The notes under the pieces are model-generated. The model was given only the letters and a program-made list of their open reading frames with translations, had not been told where the DNA came from and did no database searches. From a virus: a DNA stretch of 43,585 nt. The position numbers and the translations under genes are program-made. The stretch is taken from positions 1 through 43,585 of the IMG/VR virus record IMGVR_UViG_3300049484_000250; one strand, given 5' to 3'. Shown here piece after piece: positions 1 to 43,585 of this stretch. How positions within the stretch are numbered: the first letter of the stretch is position 1; each line of letters starts with the position of its first letter.

Positions 1-104
1 GACCTTGGATGATCACTCGCTCCTGGTGGGGGTGCGGGGCCCGCCGGGAAGGCGGGGGCGCGGGATATGGTCCGTTCCGTGTTCATTCCGTTGGTTGCCC
101 TCAT
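1..104 (-). CDS. Partial small Pro/Ala-rich ORF, runs off the window
   Basis: An ATG at 104 lies four bases after the ParB-like stop and opens a frame that is still open at base 1. The visible part is about 34 residues, proline- and alanine-rich, with no recognisable domain. If the two window ends are joined, the frame continues for 55 bases and stops at 43531-43533. That gives a 52-residue product overlapping the start of the primase/helicase gene. The close spacing to the upstream gene suggests it is part of the same operon. No function can be assigned, and it could be an untranslated spacer. Confidence 0.35.
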   Translation of the reverse strand, partial: MRATNGMNTERTISRAPAFPAGPAPPPGASDHPR

Positions 105-107
105 GGG

Positions 108-2006
108 TTAGGCGGCTTCAGTGGTGGTGTGATCCATTTCGGTAGCACAGCGACTGCACAGATCAGGCTCAGACCAATGGCAGGGATGGCCGGTTACCTC
201 GATGCACTCGCTGCAGTCATCCTTGGTGCAGCCGCAGACGCGGCAGGTGGGCTCTTCGTCGCCTTGATCGTAGATCGGCGGCTTATCAGGCTTGCGCAGG
301 ATCTCCTCGGGCACGACGCCGGCGAGGTCGGCGCCGGACTTCAGGAACAACTCGACCAGCTCGGGCTTCTTGCATGCGTCGAACTTGCCGCGCTTCTTTA
401 GCAGCTTCTCAAACAGGTAGGCCTGCACTGCCTCCTGCTTGAACACCCCGCACTTCTCGCCGATCTCCAGGATCTCGGCCTTGATCTTCTTCTGCAGGTA
501 CTCGTCGGTGATGCGCCATTCCTTGGACAGGTCGATGCCGATGTGATCGGCAACGGCACGCCTGCACATAGCAGTGCTGCTGCCGCTCATGATGACGTGC
601 TGAGACAGGTGCAGCAGCAGGGCAGCCAGGTTGGCAGCCGGATATGCCAGGGCCTGGATGACCTGTTCGCCGCTCATATAGCGCTGCTTCGGCAGGCCAA
701 GATATTTCTGCAGGAGGCCCTTCAGATCGCAGTTGTAGCCAGCCAGGTTGATCATAGATAGGATGGCAATGCGCAGTGCCTGCTCACCCATAGGGTCTAT
801 CTCAATGATACTCGGCGGCAGGGCGGTCTCGTAGAATCTCTCACGGAAGAACTCGCCGTGCCACGACACTCGGGGCTCCTCGGCCGTGGGCTCGCCGTCC
901 GTCTCCCCCAAACCGCCGTCGATCGGGAGTTGCTGCGACTTCTTTTTCTGTTTCGTCTTGGCGGCCCCGTCCTTTGCTTTCAGCGCGCTCCTGCATTTCG
1001 GATCCAGGCAGAACCGCCCTGACCCTGAGCTTCCATACGCGGGCTCGCCATCGATCCCGATCAGGCTCACGAACTTTTCACAGGCCTTGCACTCGATGAA
1101 CACCTTCTCGCCCTGGAAGAACGATTCGCCAGTGGCGCTTCTGTTGAGATGATCCTCAAACCTGAACCCGTTGGTTTTGAACTTGCGCCGCAGCTCGGAT
1201 GCCTTCCAGTTGGCGGAAAGCCAGTTGTTCTGCTTCTGCTTGAAGCAGACCGGTTTCATGCAGGCGGCGCCGGCGATGTCGTCCAGCGCGAAGAGGCTCT
1301 TCTGCTTGTCGGTGTTGTGGAAGCACTGCGGGCATTCATCCTGGTCCGCATCGAACAGCGCTTTTTTGAGCGACGGGCTTTCGCTGTCAATCCGCCGCCG
1401 CAGCTCCTTCGCGGACCAGTTCTCATTGAGAGCATGCGCCAGGAACTCCGCGCGCTGCTTCTTGTCCTGGATCCGGATCAGCACCTCGAGGTGGCCATAT
1501 TTGAGTTTTCCGGCATCCCACGCCTTGAGCGCTTTATCCGGCAGATCCAGCAGCGCCACCCGCCGGCGGATGTAGCCTGGGTGGATCCCGGTGCGCTGCG
1601 CCAGGTCCTCGAGGGACTCCGGACCGCGCTTGTCGATCCAGGCCTTGAACCCTTCGGCCTCCTCGAGCTCGGAGAGGTCCTCGCGCTGCAGGTTCTCGAT
1701 CATCATCACATCGAAGGCCGCCTCGTCGTCTAGATCCCGTACCATTGCCGGGATCGTGGCGGACTTCATGCCGCCGTTTTTCTCGGCGATCGCGCAGCAG
1801 GCCTTGAAACGACGCTCGCCGGCGACGAGCTCGAAGCTCTTGCCCTTCGGCCGCACCAGGACCGGCTGCAGCACGCCCTTTGACACGATCGATGCCACCA
1901 GCTCGTCGAACGCCGGGCCATCGAATCCTCTCCGTCGCGGATTCAACGGGTTCGGCTTGATCTCGGTGAGTGGTATTTCCTGAAACACGCTCGTTTCCTT
2001 CTTCAT
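108..2006 (-). CDS. ParB/RepB/Spo0J-family DNA-binding protein
   Basis: A 632-residue protein whose first 220 residues match the ParB N-terminal and HTH region. There is a start resembling 'IPLTEIKPNPLNPRR', a GERR box (GERRF at residues 63-67) that binds CTP in ParB proteins, an 'IENLQRE' motif near residue 105 and a helix-turn-helix region around residues 130-160. The C-terminal half is unlike chromosomal ParB. It has several CxxC pairs around residues 220-340 and a last 45 residues rich in cysteine (CRVCGCTKDDC and CSRC), so it probably binds zinc. Phages use such proteins for partition, as transcription regulators or as nucleases. The gene sits in the early leftward operon, so a regulatory or replication role is as likely as partition. 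The start has a G-rich ribosome binding site just upstream. Confidence 0.85.
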   Translation of the reverse strand: MKKETSVFQEIPLTEIKPNPLNPRRRGFDGPAFDELVASIVSKGVLQPVLVRPKGKSFELVAGERRFKACCAIAEKNGGMKSATIPAMVRDLDDEAAFDVMMIENLQREDLSELEEAEGFKAWIDKRGPESLEDLAQRTGIHPGYIRRRVALLDLPDKALKAWDAGKLKYGHLEVLIRIQDKKQRAEFLAHALNENWSAKELRRRIDSESPSLKKALFDADQDECPQCFHNTDKQKSLFALDDIAGAACMKPVCFKQKQNNWLSANWKASELRRKFKTNGFRFEDHLNRSATGESFFQGEKVFIECKACEKFVSLIGIDGEPAYGSSGSGRFCLDPKCRSALKAKDGAAKTKQKKKSQQLPIDGGLGETDGEPTAEEPRVSWHGEFFRERFYETALPPSIIEIDPMGEQALRIAILSMINLAGYNCDLKGLLQKYLGLPKQRYMSGEQVIQALAYPAANLAALLLHLSQHVIMSGSSTAMCRRAVADHIGIDLSKEWRITDEYLQKKIKAEILEIGEKCGVFKQEAVQAYLFEKLLKKRGKFDACKKPELVELFLKSGADLAGVVPEEILRKPDKPPIYDQGDEEPTCRVCGCTKDDCSECIEVTGHPCHWSEPDLCSRCATEMDHTTTEAA

Positions 2007-2036
2007 ATCCGCCCCCCTGTTGTTTTCCCCACCTGC

Positions 2037-2231
2037 CTAAATGATCCCCTTCTCGACCGCCAGCCATTCGGGGATCACAAAAACGAAGTCCCCACCATCA
2101 CTGGTGGAGACACGCCGCTTCGATATGATCTTGCTTTTAGGCAACCAGATCTCATTCGCGCCGTCGAAGACCTTGAAAGCATTTTCAGTTTCCCACTTGA
2201 TCTCCCCGCAGAACTCTACCGGCTCGCCCAT
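2037..2231 (-). CDS. Small conserved-type phage protein, unknown function
   Basis: A 64-residue basic/aromatic protein with the central motif 'EIWLPKSKI' and a C-terminus ending 'IPEWLAVEKGII'. This pattern recurs in small early phage proteins of unknown role. Its start overlaps the stop of the preceding small gene by 16 bases, pointing to translational coupling within the early leftward operon. It has no signal peptide or membrane segment. The function is unknown. Confidence 0.65.
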   Translation of the reverse strand: MGEPVEFCGEIKWETENAFKVFDGANEIWLPKSKIISKRRVSTSDGGDFVFVIPEWLAVEKGII

Positions 2232-2371
2232 TCCATCACCTTTTCATACAGCCACAGTGGCACGAACACCTTCCCAGGCCAGAACTCGCACTGGTCGCGC
2301 CGTAGGCGCAGTTGCCGGCCGTTCAGCGCCAGCGTTACCTCTACAACTTCAGGCCGTGCGGTCGGGGACAC
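2216..2371 (-). CDS. Small hypothetical protein, start uncertain
   Basis: The frame is open from 2482 to 2216, but its first third lies inside the 170-residue gene upstream. A GTG at 2371 gives a 51-residue protein and reduces that overlap. The C-terminus (ending 'LWLYEKVMEWASR') looks protein-like. The stop overlaps the start of the next gene at 2231, as in a coupled operon. It resembles a small single-domain beta protein followed by a helix, but I recognise no family. The start could also be a codon further upstream. Confidence 0.5.
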   Translation of the reverse strand: MSPTARPEVVEVTLALNGRQLRLRRDQCEFWPGKVFVPLWLYEKVMEWASR

Positions 2372-2861
2372 GTCGGTTATCAGTAGCGCCCCCTTGCAGC
2401 GCGCACTTGATAAACCACAGCGCCTGATTCTTGACTGTACGCAGCTCGTCGTCCGCGCGCTTGCGCAGTTGTTCGAGGACATCTGGGTAGTCCTCCAGAT
2501 TTATGGTGGTGTCTGGTAAATCCGCGCCAGGAAGCATTGCGGTGTCCGGGACGTTTTTCATCTTTTTGACATTGGGCTGCTGGCCGCCAAGCAATGACCT
2601 GCGAACATAGATCGCTCCAACTGAGCGACCGATCTTTTCTGCAATCTGCTTAGTGCTGAGATCGGCGGTCAGTATCAAGCGGTCATCTTCTTCGGTGAAC
2701 CTTTTTACAGCCATGTCCGTCATCTCCACCGGCACCGGTCCGGATCTGCCTTCGAGCGCCACCACATAAGCCACGCGCTTGTCACATGACAGGCACTCAG
2801 GCCCGTTCTTGTCATGGCCTACTAGGTGAACGCTGCAATCCTGGCATGGGCTGCGCTGCAT
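2349..2861 (-). CDS. Zinc-finger plus HTH putative DNA-binding regulator
   Basis: A 170-residue protein. The N-terminus carries a four-cysteine finger (CQDC at residues 6-9 and CLSC near 23-26) followed by 'RVAYVVALEG'. The middle (residues about 52-90, 'FTEEDDRLILTADLSTKQIA') reads as a Myb/SANT or GcrA-type helix-turn-helix with 'GRSVGAIYVRRSLLG' as recognition helix. The C-terminus looks helical. The finger resembles that of the small protein at 8482-8703, so the two genes share a module. Early-operon position and domain make-up suggest a transcription regulator, but the target is unknown. Confidence 0.6.
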   Translation of the reverse strand: MQRSPCQDCSVHLVGHDKNGPECLSCDKRVAYVVALEGRSGPVPVEMTDMAVKRFTEEDDRLILTADLSTKQIAEKIGRSVGAIYVRRSLLGGQQPNVKKMKNVPDTAMLPGADLPDTTINLEDYPDVLEQLRKRADDELRTVKNQALWFIKCALQGGATDNRRVPDRTA

Positions 2862-2870
2862 CGTCCACCA

Positions 2871-3062
2871 TCAGGCCCCGCTCGCCTTGCGCGTGTCGCT
2901 GTAGCTTTGCCATTTTGCTGCCGCCACATTCATAAGCCAGTCGAACGCGCGAAACTTGTCGTAGTCGCTGGGGGCGCGTTTAAAGTCTGACCAGGCCGTG
3001 ATCATCATATCGATCGCGTCCTTGGGCACGTCACACATCACGAAGTCATTGTCGCCGCACAT
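2871..3062 (-). CDS. Small hypothetical protein
   Basis: A 63-residue protein with an ATG start and no recognisable motif. It is predicted to be mostly helical and soluble, with a tryptophan-rich middle ('FDWLMNVAAAKWQSYSD'). It lies nine bases before the zinc-finger/HTH gene in the same leftward operon. Its role is unknown. Confidence 0.5.
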   Translation of the reverse strand: MCGDNDFVMCDVPKDAIDMMITAWSDFKRAPSDYDKFRAFDWLMNVAAAKWQSYSDTRKASGA

Positions 3063-3077
3063 GGGTCAGCCCGTCTT

Positions 3078-3209
3078 CTATGCGAGCCAGCTCTCAATCT
3101 TTGGACCCCACTCGCCACTTTTGGCTGCTACGAGCAAAGCGACCACCACGACGCCCACGTTGCACCCCAGGAATAGCCCGATAATTAACCCACCCCAGAA
3201 TGGAGACAT
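3078..3209 (-). CDS. 43-residue single-pass membrane protein
   Basis: A short gene whose ATG (3209) overlaps the stop of the upstream gene as ATGA, a strong sign of coupled translation. The product begins 'MSPFWGGLIIGLFLGCNVG' and continues as one hydrophobic helix before a basic, polar tail of about 15 residues. Tiny membrane proteins of this shape (DUF3789-like) are frequent in phage early operons. The family name is from memory of the pattern and is uncertain. It probably sits in the inner membrane. The function is unknown. Confidence 0.6.
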   Translation of the reverse strand: MSPFWGGLIIGLFLGCNVGVVVVALLVAAKSGEWGPKIESWLA

Positions 3210-3484
3210 CAGCGCCCTCCCTGCTTTTTCTGGCTTGCATCTGCGAACACCCGCGTCTTAGGCTCACTAAGATCGCCGTAGTTCGGTTTAACGCCCGTCG
3301 GAGCTCGCGGCGGCGAAACGTCGGTTGACATGGCCACGTCGTAAAAGTGCTGCTTCAGTTTATAGACACGAGCGATGTCTTCCTTCATCCAGGCATCGGC
3401 CGCTACAAGGGCGACGATGCCGATTATCGTTGCGACGATTGCCACTTGAAAAAACGTGATGAGGTAGTCTTCAAGATTTTTCAT
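3209..3484 (-). CDS. Small membrane protein
   Basis: A 91-residue protein with one transmembrane helix at residues about 8-30 ('LITFFQVAIVATIIGIVALV') and a polar C-terminal half rich in Pro, Lys and Asp. Both ends are coupled: its ATG overlaps the upstream stop at 3481-3484 and its own stop overlaps the next ATG at 3209. The topology is probably N-out or N-in with a cytoplasmic tail. I recognise no family. Confidence 0.6.
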   Translation of the reverse strand: MKNLEDYLITFFQVAIVATIIGIVALVAADAWMKEDIARVYKLKQHFYDVAMSTDVSPPRAPTGVKPNYGDLSEPKTRVFADASQKKQGGR

Positions 3485-4095
3485 GCAGCCACCTCCCGCG
3501 CCCTATCCGCCGCCGGCTCGGCGAACACTTCATGAAATATTTTTTCTTGAGCGGCCCTGGCTGCGGCCCTGGCTGCGGCCCAGGCTGCGTCCCTGGCTGC
3601 GTCCCAGGCTGCGGCCCTGGCTGCGTCCCAGGCTGCGTCCCAGGCTGCGGCCCTGGCTGCGGCCCTGGCTGCGGCCCAGGCTGCGTCCCAGGCTGCGGCC
3701 CTGGCTGCGGCCCAGGCTGCGTCCCTGGCTGCGGCCCTGGCTGCGGCCAAATCTTTGGCAGATATTTTTCCAGCGATAAAGCCTTCCGCTGCCACGACTG
3801 CCGCTCGTGAGCGCTCGTCTTCGAGTAAATCCCAGACCCGGCGGCCATCTACGAGAGGCGTCTCGCGGACTGAGCGGCACGCGAACGTCCGCGACAGTAG
3901 GTCGCGTTCTGAGGCTTGCTCTTCGGGCACCGCACGCAGCGCCCATAAAGCGTCATCCAGCCCGTTTGTTTCGAGGATTTTAACGATGGCTATAGGTTTA
4001 TCGCCATAGCCCTTGCCGAGTGCATTTCGTAGGTGCGTGTAACGATCCATGCAGGCTTCGTGCTGTCGCAGCAGCGACAATGTGGTGGTTAGCAT
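3481..4095 (-). CDS. Protein with alanine/tryptophan/arginine repeat tail
   Basis: I chose ATG 4095 (204 residues) because it overlaps the stop of the preceding gene. The frame is open further upstream but there it would run through that gene. The N-terminal 130 residues form an ordinary globular domain with 'HLRNALGKGYGDKPIAIVKI' and 'GLDDALWALRAVP'. Residues about 140-190 are tetrads such as AAAR, DAAW and AAAW repeated many times, encoded by a 12-base DNA repeat. Proteins with this kind of alanine-rich helical tail are common among phage and bacterial proteins of unknown role. The tail should form a long amphipathic helix. Copy number is likely to vary between isolates. Confidence 0.6.
   Translation of the reverse strand: MLTTTLSLLRQHEACMDRYTHLRNALGKGYGDKPIAIVKILETNGLDDALWALRAVPEEQASERDLLSRTFACRSVRETPLVDGRRVWDLLEDERSRAAVVAAEGFIAGKISAKDLAAARAAARDAAWAAARAAAWDAAWAAARAAARAAAWDAAWDAARAAAWDAARDAAWAAARAAARAAQEKIFHEVFAEPAADRAREVAA
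3551..3748 (+). repeat. 12-bp tandem repeat inside a coding gene
   Basis: About sixteen tandem copies of a 12-base unit close to GGCTGCGGCCCT, with T/G and A/T variation at two positions. On the minus strand it encodes the Ala-Ala-Ala-Arg / Asp-Ala-Ala-Trp tail of the gene at 3481-4095. The unit is a multiple of three, so gain or loss of copies keeps the frame. Confidence 0.9.
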
Positions 4096-4268
4096 CGCTC
4101 CTCCCAGTGCGCCATGTCCGCCGGCAGCTCGGCGAACTGGCTTTCGATGTTGGCCATGGCCTCGTCGTAGTGCTTTTGGCAAAAGCCGTGCGAGTCGAGC
4201 ACTTCGGCACGGCCGTCCGACTTGGTGCCGTATTGGATTCCACAAACGCAACAGACAGACCTGATCAT
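4089..4268 (-). CDS. Small zinc-binding protein (59 residues)
   Basis: An ATG at 4268 gives a 59-residue product starting 'MIRSVCCVCGIQYGTKSDG' and containing a later 'HGFCQKHYDEAM'. The CxxC, H-x2-C and H spacing resembles a one-site zinc finger. The stop overlaps the start of the repeat-tail gene at 4095, supporting a coupled operon. The frame begins just after the short membrane-protein gene. The function is unknown; the fold suggests nucleic-acid or protein binding. Confidence 0.6.
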   Translation of the reverse strand: MIRSVCCVCGIQYGTKSDGRAEVLDSHGFCQKHYDEAMANIESQFAELPADMAHWEERC

Positions 4269-4280
4269 CGTCTACCTCCC

Positions 4281-4415
4281 CTATTTAACCGAAATAATAG
4301 CCAGCAGCGGCTGCATCATTTCCATGCCAGCCGTGAGCAGCCATCCGATAAAGCAGAGAGGGGCCACCACCGTAATCATGACAAAAATAACATCGCTGAT
4401 AATTCCGGTTTTCAT
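4281..4415 (-). CDS. 44-residue membrane protein
   Basis: I use ATG 4415 because it overlaps the upstream stop (ATGA at 4412-4415). The longer frame upstream lies inside the previous gene. The product is almost entirely hydrophobic, with one or two short transmembrane helices ('VIFVMITVVAPLCFIGWLL'). It is one of several tiny membrane proteins in this early operon. The function is unknown. Confidence 0.55.
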   Translation of the reverse strand: MKTGIISDVIFVMITVVAPLCFIGWLLTAGMEMMQPLLAIISVK

Positions 4416-4642
4416 AGCTTGATCCTCCCGTCGCGGAAGGCCCGCATTTTGTTGCGATCGGAGCAGATCACCCGCAGCTTCTGGTAACGCGCCTGGTCGT
4501 GGCACTCCGGCAGCATGGCCCGCAGCTCGGCCTTCAGGGCGTCAAGTTGCCGGTTGTGCTGCTCCTGGATGGCCTCTATGCGCTGGATGAAAGCGGTGAT
4601 GCTCGCGTTTGCTACAGTTTTTGTTTGGTTAACTTCGGTCAT
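4412..4642 (-). CDS. Short coiled-coil protein
   Basis: A 76-residue protein from ATG 4642; a GTG four codons upstream is an alternative. Residues 15-45 are a likely coiled coil ('FIQRIEAIQEQHNRQLDALK'), followed by a basic C-terminus. A perfect ten-base palindrome CACCCGGGTG (4652-4661) lies just upstream and might be an operator. The stop overlaps the next gene as ATGA. The family is unknown. Confidence 0.55.
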   Translation of the reverse strand: MTEVNQTKTVANASITAFIQRIEAIQEQHNRQLDALKAELRAMLPECHDQARYQKLRVICSDRNKMRAFRDGRIKL

Positions 4643-4683
4643 GGCCAAGTGCACCCGGGTGAACTTGCACCCGCAAAAAAAAT

Positions 4684-4959
4684 TCAGGATAACCCGTCCA
4701 AAACCTGACGGAGCAAGCGGTGGTGCTTGTGGATCTTCTTCTTGTACGGAAAAATGTCGATGTAAAAAGAAATGGCCTCGCGAGCGAAGGTGCTCATGTC
4801 GAGGCCGTTTTCATTGCAGATGGTTCGGATCGATTCTTTCTGGGATGGAGTGAGCTTCGCCTGGAGTCCGTCGATGCACTTTTCGTCGGATGCGGCACGG
4901 CGGTAGACGTTGATGGCTTCGACGGTGACGTTGTTGATCCGTACCGAAATCTCACTCAT
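4684..4959 (-). CDS. Ribbon-helix-helix-like putative DNA-binding protein
   Basis: The ATG at 4959 gives 91 residues; the longer frame would begin inside the promoter region. The stretch 'LTPSQKESIRTICNENGLDM' followed by 'STFAREAISFYIDIFPYKKK' has the helix-helix pattern of ribbon-helix-helix or phage Arc/MetJ-type proteins. It is the first leftward gene downstream of the inverted repeat at 4981-4992, and a gene of opposite orientation starts at 5016. It may regulate that divergent region, but this is inference. Confidence 0.5.
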   Translation of the reverse strand: MSEISVRINNVTVEAINVYRRAASDEKCIDGLQAKLTPSQKESIRTICNENGLDMSTFAREAISFYIDIFPYKKKIHKHHRLLRQVLDGLS

Positions 4960-4980
4960 TAATAGCACCTGGTAAACTAA

Positions 4981-5010
4981 TTGACTTGTCAATGCAGTAC
5001 GGGTTATGAT
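4981..5010 (+). promoter_or_regulatory. Sigma70-type promoter with overlapping inverted repeat
   Basis: TTGACT (4981-4986) and TATGAT (5005-5010) are separated by 18 bases, a good sigma70 match for the gene at 5016. The -35 box is part of the inverted repeat TTGAC-TT-GTCAA (4981-4992), a plausible operator. The start codon begins only six bases after the -10 box, so the transcript would be almost leaderless. Confidence 0.6.
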
Positions 5011-5015
5011 TTGAA

Positions 5016-5279
5016 ATGGATCCCGTCGTTGACCACATAACTGATTTGTATGGGCGCTTATCGGTCATTGAGTACGTCCTGGCGCATGTCCTGAGAGCTG
5101 CGGCCCCTGAAACGAAAAACCCGGCTCTTTTCATCAGCCAGATACATCAGCAGCTTACCAAAAAAATAGACAAGCTCCCGGAGTCCGTGCGGACGTCTGC
5201 TATGGACTTGACAGAAAAACTTTTCGACAGTTGCGGCTCCTACACGCGGGAGTACAACGTCACCTTCTTGAAGGATTGA
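5016..5279 (+). CDS. Small helical phage protein, unknown function
   Basis: An 87-residue, mostly helical acidic/basic protein ('MDPVVDHITDLYGRLSVIEY' start) on the plus strand, divergent from the ribbon-helix-helix-like gene. The coding sense is supported by the promoter directly in front and by the weaker composition of the antisense frame. Small proteins with an N-terminus like 'LYGRLSVIEYVLAHVL' occur near phage control regions, but I cannot name a family. No Shine-Dalgarno is visible because the start lies at the likely transcription start, as for leaderless phage repressor messages. Confidence 0.55.
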   Translation: MDPVVDHITDLYGRLSVIEYVLAHVLRAAAPETKNPALFISQIHQQLTKKIDKLPESVRTSAMDLTEKLFDSCGSYTREYNVTFLKD

Positions 5280-5309
5280 TGGATATCGTCCAGGCTTCAT
5301 TGAAGCACC

Positions 5310-5537
5310 CTAATTGCACGCAACGCGGCGGCGCTCGGCGCACTCGGACAGCTCGGGGAAAACTTCCTCGATCGGGCGCTCGATGGCGTCTGAAATTCCT
5401 TGCGAGGCCGGACGTGAAACGACCTTGCGATCGATCACTCGCGAAACCAGCGAAGAGCTGACGCCGAGCTTCCTGGCAACCATCGCCTGGTTGATGTCTT
5501 TGCGAATAAACTCGATCCTGATTTCTTTAGCGTCCAT
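5310..5537 (-). CDS. Cro-like HTH regulator
   Basis: A 75-residue protein with a helix-turn-helix at residues about 15-45 ('INQAMVARKLGVSSSLVSRV'), followed by 'IEEVFPELSE', as in Cro/Ner/XRE-type small phage regulators. It is divergent from the CI-like gene and is the first gene of the leftward early operon, driven by the strong promoter at 5575-5604. It probably competes with the repressor for the same operator and helps commit to lytic growth. The ribosome binding site is weak. Confidence 0.75.
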   Translation of the reverse strand: MDAKEIRIEFIRKDINQAMVARKLGVSSSLVSRVIDRKVVSRPASQGISDAIERPIEEVFPELSECAERRRVACN

Positions 5538-5574
5538 TGTTGCCGTCCATTGTTTGAAGTATCAGCTTACGTTA

Positions 5575-5604
5575 ATCATAGTATCGGTATACGGATAATG
5601 TCAA
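5575..5604 (-). promoter_or_regulatory. Early leftward promoter with operator in its spacer
   Basis: On the minus strand TTGACA (5604-5599) and TATGAT (5580-5575) are 18 bases apart, a near-consensus promoter for the Cro-like gene and probably the whole leftward programme. The spacer contains a 16-base imperfect palindrome, TATCGGTATACGGATA (5582-5597), with 14 of 16 positions symmetrical. This is the likely repressor operator. The -35 box lies within the first codons of the CI-like gene. Confidence 0.7.
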
Positions 5605-6155
5605 GAGAAAAATATCTGCATGATGAGACATCCATCGGCGGAAGGATGCACACCTACCGTAAAAAGAAGGACTTTTCTACTATAGAACTTGCACAACTTA
5701 TTGAAATTTCACAAGGAACGTTATCTGGAATCGAAAACAATGTGTCAGCCCCACGCGCCGATACTTTTCAAAAAATAGTTCTGCATACGGATTTAAATGT
5801 TGCCTGGTTGCTGACCGGTAATGGTGAAATGCTCATCGGGTCGGAAAAAAATACAGCGGAGAGAGAGCCAGATACCGCGCATAGTCTGCTCGACGTTATT
5901 CTTGAATCCCAAAACCCGGTGTTGAAACGGGCTATAATGGCTAACCTTGAGGCTTTCAGCGGGACGGTAAAAACAGAGGAGCGCCTTGAAAATCTGGAAA
6001 AACAGGTGGCGGAATTAACCTGGATTGCGCAGCAGCAAAGCCGCGCGGCTACTGATCGCAGACAAACTACGGGGATTGGACCGGATGGGATTGAGCGGCG
6101 ATCGGGTGAGGATCGGAGAAGGCCTCATGGATCCAATAACGGCGGGCATAATTAG
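5598..6155 (+). CDS. CI-like repressor (XRE family)
   Basis: 185 residues from ATG 5598. The longer upstream frame would cross the operator, so I do not use it. Residues about 12-60 form an XRE-type HTH ('IELAQLIEISQGTLSGIENN'), followed by 'LNVAWLLTGNGEML', a hallmark of phage CI-type repressors. The C-terminus is a predicted coiled coil ('EERLENLEKQVAELTWIAQQ') and a basic, disordered tail. I see no peptidase Ser-Lys pair, so SOS-driven self-cleavage is not evident. The operator palindrome ends at the base before the start codon, which suggests autoregulation. A weak plus-strand promoter (TTGAAG, 17 bases, CATAGT, 5554-5582) could drive it. Confidence 0.8.
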   Translation: MSREKYLHDETSIGGRMHTYRKKKDFSTIELAQLIEISQGTLSGIENNVSAPRADTFQKIVLHTDLNVAWLLTGNGEMLIGSEKNTAEREPDTAHSLLDVILESQNPVLKRAIMANLEAFSGTVKTEERLENLEKQVAELTWIAQQQSRAATDRRQTTGIGPDGIERRSGEDRRRPHGSNNGGHN

Positions 6156-6163
6156 GTGATCCG

Positions 6164-6979
6164 GTGAGAAAGAAGTTCGTTCGATCAACAAGCCTGATCG
6201 CAAACTTCATAAATGGATATGCAGATGGATGGACTTTTGCGGTCGGAGAGGCTTTTCGCGACCAGCTTGACATCATACTTTCAGAGCGGATTGTAAACCA
6301 TAAAAAAGTCAAAATTTGGACGCAAGGGGAAGACTTCTGCTTCGGAAAAGGAGAAACGATTTACGACACTGTTTTGGCCTACCAGGAGTGGGATGCAGCT
6401 TATAGAGCAATAAAAAGTATAATTCAAATTAAAGACGCAGCTCCGGCATACAGATTTTTTGATTCTCCGGGGTTCGTAGAGTTTAATATTTTAAAGCCAA
6501 TCTCGGAACGCCTCAATGATTACCACCATACCGCCCACACGCTCGCGCAAAAAGATTTCGTTTCATTTTTAAAAACAGGCGAAATGGTCGCGACGATAGA
6601 CGTTTCAAACATACGAAACCGGGCGAGGCTGCCGCAGCCGGAAGAGTTCTACGATGAGGATTCCAATATAATATTTGATGGAAAAAGCTTCTGTTTCACT
6701 GGAAATTCTCCATATGGAGAGAGGGATTTTTTAGAAAAACTCGTTAATAATTTGGGCGGATCAATCAGCGCCACCATGAATAATTCTGTTGACTACGTCG
6801 TAGTAGGGTCGAACAAGAACCCCGGCTGGGCCTATGAAAATTACGGTCGGAAAATTTTAAAAGCCATGGAAATCAATCAAGCCAGATACAGGCCGTTTCA
6901 AAAAAAAATCATAATTATTCACGACGACAGGTTCATCAGAGCGGCAAACGAAAAGGCGGTCATCCCAGAGGCGACATAA
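6164..6979 (+). CDS. BRCT-domain protein in the lysogeny module
   Basis: A 271-residue protein with a GTG start at 6164 preceded by AGGTGA, eight bases after the repressor stop. Residues about 168-240 are a BRCT domain: 'IIFDGKSFCFTGNSPYGERD' is typical of the first strand and loop, and 'LVNNLGGSI' and 'VDYVVVGS' follow as in the BRCT domain of NAD-dependent DNA ligase. The N-terminal 160 residues are unassigned and contain no ligase or polymerase motifs. It is co-transcribed with repressor and integrase. BRCT domains bind DNA ends or nicks or other proteins, so a role in integration, repair or defence is possible but unproven. Base composition is more A/T-rich than the integrase gene. Confidence 0.7.
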   Translation: MRKKFVRSTSLIANFINGYADGWTFAVGEAFRDQLDIILSERIVNHKKVKIWTQGEDFCFGKGETIYDTVLAYQEWDAAYRAIKSIIQIKDAAPAYRFFDSPGFVEFNILKPISERLNDYHHTAHTLAQKDFVSFLKTGEMVATIDVSNIRNRARLPQPEEFYDEDSNIIFDGKSFCFTGNSPYGERDFLEKLVNNLGGSISATMNNSVDYVVVGSNKNPGWAYENYGRKILKAMEINQARYRPFQKKIIIIHDDRFIRAANEKAVIPEAT

Positions 6980-6984
6980 AGCAC

Positions 6985-8040
6985 ATGGCCATCCGCCAAC
7001 TACCCGACGGCCGCTGGATGGTGTACTACCGCGTCCGGGGCGACGACGGCAAAAGCCGCGTTAAGTGGGAGGCATTCGGTCGCGGGGCGCTGGCTGAGGC
7101 GTGCGCGATCGCCAGGAACGCCGAGCTGGGGCTTCTGCGCCGCCGCCCGGCGAAACAATCCACAGGACCGAGCTTTATCGAGCTTGCCACCGAATACCAT
7201 GAAAAGCGCGGGCTCAACGCGAACAGCCGAAAGCAGCTCTGGATCAGGCTTGAGGCGCACCTATTCCCGGTTTTCGGGGCGCAGCCGGCCATGGCCATCA
7301 AAAGCCACATAGTGGACAACTACGTCGAAACCCGCCGCCTCGACGGCGTATCGGACGCCACGATCGCCCGCGAGTTGACCGACCTTAAATCAATTCTAAA
7401 CTGGTCCGTCAAGCGCAGCCCGCCGCTGATTACGGTGAACCCCATCGCAGCCTACAGCAAGCCCCGCACGCGAAACCCGATCGCACGCCCCCCCACGACC
7501 CGGGAGGCGCTCCGGATCCTGGACAAAGCGCGGCCCCACCTCAAGCGCGCTATCCTCCTATCATGGTATCTGGGGTTGCGGCCCGGGGCCGTCGAGCTGC
7601 TATCGCTCTGCTGGGATGCGGTCAACTGGGAAAGCCGCCGGCTGCTCGTGACATCTGCCCACAAGGGCGGCCCCCAGGCGCGCGAGGTTCCGATCCACCC
7701 CGAGCTTTACCACCAGCTCAAGCGGTGGCGCACAGAGGACCGGAAGCACGGCAGGCGGCACATCGTGCATTATTACGGCCGGGCGGTGAAATCTATCGGC
7801 AGGGCCTGGCGAGCGGCGGTCAAGGCCGCGAAGATCGGGCGGGCGATCAGGCCCTACGACCTGCGCCACCATTTCGTGACCAAGGCGCTCGAGGGCGGGG
7901 CGGATCTCAAATCGCTTTCGGAAGTTGTGGGCAGCTCGCCGGCGACGCTGCTCAAGTTTTACCAGCACGTGACCTCGGAGCAGCACCAGAAAACTGTCGC
8001 CCTGGTGCCCCCGCTGGCGAAGCCGCCGAAGAAGCGATGA
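6985..8040 (+). CDS. int: Tyrosine recombinase / phage integrase
   Basis: 351 residues with an N-terminal AP2-like arm-binding region (residues 1-50), a SAM-like core-binding domain (about 62-145) and the catalytic domain. Visible active-site residues are Arg199 (GLRPGAVELL), probable Lys227 (SAHKGG), Arg294 in 'YDLRHHFVT' and the nucleophile Tyr326 in 'KFYQHVT'. The usual His of the HxxR motif is Tyr291, and the usual LGHSS box reads VVGSS, so one histidine position looks lost. It ends about 150 bases before the tRNA-derived core, the usual arrangement for an integrase acting at attP. It starts five bases after the BRCT gene and is likely to share its message. Confidence 0.93.
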   Translation: MAIRQLPDGRWMVYYRVRGDDGKSRVKWEAFGRGALAEACAIARNAELGLLRRRPAKQSTGPSFIELATEYHEKRGLNANSRKQLWIRLEAHLFPVFGAQPAMAIKSHIVDNYVETRRLDGVSDATIARELTDLKSILNWSVKRSPPLITVNPIAAYSKPRTRNPIARPPTTREALRILDKARPHLKRAILLSWYLGLRPGAVELLSLCWDAVNWESRRLLVTSAHKGGPQAREVPIHPELYHQLKRWRTEDRKHGRRHIVHYYGRAVKSIGRAWRAAVKAAKIGRAIRPYDLRHHFVTKALEGGADLKSLSEVVGSSPATLLKFYQHVTSEQHQKTVALVPPLAKPPKKR

Positions 8041-8196
8041 AAAGGCATATAGACGTAAACACCCATGATAGATCGTCAAGCCTTGAGGCTCTAATGCGGT
8101 TTGGCCCTTGCGATTGTCTATACAAAATCTAAAATATATACAAAAATGCAAAGCATATCAGTTGAAATAACTAACAAATTTAATAAGATAACTACG

Positions 8197-8241
8197 CTCA
8201 CACGGTAGAAGTCACTGGTTCAAATCCAGTAGCGCCTACCA
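8197..8241 (+). other. attP: attP core: 3' half of a tRNA-Val(CAC)
   Basis: The segment reads as a tRNA 3' half: anticodon loop CTCACAC with anticodon CAC, stem strand GGTAG, variable loop AAGTC, T-arm ACTGG-TTCAAAT-CCAGT, acceptor strand AGCGCCT, then ACCA. No matching 5' half lies upstream, so it is not an intact tRNA gene. This is the classic phage core that restores the host tRNA on integration. The anticodon stem is four clean pairs plus a G-G mismatch at its loop end, which may mark the crossover boundary. Confidence 0.8.
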
Positions 8242-8247
8242 AATAAT

Positions 8248-8295
8248 AACGGGCGGTTAGATCAAAAAACGATCTGACCGCCCGTTGGCGTTTTT
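8248..8295 (+). terminator. Rho-independent terminator after int/attP
   Basis: A 16-pair stem (8248-8263 with 8271-8286, one G-T wobble) with loop AAAAAAC, followed by GGCG and five T residues. It would stop plus-strand transcription from the lysogeny operon. Because the loop is A-rich it may also work weakly on the other strand. Confidence 0.8.
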
Positions 8296-8314
8296 GACTA
8301 TATTTTGTATAGAT

Positions 8315-8364
8315 AAAAAAGCCCCGGGCGGGGTGGCGGTGGAGTGTGGGGCCCTGCCCGGGGC
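8315..8364 (-). terminator. Terminator of the late leftward operon
   Basis: On the minus strand GCCCCGGGC (8364-8356) pairs with GCCCGGGGC (8329-8321) and is followed by six T residues (8320-8315). The loop is 26 bases. It lies past the last leftward gene (ends 8482) and faces the int terminator, as expected for convergent operons. The 8365-8481 interval between it and that gene holds no feature I can support. Confidence 0.7.
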
Positions 8365-8481
8365 GCTGGCGACGAGGTGGGAGGTTGAACTCTATCGCCA
8401 GGGTTTGAATCCGATGCGGCGGGTCTGCCGCAGCGATGGGCCATCGCCCTTGCCGCACCGCCGCACCGGAAAGCGTGTACG

Positions 8482-8703
8482 TTAAGAACTCAGGTCCCAG
8501 GTGCTGATCGGACCCGTGCGCAGGGTTGATCTGAACTGCACCGGGGTTGTCCATGCGCCCAGGTAACTCGGATCGTAGCGGCACTCCGGAGACACCTCCA
8601 GGCTGTCGACGTAGGCGATCCGGAGCGCGCAGTCGCGGCAGCGGGCCTTGTGCTTGCTCTTGTGGCCGTATTTGCAGGTGGCGCATGGCGATCGTGTATT
8701 CAT
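8482..8703 (-). CDS. Small zinc-finger protein
   Basis: 73 residues from ATG 8703, which overlaps the endolysin stop as ATGA; the longer frame lies inside the endolysin gene. The N-terminus holds CATC and CRDC pairs ('MNTRSPCATCKYGHKSKHKA') and then 'RIAYVDSLE', matching the finger module of the regulator at 2349-2861. The C-terminal 35 residues are unassigned. It is the last gene of the late leftward operon. A DNA- or RNA-binding role is likely by motif, but the target is unknown. Confidence 0.65.
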   Translation of the reverse strand: MNTRSPCATCKYGHKSKHKARCRDCALRIAYVDSLEVSPECRYDPSYLGAWTTPVQFRSTLRTGPISTWDLSS

Positions 8704-9269
8704 GCCGACCACCTTTCGTATGCCTTGGCCAGTTTGCCGGCATAATCGTTTTTTTGGTATCCGGGACCGTTGTACCGGCGGGCGAAATCGTCCCACCGAT
8801 GGTCGCGCAATTCGTCATCAAGGAACTCATGCTTCACGTAAGCACAGAATGCCTGTAGGTGTTCGCCCTCGCTTTTACGCATCGCGTAAACAAACGCTTC
8901 AACAGTGGCGAATCCCACAATTGCATGATTGAATCCCATCACCTGAAATTTACCCCATGACGTTGACAGGTATGCCGCGTGAAGGTTCAACTGTGTGGCC
9001 TGGTAAAGCCGTGCCTGTTCCTCGCGCCAGGTTTTTCCATAATAGGCCCGCGTCCATTTCGGATAGGAAATGGCGGGATATGATTGGTCATAAACTCCAT
9101 CCGTGAATCGGTGAAACCAATGCCCTTCGAACAGCGTGGCCGGGGTATCGTCGGGATTGAAACCGCATAGAGGCGCCTCGACCTCGGCTACGGCCTTTAT
9201 GGCTGCCACTTCGCAACTAAGCTGCTCCGCCCCGTCGATGAAGTCTTTCTCGGTAAGTTGCTGTTTCAC
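8700..9269 (-). CDS. Endolysin, N-acetylmuramidase family (DUF3380-like)
   Basis: A 189-residue peptidoglycan hydrolase. The motif 'ATLFEGHWFHRF' (catalytic Glu48 in LFEGH), then 'YPAISYPKWTRAYYG' and 'AAYLSTSWGKFQVMGFNH', are the signature of the N-acetylmuramidase family that includes Salmonella phage endolysins. There is no signal peptide or separate cell-wall-binding domain, so export must depend on a holin. The likely holin is encoded at 9915-10223. It is coupled to both neighbours by ATGA overlaps, forming the lysis cassette. Confidence 0.9.
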   Translation of the reverse strand: MKQQLTEKDFIDGAEQLSCEVAAIKAVAEVEAPLCGFNPDDTPATLFEGHWFHRFTDGVYDQSYPAISYPKWTRAYYGKTWREEQARLYQATQLNLHAAYLSTSWGKFQVMGFNHAIVGFATVEAFVYAMRKSEGEHLQAFCAYVKHEFLDDELRDHRWDDFARRYNGPGYQKNDYAGKLAKAYERWSA

Positions 9270-9463
9270 GTCTCCCTCGTTTTGTCTCTTTCGCAGATCC
9301 CGTCAGAAGTCACAAAAAAACATCGGGGGCGGTGCGGATCCTTCACGCTGCCGAAGCACCCGCACTGGTCACCCCAGTTTCTATACGCCATCAAGCACAC
9401 CTTAACATCCACCAGCGATCCGCCAACGTAGACATATTGGCTGTGATCGATGGGTTCGTTCAT
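9266..9463 (-). CDS. Small hypothetical protein in the lysis cassette
   Basis: A 65-residue protein with several cysteines (CGCFG, RCFF, ICERD) and no signal peptide. Its start overlaps the DUF1353 stop and its stop overlaps the endolysin start, both as ATGA. The strong coupling supports a real gene, but I recognise no family. Confidence 0.6.
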   Translation of the reverse strand: MNEPIDHSQYVYVGGSLVDVKVCLMAYRNWGDQCGCFGSVKDPHRPRCFFVTSDGICERDKTRET

Positions 9464-9918
9464 GGCGCCTCACAGAGTTTCTTACCGCCGTCGCCCCATT
9501 GCACCCAGGAACGCCCCCCGAGGTATTCCACCCCGACGAACACTGCGGCCGCCCGGATGCGCCACATCTTGTCCTCAAGACATATTTTGCGGAGCTCCTT
9601 GTTGATCGCATCGAACCATTTAGCCCGGTCGATATACCCATCCCGGCACAACTGCGCCAATGCGTCATGGACAAGACTTCCGCGCATAAACTTACGCAGC
9701 AACCATTTGCGTACTCGCTTCGGCATTGGCAACCACAAAAAAGGGTCACTCGGTCCATCCCAGGCATAAAAGTGGCGTACCGTCAGAACACCAACACGGG
9801 TCAACTCGATAAGCTCGGTCACGATATCCGCGTCAGGGTATATGTCCACCCGGCAACGGTAATCGTTCACGAGCTGGAAGCGGTAGCCCTCCCGGTATCG
9901 GATGCGGTCGCCGGTCAT
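9460..9918 (-). CDS. DUF1353-family phage protein
   Basis: A 152-residue protein with 'RYREGYRFQLVNDYRCRVDI' at the N-terminus, then a 'WDGPSDPFLWLP' segment and a C-terminal helical part with 'HDALAQLCRDGYIDRAKWFD'. This combination is that of DUF1353, a family found near phage lysis genes. The biochemical role is not established. It starts four bases inside the holin-like gene, keeping the cassette coupled. Confidence 0.75.
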   Translation of the reverse strand: MTGDRIRYREGYRFQLVNDYRCRVDIYPDADIVTELIELTRVGVLTVRHFYAWDGPSDPFLWLPMPKRVRKWLLRKFMRGSLVHDALAQLCRDGYIDRAKWFDAINKELRKICLEDKMWRIRAAAVFVGVEYLGGRSWVQWGDGGKKLCEAP

Positions 9919-10223
9919 TTAGAAATATTCTCGGAAACGGCCTTGTCTGCGGCGATCTTGGCCTTTCTTAGTTTCACCAAGGACACGATGTCCTCAGAGG
10001 TTAGCAGTTTGTTCAACTCCTCTGCGGTAGGCACCTTGGGCGTCCGGGACGTGTTATCGTAAAACATCCCCAGCGCCGCATAAAGCCCCGAAGCGGCCAG
10101 AATTATCTCTTGAATTTTTGAGGAGTCCACCGCGAATCCGGCCATGCCCGCCAAAATCACGATGCCTTTTAGTGTCGATGGCTGTTTCAACCATTCGATT
10201 ACCGATCCAAATTTATTAGGCAT
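9915..10223 (-). CDS. Putative holin
   Basis: 102 residues with a short polar N-terminus, two closely spaced hydrophobic segments (residues about 18-33 'LKGIVILAGMAGFAVD' and 38-56 'EIILAASGLYAALGMFY') and a charged C-terminal tail. This is the shape of two-helix holins, and it lies directly upstream of the lysis genes. GAGGTGA precedes the ATG. The holin assignment rests on topology and context, not on a family I can name with certainty. Confidence 0.65.
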   Translation of the reverse strand: MPNKFGSVIEWLKQPSTLKGIVILAGMAGFAVDSSKIQEIILAASGLYAALGMFYDNTSRTPKVPTAEELNKLLTSEDIVSLVKLRKAKIAADKAVSENISK

Positions 10224-10232
10224 AGCGTCACC

Positions 10233-10448
10233 TCACGGTAAAATCGGCATTGGAATCTTAAGGTCCGTCGTGATTGGCGGACTCGTGTCCTGCTTCACCT
10301 GGTCGCTGTGCTCCGCCTGGACCTCCAGGCGCACCGTTACGTTCTGTCAGTTGTCGAGAAAGAACTCGTATTTACGGTAGTTCGTGACTGCTGAGCACCC
10401 CGACAGAAGAAGTGCCGAGAAAATATAAAACGCGAGAATCGCTTTCAT
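10233..10448 (-). pseudogene. Opal-interrupted small lipoprotein gene
   Basis: From ATG 10448 (overlapping the upstream stop as ATGA) the frame encodes a lipoprotein signal with lipobox LLSGC (Cys18), then meets TGA at 10347-10349 after 33 codons. The same frame stays open for 37 more codons with protein-like content ('QNVTVRLEVQAEHSDQVKQD') and ends at TGA 10233-10235, just before the holin ribosome binding site. Size and position between two lysis-region genes would suit a small outer-membrane lipoprotein such as an o-spanin. The inner TGA may be a nonsense mutation, a sequencing error, or a readthrough or selenocysteine codon. Strictly read, the product is a 33-residue peptide. Confidence 0.55.
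10314..10331 (-). other. SECIS-like hairpin just after the in-frame TGA
   Basis: On the minus strand CGCCTGG-AGGT-CCAGGCG forms a seven-pair hairpin whose loop begins 23 bases after the in-frame TGA (10347-10349). Flanking GTGC and GCAC can extend it across a three-base bulge. Bacterial SECIS elements have a short stem with G near the start of the apical loop at about this distance. Resemblance only; G/C-rich hairpins arise often by chance. Confidence 0.25.
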
Positions 10449-10729
10449 GGCTTAGCCTCTTGCTGTTTTCTTATTTCCATCCGTTTTTTTATCAGCTCCG
10501 CGCGTCTGTCTTTCATGGCCTGGATCATTAACGCCCATTGTTCATTCCCGAAATAACCTGAAGCGAATCCGATGGTGTAGGCATCCTCCAGGCACATCGG
10601 TTGCATTGCCACATAATATTGAGCCGCCTCGTGCTCGGTAATCCGGTAATCAACATATGGGCTTTTGCATGGGGCTGCACAGCCCGTGACGATCACAAAT
10701 AGAGAGGCGAGTATCAGGATCGCTTTCAT
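10445..10729 (-). CDS. Small lipoprotein of the lysis region
   Basis: 94 residues from ATG 10729, preceded by AGG at suitable spacing; the ATG at 10741 would contain that site. The signal sequence has the lipobox 'VTGC' (Cys17), so the mature protein would be lipid-anchored. The C-terminal half is a charged helix ('MKDRRAELIKKRMEIRKQQE') likely to form a coiled coil. The stop is coupled to the next gene. A spanin or cell-envelope role in lysis is possible from context but not shown. Confidence 0.65.
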   Translation of the reverse strand: MKAILILASLFVIVTGCAAPCKSPYVDYRITEHEAAQYYVAMQPMCLEDAYTIGFASGYFGNEQWALMIQAMKDRRAELIKKRMEIRKQQEAKP

Positions 10730-10828
10730 GGTTAACCTCATCTATTCCCGGCAGCAGGCCGGTTCCGCCGGAACTTGAATGCTCCGGCGATCCCCCTTAT
10801 CGTGGCCCACCGCCGGGAAACCGTGAAA

Positions 10829-11275
10829 TCATTTCATCGCGATCGCAATCGAGCGGCCGCCTTCATATCCCGCCTGGAATGCTTTGGCGACGATCATCGG
10901 GATCGGCTTGACAGTCTCCATCTGCCCGAGCGGGTTGAACTGCGCCCCGTAGAGAGTGGCGAAGAAGGCTAAGTCGCCGGATAGTCCGTAGGGGTCGTTC
11001 TTTAGAGTCGGAATATTCTTTAGAAGCACCTCATTGAAAAACCCTTGCATCTCGGCAGCGGAGATTTCGGCCAGTCCATATGAGCGGCCCATCATGTCCA
11101 TCCAAGACTGCTCGATCGCAGGCGCTGCTTTCGGCTGCACCTTGTAGATGCCGATCGCCATGCCCTTGCCGGCGATGTAGGCCATCGCCTGATTGTTGGC
11201 GTCTCCCGTGATCTGCATTCCCGAGCAGCCGGCGACGAGCGCCACCATTGCCAACAGAATGATGATTTTTTTCAT
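10829..11275 (-). CDS. Lipoprotein, unknown function
   Basis: 148 residues from the second ATG (11275), seven bases after GGGAGG; the first ATG at 11281 is too close to that site. The N-terminus is a lipoprotein signal with lipobox 'VAGC' (Cys17). The mature part contains 'GKGMAIGIYKVQPKAAPAIE' and glycine-rich 'AGYEGGRSIAIAMK'. It resembles small lipoproteins in phages of Gram-negative hosts, but I can name no family. It is probably exported and lipid-anchored. The 87 bases between this gene and the next (10742-10828) hold nothing I can support. Confidence 0.65.
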   Translation of the reverse strand: MKKIIILLAMVALVAGCSGMQITGDANNQAMAYIAGKGMAIGIYKVQPKAAPAIEQSWMDMMGRSYGLAEISAAEMQGFFNEVLLKNIPTLKNDPYGLSGDLAFFATLYGAQFNPLGQMETVKPIPMIVAKAFQAGYEGGRSIAIAMK

Positions 11276-11287
11276 GTGCATGCCTCC

Positions 11288-11860
11288 CTATGGTTTAGTG
11301 TTTTTTCCATCCTGCCTATCAGGCATAAATTTATTGTTTGGCTTGTGGGCGTCCTCGATCTGAGCGAGACGCCAATTGACAGTCCCGATTTGTCCTGCAA
11401 TGGCTTCAAGTTTTTGAGTCTGTTCAAAATCTGTTTTTATTCTGTCGTTCATACTTTCTGTAATGCGAACATTAACCCTCTGAATGGATGGCGCTATGGA
11501 AGCAACATCCGACTTTATCCAAATCAACGCCCCGCTCATGATGCTACCAACGACAAGACAACCGATGATGATTAGATTCTTAACTGAATTGACTATTGGT
11601 TTAAGGTCATCCTTGTCAGCTTTTTTATCCATATCAGTTTTGACCTCGTTCAAGTCACGGACGTGATATTCTTCTAAAGCCTTTATTTTTCTACAGGCCA
11701 ATCCCTGATTCCGTTCATTATCTTTTCTGAAATTAGATTTGTCCTCGTCGTGTTGTTTCCATAACAAATGATGATCAGGGCAGCGTTGATCTCCTGCGCG
11801 CCTACCTTCGCGGTCTTCTGTCGATGTTCTGCGCTCGCGTCCATTCCATTTATTTGCCAA
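11288..11860 (-). CDS. Coiled-coil membrane protein
   Basis: 190 residues from a TTG start at 11860, supported by GGGGGA about seven bases upstream and by the conserved-looking beginning 'MANKWNGRERR'. Residues about 30-90 are a charged coiled coil, residues about 94-114 a transmembrane helix ('LIIIGCLVVGSIMSGALIWI'), and the rest a second coiled coil. This arrangement resembles phage membrane proteins of the XhlA or holin-accessory kind. It lies between the secreted protein at 11896 and the lipoprotein genes. Confidence 0.6.
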   Translation of the reverse strand: MANKWNGRERRTSTEDREGRRAGDQRCPDHHLLWKQHDEDKSNFRKDNERNQGLACRKIKALEEYHVRDLNEVKTDMDKKADKDDLKPIVNSVKNLIIIGCLVVGSIMSGALIWIKSDVASIAPSIQRVNVRITESMNDRIKTDFEQTQKLEAIAGQIGTVNWRLAQIEDAHKPNNKFMPDRQDGKNTKP

Positions 11861-11895
11861 TCGTCAATCCCCCATCAGCGCCGAAAAAAAACAGC

Positions 11896-12258
11896 CTATT
11901 CGATGACCCGAATGTTTATGGTCTTCTGGCCAGCTTTCACGGTTAACAAAAAAGGGGCGGCGGCACTCCAGCCGAAAACCGTCGTCGTAACACCCGTAGT
12001 TGAGTCCGTGACGGAGATGTTGTCGCCCGCCTGGGCCTCGCCCTTGTAGTTGCCCACGGGGGTTGCGGCGATATCGAACTTCATGGCGCCGGTGACAGGC
12101 ACTCCCTCGACCCACGCGCCCCAGGTGGCGCCGTTGTCGGATGAAAGCCGCATGCGGTACTTTGTCGCCACTTGCGGGTCGGCTATGATAAATGGCGTCG
12201 CCAGGGCCATGCCGGTGAAAGCAACCAAAATCGCTAACAGGACGAACAACTTTTTCAT
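11896..12258 (-). CDS. Secreted small beta-rich protein
   Basis: 120 residues with a clear Sec signal peptide ('MKKLFVLLAILVAFTGMALA', cleavage likely before Thr21) and a mature part with 'SSDNGATWGAWVEGVPVTGA', which looks like an immunoglobulin or FN3-type beta domain. AGGAGGG precedes the ATG. A strong terminator separates it from the upstream DGR genes, so it may have its own promoter. It is one of three signal-peptide proteins around the DGR. The function is unknown. Confidence 0.65.
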   Translation of the reverse strand: MKKLFVLLAILVAFTGMALATPFIIADPQVATKYRMRLSSDNGATWGAWVEGVPVTGAMKFDIAATPVGNYKGEAQAGDNISVTDSTTGVTTTVFGWSAAAPFLLTVKAGQKTINIRVIE

Positions 12259-12273
12259 AATCCCTCCTTTTGA

Positions 12274-12319
12274 ATAAAAAAGGGGCGCTGTAAGAGTGCA
12301 GGCTCCTGCAGCGCCCCTT
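12274..12319 (-). terminator. Rho-independent terminator after the tail/DGR operon
   Basis: On the minus strand AAGGGGCGCTG (12319-12309, read as complement) pairs with CAGCGCCCCTT (12290-12280), an 11-pair stem followed by a run of T residues (12280-12274). It lies between the 155-residue gene ending at 12373 and the secreted-protein gene starting at 12258. The rest of the interval (12320-12372) is empty. Confidence 0.75.
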
Positions 12320-12372
12320 CGGTTATCCCGCCCGGCCGTCGCTGGGTGGGAAGCTGATTTTCTAAACTCTAT

Positions 12373-12840
12373 TTAGCCCAACTTCTCAATTATTTCTGGC
12401 TCCGCCTCCATGGCCACTGCGCTCACTGACGTTTTCAGGCCCATCTTCGCCTTCTCGCGCCGGCCCCACTCAAGACAGTTCTCCACGTAATCGTTCCATG
12501 CAAAAGCCTCGGGAGCCGGAGAGATGCGCAGCATCTTTATTTCGTCATCGACGGAGTAGCGCTCGCGGATCTTGGCAACCACCTGGGCGTTGATGGTGGC
12601 CGTCTGTGGCAGCGCCTTTTCGATCGCACACAGGACCGGCACGAGTTGCTCTTTCAGCGCCGCACCGTCTACGGCCGTAAATTTTATAGCGTCCGCCTGT
12701 TTTGCAAACACCACTGACTCGGAAACCGCAACGTAGGTCGTTCCGTCGACAGTGCACAACTCTTTTAGTTCTTCATCCTTTGACAAAACCGGAGCAACCA
12801 GCGCTCCGGAGGCTTTTTGGTATGCATAGATTTTGGCCAT
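12373..12840 (-). CDS. Hypothetical protein downstream of the DGR, possible tail chaperone
   Basis: 155 residues with AAGGAG before ATG 12840. The N-terminal 30 residues form a small beta region ('MAKIYAYQKASGALVAPVLS'). The rest is helical and contains 'RERYSVDDEIKMLRI' and 'FAWNDYVENCLEWGRREKAK', a layout reminiscent of tail-fibre assembly proteins. It overlaps the 3' end of the reverse transcriptase gene by 68 bases in another frame. Position next to the variable protein and reverse transcriptase fits an accessory role, but no family is certain. Confidence 0.55.
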   Translation of the reverse strand: MAKIYAYQKASGALVAPVLSKDEELKELCTVDGTTYVAVSESVVFAKQADAIKFTAVDGAALKEQLVPVLCAIEKALPQTATINAQVVAKIRERYSVDDEIKMLRISPAPEAFAWNDYVENCLEWGRREKAKMGLKTSVSAVAMEAEPEIIEKLG

Positions 12841-13792
12841 TGGCGGACTCCTTTATGAGATTGAGCATATAGGTGATGGAGTGGGTACGTTTGGCGTGAC
12901 CCAAGAGTGAAACGACTGCCGTCTGTTTGCAGCGGGTAACCATGCGCTTGAACTTATAAAGACTGAACTTTCGGATGAAGCGCTTGCTGCGCCAGGTGCG
13001 GTATCCTACGAAGTTGACGCCCCTGGAGACGTTCGCGATGGTTGATTTGGATAATTCAAGGCGCAGCTCGTCTCGCAAAAACTGCACGATCATTGCGCGA
13101 TATTCGATGCACTGCGAACGGGTGAGCCCCACCAGAATAAAGTCGTCGACATAGCGCACGTAGTGCTTGATTTTTAGCTGACGCTTGACGAAGTGGTCGA
13201 GTGGGTTTAGGTAGATCAGCGCATAGAGCTGGCTCAGCAGGTTGCCGATCGGAATGCCGACCGGTGCGTCCATGACGGCGTAAAGCATCATCACGTCGAC
13301 CAGGCGACGGTCTTTAAGTTTGCGCTCGATCAGGTTTCGCAGCACAGCACGGTCGATCGAATAAAAGAACTTGCGAACATCGAGCTTCAGCGTGTAGCTG
13401 TCGGCAGTGCATTCCCGCAGCGATCGCTGTAAGTAGTCGCTTGCCCGGTGTGTGCCGTGGCCTGTCCTGCAGGCGAACGATGTATCAATGAACGTCCGGT
13501 TGAAAATCGAATACACAATCCGGTATATCGCGTGCTGGGCCACAATGTCGCGAAACGCCGGTCCGTAAATAACGCGCTCCTTGGGTTCGTAGATCACAAA
13601 CTTAAAATACGGCTGGGGGCGATAGGATCCGGAATTGATCTCGTTGTAAAGCGCCTGCAGGTTCGTTCCGAGGTGCTTTTCGAACTCAAAGCAGGCCGCC
13701 TTCTTGCGCTTGCCGCGGCGTGCGTCCAGGTAAGCCTGGTAAAGGTTTTTGTGGCTGAAAACGGTATCGAATAGGTTACCCGCTCGTTTCAT
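12773..13792 (-). CDS. DGR reverse transcriptase
   Basis: 339 residues from ATG 13792 ('MKRAGNLFDTVFSHKNLYQA' is the usual DGR-RT beginning), with AGGAG nine bases upstream. The RT motifs are all present: 'YEPKERVIYGPAFRD' (residues 68-82), 'LKLDVRKFFYSID' (Asp138), 'IPIGNLLSQLYA' (the xxxSQ motif that separates DGR RTs from group II intron RTs), 'YVRYVDDF' (catalytic YVDD 214-217) and 'GVNFVGYR'. It copies the TR RNA with errors at adenines so that the cDNA replaces VR. The frame is open for 102 more codons upstream through TR, but that part is non-coding. Its last 68 bases overlap the next gene. Confidence 0.95.
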   Translation of the reverse strand: MKRAGNLFDTVFSHKNLYQAYLDARRGKRKKAACFEFEKHLGTNLQALYNEINSGSYRPQPYFKFVIYEPKERVIYGPAFRDIVAQHAIYRIVYSIFNRTFIDTSFACRTGHGTHRASDYLQRSLRECTADSYTLKLDVRKFFYSIDRAVLRNLIERKLKDRRLVDVMMLYAVMDAPVGIPIGNLLSQLYALIYLNPLDHFVKRQLKIKHYVRYVDDFILVGLTRSQCIEYRAMIVQFLRDELRLELSKSTIANVSRGVNFVGYRTWRSKRFIRKFSLYKFKRMVTRCKQTAVVSLLGHAKRTHSITYMLNLIKESANGQNLCIPKSLRSAGCSGFVKG

Positions 13793-13793
13793 C

Positions 13794-13805
13794 GGAGAAT
13801 TCTCC
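13794..13805 (-). promoter_or_regulatory. Palindrome holding the RT ribosome binding site
   Basis: GGAGAATTCTCC is a perfect 12-base palindrome directly before the RT start. In RNA it can fold as GGAG-AATT-CTCC, hiding the GGAG ribosome binding site. The stem is only four pairs, so any effect on RT translation would be modest. Confidence 0.35.
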
Positions 13806-13827
13806 TGGTCGTCGGCTGAAACGCCTA

Positions 13828-13849
13828 CCAAAAAGGAGATTTCATCTCC
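13828..13849 (-). terminator. Weak terminator-like hairpin between TR and RT
   Basis: On the minus strand GGAGAT-GAA-ATCTCC (13849-13835) is a six-pair hairpin followed immediately by five T residues (13834-13830). It lies 75-90 bases after TR and before the RT start, so it may define the 3' end of a TR RNA or attenuate RT expression. Confidence 0.45.
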
Positions 13850-13924
13850 GATTTCGCCCAAGGCCGGACAGCGTATCCCTGTGGCTCCACTTTCTCCATT
13901 GCCGGAGTTTGAGGTTAGAAGCCG

Positions 13925-14039
13925 TAGTCCGCACGAAACCCCACATTGTTGTTCGAATTCGACCGGGCGTTGTTCCAATTCGACGCCCAGACGCCCGCAT
14001 TCGAACTGTTGTTCCAGTTGTAGCAGGAAATGAGGCATA
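13925..14039 (-). repeat. DGR template repeat (TR)
   Basis: A 115-nt repeat matching VR (14497-14611) with a constant offset of 572. Of 21 differences, 20 fall at adenines of the TR coding strand (28 adenines in total). The exception is T to C at 14030. Read in the VR frame, TR encodes asparagine-rich stretches (Asn-Trp-Asn-Asn, Asn-Ser-Asn-Asn-Asn), the usual AAC/AAT diversification codons. Like most TRs it lies between Avd and RT. The end away from the RT start shares the ATGCCTCA-type flank with VR. Confidence 0.95.
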
Positions 14040-14061
14040 TCGATGCGCTGCCCGTTCACAC

Positions 14062-14451
14062 TTACCATCTGTTCTCGTCCTTGATTTTTTTGATCCATCC
14101 GCCGATCATCTTTCCGAGCTCGTCTACCAGGGCGCTGATCGAAACGAACCGGCTTTCTTCCATCGAGCTATCCTGCTCGCCGTGCTTGTATCCGAAATAC
14201 CCGAGCTCATACGACAGATAAAGCTGCATGCGCAGGCGCTCGTGCGCAATGTCGAGCTCGGTTAAGGTGGTTTTCTTGTGATACCGTTTCTGGCCTTCGC
14301 TGATGAGATCGTAAATCTCATAAGCCGTGTTTCTGATCCTGTTTGAGAGCGCATACTTTTCGTGCCTTGGAAAGTGGTTTAGATAAATATTTAACAGCTT
14401 GGCGAGTTCCATGAACTTGCGGTTTAAACCCGCCTCGCTGTGAATCCCCAT
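14062..14451 (-). CDS. avd: DGR accessory variability determinant (Avd-like four-helix bundle)
   Basis: 129 residues from ATG 14451. The frame is open to a TTG at 14487 that overlaps the variable-protein stop, but that stretch covers the cruciform-like hairpin, so the shorter start seems likelier. The protein is all helical, with 'LNIYLNHFPRHEKYALSNRI' in helix 1 and a C-terminal 'VDELGKMIGGWIKKIKDE', matching the four-helix-bundle/Avd family (TIGR02436-like). In Bordetella phage, Avd forms a pentamer that binds RT and the TR RNA and is needed for cDNA synthesis. Here it lies between VR and TR, the standard DGR order. Confidence 0.88.
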   Translation of the reverse strand: MGIHSEAGLNRKFMELAKLLNIYLNHFPRHEKYALSNRIRNTAYEIYDLISEGQKRYHKKTTLTELDIAHERLRMQLYLSYELGYFGYKHGEQDSSMEESRFVSISALVDELGKMIGGWIKKIKDENRW

Positions 14452-14468
14452 CAGGTGCCAACCTACCC

Positions 14469-14480
14469 GCGCTATCGCGC
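14469..14480 (-). other. Hairpin downstream of VR (candidate DGR cruciform)
   Basis: On the minus strand GCGC-GATA-GCGC forms a four-pair stem with a GATA loop, 16 bases past the VR end and just after the variable-protein stop. DGR target sites often carry a hairpin with a GNRA/GRNA-type tetraloop at about this place to promote retrohoming. The stem is shorter than in described examples. Confidence 0.4.
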
Positions 14481-14483
14481 TAA

Positions 14484-16163
14484 TCAATCAGGGTAACAGG
14501 CCGCACGAAACCCCACAGTGGTGGCCGAATACGACCGGGCGAGGTCCCAACCCGACGCCCAGACGCCCGCACCCGAACCGGCGCCCCAGCTGTAGCAGGA
14601 AGTGAGGCATAGTTCGTTTTGGATATACTGGTAATAATAGTCTGCTCCAAACTGAGCCGTGCCAGAGGCGTCGATAGCGGAGACGCTCACCGGAAATCCT
14701 AAACCCGCCAGGAGCCATCCGGCGCCAGAGGTGGCGTTCGAAATCACCTGGGCGGTGCCGCTGCCCATCCGCAACCCCCATACGTTGTTCGGATAGGCGG
14801 TCTTGAATATGGGCACAAAGGCGTCCATCATGGCGGCAACACCGGTCGCGCCCCAATGGTCGGTGGCACCGGAGTTCCCGGACGTGAAGGATTTCATCGC
14901 GATGGACTGCTTGGCGGTGTAAAACGAACCTTTGGTTATGGTGCCGGGGTCGGTGGCGGGGACATAGGCGGAAGCGAATCCGGAGCTGTCCGCGCCATCC
15001 AAAGAAAACGAGTTGTCGTTTACTTTTGTTATCTTATAGATTTTTCCCGTCAACGGAACCCACACCGCATCCGTGATGGCGGTGCTGCCGACCTGCACAT
15101 AATCACCGGTAGCAAGCCCGTGCCCGGTCCAGGTGACGACGCAGGGGTTGGCGCGGGACAGATCCTCGATGGCGACGGTGGTAGCAATCGCGGTGATACC
15201 GAGCGAAATTTCGTACATCCCTCCATTCAGGTCGCACACCCCGGAGGGCTGCCCGTTGTGGGTCGTCTTGGCGAAGGGCTTCCCCGATCCGGTTTTGCCA
15301 GCGTTGGAGTAGCCGTCGGTAGTGTAGAGCACCGAGGTGTCGTTCGTGTCCGCGAGGGCGTTGTTATTGTTTCCCTTCGGAAAGTTTGATGCGGCCATGT
15401 ACCAGGCGCATGCGGGCGTGGCTGCGGACGATGCCTGGGCGTGAGCGAGGGAAAGCATGGCGAGTGCCGCATACTGAAACTTGCTCGGAACGTGAAAGAT
15501 ACTCGCGGCGTTTACGGCGCCATTAACCCCGTCGCGGGCGTGGGCAGCGTCGATCGCACGATAATAAGCGTTAGTTCCGCCGGAGGATGTCAGGTCGGCG
15601 ATGGGGTTGTGCGCTGCTGCGGTTGAAATCGGATTTCCGTTCGCAATCGAACCGGCACCCCAGCCCGTGCCAATGGCGATTTTACTCGATTTGTATTTGT
15701 CGAAGAAAAATCCGGGTTTCTCCAGGCCCCCGTCGATGAAGGCGCGGTGGAGGGCATACCCTGCAGCGTTTGCGGCGGCGGTGGTTGCGAAATAATCCGT
15801 GCCTTTAATCAGAACGGTGTTGACCGGATAGGTGGTCCCATCGGTTACGTAATAGTAAAACTTCGGGATCCAGACCATGATCGACCCATCGGCGTATTGA
15901 TAATTTCCGTAGTTCCAGCTGTATGGGTCGTCGTGGCCTGATAGGGCGGTGAAGCCGGAGGGAAGAGACGTTCTACTGGAAACACCGAACCCCATTGCTC
16001 CAGGGGTTCCGATGGTGCCAATGGGGGGTGGCAGTTGCACTGCTGATCCCCCAAGAATTATTTTTCCGCCAGAATAAACAACCGGGGGCGATGGGGGAAA
16101 TGCCAGGGACATCGCCGGTATCAGCGCTAACAGGATGGCCATAATCATGATGTTTTTTTTCAT
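14484..16163 (-). CDS. DGR variable protein, secreted, FGE/C-type-lectin-like
   Basis: 559 residues. The start has GAGGTGA upstream and a Sec signal peptide ('MKKNIMIMAILLALIPAMSL', cleavage near residue 21). The middle resembles formylglycine-generating-enzyme/sulfatase-modifying folds: 'SGVCDLNGGMYEISLGI' corresponds to the usual DLNGNVWEW box, and the end reads 'VGFRAACYPD'. That is the C-type-lectin ligand-binding fold used by DGR proteins. VR covers residues about 518-556, and 14 residues differ from the TR-encoded version, most of them Asn in TR. In Bordetella phage the equivalent is the tail-tip Mtd. Here the signal peptide instead implies export, as in cellular DGR lipoproteins. The gene follows tail genes and directly precedes Avd. 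Confidence 0.9.
   Translation of the reverse strand: MKKNIMIMAILLALIPAMSLAFPPSPPVVYSGGKIILGGSAVQLPPPIGTIGTPGAMGFGVSSRTSLPSGFTALSGHDDPYSWNYGNYQYADGSIMVWIPKFYYYVTDGTTYPVNTVLIKGTDYFATTAAANAAGYALHRAFIDGGLEKPGFFFDKYKSSKIAIGTGWGAGSIANGNPISTAAAHNPIADLTSSGGTNAYYRAIDAAHARDGVNGAVNAASIFHVPSKFQYAALAMLSLAHAQASSAATPACAWYMAASNFPKGNNNNALADTNDTSVLYTTDGYSNAGKTGSGKPFAKTTHNGQPSGVCDLNGGMYEISLGITAIATTVAIEDLSRANPCVVTWTGHGLATGDYVQVGSTAITDAVWVPLTGKIYKITKVNDNSFSLDGADSSGFASAYVPATDPGTITKGSFYTAKQSIAMKSFTSGNSGATDHWGATGVAAMMDAFVPIFKTAYPNNVWGLRMGSGTAQVISNATSGAGWLLAGLGFPVSVSAIDASGTAQFGADYYYQYIQNELCLTSCYSWGAGSGAGVWASGWDLARSYSATTVGFRAACYPD
14497..14611 (-). repeat. DGR variable repeat (VR)
   Basis: The C-terminal coding repeat of the variable protein and the recipient of mutagenised cDNA. 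Fourteen codons differ from TR, including Asn to Ser525, Gly527, Ala528, Gly531, Gly538, Asp540, Leu541, Tyr545, Ala547, Thr548 and Thr549. Changes are scattered AAC/AAT first- and second-base substitutions, as expected for adenine-specific errors. The VR end next to the stop (VGFR region, G/C-rich) is the probable initiation site (IMH), and TR differs from VR there beyond 14497. Confidence 0.95.
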
Positions 16164-16169
16164 TGCTGA

Positions 16170-16649
16170 TCACCTCGCCAGCTTTATGTAAATGGTTAAG
16201 ATATTGGCGGCGGTCCCCGTATCACCTATCGCAATCGTGAGCTTGCTGTTGACCGACCTGAATTTAGCAAGAGATGCCTCTGAAATCCCACTGGCCAAAG
16301 TGGAGAGGCTCATTTCTCCCGTTTTAAGTACCTGCATCCCCTGGGCCGATGTCAGAGTGACTGCCGCCGCAATGGTTGGGTAGGTCGTGGCATCATTGAC
16401 AGACCAAACCTCATACAAATAATATCCCTGCGCTTGATAAGGAACCGCAGGGTTGGTCTCCGGTATCTCATAGGAAGTAAAGGTTCCGTCCGTGTGGGCG
16501 ATGCAGTCCAGCTTGATAACCAACTGGTTTCCGTCCCCCTGCAGGGAATATCCACCCACGGAGATAGAGCTGGCGGCCAGGGATTCTGTAGGAATACCCG
16601 CGCAAACGACCAGGGCGATGATGGACAGGGCAATGATGAGCTTTTTCAT
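16170..16649 (-). CDS. Secreted protein upstream of the variable protein
   Basis: 159 residues with AAAAGGAG before the ATG and a Sec signal peptide ('MKKLIIALSIIALVVCAGIP', cleavage near Ala26). The mature part has a serine/threonine-rich beta pattern and the segment 'AVTLTSAQGMQVLKTGEMSL'. It is separated by six bases from the variable-protein gene and probably shares its message. It may be a partner of the exported variable protein. I recognise no family. Confidence 0.65.
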   Translation of the reverse strand: MKKLIIALSIIALVVCAGIPTESLAASSISVGGYSLQGDGNQLVIKLDCIAHTDGTFTSYEIPETNPAVPYQAQGYYLYEVWSVNDATTYPTIAAAVTLTSAQGMQVLKTGEMSLSTLASGISEASLAKFRSVNSKLTIAIGDTGTAANILTIYIKLAR

Positions 16650-16672
16650 TTTACGTTTCTCCTTTTAAAAAT

Positions 16673-17002
16673 TTACGGGGTAGCCCAGGCGGACCCGGTG
16701 TAATGGTAAAAAACATCCTCGTCCCATACCCAGACGGTCATGCCCTCGATCGGCGCAAGGCGATACCATGCCGACCCAAAATAAAAGACAAGGTCCTTGA
16801 CCGCAAAAGACGACCAGGCTCCGGTGTTGCCGCCGGCGCCGATGATATACATGCCGTTTTCGACCGGGCTTCCCGGGGGACTGGTGGGGATATCGCGCGC
16901 TCCGGTCAGGAAGGCCGTCAGGTATTTTATCGCCATGTTGACGGTTGCGTATTTCGATGCCTGGGAGTCGGTGAGCTCAGTGATTCCAAAAGCGTTTGAC
17001 AT
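16673..17002 (-). CDS. DUF2793-like tail-fibre-associated protein
   Basis: 109 residues with 'GMYIIGAGGNTGAWSSFAVK' and a C-terminus 'VWVWDEDVFYHYTGSAWATP'. This is the 'GAWA...YWNGSAW' pattern of DUF2793, a small domain found in phage tail fibre and host-specificity proteins. It follows the tail gene at 17005-18663 with a two-base gap, placing it at the distal end of the tail module. It is probably a structural fibre component. Confidence 0.65.
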   Translation of the reverse strand: MSNAFGITELTDSQASKYATVNMAIKYLTAFLTGARDIPTSPPGSPVENGMYIIGAGGNTGAWSSFAVKDLVFYFGSAWYRLAPIEGMTVWVWDEDVFYHYTGSAWATP

Positions 17003-17004
17003 GT

Positions 17005-18663
17005 TTACACGCTGACCCTTTTCACGATGCCACGGCCGACGACCGTGGACATCTGGTAAATATCGAAAGTGACCGCGCCGGCGGGGTAGCTGTCGGCCGA
17101 CTGCTGCGCGGCGGTGTAGGTGATGGTGGGGGTGCTCGCGGCAATGATGCGGAGCACGGCCCCGGTTCCCGAGTGGATCACGTCGACCTCGTAGGCCTCC
17201 GTGACCTCGTTCATGGGGATGTCGCCGCCATCGGGGAGGTCGGCGGTGATGAACTCGTAGCGGTCGCCGCGGCGCCAGGTGAGGACGACGTCGCCCGAGT
17301 CGTTGCGGCCGCCGTAAACCGCTTGGGCCGGAAAAGGCTCGAGCGTGAGGCCCCCGGTCGTGTAGGACATGGAAGCTCCGAGCGCGCCCGAAGCGTTCTT
17401 GACCCGGTACAAATAGCTTATACCGATCGCCGCGGTGTTCGCGCCGACGAAGTCCATACCGACCAGGCTGTTTAATTTGACGAACTTTTCGCTCGCGGCG
17501 TGTGTTCCCATAAATCGGGCTGTTCCGCGCAGTCCTCGCAGGAGCCCGGTCAGCGTGTAGGTGTTACCGGAAACTAAGGTCGCGGTCTTGAACTGGATAA
17601 TCTCCCAATTTCCGCCGGGGGATCCGATCGCGGCGAGGTTCGCACCATTGGCAAGATCGGCGTCGGTGGCGCTAGCGAGTGTTCCCTCTGAGGCGGCCAG
17701 GTCGACAACGACCGATGCCGAGTAATCGAGCACGCCCTCGATGCCGTTTCCAAGGGTCGAGGTGCAGCTACCCAGGACCGCGCGGGTGGCGTTCACGAAG
17801 CCGACGTCGCTATAGCTCGCCCCGCCGTCGGTCGAGCGCTGGATGGTGCCTCCCTTGAAGGAGGCGGCCAGGCCGTAGAGCGCGAAATAGAGGCCCGCGC
17901 TGCCGTGGTCCTCGGAGAGCGGCGGCAAGTCGAGTGCCAGGAAGCTGGGGATATAGGCGTCTGTCGTGAGGTCGATTACGCCGACCGTGAGGTCGTCGGC
18001 GGTCGCCCCGGAGGTGAACACCCCCGCCTCCAGGCCGTCGCACATGAAGTCAACAATGCCACCCTTGTCGGCCATATCCGCGACCTGCATGAGCTTGCCG
18101 TTAACGGTGATCGGGTCTCCCGGGGCGAGCTTCAAGAACTTATAGGTGGTCGAAAACGAGTACTTGTGCCTTCCGGCCCACATCTGCTTGAGGATGATCT
18201 CGACCTGCCGCTTGGCGTAGGTGTCGTCCAAAACGACCCCGATGGCGCTCGAGCGCGTGACGAATGCGGCCTTATCGACCCTGACCGCGTGCTGGGTCGC
18301 GATCTCATAGTCGCGCACCTTGCTCTCGTAGCTCATGGTGAGGTGGGTCGGCAGCTCGACGTCCATCGTGCGCGTCTCGATCGCACGGTCGGGTGCCTCT
18401 CGTCCTGCCGGGTGCGCCCGCAGCTCGGCCGCGGTGATCGTGGCGAGGCTGGTCGTGCTGCGCTTTTTAAAAACGAGCTTCCAGTCCTCCTCGCAGCCGA
18501 TGAAGTTGTAGGCGACCATGAGGGTCTCGAGCACGGTCCGGGCCGGGAGCTGGCGCGGGACCTGGTAGCCTATCACGTCGTCTGTGAGCTGCGTCACGTC
18601 GATCAGGTCGGACGTGATCCCGGCACGGCCGCAGACGTTGGTGACGATCGTGGAGAGTAGCAT
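17005..18663 (-). CDS. Phage tail tip protein (tail_3 / GTA-like)
   Basis: 552 residues from ATG 18663; the frame continues ten codons upstream but only this ATG follows the preceding stop. The first 250 residues contain 'QLPARTVLETLMVAYNFIGC' and 'TMDVELPTHLTMSYESKVRD', characteristic of the phage tail_3 domain of GTA and siphophage tail tip proteins. The C-terminal part, with 'TYTLTGLLRGLRGTARFMGT' and 'DVVLTWRRGDRYEF', matches the same family's tail-hub extension. It probably forms part of the tail-tip host-contacting complex, with receptor binding by the genes downstream. Confidence 0.75.
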   Translation of the reverse strand: MLLSTIVTNVCGRAGITSDLIDVTQLTDDVIGYQVPRQLPARTVLETLMVAYNFIGCEEDWKLVFKKRSTTSLATITAAELRAHPAGREAPDRAIETRTMDVELPTHLTMSYESKVRDYEIATQHAVRVDKAAFVTRSSAIGVVLDDTYAKRQVEIILKQMWAGRHKYSFSTTYKFLKLAPGDPITVNGKLMQVADMADKGGIVDFMCDGLEAGVFTSGATADDLTVGVIDLTTDAYIPSFLALDLPPLSEDHGSAGLYFALYGLAASFKGGTIQRSTDGGASYSDVGFVNATRAVLGSCTSTLGNGIEGVLDYSASVVVDLAASEGTLASATDADLANGANLAAIGSPGGNWEIIQFKTATLVSGNTYTLTGLLRGLRGTARFMGTHAASEKFVKLNSLVGMDFVGANTAAIGISYLYRVKNASGALGASMSYTTGGLTLEPFPAQAVYGGRNDSGDVVLTWRRGDRYEFITADLPDGGDIPMNEVTEAYEVDVIHSGTGAVLRIIAASTPTITYTAAQQSADSYPAGAVTFDIYQMSTVVGRGIVKRVSV

Positions 18664-18665
18664 TT

Positions 18666-20267
18666 TTATCCCTCGAACCCGTTGGTCATGCACATCCCAT
18701 TATTCGGATCCGGGTGTACGTCATGGGGCGGATTCAACGTGAAATAGGTGCTTGCCGGAAGCTGGACTCTTGTCACGTTTGTCGTTGAAATTGTAACCAA
18801 ATCTGACATTCGGAATTTATAATAACCGAGGCGATTTGAATGAATGGCCCATATATAGTCACTGAGGAGGCGGGGTTGAATGAAGTACATACGGCTAAAT
18901 TGCTCGCTTGTCGGGGCGGCGGCGTCGTGTACTATTGGCCCTACCTTGTAATAATTCCCGGTTGGGTAGAGCCGCGCCCCGCCGAGATAGCTCTCATAAA
19001 CATAGAGGATGTCGTAGCCTGCATAATAAACAAGATAGGTGTTTCGATAGATGCAAACCATATTTCCCGGCAACGTCGGCGACGCCGGGTTTTGGAGAAA
19101 ACCGATAATGGTGGCTCCTGATTGATTGTACGGAACCGTGTGATAATCCCCCCCCGTGTCAACCCATTGGGAAACAGGCGTGCCATCAGGCTCATAAATG
19201 CGGAAAATCCCACGCGTAGCGCCTTCATTGCCGGTCAGAATGAAACGCCCGGTGATCGGCTCACAGGCTAAACTATCGACAGAAGTACATCCGGCCGCGG
19301 TGAAGTAATACCGTACGGTGGTGCTCAGTCCGACAAATACATAAACCCGGAAAGTATAGCCGCCGGAGTAGATGTACCAGAGCTTAGCCAGGTCCCCGGC
19401 AGGCGTGATGGCGACAGCCGTGCTGAACTGTCCGCCATCATATGGATGCGTGAACGAAAGTTCACTGGTAACCGTGCCTGTCAGCCCGGCCATGACGCAG
19501 AGCTTGGTGGGAGAAACGTTGTTGTCTTGAATAAGTAGATTACCATGCGGTACAGGGTTGGATTCGATCTCGACCGTCGGCAACCCCTGGAACTCGCCGA
19601 TCGGAAAGTTAGGCAAAACAACGGTGGTCACTCCGCGGTAGGCCGGGGCGTCAGCCGCACCCAGAAGCGCCACGAGCGCGGTATCGGCGACCTGGCTCTC
19701 GCTGCCGAGGTGGATGCTGAAATAGATCGCGGAGCGGGCGATGGAGGTCTCCCAGTTCACGAAGGATAACTCGTTGTCCCCTTGGGGGTAGTTGGGAGAG
19801 AGCGGATTGCGGTAGTCCGCGAAGACCTTGCGGTTCATCCAGATGCGGGAGATGTTCTCGATCGGCTCGCAGAACGCGATTACTATTGTGCAGGTATAGA
19901 GCAACTCCATCTCGTAATAGCGCACGCCGTCCTGGCGGTGATTCGACCGGTTCACTGTCTTCACGATGGGGCTCATATAGATCACGTTTCCGGCCATGCG
20001 GCCGCAATCGTACTGGATGGGGATGGCGGTCCCCCAGGTGGAGGTCTGCACGCGGTTCTCGTGCGGCCGGATCGGCGGCGGAAAATAGATGTGCGGCTTG
20101 TCGGGGAAGAACGTCTGCCCCATAAAGCTGCCCCACATGTTGCCGATCGACCACCCAATGGAAGCTCCATACGCTGCCCCTGCCGGACCTCCATAGACGA
20201 ATCCTATGACGCCGCCCACGACGCCGCTGACCCCTCCCCATATATATCCGAAATATTGCGCCTGCAT
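18666..20267 (-). CDS. Tail hub paralogue B with extended C-terminus
   Basis: 533 residues from ATG 20267, which overlaps the stop of the paralogue upstream as TAATG. The longer frame on that strand reads antisense-like through the paralogue and is not coding. The N-terminus is a glycine-zipper membrane-like segment ('GGVSGVVGGVIGFVYGGPAG'), then a 220-residue region closely matching the gene at 20267-21031 ('HENRVQTSTWGTAIPIQYDC', 'NRSNHRQDGVRYYEMELLY'). The last 280 residues are unrelated and have repeated beta-strand segments like a propeller. It is probably a tail tip or internal virion protein. Confidence 0.7.
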   Translation of the reverse strand: MQAQYFGYIWGGVSGVVGGVIGFVYGGPAGAAYGASIGWSIGNMWGSFMGQTFFPDKPHIYFPPPIRPHENRVQTSTWGTAIPIQYDCGRMAGNVIYMSPIVKTVNRSNHRQDGVRYYEMELLYTCTIVIAFCEPIENISRIWMNRKVFADYRNPLSPNYPQGDNELSFVNWETSIARSAIYFSIHLGSESQVADTALVALLGAADAPAYRGVTTVVLPNFPIGEFQGLPTVEIESNPVPHGNLLIQDNNVSPTKLCVMAGLTGTVTSELSFTHPYDGGQFSTAVAITPAGDLAKLWYIYSGGYTFRVYVFVGLSTTVRYYFTAAGCTSVDSLACEPITGRFILTGNEGATRGIFRIYEPDGTPVSQWVDTGGDYHTVPYNQSGATIIGFLQNPASPTLPGNMVCIYRNTYLVYYAGYDILYVYESYLGGARLYPTGNYYKVGPIVHDAAAPTSEQFSRMYFIQPRLLSDYIWAIHSNRLGYYKFRMSDLVTISTTNVTRVQLPASTYFTLNPPHDVHPDPNNGMCMTNGFEG

Positions 20268-21031
20268 TAAGGCACGTACCCTGTGTTGATGCCCGGCGAT
20301 CCGGCCACAATCTCGTCCGAGTCTACCGGCTCGGCGTGGATCGTGGGGATCCCGCCATACTCGCCCACCGGGAAGTCGATGAACACGAGATAGAAAACAC
20401 CGCGATAGGCGGGCGTCTCGGCGGCCCCCAGGATCCCTGACAGGGTCGTATCGGCCGCCTGGTCCTCGTTGCCGAAGTGGATCGCGTAGAAGACCTCCGA
20501 GCGGGCAATCGAGGTGTCGAGGTTCCCCGACGCGAAGCCGCCGCCCACTGTCGGGTAGTATTCTCCCGCCGGGTCCCGGAAGTCGGCAAAGATCTTGCCG
20601 TTCACCCATAGACGCGCGAGCCCCTTGATCGGGCCCTCGCAGAAAGAGACCGCGAAAGTCGCCGAATAGGTCCGGATCATCTCGTAGTAGCGCACGCCGT
20701 CTTGCCTGTGCTTGCTGCGCACGATCGCCACGGCGAAATCGCTCATGTAGATGATGTTCCCCGCGAGCTTGCCGTCGTCGTACTGGATCGGCAGCGGCGA
20801 GCCGTAGGTGGAGATCTGCACGCGGTTCTCGCCCGGTTTCGGCGGGGGCGGGTGTGTGACGTCCTGCTTCTCCGGCCAGAAGACCTGCCCCGCGATCCCG
20901 CCGGCCGCTCCCCCGAGCGACATCCCGAGCGTCATCCCAGAGTAGACCCCGATCGTGAAGTAGCCGACGACCGCACCGATGATGCCGCCGACGACTGTCC
21001 CGATCCCGCCGGAGTATTGGCCCGCCGCCAT
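20267..21031 (-). CDS. Tail hub paralogue A
   Basis: 254 residues with a glycine-rich hydrophobic N-terminus ('GGIGTVVGGIIGAVVGYFTI'), 'PGENRVQISTYGSPLPIQYD' and 'RSKHRQDGVRYYEMIRTYSA'. These segments match the gene at 18666-20267 almost in register. The family is common between the DUF2163-like protein and tail tip genes of GTA-like tails. Its role is probably tail-tip assembly or membrane insertion. The duplication implies specialised copies, with copy B carrying an added C-terminal region. Confidence 0.7.
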   Translation of the reverse strand: MAAGQYSGGIGTVVGGIIGAVVGYFTIGVYSGMTLGMSLGGAAGGIAGQVFWPEKQDVTHPPPPKPGENRVQISTYGSPLPIQYDDGKLAGNIIYMSDFAVAIVRSKHRQDGVRYYEMIRTYSATFAVSFCEGPIKGLARLWVNGKIFADFRDPAGEYYPTVGGGFASGNLDTSIARSEVFYAIHFGNEDQAADTTLSGILGAAETPAYRGVFYLVFIDFPVGEYGGIPTIHAEPVDSDEIVAGSPGINTGYVP

Positions 21032-21034
21032 GTT

Positions 21035-21904
21035 CTAATCCTCGGTCCATTTTTGATTCGCCGGAACGGTTAGGGCCTTGTCGAGCCCCGGGATATGGGG
21101 GAATCCCCTGTAGTTGTCCTTGTTAAAAAAGCGCGTCTTGCAGGTCTCGAAGCGGCGATCGCAGCCTGCGACGAGCGTGAAGGCGTTGGCGTTTGCGACC
21201 GTGAACGGCATGGGCTCGAGCAGTGTCACCAGGTTGGTCGCCGCCACGTAGCTTTCCACCTGCATCGAGATCCCGGAATTGAGACCAGACGAAAACGTGA
21301 TCTTGCCGTAGGCGTAATAGCCCTCGACCTGTCCGGACGCAGCCCCGGAGATCGTGAACACCTTGTTGCTCGTAACGACGTTTACCGTTCCGGCCTTGGT
21401 GTAGGATGCGATGGTTACCTTGCAGCGGGCATCCCCCAGGGTGGCGTCGCACTCGGGCGTGTAGATGCGGCCGATGCTCGTAACCAGGAGCTGCGTCAGC
21501 GAGCGGAACTCGATCCGGGCCTGGTTGTCGCGGATCTCTACTTCTCCCAGGCGCCCGCGGGCGAGCTTGACAATTCCCATGCTCGTGTCGGCCCAGTTTA
21601 TCAGAAACGTCCAGGCTTCGGCGTGGTCGTAGAGTCCGGCTCGCAGCTCGGCGTCGGTGCCGGTAGCACTCGCAAAGGCCATCTCGAGGTCGAGCGAGGC
21701 CGGGGTGAGCGATGCGTTCTGGCGATAGGGCGAGGGACGTCCGCTCTCGAGCGGGGTGTAGGTGACGCCGTCATAGACGATTGCTTCGTCGTGGTCGGTG
21801 TAGGCCTTCACCACGGCGTCGCGGCGCTGGATCTTCCAGCACATGGCGAGTGTCATGAGCTCGCCCTCGAGGTGCGTCTGCAGCGCCGAGGAGATTGTCC
21901 TCAT
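21035..21904 (-). CDS. Phage tail protein, DUF2163/BR0599-like (GTA gp14-like)
   Basis: 289 residues beginning 'MRTISSALQTHLEGELMTLA' and with a C-terminus 'LVAGCDRRFETCKTRFFNKD' then 'NYRGFPHIPG'. These are hallmarks of the DUF2163 plus Phage_BR0599 family, the tail-hub-adjacent protein of gene transfer agents and many siphophages. The paired cysteines may coordinate a metal. It follows the DUF2460-like gene by one base, as in GTA clusters. Confidence 0.88.
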   Translation of the reverse strand: MRTISSALQTHLEGELMTLAMCWKIQRRDAVVKAYTDHDEAIVYDGVTYTPLESGRPSPYRQNASLTPASLDLEMAFASATGTDAELRAGLYDHAEAWTFLINWADTSMGIVKLARGRLGEVEIRDNQARIEFRSLTQLLVTSIGRIYTPECDATLGDARCKVTIASYTKAGTVNVVTSNKVFTISGAASGQVEGYYAYGKITFSSGLNSGISMQVESYVAATNLVTLLEPMPFTVANANAFTLVAGCDRRFETCKTRFFNKDNYRGFPHIPGLDKALTVPANQKWTED

Positions 21905-22557
21905 CAGGTATCCCCGTATTTCAACTCGATCAGCGGAACCTGGGCGGCCCCGCTGTTGTAGTCGTTTATGTTGACCGAGAGCTTGTCGGTGTCGAAGCGG
22001 CAGGGCACGTCGAACTCGAAGCCTGCGGTCACCGCCTGGCCGGTGGTCGGGATGTTGCCGGCGGTGAAGGTGACGAGTCCGGTCGTGTAGTTGATGGTGT
22101 AGTGGGTGGTCTCGGTCTTGGTCGTCCCGGCGACGGCGACCAGCACCGTTCCCGAGATCGGCTTCAAGATCTTCCGGCTGCGGGTGTAGGCGCCCTGGGT
22201 GTAGGTCTTGGCAAGCTGGAAAGTCGCGAGCGCCCCGGTGCCGGTTCCGATCGCGCAGTCGGCCGCGGCCGGGGTGGCCGTGCGGGAGCAGCTCTTGAAG
22301 TCCATCCAGTCCTTGTAGCGAAACCCGACCGCCTTACCGGCAACCACGTGGAAGAAGTTTAGCAAATTCTCAAGGCGCACGAGCGTGTTGACCCCGTAAC
22401 TGACGTCAAACTCGTGTCTCGGGTAGCTCCAGCGCTGGTTGCGGCTCTCGCTGCCGGAGTCGGTCTCGACTACGGTAGTGGACCAGCCAGGCCCGCCGCG
22501 GGAGCCGTAGCTGATGTCATCGGGAAATCTCGGGGCTTCTATGAAGGAAGTCGTCAT
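21904..22557 (-). CDS. Phage tail protein, DUF2460 family (GTA gp12-like)
   Basis: 217 residues from ATG 22557; the frame extends into the upstream gene. The N-terminus 'MTTSFIEAPRFPDDISYGSR' and 'RWSYPRHEFDVSYGV' are typical of DUF2460 (TIGR02217), the distal tail protein. The C-terminus 'FEFDVPCRFDTDKLSVNIND' also fits. It probably forms the ring at the tail tip. It overlaps the following gene by one base, consistent with coupling. Confidence 0.9.
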   Translation of the reverse strand: MTTSFIEAPRFPDDISYGSRGGPGWSTTVVETDSGSESRNQRWSYPRHEFDVSYGVNTLVRLENLLNFFHVVAGKAVGFRYKDWMDFKSCSRTATPAAADCAIGTGTGALATFQLAKTYTQGAYTRSRKILKPISGTVLVAVAGTTKTETTHYTINYTTGLVTFTAGNIPTTGQAVTAGFEFDVPCRFDTDKLSVNINDYNSGAAQVPLIELKYGDT

Positions 22558-22558
22558 G

Positions 22559-24856
22559 TCAAGCGTTCCTCTGGCCGGCCCGCTGCAGGCTCGCAAAGAG
22601 CGCGGTCTGCAGGTGGTTCAGGCTTTCGCGGTCCATGCGGCCGCCGGGGGCCGCCACGTTGATGGTGACGTTATTGGTGCTGCCGGATTTCCCTTTGGCG
22701 ATGACGCGCTCGCCCCGCTGGAGAACCGCCGGGAATTCGTCCGGAGCCAGGCCGCCATGCAGCCTGGGAGCGGTTGCGATCATCCAGGCGGGCATCTCGC
22801 GGTAGGGTCCTGATCCACTTCCCACAGCGCCACCGGAGTGCATCACGGCCCCCCAGTCGCCCGTCTGACCGCCCCACGGCACCCCGGCGCCGGATCCCAT
22901 GCCGGTCGGCGTCGATCCGCCGCCGTATGCAGCAGCCAAGCTCGATCCGGCCTTGAACAAAAGACCCATTAACTGCTCGGATGTGCTCTGGGTAGCCATG
23001 CGCACCATGCCGGCGATCACAGACTGCACCATGCCCTGAAAGGCCTCCTTGGCGGTCTTGGTTCCAGTAACGAACCCGGCAAAGGCGTCCGCGAAGGATT
23101 GGCTCATAATGTTCATCGAGTCCTTGAATATTTCGTTCGCGCGCGTGGCATCGTCTATTCCTTCGACGTATGTCTGCCACCAGCGTTCGTCGTTCGCCAT
23201 CTGGTCGGCTTTGGCGATCGCGGCGCGCTGCTCCTCGACCGACTGCCCGTAGGCCTGCTGCGATGCCTGGTTGGCGCCGTAGGACTTGGCGCGCATGGAC
23301 TCTATATCGTAGGCCTCCGATGGGAACTGCGTGCTGGCCGTGGCGGCAAATTCCTTGATGTCGATCTTGCGCTTCTCGGCCCTATACCAGCGATCGAGCG
23401 CTGATTTGTCGGTGACAAGTTTTTGATATTCTTTTAACTGCTCCTCGAGCTTGAACTTTTCGAACTCGAACTCTCCCTCCACCTCTTTTCGATAGTCTGC
23501 CCAGAATTTCTTGACCTCGTTCTGTGCCTCTTTAGACAGCGGCATCTCCCCCGGCGCTTGAACGTATTTATGCCGTGAGGCATAATCCGAATCCTCCGCA
23601 ACTTTTTCCGCAACTGGAGCCTTGGCCTTGCGCTGGTCGAGGTAAACTGCGAGCAGGTCCTTCTCGAGCTGTATGGTATTTTTCAAACCTTCGATGTATG
23701 CGGCCTGATTGGGCAACTTCGCATCCATCAAACTTTCTTCAAAGGCTAGTTTTTTCTCGTTTTCTGCGATGGAATCCTGCAGCACCTGGCCGTAGTTGCG
23801 CCGGTCGGGCTCTGTTATGCGCATTCCTAACGCGCCGCCCGCGCCGATCGCGGCCCCCGCCGGACCAGCGACGGCATAGCCCAAGATCGCGCCCCATGCC
23901 TCTGGAGGAAGCTTTCCCATGGCTGTGACAATAGATGACATACCGCTTGCGATCCCGGTGAAGTAGCCCTTGACCTGGTCGCGGTTGTCCACCAGCCACT
24001 TCATACCGACGACCAGGTTCTGACTGAAATCGTTCGCCATCTTGGTCATGTCGGCCTGGAACTTGGGATCCTTCACGGCCTCGGTCAGCGTCTTCATGGC
24101 CTCCGAGGCACCGAAGACGATCTGGGTCAGTGCCGGGTTGAAAGCCTTGCCGAACTCTACTTCGAAGTCCTGCACGTAGCGTTTGAAGCTGTTGATCTGC
24201 TTTCCGGCGGTTCCCATGGCCGCCTCATAGGCCCCGGAGATCTGCACCCCGGCCTTGAGCACCGCATTCATGCGGGCCGTGGTTTTTTCCTGTTCGGTCA
24301 GCTGCTCGACGGTCTTTCCGAGGCTTGCGGCCATTTGACGATGGGCCTGATCGAAACTGACGGTGAGACCCATGTTGCGGGTAATCTCGACGCTGCCCGC
24401 CTGGACCGCGTGCATCAGGTTCAGCATGGCCTCGGAGGAGTTCATATCGCCGATGACGGCCGCATCCTGGGCGACGCGGGCGAGCTGGGTGGATTTTCCA
24501 AGGTCGAGGTTGGACTGGATCATCTGCGCCATCACCTGGCGCGCCTCGATCCCGGCGATCCCGGTCTTTCGCAGGCCCTCTTCGAAGCCTTTCATCTCCT
24601 CCTGGGTATAGGAGGTGTTTTTACCCAGGCGCTCCAGCACGACGCCGAGCGTTTCGTAGCGCGCGGCGGCCATGGTGGCGTCCTTGGTGAATTCTGCCAC
24701 CTTGAACAGTCCGAAGGCCACGGCTACTTTGGCAGCAATGCTCTCCAGGCTTCCGATGCTTTTAGTTGCACCATCGATGTTGGCCTTGAAGCTGTTGAAG
24801 GCCTGCTGGGAAATGTCCTTCCCGGAGAGGATTATTTCCATTTTGGCGTCTGACAT
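22559..24856 (-). CDS. Tail tape measure protein
   Basis: 765 residues. Long helical N-terminal region with 'SIGSLESIAAKVAVAFGLFK' and a lambda-type tape-measure segment ('TLGVVLERLGKNTSYTQEEM'), a central hydrophobic glycine/alanine stretch ('ILGYAVAGPAGAAIGAGGAL') and a C-terminal lambda-gpH-like domain ('GFVTGTKTAKEAFQGMVQSV'). Its length would set a tail of roughly 115 nm if the usual 1.5 angstrom per residue holds. It directly follows the chaperone pair and the gene at 24857, as in siphophages. The stop overlaps the next start by one base. Confidence 0.92.
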   Translation of the reverse strand: MSDAKMEIILSGKDISQQAFNSFKANIDGATKSIGSLESIAAKVAVAFGLFKVAEFTKDATMAAARYETLGVVLERLGKNTSYTQEEMKGFEEGLRKTGIAGIEARQVMAQMIQSNLDLGKSTQLARVAQDAAVIGDMNSSEAMLNLMHAVQAGSVEITRNMGLTVSFDQAHRQMAASLGKTVEQLTEQEKTTARMNAVLKAGVQISGAYEAAMGTAGKQINSFKRYVQDFEVEFGKAFNPALTQIVFGASEAMKTLTEAVKDPKFQADMTKMANDFSQNLVVGMKWLVDNRDQVKGYFTGIASGMSSIVTAMGKLPPEAWGAILGYAVAGPAGAAIGAGGALGMRITEPDRRNYGQVLQDSIAENEKKLAFEESLMDAKLPNQAAYIEGLKNTIQLEKDLLAVYLDQRKAKAPVAEKVAEDSDYASRHKYVQAPGEMPLSKEAQNEVKKFWADYRKEVEGEFEFEKFKLEEQLKEYQKLVTDKSALDRWYRAEKRKIDIKEFAATASTQFPSEAYDIESMRAKSYGANQASQQAYGQSVEEQRAAIAKADQMANDERWWQTYVEGIDDATRANEIFKDSMNIMSQSFADAFAGFVTGTKTAKEAFQGMVQSVIAGMVRMATQSTSEQLMGLLFKAGSSLAAAYGGGSTPTGMGSGAGVPWGGQTGDWGAVMHSGGAVGSGSGPYREMPAWMIATAPRLHGGLAPDEFPAVLQRGERVIAKGKSGSTNNVTINVAAPGGRMDRESLNHLQTALFASLQRAGQRNA

Positions 24857-25507
24857 TTACCACCGCCCCATTTCATTCACGTCGTGCAGGACTCCGCCCG
24901 GGGCAACCCGCCCGCTCATGATCGTGCGGAAGTGGTTACGGATGCGTTGGGTCGAACTGTTTTTTTGATAGTCCCAGAACGGCTCTACGATCGGACGCGG
25001 CGGAATGACGAGCCGCGTTGTGTCCTTGCGCAGCATGAGCGGATTTCCCTTGCGGCGGCCTTTCCATGTGCGGTTTCCTCTGATCTCTGCCCCCTTGGCG
25101 GCGAAGTAAGCCCGCATTTTAGGGGTAACGGCTTTGCTGAATCCTTGCTGCTGCATCAAGGCCGCCTGGCGGGACCAAAGCGGAGACCGCTTTGTAAAGC
25201 CGACCTTCATCGTCAAGGCGTTGGGGTCTATTTCGTAGGTGATTGCGCCGGCGAGCCGCAGCAGCGGCCGATAGGTGCGGATGCCACCGCCTATTGATTT
25301 GCGGTGTATGACGCGAGCGATAATCGAAAGATCACGGAAGCGGGCGCCAGGCGCCGTGGCGCTCGCGCGGATCGCATTCGCCAAGGTCTGGCGCAGCGAA
25401 AAGCCTTCGACCTTGATCGCGTTCAAGAGCGCCTTGGAGGTCTGCTTACTCTCGATCGCAACCAGGTCGGAAAGCCCACTAACGCCGGTTGTGGTAACCT
25501 TTATCAT
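24857..25507 (-). CDS. Phage virion protein between chaperone and tape measure
   Basis: 216 basic residues starting at 25507, coupled to the chaperone stop as ATGA. The N-terminus 'MIKVTTTGVSGLSDLVAIES' is like minor tail or HK97-gp10-type proteins, and the rest is strongly basic with 'TWKGRRKGNPLMLRKDTTRL'. It is unusual to find a gene between the tail chaperones and the tape measure. The protein may be a tail completion factor. The family is uncertain. Confidence 0.5.
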   Translation of the reverse strand: MIKVTTTGVSGLSDLVAIESKQTSKALLNAIKVEGFSLRQTLANAIRASATAPGARFRDLSIIARVIHRKSIGGGIRTYRPLLRLAGAITYEIDPNALTMKVGFTKRSPLWSRQAALMQQQGFSKAVTPKMRAYFAAKGAEIRGNRTWKGRRKGNPLMLRKDTTRLVIPPRPIVEPFWDYQKNSSTQRIRNHFRTIMSGRVAPGGVLHDVNEMGRW

Positions 25508-26087
25508 TCTGGCGCCTTATTGGCAGCTTTGATGGTCGCCTTCTCCAAGGCCCGGATCTTCGCAAACACCCGGGCCGTCATTTCGATCTGCAGGCAGTCG
25601 GCCGCAAGCTTCACCGCCGTGTAGTCTAACCCCACCAAACCACCGAACGAAACCCGCCACTGTGTCTGTGCAGCAAGCCACAGCTCCCAGGCTTCTGAGT
25701 TTTCGGGAAGTATCTCCGGCGGGTTGCCGTATTCGCATGCTTGGCACTCGTTCAGTTTACGGCAGGCGCGGCAGTATTCGACCCGCTGGGTGTCGATTTC
25801 CCACTCCCAGCGGGTTGTGAGTTTTTTTCCTCTTCCCCGCCCGTGCCATAGGTTTCGGTCATAACACCGCGCCAGATGCGCATGGAATCGCTGTTTGGCA
25901 TCTCCTCCAGTTGCTGCTTTAAATCCGGCGCCAGCACCAATGCAAAAACCCGGTCGAGCGCCTCGTCCGCCACGTTCATGGTGAGCGCTGCCGGGTCCAT
26001 GCCGTCGGCCCTCATCGCCCGCACCTCGCGGCGAAGAAGGCCTCGGACATCAACTTTAAGACCGTTCGATAGCTTTACCTCTCTCAC
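25504..26087 (-). CDS. gpGT-like tail chaperone, made by -1 frameshift
   Basis: Join of 0-frame residues 1-89 and the -1 frame from 25821 to 25504, giving about 194 residues. The extension reads 'LTTRWEWEIDTQRVEYCRAC', then CxxC pairs and 'QTQWRVSFGGLVGLDYTAVK', typical of the DUF1799-type 'T' domain. There is no good independent start for it. The slippery heptamer AAAAAAC at 25827-25821 is in the right phase. In lambda the equivalent fusion gpGT connects the chaperone gpG to the tape measure and tail tube subunits. A CTT-like T domain preceding the tape measure supports this. Confidence 0.85.
25752..26087 (-). CDS. gpG-like tail assembly chaperone
   Basis: 111 residues: the in-frame product without slippage. 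'MREVKLSNGLKVDVRGLLRR' is a chaperone-like N-terminus (DUF-type tail assembly chaperone), followed by a helical middle and 'IWRGVMTETYGTGG'. After residue 89 the 0-frame tail is Ser/Pro/Gly-rich, as expected for a stop reached soon after the slip site. It lies between the tail tube gene and the tape measure, the invariable position of this gene in siphophages. Confidence 0.8.
   Translation of the reverse strand: MREVKLSNGLKVDVRGLLRREVRAMRADGMDPAALTMNVADEALDRVFALVLAPDLKQQLEEMPNSDSMRIWRGVMTETYGTGGEEEKNSQPAGSGKSTPSGSNTAAPAVN
25821..25827 (-). promoter_or_regulatory. Slippery heptamer for -1 frameshifting
   Basis: AAAAAAC is read as A AAA AAC in the gpG-like frame, the canonical X XXY YYZ slip site. 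A shift by -1 leads into a 105-codon open frame that ends just before the next gene. A G/C-rich region follows the heptamer and could fold as a stimulatory structure. Confidence 0.85.
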
Positions 26088-26119
26088 ATCGTCCTCCCAT
26101 TTCTTTAACCTTCAGTTAC

Positions 26120-26150
26120 GCCCACGATCGCGGCTGGAAGCCGCTCCCAC
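26120..26150 (-). repeat. REP-like palindromic element
   Basis: On the minus strand the segment begins GTGGGAGCGGCTTCCAGCCG and continues to GGGC. The core GCGGCT-TCC-AGCCGC (26144-26130) is a perfect six-pair stem with a three-base loop. This resembles short chromosomal REP elements with a GTGGGAG head, which are usually bacterial rather than phage. It lies between two essential tail genes. Confidence 0.55.
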
Positions 26151-26152
26151 AA

Positions 26153-26186
26153 TTTTAGGCATTTTAGGCACTTTTAATTTTAGGCA
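26153..26186. repeat. Triple TTTTAGGCA repeat
   Basis: Three copies of TTTTAGGCA at 26153-26161, 26162-26170 and 26178-26186, next to the REP-like hairpin in the 104-base gap before the tail tube gene. The function is unknown; it might be a protein or processing site. Confidence 0.6.
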
Positions 26187-26191
26187 TTTAC

Positions 26192-27142
26192 TTATATCGC
26201 TGCGTAGCTCGCAAACGTGTTGGTCAGCCGCGCTACGATCCCACTCGCCTCGTCGCCATTGGCGTAGTAACCCTGGAAGTTGAGATCGACCAGCAGCCCC
26301 TGGGGCCCTGGCACGGGCACGCTGTTGCGCTCGTAGAGCAGCTCCTGGATCTCCAACTCGAAGACGGAGTTGGCCGTGTTGGTCACGGTCAGTTTTAGGC
26401 CGCTCTCGGTGCCGGCGAGCGCCTTGGCGAGCAGGGTATCGTTTTCAAATAGCGTTTTGATGTTGCCGGAGACTTCCACCTTCTGCTCGGCCAGGCTGCC
26501 GATCAGTCCGCCGCCGCCGATGACGTGGTAGGGGTCGATCGGGAACCCGATGTTGATCGCAAGCTCGGTTGCGTTTCCCAGGGCCCCGCCGCCCTCAGTC
26601 ACCGCCGCCTGGAAGTTGTTGAGGCGCGCCATGGTGATCGCCGTCCCGGCGTGGAAGGTGGCGGCCTCCATTGAGTCGCTGCGGCCGATGACGCCCATGC
26701 TGGCGACCAGTTCACCGTCGCCACCGACCGAAATTCCGAAGCTGTTGATCTTGTTGCCGACGAAGCGCTGATATTTGGCAGAGGCGAGATCAGTGAAGGC
26801 CGTCTCCAGTGTCAGCGAGCGCTGCACGGACGGTATTTTGAACTCGTGGACGTAGGGGCTCGCACCCGTCGTGGTCGGCAACCCGAACATGCCGATCAGC
26901 CAGTAGCCCATTGCCACAGAATCTAACGGAACCACGATATTCCCGGCGACCGACAGGTTCCCCGCGAACGGCTCGAGCGGGTTGCGGCTCGCCTGCAGCG
27001 TGTTGACCTTGTTGAGCGCCCGCGTGGAGCGCACGTCGAACGTGTTGATGGGCAGGATGTAGCCCGCTGCGGCGGCCGTGCCGAAGGCGACGAGCTCATA
27101 TCCCAGCTTGAAAACTACGGTTGAACCTTTTTGGTGAGACAT
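26192..27142 (-). CDS. Major tail tube protein
   Basis: 316 residues ('MSHQKGSTVVFKLGYELVAF' start). The sequence has a repeated beta-rich pattern with 'PLEPFAGNLSVAGNIVVPLD' and 'NFQGYYANGDEASG', matching the phage tail tube family. It precedes the chaperones and follows the tail-terminator-like gene, the standard order. It should assemble as stacked hexameric rings. I see no added Ig domain. The gap 27143-27154 to the next gene is small. Confidence 0.8.
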   Translation of the reverse strand: MSHQKGSTVVFKLGYELVAFGTAAAAGYILPINTFDVRSTRALNKVNTLQASRNPLEPFAGNLSVAGNIVVPLDSVAMGYWLIGMFGLPTTTGASPYVHEFKIPSVQRSLTLETAFTDLASAKYQRFVGNKINSFGISVGGDGELVASMGVIGRSDSMEAATFHAGTAITMARLNNFQAAVTEGGGALGNATELAINIGFPIDPYHVIGGGGLIGSLAEQKVEVSGNIKTLFENDTLLAKALAGTESGLKLTVTNTANSVFELEIQELLYERNSVPVPGPQGLLVDLNFQGYYANGDEASGIVARLTNTFASYAAI

Positions 27143-27154
27143 GGCTCAAGCCTC

Positions 27155-27637
27155 CTATAATGCAAGTCGGTCGGCCCCAAGGCACAGGGGCTCGACGTAG
27201 GTGATCGGTGCCAAGGCCATGAAGAACGGGAAGGCCTCGATGGTATCGAACTCCGCCGCCACGTTCTGCAGCAGCGCGTTTCCGGTGGCAATGGCGGCGA
27301 TGGCATTAACGGCCAGGTCGAGCAATTCAACACAGTTCTGGACGCCCTTGTACTCGATGATGTCCGTGTCCGTGTAGGTGCGGAACGTCGCGTCAAATAG
27401 GCATGTCACCATCTGCAACTCGATGGTTTTCTCGGTTGCCCCGCGACCGTAGCGTGCCGCCGTAGGAAAAAGCAGAACATATGGGCACTCGGCCTCGCCG
27501 GGCGGGTTGCGATCGTCGATGTTGATATAGATTTTTGGGACGCGCCCGTAGTTGGTTGTCGCCCAAGCCGAAAGCGCCGTATTTGCAGCGAGTCCGGCGG
27601 CGAGCGCGAGCAGGGTTGTATTGACTTCGATCGGCAT
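27155..27637 (-). CDS. Tail terminator / completion-like protein
   Basis: 160 residues beginning 'MPIEVNTTLLALAAGLAANT', with a beta-rich centre ('RGATEKTIELQMVTCLF') and helical C-terminus. Position between head-tail joining gene and tail tube gene matches the tail terminator of siphophages. The family cannot be verified by sequence alone. Confidence 0.6.
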   Translation of the reverse strand: MPIEVNTTLLALAAGLAANTALSAWATTNYGRVPKIYINIDDRNPPGEAECPYVLLFPTAARYGRGATEKTIELQMVTCLFDATFRTYTDTDIIEYKGVQNCVELLDLAVNAIAAIATGNALLQNVAAEFDTIEAFPFFMALAPITYVEPLCLGADRLAL

Positions 27638-27644
27638 TTTTTAC

Positions 27645-27953
27645 CTATCGCCGCAGCGGGTTTTCGCCGCGGTATAATTCGATCCTGTGACTGTAGCCAT
27701 CGCTTGAAATCAGCTTGAGCACCTTCCAGGTCTCGGTCCCGATTACTACCGTGTCCTGGTAGACCGGCACGGGAACGTCGCTCGCCCGGACCTCGAGCGT
27801 GCCATGATCCGAGCGTCCCGAGCCGTCCAGAACTTCATCCCGGCTGAAGTGGGCCGGGATCGCGGCGGTCTTGTAGGTCACGGTCTGGGCCACCAGGTCG
27901 GTGTCGAACCAGGTGTCCATTCCAAGACCCACGATGTCATCCAGCAGGCTCAT
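27645..27953 (-). CDS. Head-tail joining protein
   Basis: 102 residues ('MSLLDDIVGLGMDTWFDTDL' start). The rest contains an SH3-like beta pattern with 'PVYQDTVVIGTETWKVLKLI' and 'RIELYRGENPLRR', as in gpFII/HK97 gp7-type head closure proteins. It is three bases from the decoration-like gene and eight from the tail terminator. Probably forms the neck ring. Confidence 0.65.
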   Translation of the reverse strand: MSLLDDIVGLGMDTWFDTDLVAQTVTYKTAAIPAHFSRDEVLDGSGRSDHGTLEVRASDVPVPVYQDTVVIGTETWKVLKLISSDGYSHRIELYRGENPLRR

Positions 27954-27956
27954 TCG

Positions 27957-28352
27957 TCACCGGGGTGTGACGTACTGGCAGCTCACGTTGAACTTCCCGG
28001 CTGTAAGCGCAAAGTCGGCAATGGTCATCGTGACACCCTTGGCGGTGGTGGCGACCCGGATCGCATCCGCGACGGTAGCCAGGTCGGGCACACCGATCAG
28101 CAGGGCGTTCAGTGAAAACGTTGCTATGGCGGTTGCCACCAGAACGTCGTCCGCCCCGGTGATTTTCAGCGCTATCGTCGCCGCGCCAGCGCTCAAGGGC
28201 GCAATCTCGACATCGATGTAAGCCCCCAACACGATCGCGCCCACCGGGAGCTTAGGACCGCGCAGAGAAATGGCTCCGATGGCACCGGCGTCCTTGGCGA
28301 AGTCGTATTCCCAGGTGGCGACCTTGAGATTGTTTTCGAGTCCAGTAAGCAT
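27957..28352 (-). CDS. Capsid-decoration-like paralogue 3
   Basis: 131 residues with AGGAGG before the ATG. It shares 'EYDFAKD', 'LRGPKLPVGAI', 'AKGVTMTIADFALTAGKFNV' with the two genes upstream; the three are tandem copies, all downstream of the capsid gene. The sequence is beta-rich and lacks signal peptides. Location and copy number suggest a capsid decoration or head protein, but the family is not one I can name. Confidence 0.65.
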   Translation of the reverse strand: MLTGLENNLKVATWEYDFAKDAGAIGAISLRGPKLPVGAIVLGAYIDVEIAPLSAGAATIALKITGADDVLVATAIATFSLNALLIGVPDLATVADAIRVATTAKGVTMTIADFALTAGKFNVSCQYVTPR

Positions 28353-28407
28353 TTCAAACCCTCCTGAAATCAGGCCGATGAACCGCCCGTCGTTTAGCTT
28401 GTTAGCG

Positions 28408-28800
28408 TCACCGGGGCAGGATGTAGCAGCAGATCACATTGGCCTTGCCGGCAGTGAGCACCGCTCCCGTGATGGTGTGGGTCACACCCTTTGCGGCTGT
28501 CGCAACCCGCACGGCATCCCCGACGGTGGCGAAATCAGGGACCCCCTTGAGCAGAGCGTCAAGCGTGTAGGTTCCGACCACGGCCTCCGAGTAGATGTCA
28601 TTTGCGCCCGTCACGTGGAACGCGCTCGAAGAGCCCGCACCGACAAAGGCGGTTTCGATGTCGAGAAAAGCCGCAAGGATGATCGCCCCAACGGGAAGTT
28701 TAGGCCCGCGCAGAGCGATGGCGGAAACGGCCCCGCCGTCTTTCGCGAAATCGTATTCCCAGATCCCGACTTTGAGATTGTTTTGAAGTCCGGTCAGCAT
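28408..28800 (-). CDS. Capsid-decoration-like paralogue 2
   Basis: 130 residues. Nearly the same layout as paralogue 3: 'NNLKVGIWEYDFAKDGGAVS', 'LRGPKLPVGAIILAAF', 'AKGVTHTITGAVLTAGKANV'. AAGGAG precedes the start. The first 40 residues are closer to paralogue 3 than to paralogue 1, so the latest duplication probably gave these two. Presumed virion-associated. Confidence 0.65.
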   Translation of the reverse strand: MLTGLQNNLKVGIWEYDFAKDGGAVSAIALRGPKLPVGAIILAAFLDIETAFVGAGSSSAFHVTGANDIYSEAVVGTYTLDALLKGVPDFATVGDAVRVATAAKGVTHTITGAVLTAGKANVICCYILPR

Positions 28801-28848
28801 GTTTAGGTTCTCCTTGAACGAGCGCCTAAAAGCACTCGCGGTTTTTGG

Positions 28849-29244
28849 TTAGCGTGTGATGATGTATTCCAGCGCCAGCGTAAATTTGCCGGCGGTTAGC
28901 GCAGCGGCGGCCACCGTAAGCGTAGGCGTTTTGTAGGCCGCAAGTGGACCGATGGCCTTTCCGATAGGCCCGATCTGCCCCAGCGGAAACAACTTGTCGG
29001 CCGCAAAATTACCAACGCCCATGGCGGCCATCAGGTCAGCTGCCGAAACCACCTTCAGCGCCAGGGTGGACGTGGCGCCACCGGTGACAGCGGTCTCGAC
29101 GTCGAGCCAACCCGCGGTGATAACCGCCCCGGCCGGAAGAACGTTGCCGCGCAGTACGATGTCTCCCACAACTCCGCCGTCCTTGGCGAAATCGTATTCC
29201 AGATAGGCGACGCCTTTCTTGTTGCTCAGCCCATGGTCGGACAT
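28849..29244 (-). CDS. Capsid-decoration-like paralogue 1
   Basis: 131 residues, the first gene after the protease-capsid gene. 'AYLEYDFAKDGGVVGDIVLR', 'LPAGAVITAGWLDVETAVTG' and 'ALTAGKFTLALEYIITR' align with the two other copies, which it is more diverged from. GGAGGG stands before the ATG. It is preceded by a strong mRNA hairpin. Probably decorates the capsid or fixes the head-tail region. Confidence 0.65.
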   Translation of the reverse strand: MSDHGLSNKKGVAYLEYDFAKDGGVVGDIVLRGNVLPAGAVITAGWLDVETAVTGGATSTLALKVVSAADLMAAMGVGNFAADKLFPLGQIGPIGKAIGPLAAYKTPTLTVAAAALTAGKFTLALEYIITR

Positions 29245-29258
29245 TCTTCCCTCCGTGA

Positions 29259-29278
29259 AGGGGGAGGCAAACCTCCCC
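29259..29278 (-). other. mRNA hairpin between capsid and decoration genes
   Basis: GGGGGAGG-CAAA-CCTCCCCC is a perfect eight-pair stem with a four-base loop. On the minus-strand transcript it lacks a T run, so it is not a classic terminator. It may protect the capsid message from decay or help ratio control between capsid and decoration genes. Confidence 0.5.
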
Positions 29279-29296
29279 CCGTTTCTCGGTTTGAGT

Positions 29297-31375
29297 TTAG
29301 TCGCCGTTATTCTGGAACAGCCCGCGCCAGTCGAGGGCCTTGGCTGCGGCGTCGATGCGGACCTTGTACTCGGTCCCGTCCACGCTCCAGCCCTGCCGGG
29401 TTTCCATGTAGGGCGCTTGCATGCCGTTCAGGAAGAATACCGCGACGGTCATGCCTTTCTGAGCCGCCATGAACCATGCCTTGACATCGCTGTCATCCAG
29501 CCGGGAGTCGTAAACGCGGGTCAGGTAAGATCCTGCGTAGGGGTTTACGCGACTCGAAGCGAAGGTGCTGTCGGTTGCGACGGTGGAGTTGTCGCTGAAC
29601 CGCTCCGAACGGAAGAACACCTCGGAGACGCCTTCCAGGGTTTTTGGCGCGATGAAGTATTGCGGCCGAAGGTTCAGGCGCCGTTTGCCGAGGGTGTCTT
29701 TCTGCAGGCCCATGCAAAGGACGCCGGCCGCCAGGGTTGCGATCCCAGGCACACCCCCCGAGCCGTGGGGAATGTAGTTCTTGTGGCCGGTCGTGGCCGT
29801 TCCCACAAACAGGGCCGTGCCGTCGCCCATGGTTGGATTTCCTGTCAGGACCGCATAGGGCAGATCGCCCACCTTGCGGGCTGCGGCCTGTCCCATCGAG
29901 GACGGAACGGTGAGCAGGGCGCCGAGGTCGTCGTTGATGATCGCCTGCCGGGTGATGGCGAAGAGTTTGCCGAAGGTGATGACCGAAACGGACTCTTTGC
30001 TGTCGAGCGCCTTGCCGTGCAGGAACTCGCCGTGCTCAGGCACTTCGTCGAGGTCACTGGTTTCCGATGGACGCACCAGGGACTGCGCCTTGAAATCCGG
30101 AACGGGCGGACCGATGGAAGCCCACACCTTCCAGGTTTCCTCGGCCGCTTCGAAGCCGGCGAGCAGGCTCTTGTTCGCACCGGCCGCGAGGATGTACGGA
30201 AAATCGGAGGTGATCAGCGCACGGCCAACCATCTCCATGGCGTTCCCGCCGCTCGGCTGGTTGGCGAGTACGAGGCAGTGCCGCGCCATCTCGCGCAGGG
30301 AGTGGCCCATCAGGTCAATTGCGCCGGGAGCGGGCTTCTCGGGCCGCACCTTGACATCCCCGGACCGCAGCAGGATGCCGTCGAGGGCGGCCGCGCGGAA
30401 CTTGTCGCGCTCGTCGGCCTGGATCGTGGCCGGTCCGTGGTAGCCGGGGGCTGCCGGCTGGTTCTTGAAGTACCAATCCGAGGCCTGGCGCAGGGCGTCG
30501 GTCGTGCTGATACCCGGCGCGACCAGCTTCTCGCGCAGGTCGTCGGGGCAGCCGAACTTCCGGCAGCAGGCATCGATCTCGCGCACGCGGGCGTTTTCGG
30601 TGGCGATCACAGCGGCGCGCTCGGCGTCCAGGTTCGGAGCGGGCTTCTCTTCTTTCTTCTCCGGGGCGGCCTCGCGCTTCATTTCGAGTTTTTCCAGGAA
30701 GGCCCATGCCTCTTCCTCGGTGGCGGTTTCGAGCATGCCCCTGGAGATCAGGAGTTTTCTCAGTTTCTCATTCATGTCTTGATTCTCCTTGTTGGATTTA
30801 GTTGTGGTTGCGGGAATGCCTGCTTCGGCCCGCGCCTTGGCCAGTTCATCAGCGCCGATCGGCGTGATGGACAGCTCCTTGATGCGCCAGCGTGTCGTGA
30901 CCCGCATCGGACCCTTGAAGCTGCGACCCTTCAGAACAGCGGTCTGCCCATCTTCGATCCAGGTGCTTTCCACCACACGATAGCCGGCCGAAAAGTCGGT
31001 CAAGTGGCCTTCCCTGAGTTTCATGAACGGCCCATCAGCTTCCGGGGCCGAAGAAAAAAACACCCTGCCCGTGAGCTGGCCGTCCCGGGTAGACATCTCC
31101 CGGTAAGACCCCAGCACGGATGAGGTGTCGTATCGCGCATGATTGTCGAGCATCGGCACCTGCCGGTTGGCCGGCATCTCAAGCCCGTCCATCAACAGGA
31201 TCTCCTGCACGATCTCGTAGCGCTGCCAGTCGAACACATCGACCGGAGTTTCGGTTGCGCCGATGACCTCGACCGATCGGTTTTTCTCGTCGATGGTGGC
31301 CGGCCCGTCGGGCGCTGGCTTCCGCACGCTGAAATTGCGGTAGTGCATCGGGGTTTCGCTTTTGCGCTTGCTCAT
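29297..31375 (-). CDS. Prohead protease-major capsid protein fusion
   Basis: 692 residues. The N-terminal 190 residues are a caudovirus prohead protease: catalytic His79 in 'LDNHARYDTSSVLGS' and Ser129 in 'DFSAGYRVVE'. Residues about 200-400 are a helical, charged scaffold-like linker, and the C-terminal 290 residues are an HK97-fold/Mu-like capsid protein ('GRALITSDFPYILAAGANKS', 'IAPKTLEGVSEVFFRSER'). An in-frame ATG at residue 201 (30775) is preceded by AAGGAG at nine bases, so a shorter scaffold-capsid product is probable, as for lambda C/Nu3. The start overlaps the portal stop as ATGA. Confidence 0.85.
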   Translation of the reverse strand: MSKRKSETPMHYRNFSVRKPAPDGPATIDEKNRSVEVIGATETPVDVFDWQRYEIVQEILLMDGLEMPANRQVPMLDNHARYDTSSVLGSYREMSTRDGQLTGRVFFSSAPEADGPFMKLREGHLTDFSAGYRVVESTWIEDGQTAVLKGRSFKGPMRVTTRWRIKELSITPIGADELAKARAEAGIPATTTKSNKENQDMNEKLRKLLISRGMLETATEEEAWAFLEKLEMKREAAPEKKEEKPAPNLDAERAAVIATENARVREIDACCRKFGCPDDLREKLVAPGISTTDALRQASDWYFKNQPAAPGYHGPATIQADERDKFRAAALDGILLRSGDVKVRPEKPAPGAIDLMGHSLREMARHCLVLANQPSGGNAMEMVGRALITSDFPYILAAGANKSLLAGFEAAEETWKVWASIGPPVPDFKAQSLVRPSETSDLDEVPEHGEFLHGKALDSKESVSVITFGKLFAITRQAIINDDLGALLTVPSSMGQAAARKVGDLPYAVLTGNPTMGDGTALFVGTATTGHKNYIPHGSGGVPGIATLAAGVLCMGLQKDTLGKRRLNLRPQYFIAPKTLEGVSEVFFRSERFSDNSTVATDSTFASSRVNPYAGSYLTRVYDSRLDDSDVKAWFMAAQKGMTVAVFFLNGMQAPYMETRQGWSVDGTEYKVRIDAAAKALDWRGLFQNNGD

Positions 31376-32868
31376 GTTTTCTCCTTGACGGCCTTGTCGT
31401 CATCGAGTGCCGCGGGGTTGTTAGCGAGAGCGGTGGACACCTCGGCGGGTTCAAGCCCCATCTCCTTCTGCAGCGCTTTAGCGGCAACGATCTCCTTCAG
31501 GATCTCCTCGTAGTCGCGGCCGCGCGCCTGGGCGATCTCCTGCGGCGAGCGCAGCAGGACACCCATCTCCTCGATGTTGGACTTTACCTCGCGCAGCGGA
31601 TCGACCGGCTCCATGCCGGGCGGCTGCCAGCAGCATTTTAGGTATGGCGCAGGGTTGGTGAAATAACCCGGAAGCTCGAGGCGCCCCGAGCCAACGGCGG
31701 CGTCCATGAAGGGCTGAAACGTGCGTTGGCAGAATTGCCTGATGTGCCGGCTGGCCACGGGGCGCAGGAAGTTTGCGAAGTCGTTGCGGTTGACGCGGGC
31801 GGTTGAGAAGTTGAGCCCCTGGTAGTCGCCGCTCAAAAGCTCGTAGGGAGCACCGGTGCTGATCGCAAACATAGTCAGCACCAGGCGCACGAACGGACCG
31901 AAGTTGGCGCTGGGGCGCTCGTTCTTGGCGAAAACGATGTCCTCGCCGGGGCGCAGGTACTCGATGATAGCGTTGTCGAGCTCCTCGATCTTTTGTCCGG
32001 TGGTGGCGTCGGTCTTGGCTCCTACTCCGAGCTGCCGTCCGATCGGGTCGATGGTCTTGACCATGGCTAGGTACTTCGCGGCCGAGCGGGCGCCGTCGAG
32101 TTCGGCCGTCATGAGGTCGTCCAGGTCGCGCGCCATGAGCACGCCCGGCGTGAACGGCGAAATGCCGCGCAGCTGCTCGGGGCGGTTCATCTTGAACCCG
32201 TGAATAACGGACTCGGCGGGGATGCGCCGCGGCCGGCCGAAGCCCCAGGGGTCGGCGAAGTGGTAGGCAAGAACTTCGCCGGTGGATGGGTCGTATTCAA
32301 TGCCTTGGTCGATCCGGAACGTGGTGGATCCGAGCTGCGTGTTGATGCTCGTCAGCCAGTCGGCCTCGAGCATCTGGAGCGCCAACGGAAACCGGCGGCC
32401 ACGCTTGCGGGATTCGGTTTTGATTATAATGAATTCTCCGCACTCCAGGTCCTGGCGCTTTGCGAGCTGCATCATTTCGAAAAAGTGAAGTTTCCCCGCG
32501 ACGTCGGCTTCGTCCATCCAGTCCGAAAACTCTTCCTCGATCGCCTGGATGGTCTTCTTGTCGAGGGATCCGTCCTTGCCGGTGACGCGGCTCTGAAACC
32601 GGATGCCATCGCCGACGGTGTAGTCCGTCACCACGTCGACCGCCCGGGCGAAATACGGCATGTCGCGCACGAGTTGGCGCACCCGGGCCCGGACCTGGAG
32701 CGACGAATTGCGGATGACGGTGTTCGGATCGGAGTCGACCGGCGCCCAGTTGCCCGTCATGCGCGAAGTCTTGGCGGCGGCGTACATCAACTGGCGCGGA
32801 GAGATAGGAATTACATCAGCTGTTGTCCTTTTTTTGCGAGTTGCGGTGCGTGGGCGGATTCTTGACAT
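31372..32868 (-). CDS. Portal protein (lambda gpB family)
   Basis: 498 residues with 'LMYAAAKTSRMTGNWAPVDS' and 'VRARVRQLVRDMPYFARAVD', then 'VIHGFKMNRPEQLRGISPFT', all typical of the lambda-family portal (PF05136-like). 'PYELLSGDYQGLNFSTARVN' is the signature portal stem region. It should form the dodecameric DNA gate at one capsid vertex. The C-terminal 40 residues are acidic. The gene is coupled to the small head-joining gene upstream and the protease-capsid gene downstream. Confidence 0.92.
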   Translation of the reverse strand: MSRIRPRTATRKKRTTADVIPISPRQLMYAAAKTSRMTGNWAPVDSDPNTVIRNSSLQVRARVRQLVRDMPYFARAVDVVTDYTVGDGIRFQSRVTGKDGSLDKKTIQAIEEEFSDWMDEADVAGKLHFFEMMQLAKRQDLECGEFIIIKTESRKRGRRFPLALQMLEADWLTSINTQLGSTTFRIDQGIEYDPSTGEVLAYHFADPWGFGRPRRIPAESVIHGFKMNRPEQLRGISPFTPGVLMARDLDDLMTAELDGARSAAKYLAMVKTIDPIGRQLGVGAKTDATTGQKIEELDNAIIEYLRPGEDIVFAKNERPSANFGPFVRLVLTMFAISTGAPYELLSGDYQGLNFSTARVNRNDFANFLRPVASRHIRQFCQRTFQPFMDAAVGSGRLELPGYFTNPAPYLKCCWQPPGMEPVDPLREVKSNIEEMGVLLRSPQEIAQARGRDYEEILKEIVAAKALQKEMGLEPAEVSTALANNPAALDDDKAVKEKT

Positions 32869-33098
32869 CAGTACCTCACCGGCTTGGCGTAAGTGCGCAG
32901 GGTGAGGGTGCCGACTTCCTGTTGGGACTGCTGCCGGGCGTGCTCAAGCCAGAAGTTGAACGATTTTGTGTCGAAAACGAGGGTTTTTCCGGCAATAGTG
33001 ACGCTTCCGACGAGCATCTGGCCGGAAGCAACCATGTCGAGCAGGTGAGTATATAGGGCCGTCCACGTCGTAAAGGGTGTTGACATGGACAACATCAT
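32868..33098 (-). CDS. gpW-like head-tail joining protein
   Basis: 76 residues. 'YTHLLDMVASGQMLVGSVTI' and 'GKTLVFDTKSFNFWLEHARQ' resemble gpW-type proteins at the head-tail neck, and the position just upstream of the portal is typical. Start choice is open between ATGs at 33098, 33095 and 33086; AGGGG lies upstream of the first two. The stop overlaps the portal start as TGATG. Confidence 0.6.
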   Translation of the reverse strand: MMLSMSTPFTTWTALYTHLLDMVASGQMLVGSVTIAGKTLVFDTKSFNFWLEHARQQSQQEVGTLTLRTYAKPVRY

Positions 33099-33103
33099 AG
33101 CCC

Positions 33104-33241
33104 CTATTTTTGGGCTAAAATGCTATTTTGGGGATTTTTGGGCTTATTTTGTGGATTTTTTAGCTTGTTTTTAGAATTCTTGGTGTTCTTTTTTGTTGAC
33201 ACGCTTTCGTCATTCCGAAGCAAGCCGGAATCAAGACTCAT
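33104..33241 (-). CDS. Lys/Asn-rich low-complexity ORF, doubtful
   Basis: From ATG 33241 the frame encodes 45 residues with a C-terminal low-complexity stretch ('NTKNSKNKLKNPQNKPKNPQ'). The DNA is a phased A-tract region, so the frame may be accidental. GGAGG is present but 13 bases from the ATG. The start lies eight bases after the HTH gene. A real role as coding sequence is uncertain. Confidence 0.25.
   Translation of the reverse strand: MSLDSGLLRNDESVSTKKNTKNSKNKLKNPQNKPKNPQNSILAQK
33105..33172. other. Helically phased A/T-tracts, predicted bent DNA
   Basis: Runs of four to six T at 33107-33111, 33126-33129, 33135-33139, 33147-33150, 33156-33161 and 33168-33172. Those from 33126 on are spaced 9.5-11.5 bases, about one helical turn. 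Such phasing bends DNA. It lies between a small HTH gene and head genes and could mark a packaging or regulatory site. Confidence 0.5.
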
Positions 33242-33248
33242 AAAATGA

Positions 33249-33491
33249 TCAAAACCTCCTTCCCGCAACCTTCTTCTTGCCGTTGCGCTTCTCCAGCATA
33301 TTCTCCGGCTTCGGCGCAGCCTTCGGGGTGCAGTATTCCTTCCACCACGCATCTATCAGGTCGCTGTCCGACACCCAAGTGCCCCCCATCATCTCGGCCG
33401 GGCAGCCGCATTGCTTGATGCGCATGTAGGCTGTCGGCTCGGACACCCGCAAGTGGGTAGCGATTTCTTTTATGCCTTGAAGTTTAGCCAT
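33249..33491 (-). CDS. Small MerR/excisionase-like HTH protein
   Basis: 80 residues. 'LQGIKEIATHLRVSEPTAYM' followed by 'CPAEMMGGTWVSDSDLIDAW' is a winged-HTH of the excisionase/MerR kind, and the C-terminus is lysine-rich. It is the first gene after the small zinc-ribbon genes. Excisionase, small regulator or small-terminase-like roles are all possible; location far from int argues against a simple excisionase. Confidence 0.6.
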   Translation of the reverse strand: MAKLQGIKEIATHLRVSEPTAYMRIKQCGCPAEMMGGTWVSDSDLIDAWWKEYCTPKAAPKPENMLEKRNGKKKVAGRRF

Positions 33492-33506
33492 ATCGTCTCC
33501 TATTGG

Positions 33507-33725
33507 TTAAATCCCAAATCTCCATTTATAGTCACGCCTAAGCAATTCAAGTTGTCCTTCTGAAAGCTGGACTGTATGGGCGTCGTCAAAGAAATCGTAG
33601 TTTTGGCCGCATTTTGAGCAAGTATGATCCTCGTATGCCATAATGCGTTCTTCCTGGCCGCAAATATCGCATTTAAAATGTACCGAACTTCTCAATGGTT
33701 CGCTGTCTTCGTATTTCAGAGTCAT
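33507..33725 (-). CDS. Small zinc-ribbon protein
   Basis: 72 residues from ATG 33725 (AAGGAT upstream); a GTG at 33758 is an alternative overlapping the previous gene. Two CxxC pairs (CDIC and CSKC, in 'VHFKCDICGQEERIMAYEDH') indicate a zinc ribbon, then 'LSEGQLELLRRDYKWRFGI'. Probably DNA or protein binding. Unknown role. Confidence 0.55.
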   Translation of the reverse strand: MTLKYEDSEPLRSSVHFKCDICGQEERIMAYEDHTCSKCGQNYDFFDDAHTVQLSEGQLELLRRDYKWRFGI

Positions 33726-33730
33726 TGATT

Positions 33731-33952
33731 TTATGTATCCTTGTATTTTTTTAACCACACAGGAGGATACCCAGGTGGTTCCATGGCATCAAGAAGATCA
33801 ATCCAACACTCACTGCATGAAATTATTTCAAGGCGTTTGAATCTAAAATACCTAAATGACATTTTGTTGACTACTCTCTCGCTGCAAAAATCACAAACCA
33901 ACTCACTCATCGGCTTCTGTTTAATTTTTGAAAATTGTCCATTGACCGTCAT
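33731..33952 (-). CDS. Small zinc-binding protein
   Basis: 73 residues from ATG 33952, preceded by AGG; MSEL at 33910 is an alternative start. Two CxxC pairs (CDFC and CSEC) about 30 residues apart, and a C-terminal 'PPGYPPVWLKKYKDT'. It precedes the other zinc-ribbon gene, with A/T-rich base use unlike the terminase gene. Unknown role. Confidence 0.5.
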   Translation of the reverse strand: MTVNGQFSKIKQKPMSELVCDFCSERVVNKMSFRYFRFKRLEIISCSECWIDLLDAMEPPGYPPVWLKKYKDT

Positions 33953-33976
33953 GCCGACAACCTAAATCCCCACGCC

Positions 33977-34045
33977 TCAGTCGGTTATGATGCAAAGCAA
34001 AAACGTCACCGCCAGCATGATCCCGATAAACAGCGCATCCGTCAT
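33977..34045 (-). CDS. 22-residue single-helix membrane peptide
   Basis: ATG 34045 overlaps the stop of the upstream gene as ATGA and opens a 22-codon frame encoding 'MTDALFIGIMLAVTFLLCII' plus two residues. The coupled start and clean hydrophobic helix make it a likely small membrane peptide, as often found in phage operons. The 24 bases after it are empty. Confidence 0.45.
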   Translation of the reverse strand: MTDALFIGIMLAVTFLLCIITD

Positions 34046-34284
34046 GGATCCACCCTCCCCTCGATCGTCATAGTGGGAGCACCGTTTCCGCAGGTCAGCG
34101 TCAGCACCATCCGGTCGCCGTTCTGCCGCAGCTTGAAGTGTGGGCACCAGTTTCCGCAGCGCACCGGTACTCCTTGGCAGTTCTTACCGAAAAATGGGCA
34201 CCACTGATCCACCGAGTCTCTCCGCAGGTACGCCGTGTCCATGCCAAACTCGATAGTGTTGATACCGAAAGTATGCTCACTCAT
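34042..34284 (-). CDS. Small cysteine-rich protein
   Basis: 80 residues from ATG 34284, with AGGAG upstream and overlapping the stop of the preceding small gene as TAATG. Five cysteines (CPFFGKNC, CGNWC, CGNG) suggest metal binding. The sequence 'QWCPFFGKNCQGVPVRCGNW' is the core. Its stop overlaps the tiny membrane-peptide gene. I recognise no family. Confidence 0.6.
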   Translation of the reverse strand: MSEHTFGINTIEFGMDTAYLRRDSVDQWCPFFGKNCQGVPVRCGNWCPHFKLRQNGDRMVLTLTCGNGAPTMTIEGRVDP

Positions 34285-34424
34285 TATTTGATCTCCTGTT
34301 GATCTGGGAAATAAATCGCGCACGGTCGTTCATATTCTTTTGACCCACTGGAAGCATCTACACTCCAATCCACAACACAGTCTACATTGAGTGACCAGTT
34401 GATATGGCGTAATTGATTTGGCAT
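34284..34424 (-). CDS. 46-residue hypothetical protein
   Basis: ATG 34424 opens a 46-codon frame ('MPNQLRHINWSLNVDCVVDW' at the start) that ends as TAATG on the next gene's start, a strong coupling sign. It is an acidic protein with no membrane segment or motif. Before it, 34425-34482 holds nothing I can support. Confidence 0.5.
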   Translation of the reverse strand: MPNQLRHINWSLNVDCVVDWSVDASSGSKEYERPCAIYFPDQQEIK

Positions 34425-34482
34425 CCGGCGATGATCATGTTTCCTATTTCAAGATACCAGTTTGTACTTCTTCCGTTCGGTT

Positions 34483-35109
34483 TCACTCCGAGGACATCTG
34501 TTGCAATATCTTGGTCCTCACCGGATGCTTTAATTTTCTAATGGCTTTCATCTCTATTTGTGAAACACGCTGGATGCTTACGACAAGCAAAGCTCCGATT
34601 GCATGTTTTTGAAGTGGCATACACCCAATTCCATAAATTTTTCTAATCACAAAGGCTTCCCGTGGGGTTAATGTCCTAATCACTCGCATGATTGATTGTT
34701 TTAAAATTTTTGTATTGAGTTTGTCGTAGGCGTCCTGTCTATAATTATCAATATTAGTTAAAGAAAAATGGATTTGATATTCTGTCAACTCTTTATGCCC
34801 TCCAATAAAACATCCTTCGCGTGGAAAAATTTCTAAAATGTCGCAGTTATTAAACAGTTCACATAACTTTTTTCCCCATTTCTTAACTTGTGGTTTTTCG
34901 GTTTCTTTTGTCCTGGCATAGAACGGTCCTTCATATCCTTCAGCAATTCTCCAAACATGTGATTTATTTATTCCGATTTTTTGGGCCAATTCCGGCAGCG
35001 TTAATCCATAATCAATCCGAAGTTTATTTAAATTATTTTCATATTCTTTATGCCCGTGAGTATTGTAGAATGGATAATAAAATCTGTCTTTTTTTTTAGA
35101 CCAACTCAT
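34483..35109 (-). CDS. XRE-HTH / sigma-70 region 4-like fusion regulator
   Basis: 208 residues. An N-terminal XRE-type HTH ('LRIDYGLTLPELAQKIGINK' continuing 'SHVWRIAEG') and a C-terminal region resembling sigma-70 region 4 ('TLTPREAFVIRKIYGIGCMP' then 'SIQRVSQIEMKAIRKLKHP', residues about 145-195). The middle is unassigned. No region 2 is visible, so it is not a full sigma factor. A/T-rich codon use compared with the terminase upstream suggests recent transfer. Position between terminase and small regulators suits a late-gene activator, which is inference. Confidence 0.6.
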   Translation of the reverse strand: MSWSKKKDRFYYPFYNTHGHKEYENNLNKLRIDYGLTLPELAQKIGINKSHVWRIAEGYEGPFYARTKETEKPQVKKWGKKLCELFNNCDILEIFPREGCFIGGHKELTEYQIHFSLTNIDNYRQDAYDKLNTKILKQSIMRVIRTLTPREAFVIRKIYGIGCMPLQKHAIGALLVVSIQRVSQIEMKAIRKLKHPVRTKILQQMSSE

Positions 35110-35112
35110 TTG

Positions 35113-37059
35113 TCACCACCTCCCCCCTCCGGCGGCCCGCGCCGTGGCGTTCTGTTCGTTTACATTGTCTACCGCAGCCCCCGGCTTGCGCAAATACTTC
35201 AACCCCAGCAACTCCGCCGCCACCAGGTTGAGCACGGCGCAGTCCCACAAGTGGTTTGGAAGACTCGGCGGGCAGTCCCACAGGCCTTTGTCGTTCACAA
35301 ACTCGCTCGTGAAATGCGCCGCATAGCCTTCCGGGAAGCCGCTGTATATGCGCAGCGCCCCAGGGTCGTTCGGCCCCACCTCAAGGCGGCGGCTCAACTC
35401 GTCTTTGAAATGTTTTGTATTTACATTGATGGTCTTGAGGCCCCCTTGGATCGGCCGCTTGGTGCCCGGATAGAATTCCTGATTGCTCCACACGAACGGC
35501 TGAGCCATCACGTTGCGGCCGAAACTTGCGATCACTTTGCCTCGATGCAGCTGGCAAAAATTGTAAACCTCGGCCGTGCGGTGGCCGAGGGCGTCCTGGA
35601 TTGAGAGCGCCACCGAATACTCGACACCCGCCGCATCGCGGTAGAGGTCCTTGCACACAACCTGGTCCACGTCGCCAAAGCCCAAAACGAACCCGGAGCG
35701 CACCACCCAGGCCGGCACCGTTAGATCCGCCTCGGCATAGCCCCAGGCCATCACCAGATACCAGAACCCGTTGTCCTGCGTGTCGATCGCTGCCGTCAGC
35801 GCCGAAACAACACCGCCGCCTGGCACAACCCCCTCCGGCCGATCGTCGCGCAGGGCGAGAATCGCATCTTCCTTGCGCACCTGCTGGTATTGCACCCATG
35901 GCTCGGCGGCGTAGCCGTTCTGGAAATCCTTGAGTTTCGTTTTGTTTTTTAGCCCGCGCAGGAAGGCGGCAGCACAGTCCGAAAGACCCACAAAATAGGA
36001 AATCCAGGCCGGGATGTGGAAGGCGATCTTTGTGGGCTTCTTCATGCGCAGGTATTCCCACAGATCCGTCCCGGTATCGCGGTCGCGCCACTGTCCGGCG
36101 CGCACCGCCTTGTTGCGGTCCTCGTCGTCCCAGTGCGCATGGCACTCGCGGCACTCGTAGCGCGCATGGTTTCCGCGCTCCATCTCGTTCGCATCGCGCA
36201 CGTTTTCCGGCCACTTGATCCCGAACGGCTCTTCCTTTTTACCGAACACCATGCGCTGCCCGCACCCGCAGAACGGACAGGCCACATGGAAATCGAAGCG
36301 CACGTCAGCCGCGATAAACGCCTGCCAGACGGCCGCGGACTCTACCGATGGCGATGATATCTTCCAGTTTTTCGAGCTGCCACGGTAGGTGCGCAGCCGC
36401 AGCTCGGCGAGACTGATCGGATCCGCCTCCTTGGATGTCGACGCCGTGACGAACTTATCCACCTCATCCTGCACCAGGTACTTGATCGGCTTGTTGGCGA
36501 GCCGCGGCACCGAGCGCGCCCAGGAGAAATAGATAGGCATGTGGGCGAGCCGGATGTATAGATTCTGCAGGTCGTCCACGACCGAGCGTACGTAGCCTTT
36601 TAGCCGGGGCGACTCGGTGATCATAGTCTGGATCCGGTCGCGCACGTTTTCTTTTGCCGTGTCGCGGTCGGGGTAGTTGTAAAGCACCGGACCGGGGTCG
36701 CGGTCCGCCGCATAGCCGATGCAGTTATTCACCAGGTCGCTCTTCGCGGTCTGGGGGGCGCCGCAGATCACTATCTCGCGCACGCTCTGGAAAAACGATG
36801 CGTCCATGATGCCGACACCGTAGGGCGTCACATCATTCCTCCAGGGCCCCGGCACACTGGAGAGACTCACCCAGCGGTGCTGCTCCGCCCAGCGGCTCGG
36901 CAGAATCTTCTTGCGCTTGCGCAGCACCTTGCGGTCCGCAGCGCTGAAGCCACCCGCGATCTCAAGTCTGCCGCCGGCGTCCTGCAGCTGTCCCGAAATT
37001 TCGGGCCATAGCCACGCGGGGCGGGAGACAGTATATGTGGGTGCGGTGTGAGCGAGCAT
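35113..37059 (-). CDS. terL: Terminase large subunit (lambda gpA / GpA-type)
   Basis: 648 residues. 'VICGAPQTAKSDLVNNCIGY' (residues 97-116) is the deviant Walker A of GpA-type terminases, 'YLVQDEVDKF' (194-203) is Walker B with Asp-Glu, 'CPFCGCGQRM' and 'CRECHAHW' form a zinc module, and 'AIDTQDNGFWYLVMAWG' carries the nuclease aspartate. It cuts and translocates DNA into the prohead with its small subunit (37245-38006). GpA-type enzymes usually make cohesive ends, so the virion DNA could have cos ends, although the window itself seems permuted. Confidence 0.93.
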   Translation of the reverse strand: MLAHTAPTYTVSRPAWLWPEISGQLQDAGGRLEIAGGFSAADRKVLRKRKKILPSRWAEQHRWVSLSSVPGPWRNDVTPYGVGIMDASFFQSVREIVICGAPQTAKSDLVNNCIGYAADRDPGPVLYNYPDRDTAKENVRDRIQTMITESPRLKGYVRSVVDDLQNLYIRLAHMPIYFSWARSVPRLANKPIKYLVQDEVDKFVTASTSKEADPISLAELRLRTYRGSSKNWKISSPSVESAAVWQAFIAADVRFDFHVACPFCGCGQRMVFGKKEEPFGIKWPENVRDANEMERGNHARYECRECHAHWDDEDRNKAVRAGQWRDRDTGTDLWEYLRMKKPTKIAFHIPAWISYFVGLSDCAAAFLRGLKNKTKLKDFQNGYAAEPWVQYQQVRKEDAILALRDDRPEGVVPGGGVVSALTAAIDTQDNGFWYLVMAWGYAEADLTVPAWVVRSGFVLGFGDVDQVVCKDLYRDAAGVEYSVALSIQDALGHRTAEVYNFCQLHRGKVIASFGRNVMAQPFVWSNQEFYPGTKRPIQGGLKTINVNTKHFKDELSRRLEVGPNDPGALRIYSGFPEGYAAHFTSEFVNDKGLWDCPPSLPNHLWDCAVLNLVAAELLGLKYLRKPGAAVDNVNEQNATARAAGGGRW

Positions 37060-37066
37060 TTTGTCT

Positions 37067-37252
37067 CTATTTAACGAGAGCTTCCGCGGTTACCATCATG
37101 GTAATTTTTTTCTCGATGTGACCCTCGATGGACTTGTAGGTTAGATACGCTCCCATGCGAAAAAGCCCGTATCCAGTAATCACCACGGCCAGTGTCATCG
37201 CCGCCACAACGATAAATAGGCGCCGGTCGTATTGGCCTATCCAATCAATCAT
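37067..37252 (-). CDS. Small membrane protein
   Basis: 61 residues with one transmembrane helix (residues about 11-30, 'LFIVVAAMTLAVVITGYGLF') and a polar tail. Start overlaps the small-terminase stop by eight bases. It is one of several tiny membrane genes of this phage. Unknown role. Confidence 0.5.
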   Translation of the reverse strand: MIDWIGQYDRRLFIVVAAMTLAVVITGYGLFRMGAYLTYKSIEGHIEKKITMMVTAEALVK

Positions 37253-38006
37253 GTTCCTCCTCCTCCTCCGACTCCAGGATCACGGCGATGAAGCTATCGA
37301 TCTTGGCAAACTCGTTTAACTGCTCATCCAAGAGCTCGTGGCATCGGCGCGTCGTGAGAATATTGCGCTCAGTCTTATCGGTTATCGCGATCGCCTCTTC
37401 CAAGATCCCCGGCAGCCCGACGCTCATAGCGTGCTTCAGTCCCGCCTCGAGTGCCACCGCGCGGCTGGCCAACTCCATGTGCACCTGCTCGCGCGGCATT
37501 AACAGGCCCTCAGCGACATCGTTCTTGCGCTTGCGCTCGCGCGCCATCTCCCGTGACAGATCGGTCTCGTGGCGCTGCTTCTCCGCCGAGGCCTGCGACG
37601 TTTCTTCCGGAGTGATCGCGGCAGGCTTCTCCAGGCGAGCCACCGGGTTGGCGATATAGGCTCGCAGCGCGCTCTCGGTGACGGACTTGTCCGGCCGCAA
37701 CTGTAGCAGCCCGCGCTTTGAATCGTTGTAGAGCTTGCTTTTCTTGAGCGCATAGCCCTCGCGCTGCAGCTGATCCAGGACCTCTTCCCTGTTTTTGTAG
37801 ATCCTCTCGGGCGGTCCGGCCGGGGGCGGAGACGATGCCTCGTCGAACGCGCGCTTCGCCGCCTGGGCCGCCGCGATGTTCGCCGCCGTGGGATCCGTGT
37901 TCACACGCTCCTGGGCGATCCGCAGCGCATTGGCCAGCACGGCGGTATGGCGTTCGCTCAACTCGACGGGCGTGATCGCGGTCTTATTTTCTGCGTTTTC
38001 GCTCAT
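37245..38006 (-). CDS. Terminase small subunit-like protein
   Basis: 253 residues. 'IYKNREEVLDQLQREGYALK' and 'KSKLYNDSKRGLLQLRPDKS' are typical of the DUF1441/Nu1-type small terminase HTH, residues about 65-110. The N-terminus is helical and the C-terminus a long charged helix ending in acidic residues. Directly upstream of the large subunit, which supports the call. It should recognise the packaging site and recruit the large subunit. Confidence 0.7.
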   Translation of the reverse strand: MSENAENKTAITPVELSERHTAVLANALRIAQERVNTDPTAANIAAAQAAKRAFDEASSPPPAGPPERIYKNREEVLDQLQREGYALKKSKLYNDSKRGLLQLRPDKSVTESALRAYIANPVARLEKPAAITPEETSQASAEKQRHETDLSREMARERKRKNDVAEGLLMPREQVHMELASRAVALEAGLKHAMSVGLPGILEEAIAITDKTERNILTTRRCHELLDEQLNEFAKIDSFIAVILESEEEEEHD

Positions 38007-38011
38007 GAGTG

Positions 38012-38362
38012 TCAGTTAATTCTCCGCAGGCCGTGGCGGGCAAACTCTGCCGCATTTCTGAGCTCTTGAATATCGGCCGCGGACGGCTTAACACCACCTG
38101 AAGCCTCGAACAGCTGCCAGGCCCTGAAGGTTCTCAACACAAACTCGGGCGGAGGCCACCCATCCAGCACGGCATCGGCTATTATTTCAAGCTCCGGGAA
38201 CCATATATGCACCAGCGCCTTGCTAAGCCCACCGCGATTTTCGGCATCGAGTGTGATATCAATGCGGCTCACCATCGGGAGCTCTTCTCCGGTCTCGGCG
38301 ATGGTGATCTTTGTATTGTACGCCCTTCCGTCAGACACGATTTTGATGCTGCGGGTTTTCAT
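38012..38362 (-). CDS. Hypothetical phage protein
   Basis: 116 residues from ATG 38362, overlapping the DUF5131 stop as ATGA. 'KTRSIKIVSDGRAYNTKITI' and 'MVSRIDITLDAENRGGLSKA' resemble a small conserved phage protein family of beta type. The C-terminus is helical. Unknown role; placed between replication and terminase genes. Confidence 0.6.
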   Translation of the reverse strand: MKTRSIKIVSDGRAYNTKITIAETGEELPMVSRIDITLDAENRGGLSKALVHIWFPELEIIADAVLDGWPPPEFVLRTFRAWQLFEASGGVKPSAADIQELRNAAEFARHGLRRIN

Positions 38363-39465
38363 TGCGCACCTACGGGGAACTCGTTCCACTCGCGGCCGTC
38401 GAGAAGGCGACCGGAGTGTTTTTTTCCTGCCTTTCTCCACAATCCAACATCCGGGGTATTTCCGTCGCCAGCTATGCACGACCTGACAATCCCATCTCCT
38501 GTAAAATCATGCGCTTGATCTAACGGCAGCCATTCTCCCCACCCCTTGAAAAAGAATGGCACACCAACCTCTTGGCACTGATACCGCAGCGACTGCACCC
38601 AATCTGGGTGCATCGGTCGCGCTCCTGGGCCGGTTTCTCCGCCAACAATCACCCAGTCCAAATATTTCACAAGCGTGTATTTGAATCTTTGTTTGTCTAT
38701 TAAAAAGTCGCGCTCGTTAAGATCCACCGGACCTAATATTGGTTCAACCGACACAAACCGCCCCGCCGCAGGTGTTTGGAGCAGGATTGGAATGCGCTCG
38801 TTGGCTCGGGCCTGGTTCTCGGCGGTGACCCCGATCCATACGAAAGGCAATGGCCATCGGCGGAAGTCCGGGCCCTTTTCGGCTCGTAGCTGTAAGATAA
38901 AATCGCGCATCCGTTCAGGGCGTTTGGTAAGAATAAAATATGTGTGATTATAGCCACGTCGCATGATTTCGAATATCTTCCGCAGGTGGTCATCGGTTAC
39001 ATTGTTATGGAAAAGATCGGCCATACTACAAACAAACACCCTGAGAGGCTTTTTCCACCGCAGCGGTTGATCCAGGCGGTCTGGATGAAATGTCACCCGA
39101 AACGAATCATCCGCTGGGTAGCCATAGCGGCCGGACAACCTGGTCGCCATGCGCTTAGCGTAGCAATGGTCGCAGGCCTCGCTGACCGGCGTACATCCGG
39201 TGATTGGGTTCCAGGTAGCATCGGCCCATTCGATTTTAGTTTTAGCCATCGATGGTGTCCTCCCTGGCCAGGCACGCTTGTGCTCATTGAAAAATCTGCG
39301 ACAGTCATTCACGTATTTTTTTACCGACATCGGCAGCGAGACCTTAACCTCCGTTCCACATCGCTCACAGTAAAACCCTAACGGATGCCCGCCGCGGCCG
39401 TCTGTGGCCCACACCCAGGTCAAAGGCTCGCCCGTTTTGGTTTCATGTAATGATGTTTTTTCCAT
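38359..39465 (-). CDS. DUF5131 (Gp37/Gp68) radical-SAM-like protein
   Basis: 368 residues from ATG 39465 (GGAGGAG upstream). The first 90 residues hold a zinc-ribbon-like segment ('YCERCGTEVKVSLPMSV'). From residue about 73 the DUF5131 core begins with 'TKIEWADATWNPITGCTPVS' followed by 'EACDHCYAKRM', a C-x6-C-x2-C cluster resembling a radical SAM iron-sulphur site, then 'KPLRVFVCSMADLFH' and 'DWVIVGGETGPGARPMHPDW'. A second in-frame ATG at 39249 also has a good GGAGG, so a shorter 296-residue form is possible. Such proteins are frequent in phages, with no settled reaction. Confidence 0.75.
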   Translation of the reverse strand: MEKTSLHETKTGEPLTWVWATDGRGGHPLGFYCERCGTEVKVSLPMSVKKYVNDCRRFFNEHKRAWPGRTPSMAKTKIEWADATWNPITGCTPVSEACDHCYAKRMATRLSGRYGYPADDSFRVTFHPDRLDQPLRWKKPLRVFVCSMADLFHNNVTDDHLRKIFEIMRRGYNHTYFILTKRPERMRDFILQLRAEKGPDFRRWPLPFVWIGVTAENQARANERIPILLQTPAAGRFVSVEPILGPVDLNERDFLIDKQRFKYTLVKYLDWVIVGGETGPGARPMHPDWVQSLRYQCQEVGVPFFFKGWGEWLPLDQAHDFTGDGIVRSCIAGDGNTPDVGLWRKAGKKHSGRLLDGREWNEFPVGAQ

Positions 39466-40879
39466 CGATAATCTCCTCCCCGTGCCGCATGATGTGCTCC
39501 AGCACGGCGCAATCTCGGAACACCAGCTCACTGATGCGCTTGGAGGTCTCCCAGTTGCGCCGCTTCCAGCCCTGGCTCTCCAACACGATCACGCGCGAGC
39601 CATCCGGAGCGACCCGTATCTGCACCGGGTGCTTGCGCAGCAGGCCGGCGAGTTCGTCGATGGCGGAGGCCGGCGCCGCGGTTTCTGCCACAACACATTT
39701 TGTTTCGTCCACGGGCCGCTCACCGTCCGATGCCTCCCCCTCGACACTTTTCATTCTTTCCAAATTTGGTCCTGAAAACCATGCCGGCGGGAGTCCCGAC
39801 CTGATCCAGACCTCCATGGAGTGTCCGGCGGCGAAGGCCTCACCCGCGTCCTTACCGGTCGGGACCGGCCAGCGTCTGGCGCGCGGGAAGGTTTCCTTCC
39901 ACCACAACCAGGCCTTGGCGCCGGCGTGCTTCTCATCACCCATATCGAGCGCCACCAGGATGACAGCGCACTCCGAAAGGACAGTGGTTAGGGCCGCATC
40001 CGGCTTAGCCGACGCCGATCCGAGTGCGACGATGGCGCAGAAGTCCCCCACCTGGGAGGCGAGCATGATGCCGTCGAGCCAATTCTCGACCACGACGGCC
40101 GCGCGGTACGGCAGGCCATAGGTCATACATCCCGCGGCCGGGCCCGGGAGCACGATATATTTATTATTTTCAACATCGAATCGTCGGATCCGGATGCGGC
40201 GCACGGATGGCGCCGGATCATCACCGCGGCTTTCGAGCAGTGGTATCACCAAGCCGGACGGGATCCACAGCTTTTTAGGCGTGCCGTCGTCTTTCAGGAT
40301 CTGCTTGAGGCCCCAACTCGCGCGGTGGCGATAGCGCTCCTCATCGAGCCAGCCGAGGCGCATCCCGATCGCTGTCTTTTTGGTAATACCGCGTTTTTTG
40401 AGCCAGCCCAGAACGAATGTTTGGTCGGGTAGCGACTTTTCGGCGTGGTCGACCAGGGCCGCGGCTTTCTGTTGCCAGAGCTCGGTATCGGCGACACCGT
40501 CCTGGGTGGGAGCGGCTGCAGTTGTCCGCGAGGATGGTTTCGCCGGCGCAGGCCTTGCTCCTGTCACCCTGGGGGCGCGGTATTTCGATGATTCAGACGC
40601 GCCGCCCCCTGGTGCGATGCCGTTTTCGCGCAGGAAATCGCGGAAACCACCGCCGTTCACCAGTATCCAGAGGGCGGCCAGATCCCCGGAGGCTCCGCAT
40701 GAAAAGCAGTGGTAGGTGTCCTTTGCGACGTTGTAGCTGAAAGACGGGTTCTTCTCGCCATGGATCGGGCACAGACCGTGGATCTCACCGTCCGATCCGG
40801 CGCGACGGGTCACCTCGAAAAGCGATTCCGCGATGCGGATACGCTCATCCTCTCCCAGTTTTTCCAGCGCCACCGTCAT
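39443..40879 (-). CDS. DnaG-type DNA primase
   Basis: 478 residues from ATG 40879 (AGGA upstream). A CHC2 zinc finger ('GLCPIHGEKNPSFSYNVAKD' then 'TYHCFSCGASGD', Cys37, His40, Cys58, Cys61) and a Toprim-like region later ('AVVVENWLDGIMLA', 'LVALDMGDEKHAGAKAWLW'). It makes RNA primers on the lagging strand and probably works with the helicase at 41822-43546. The N-terminal zinc domain and Toprim are enough for priming; there is no helicase domain. Confidence 0.88.
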   Translation of the reverse strand: MTVALEKLGEDERIRIAESLFEVTRRAGSDGEIHGLCPIHGEKNPSFSYNVAKDTYHCFSCGASGDLAALWILVNGGGFRDFLRENGIAPGGGASESSKYRAPRVTGARPAPAKPSSRTTAAAPTQDGVADTELWQQKAAALVDHAEKSLPDQTFVLGWLKKRGITKKTAIGMRLGWLDEERYRHRASWGLKQILKDDGTPKKLWIPSGLVIPLLESRGDDPAPSVRRIRIRRFDVENNKYIVLPGPAAGCMTYGLPYRAAVVVENWLDGIMLASQVGDFCAIVALGSASAKPDAALTTVLSECAVILVALDMGDEKHAGAKAWLWWKETFPRARRWPVPTGKDAGEAFAAGHSMEVWIRSGLPPAWFSGPNLERMKSVEGEASDGERPVDETKCVVAETAAPASAIDELAGLLRKHPVQIRVAPDGSRVIVLESQGWKRRNWETSKRISELVFRDCAVLEHIMRHGEEIIDGKNIIT

Positions 40880-40880
40880 T

Positions 40881-41687
40881 TTAGTATCCTTTGACAGCAT
40901 AATCCTTCAAAACTATACCGTTTTTTTTATTACCAACGACACAGGCTTGCACCCAGCACCATTTTTCACCTCTGTAGTGCCTTATGTGCCCTCGGCGAAG
41001 GTGAACTCTCGGGCTTGCATGCGTACCGTTTCCGCGACAGGAACCAGATGCCTCGTGATTTAAATCTATTTCAAGGGTCCAAGTTGAAAATAGTGGTTTT
41101 TTTTCTCTCTTTGATCTCGCTTTCTGAAGTTTTTCAGGAATAGGAGTGTTGATTCGTTCGATATTGCAGCAGTTAAGAGCAGATATAAAACTGAATAACG
41201 GTTGCTTGTAATAGTCTACAAATTCTGCGGCTGGATGCTTTTTGGTTCTTCCATCATCTAAATAACCAGGAAGTTGCTCTGTTTTTATTTTATTATCTTC
41301 AACCCATGCCCAAAAGATGCCCCTCAAGCACCATTTCATCGCGGGTGGCTTACTGAACATCAAGACAAAGACGCTATTTCCATCATCATTAGGCTCTCTC
41401 GCCAACATTCCTACCAAGTGCCTTCCAGCCAGCATCCCTGGGGACGGGTCCACGTCACAAAAACACTCAAACCAACATATCTGATATGGTAGTTTAAATA
41501 GCTTTGGTTGAATTGAAAAAACCGCTAATTTTTCGACTTCACCCATATCGAAACAAACCGCATTATTACAAACACTACGAAACCAATCCATCACAACCAC
41601 ATCATCGTGGCCGTGTTCAATCCCATCGATGACGTCGAGTTGACCGCTTTCGTAAGATTCTATTAAATTTCTAAGGTGGTTTCCCAT
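40881..41687 (-). CDS. Phage hypothetical protein between helicase and primase
   Basis: 268 residues. The C-terminal third, 'SPRVHLRRGHIRHYRGEKWC', followed by 'WVQACVVGNKKNGIVLKDY', is a recurring phage pattern near replication genes, but no family name is certain. The N-terminal part is helical and acidic. Base use is more A/T-rich than the neighbours, suggesting separate origin. The start has only a weak ribosome binding site. Confidence 0.6.
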   Translation of the reverse strand: MGNHLRNLIESYESGQLDVIDGIEHGHDDVVVMDWFRSVCNNAVCFDMGEVEKLAVFSIQPKLFKLPYQICWFECFCDVDPSPGMLAGRHLVGMLAREPNDDGNSVFVLMFSKPPAMKWCLRGIFWAWVEDNKIKTEQLPGYLDDGRTKKHPAAEFVDYYKQPLFSFISALNCCNIERINTPIPEKLQKARSKREKKPLFSTWTLEIDLNHEASGSCRGNGTHASPRVHLRRGHIRHYRGEKWCWVQACVVGNKKNGIVLKDYAVKGY

Positions 41688-41694
41688 TTTCTCG

Positions 41695-41798
41695 TGGACC
41701 TCTTGGACCTTTTTTCCTTATTAGGGAGTTAAATAAAATATTATTAAAATATATTGTGTGCTGTAGGCGCACCCATGAATAAAGGTCCAGAAGGTCCA
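41695..41798. other. Candidate replication origin: inverted repeats and A/T core
   Basis: TGGACCTCTTGGACCTTT (41695-41712) and AAAGGTCCAGAAGGTCCA (41781-41798) form an 18-base inverted repeat with 16 matches. Each arm contains two GGTCCA/TGGACC units. Between them is an A/T-rich core (about 41721-41755). This 104-base region falls in the gap between helicase and 268-residue gene. Iteron-like units plus A/T core next to replication genes fit an origin; it is inference. Confidence 0.45.
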
Positions 41799-41821
41799 AA
41801 CACTTCGGCGCCTGGCGGGTG

Positions 41822-43546
41822 TCATGGCTTGAAAGAATCACCATTATCAAGGTTTTTCCCGCACTTATGGCATTTTACGGCAGACGGCAGGTTTTCGACT
41901 CCGCAGAACTTATCGCCCGGGCCGATGTTCTCGCAGATCGGCAGATCCGGGCAGGCGACGCCGTAATAGATGTAGACGCCGTGCTTCTCACGCTTTAAGC
42001 GCCTGACCATCATCTTACCCCAGGCGTTCTGGCTGGGGGTGCGCTTCTTGCCGACCGTCTGCTCGTACCAGAACACGAAGTTGAAATATAGCTTGGAGGA
42101 CTTGGTCTCGGCGTATTTGTCCATTACCAGACACTCATCGATCCAGTCTTGGAGATAATCCCCGCTGGCACGCTCCTCCTCGGTGGCGTGTTTGACGCTT
42201 TCGGGCGGCTTTAGGCCGATGCGCTGCCACTCGAGACAGCCGCGCACGAGCCAGGCGAGTATCCCGGAGGACTCGGCCTTGAGCTTGTTAAGGAGGGACT
42301 TATCGCGCAGCCGCTCGTTATCGGCCCTGGGCTCGTCTACAAAGGACAGTAAAAAACGCACCACCTTCACCCTTTGCCAGAATGCGAAGTCGTCCGAAAT
42401 CGCCTTCGGGATATCGTTTGTGCCGAGGAAGAGCTTGTGGGTGGCGGCGAAAGTGACCTCGAACTTGTCGTTAGGCCAGCGGCCCTTCAGGGTATCGCCG
42501 CCGGATAACCACTTGACGCGCTCCATGCTGAAGTTGCGTGAGCGGCCGGTCTCGGAGGCGAAGGCCATACGCAGGCCCTTGAGGCCCATGATGTCCGCGG
42601 AGGGGGCGGAGGAGCTGCGGGCGTGCCCACTGTCGAGCAGCATTTCGGCCTGGATGGGTTGGCACAGGTCGCCGAGGACATGATGCATCATCTCGAAGAT
42701 CGTGCCCTTGCCGTTGCGGCCGGCGCCGACGAAGACGGGCAGGACGTGCTCGCTGACGTCGCCGGTGACGGCGTAGCCCAGAATGCGCTGGATGAACTCG
42801 ATCATCTCGTCGTTGGCGAGGAAGATCTCGCGCAGAAACCGCTCCCAGGTGGGGCACGGGTGCGAGATCCCGAGCCACTCGGTCGGGCAGGCTTTGAGCA
42901 GCATGTCCTCCGGGCGGGCCTGGACCGCTTCGCCGGTGCGCAGGTCTATCACGGCGTTTTTGACCGGGAGCAGCCAGCGGTTCAGATCGAAGTCGTCCTC
43001 GCGGGCGACGAGCGCGAGCTCCCGGTTGCTGGAGGCGAGCCGTAGGGCGTTGTGGCGTCCGCGATCGCTGCGCAGGCGCGAAACGCGCTTGAGCACTTTT
43101 TTCTCAACCTTGATGATGCGAAGGACCCGGTTGCCGTCGGCGTCATCCGAGGCCTTTTTCTTCTTGGCGAGGAGCGTGTCCAGCATGGTGAGGTAGCGTT
43201 CGGAGACGTCCTCCACGGCGGCGAGGCTGCGGCCCTCGATGTCGAGCTCCCAGTTGTTGCCGTTGAACCGCAGCCATCCCTGGCTGCTCGCGTTGAAAAT
43301 GAACTTGCCAGTGCACAGGCGGGAGAACAAGATCCCGTCGCCTAGCTCGTTACAGTCCAGGCAGCGCTTCAGGAATCTGTAATCGATATCTCCCTTCCCG
43401 TTGCCGTTTCCGCCGGCGCCGATCGCCGCGAGATCGGCCGCCTCGACCAACACCCGCGCCTCGCATGCCGCGCGCATCTGCTCGGGCGTCATCGAGGCTG
43501 GATCCACCTGCGCGCCGTCGTCTTTTGGCTCTAACTGGTCAACCAT
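41822..43546 (-). CDS. P4-type phage/plasmid primase-helicase (SF3)
   Basis: 574 residues. Walker A 'VGAGRNGKGTIFEMM' (residues 273-287), 'GLRMAFASETGRSRNFSMER' and 'KLFLGTNDIPKAISDDFAFW' are the SF3/D5-like helicase motifs (sensor and box C). The N-terminal 230 residues resemble the D5 N domain. A C-terminal zinc ribbon ('GVENLPSAVKCHKCGKNL') is added. The protein likely loads at the nearby candidate origin and unwinds phage DNA, with the DnaG-type primase. Overlaps the small ORF at the window end if the ends join. Confidence 0.88.
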   Translation of the reverse strand: MVDQLEPKDDGAQVDPASMTPEQMRAACEARVLVEAADLAAIGAGGNGNGKGDIDYRFLKRCLDCNELGDGILFSRLCTGKFIFNASSQGWLRFNGNNWELDIEGRSLAAVEDVSERYLTMLDTLLAKKKKASDDADGNRVLRIIKVEKKVLKRVSRLRSDRGRHNALRLASSNRELALVAREDDFDLNRWLLPVKNAVIDLRTGEAVQARPEDMLLKACPTEWLGISHPCPTWERFLREIFLANDEMIEFIQRILGYAVTGDVSEHVLPVFVGAGRNGKGTIFEMMHHVLGDLCQPIQAEMLLDSGHARSSSAPSADIMGLKGLRMAFASETGRSRNFSMERVKWLSGGDTLKGRWPNDKFEVTFAATHKLFLGTNDIPKAISDDFAFWQRVKVVRFLLSFVDEPRADNERLRDKSLLNKLKAESSGILAWLVRGCLEWQRIGLKPPESVKHATEEERASGDYLQDWIDECLVMDKYAETKSSKLYFNFVFWYEQTVGKKRTPSQNAWGKMMVRRLKREKHGVYIYYGVACPDLPICENIGPGDKFCGVENLPSAVKCHKCGKNLDNGDSFKP

Positions 43547-43585
43547 CCGCTATAGTTCCATTTTTCCATTCCGAAAAAATCTTTC

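Follow-up and report, generated by a model that had tools for sequence, protein, structure and literature searches.

Predicted export signals on the variable protein and neighboring gene of a diversity-generating retroelement from a temperate tailed phage

Diversity-generating retroelements (DGRs) are, to our knowledge, the most powerful targeted diversifiers of proteins, and those of phages are taken to serve attachment of the virion to its host. Surface-displayed DGR proteins are also found in bacteria, where Legionella LdtA and Treponema TvpA are lipoproteins. The phage DGRs closest to the one described here include that of Bordetella phage BPP-1 (mtd-avd-TR-brt), which shares with our locus the gene order, Avd, a CLec target, and a GRNA-loop hairpin after VR, and that of a Thermus aquaticus prophage, which has the same gene order. 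According to a 2018 survey, the signal peptides or transmembrane regions seen in bacterial DGR proteins are missing from those of phages (PMC6199706). In a catalogue of more than 30,000 DGRs, the viral targets belonging to three clades are given as mostly tail proteins, and signal peptides or membrane segments are reported for cellular targets; a few leader-bearing viral ones may be listed in it (PMC8144416). Our literature search for signal-peptide tail fibers gave nothing relevant, and no leader was found on Mtd or on the variable proteins (VPs) examined from other annotated phages with DGRs.

We analyzed the IMG/VR virus record IMGVR_UViG_3300049484_000250 over its 43,585 nt, hereafter the window. 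It carries the phage hallmarks integrase, repressor, terminase, portal, and head and tail genes. A temperate phage is indicated by the plus-strand genes at 5550-8040, which encode the repressor, a tyrosine integrase, and a protein with a BRCT domain. A BRCT protein adjoining an integrase is unusual. Three tandem paralogues of about 130 aa (..EYDFAKDGG..; 27957-28352, 28408-28800, and 28849-29244) adjoin a head gene and are perhaps decoration proteins. The DGR lies entirely on the minus strand in the order VP-VR-avd-TR-RT, with the VP gene placed after the tail-gene block at 16673-24856, next to tail-tip genes. An earlier note on this DNA had described a complete phage DGR in this order. We found the same order, and the claim of completeness held in every test that could be run. 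The interval assigned to the DGR in that note, 13794-14611, spans TR, avd, and VR but omits most of VP and the reverse transcriptase (RT). That the whole system is a complete, canonical DGR of a temperate tailed phage, with a variant target, appears highly probable.

The TR/VR pair and the proteins of the retroelement

VR (14497..14611, minus strand) lies in frame at the 3' end of the VP gene, and TR (13925..14039, minus strand) is offset from it by 572 nt. The two align without gaps over 115 nt, with 21 mismatches, 20 of which fall at the 28 TR adenines. Length, offset, and counts are identical to those of the earlier note, including the 20 of 28 adenines reported as changed. Over 114 nt, 19 of the 20 mismatches are at the 27 TR adenines (hypergeometric p = 2.0e-14), and our scan lengthens the pair to 116 nt, with 22 mismatches, 21 of them at the 29 adenines. 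The sole change away from adenine, T to C at 14602, is near the 5' edge; as the first core A change comes only after it, at 14590, the transferred tract may not reach it. TR and VR are the only long repeat within 11.5-17 kb, and a search of IMG/VR with the degenerate TR pattern found no further copies. Read in the VP frame, TR has ten AAY codons, and a stop is unreachable from any A-bearing codon.

A plain duplication followed by ordinary mutational divergence could also yield a repeat pair of 82% identity spaced by 572 nt. The adenine bias refutes this reading, to which we give next to no probability. The bias is not confined to the window: a search of related genomes for TR/VR pairs, suggested in the earlier note, found a canonical pair upstream of the RT in 90 loci, the window included (individual related loci are given below as L numbers). 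In the 73 distinct related pairs, 1,197 of 1,254 mismatches are at A, in a scan that itself favors A mismatches.

The RT gene (12773..13792, minus strand) encodes 339 aa. Its product has a hit to phrog_1423 (E = 2e-101) and another to 8ub7, the structure of the BPP-1 RT (E = 8e-56), to which its SQ and YxDD catalytic motifs align. Both motifs read in the earlier note, IGNLLSQ and YVDD, are present and intact, and the enzyme is homologous to BPP-1 Brt, with 37.5% identity; the nearest annotated phage RT is that of Pseudomonas phage Bise (60%). The avd gene (14062..14451, minus strand) begins with an ATG at 14451; an alternative TTG start at 14487 is also open and overlaps the VP stop. The Avd-like protein proposed earlier is borne out by PF22296 (E = 1.5e-16; 61 bits, cut-off 40) and by phrog_3206, "Avd protein of DGR" (E = 2e-21); the match to NCBIfam NF033474 (E = 1e-19), at 70.8 bits, is below the model cut-off of 80.

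An open reading frame of 155 aa (post-RT ORF; 12373..12840, minus strand) begins inside the 3' end of the RT gene, and homologues directly follow the RT in about 50 related loci. Searches of Pfam, NCBIfam, PHROG, and PDB gave no match above noise and no known fold. BPP-1 also has a small ORF overlapping the RT end, Bbp4, but no kinship could be detected between the post-RT ORF and Bbp4 or the post-RT ORFs of the other phages compared.

RNA elements and activity of the lineage

The unmutated 3' tract of VR, TGTGGGGTTTCGTGCGG (14501..14517, minus strand), is identical in TR and is likely the IMH, a role assigned by analogy with BPP-1. A hairpin with a GRNA loop, GCGC-GATA-GCGC (14469..14480, minus strand), follows 16 nt after VR. 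In BPP-1 this loop consensus matters (PMC3240598), and in a DGR the hairpin is expected 4-34 bp after VR. The perfect stem in the window is only 4 bp, compared with 7-10 bp in that work. Of 70 distinct related DGRs, 56 have a GRNA loop on a paired stem; in shuffles the rate is 3.6%.

Between the 3' end of TR and the start of RT, the spacer is predicted to form a structured RNA of seven helices (13801..13927, minus strand). In the alignment, 96.4% of cells are paired, a measure favored by deriving the structure from the same alignment; the covariation measures are unaffected by this. Double changes occur at 16 of 31 pairs, and covariation is 0.422, versus 0.18 when shuffled. None of 500 shuffles reached any measure, and slid controls fell to 36-49%. 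Of the related loci searched with the covariance model, R1, most have the spacer RNA, as does phage Bise (E = 1e-30), which was not used in model building. Bise differs from the window in its contractile tail and in its VP, which has another N-terminus and no leader. R1 gave no match in BPP-1 or in the tested Vibrio, Aeromonas, Pseudoalteromonas, Bacillus, Helicobacter, and methanogen viruses, and a search of the window with Rfam 15 matched no family. A TR-Sp-RT fusion protein was considered and rejected, as a single open frame is found in only 23 of 68 distinct loci and is not general.

With these parts, the locus would work by mutagenic retrohoming. A TR-containing RNA with a folded spacer would be copied by the RT together with Avd, and TR adenines would be misread during copying. 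The cDNA would then be exchanged for VR in the 3'-terminal part of the VP gene, with the invariant 3' tract and the hairpin after it as guides. About a dozen residues in the lectin loops of VP would be randomized in this way.

The earlier note had called the DGR active, arguing from one genome. At the level of the lineage this stands: where two contigs share an identical TR, nearly all of their VR differences sit at TR adenines (19 of 19 differences in L021/L074, 16 of 16 in L054/L058, 5 of 5 in L015/L029, and 5 of 6 in L010/L012), from which we conclude that the lineage is active. We left out two pairs, L013/L015 and L063/L064, which differ in VR at some non-A sites, because they also differ in the VP flanks. 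For the copy in the window, continued activity is a reasonable inference from its intact parts. It could instead be a relic, its VR diversified in the past and now frozen, as the loss of TR, RT, and most of avd in the close VP relative L111 might suggest. We think this unlikely, given that the window retains every part in intact form (RT, Avd, TR, hairpin, and spacer structure) and that TR plus spacer are 91.5% identical to those of L002, with the AAC runs kept.

The L111 locus (6380-6967) is a DGR-loss derivative in which a VP with VR and the GCGCGATAGCGC hairpin, as in the window, are accompanied by an avd remnant of about 24 aa and, directly after it, a homologue of the post-RT ORF; TR and RT are absent from its 11.5 kb. 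Two other pairs, L026/L027 and L038/L040, have near-identical flanks and TRs that differ at 4 and 8 sites, respectively, with identical VRs in L038/L040. Either TR has changed in these loci or TR and VR were mixed in assembly.

The variable protein and predicted export signals

The DGR target (14484..16163, minus strand) is a 559-aa FGE-type C-type-lectin protein with the C-terminus VGFRAACYPD, in which the VGFR ending given in the earlier note is recovered. In a structure search with Foldseek, the AF2 model of the mature protein (pLDDT 86) had TaqVP of the T. aquaticus prophage (5vf4; E = 6e-12) as its best match among solved structures. The TaqVP fold contains three inserts particular to it, whereas the window VP has a whole FCCH-like domain (aa 324-411; 14931..15194, minus strand; phrog_584, E = 2e-10) and an export leader; the TaqVP-like fold with this insertion also sets it apart from Mtd. 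Foldseek matched aa 324-411 to the FCCH region of UBA6/UBA1 (ubiquitin E1) and to the T1 tail tube. In a 33-member VP alignment the domain is missing from L019, L050, and L087, and we therefore regard it as an optional insertion.

The first residues of VP form a predicted Sec signal peptide, MKKNIMIMAILLALIPAMSLA (16101..16163, minus strand), with n, h, and c regions and an S-L-A cleavage site, after which cleavage is predicted. The cleavage region, AMSLA/FPP, has no Cys and hence no lipobox. The start ATG is preceded by GAGGTGATC, a Shine-Dalgarno sequence with a 9-nt perfect anti-SD match, and the previous in-frame stop is two codons upstream. Like the window VP, LdtA and TvpA are CLec variable proteins with a signal peptide, but they are cellular lipoproteins, while the window VP belongs to a tailed phage and lacks the lipobox cysteine of LdtA-like targets. 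It is encoded after the tail-gene block, as Mtd-like targets are, but does not share their absence of signal peptides and transmembrane segments (PMC6199706).

Signal peptides were called by a home-made rule-based scan, not by SignalP, and false positives exist (L049 and L071). The scan also predicted signal peptides in the gene adjoining VP upstream (16170..16649, minus strand; 159 aa), for which no homologues were found in IMG/VR or phages, and in a gene downstream of the DGR (11896..12258, minus strand; 120 aa). The latter is 66% identical to its copy in L129; compared with L002, its leader has diverged and its mature part is conserved, as expected of a cleaved signal. All five minus-strand export-signal genes of the window are within 6.2 kb around the DGR (10.4-16.6 kb), with a background of 5%. 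The earlier note mentions neither the VP leader nor these genes, which fall beyond the interval it gave. Two predicted lipoproteins are encoded at 10829-11281 and 10445-10741, the first of which is similar to Cor, a lipoprotein of superinfection exclusion (phrog_1119; the NF047972 score falls slightly short of its cut-off).

We built a VP-core tree of 72 VPs with the leader excluded. The window VP clusters with those of L003, L112, and L111 (support 93/97). All members of this clade have a predicted signal peptide, which is kept although the leaders have diverged in sequence. On the tree, the signal-peptide label changes 2 times, versus 4.9 times when shuffled (0 of 500 shuffles), and L015 is a second leader case; most related phage VPs have ordinary N-termini without a leader. 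The upstream neighbor of VP also carries a leader in all six hand-checked loci (the window, L003, L015, L111, L112, and L128). Under a fixed rule, leaders on VP and on the upstream gene are associated (table 5,2/4,52; Fisher p = 3e-4), the two exceptions being L049, a likely false positive, and L112, where the upstream start was chosen too long. In L111 and L112, VP and its upstream neighbor are the only two export-signal genes. The upstream signal-peptide genes of different loci have no detectable homology to each other, except in L013/L028. Between L013 and L015, the DGR and downstream genes are near-identical and the N-terminal part of VP and the upstream gene differ; the front of VP has been exchanged as one module, with the DGR left in place.

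On this evidence we lean toward export of VP and of the product of its upstream neighbor by the host Sec system. VP could nevertheless be an ordinary Mtd-kind tip of a virion tail fiber, with a hydrophobic leader that acts as an assembly or membrane-contact segment and not in export. VP does directly follow the tail-tip genes, no second large fiber gene was seen in the window, the mature N-terminus of L111 is followed by a fiber-like stretch, and most relatives are plain fibers. Moreover, virions assemble in the cytoplasm, and an exported virion adhesin fits badly with this. We hold the tail-fiber reading possible but somewhat doubtful in view of the n, h, and c regions with their S-L-A site, the leader on the upstream neighbor in six of six loci, the retention of the signal peptide in the clade, and the downstream 120-aa gene with its diverged leader on a conserved mature part. 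As read from its sequence, VP is apparently an exported, non-lipoprotein adhesin beside a predicted exported partner.

A possible exported target in a phage DGR

If VP does pass through Sec, the producing cell would present the diversified lectin outside its cytoplasm, or the lectin would join virions only once the cell has lysed. The leader may serve display on the producing cell or virion attachment after lysis, or it may act otherwise. A broader reading, on which we are evenly divided, is that a clade of temperate phages has switched its DGR from a cytoplasmically assembled tail fiber to a Sec-exported adhesin with an exported partner. Such a switch would bring a hypervariable lectin to the envelope or the surface of the producing cell, where it could act in lysogenic conversion, as a decoy, or in post-lysis virion attachment.

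The difference from the phage DGR examples described so far is the predicted export signals on VP and its neighbor. The lineage also yields a well-supported spacer-RNA structure, a conserved post-RT gene, and, in L111, a natural DGR-loss derivative. If the target of a phage DGR carries an export signal, "phage-encoded" would no longer be equivalent to "virion-displayed."
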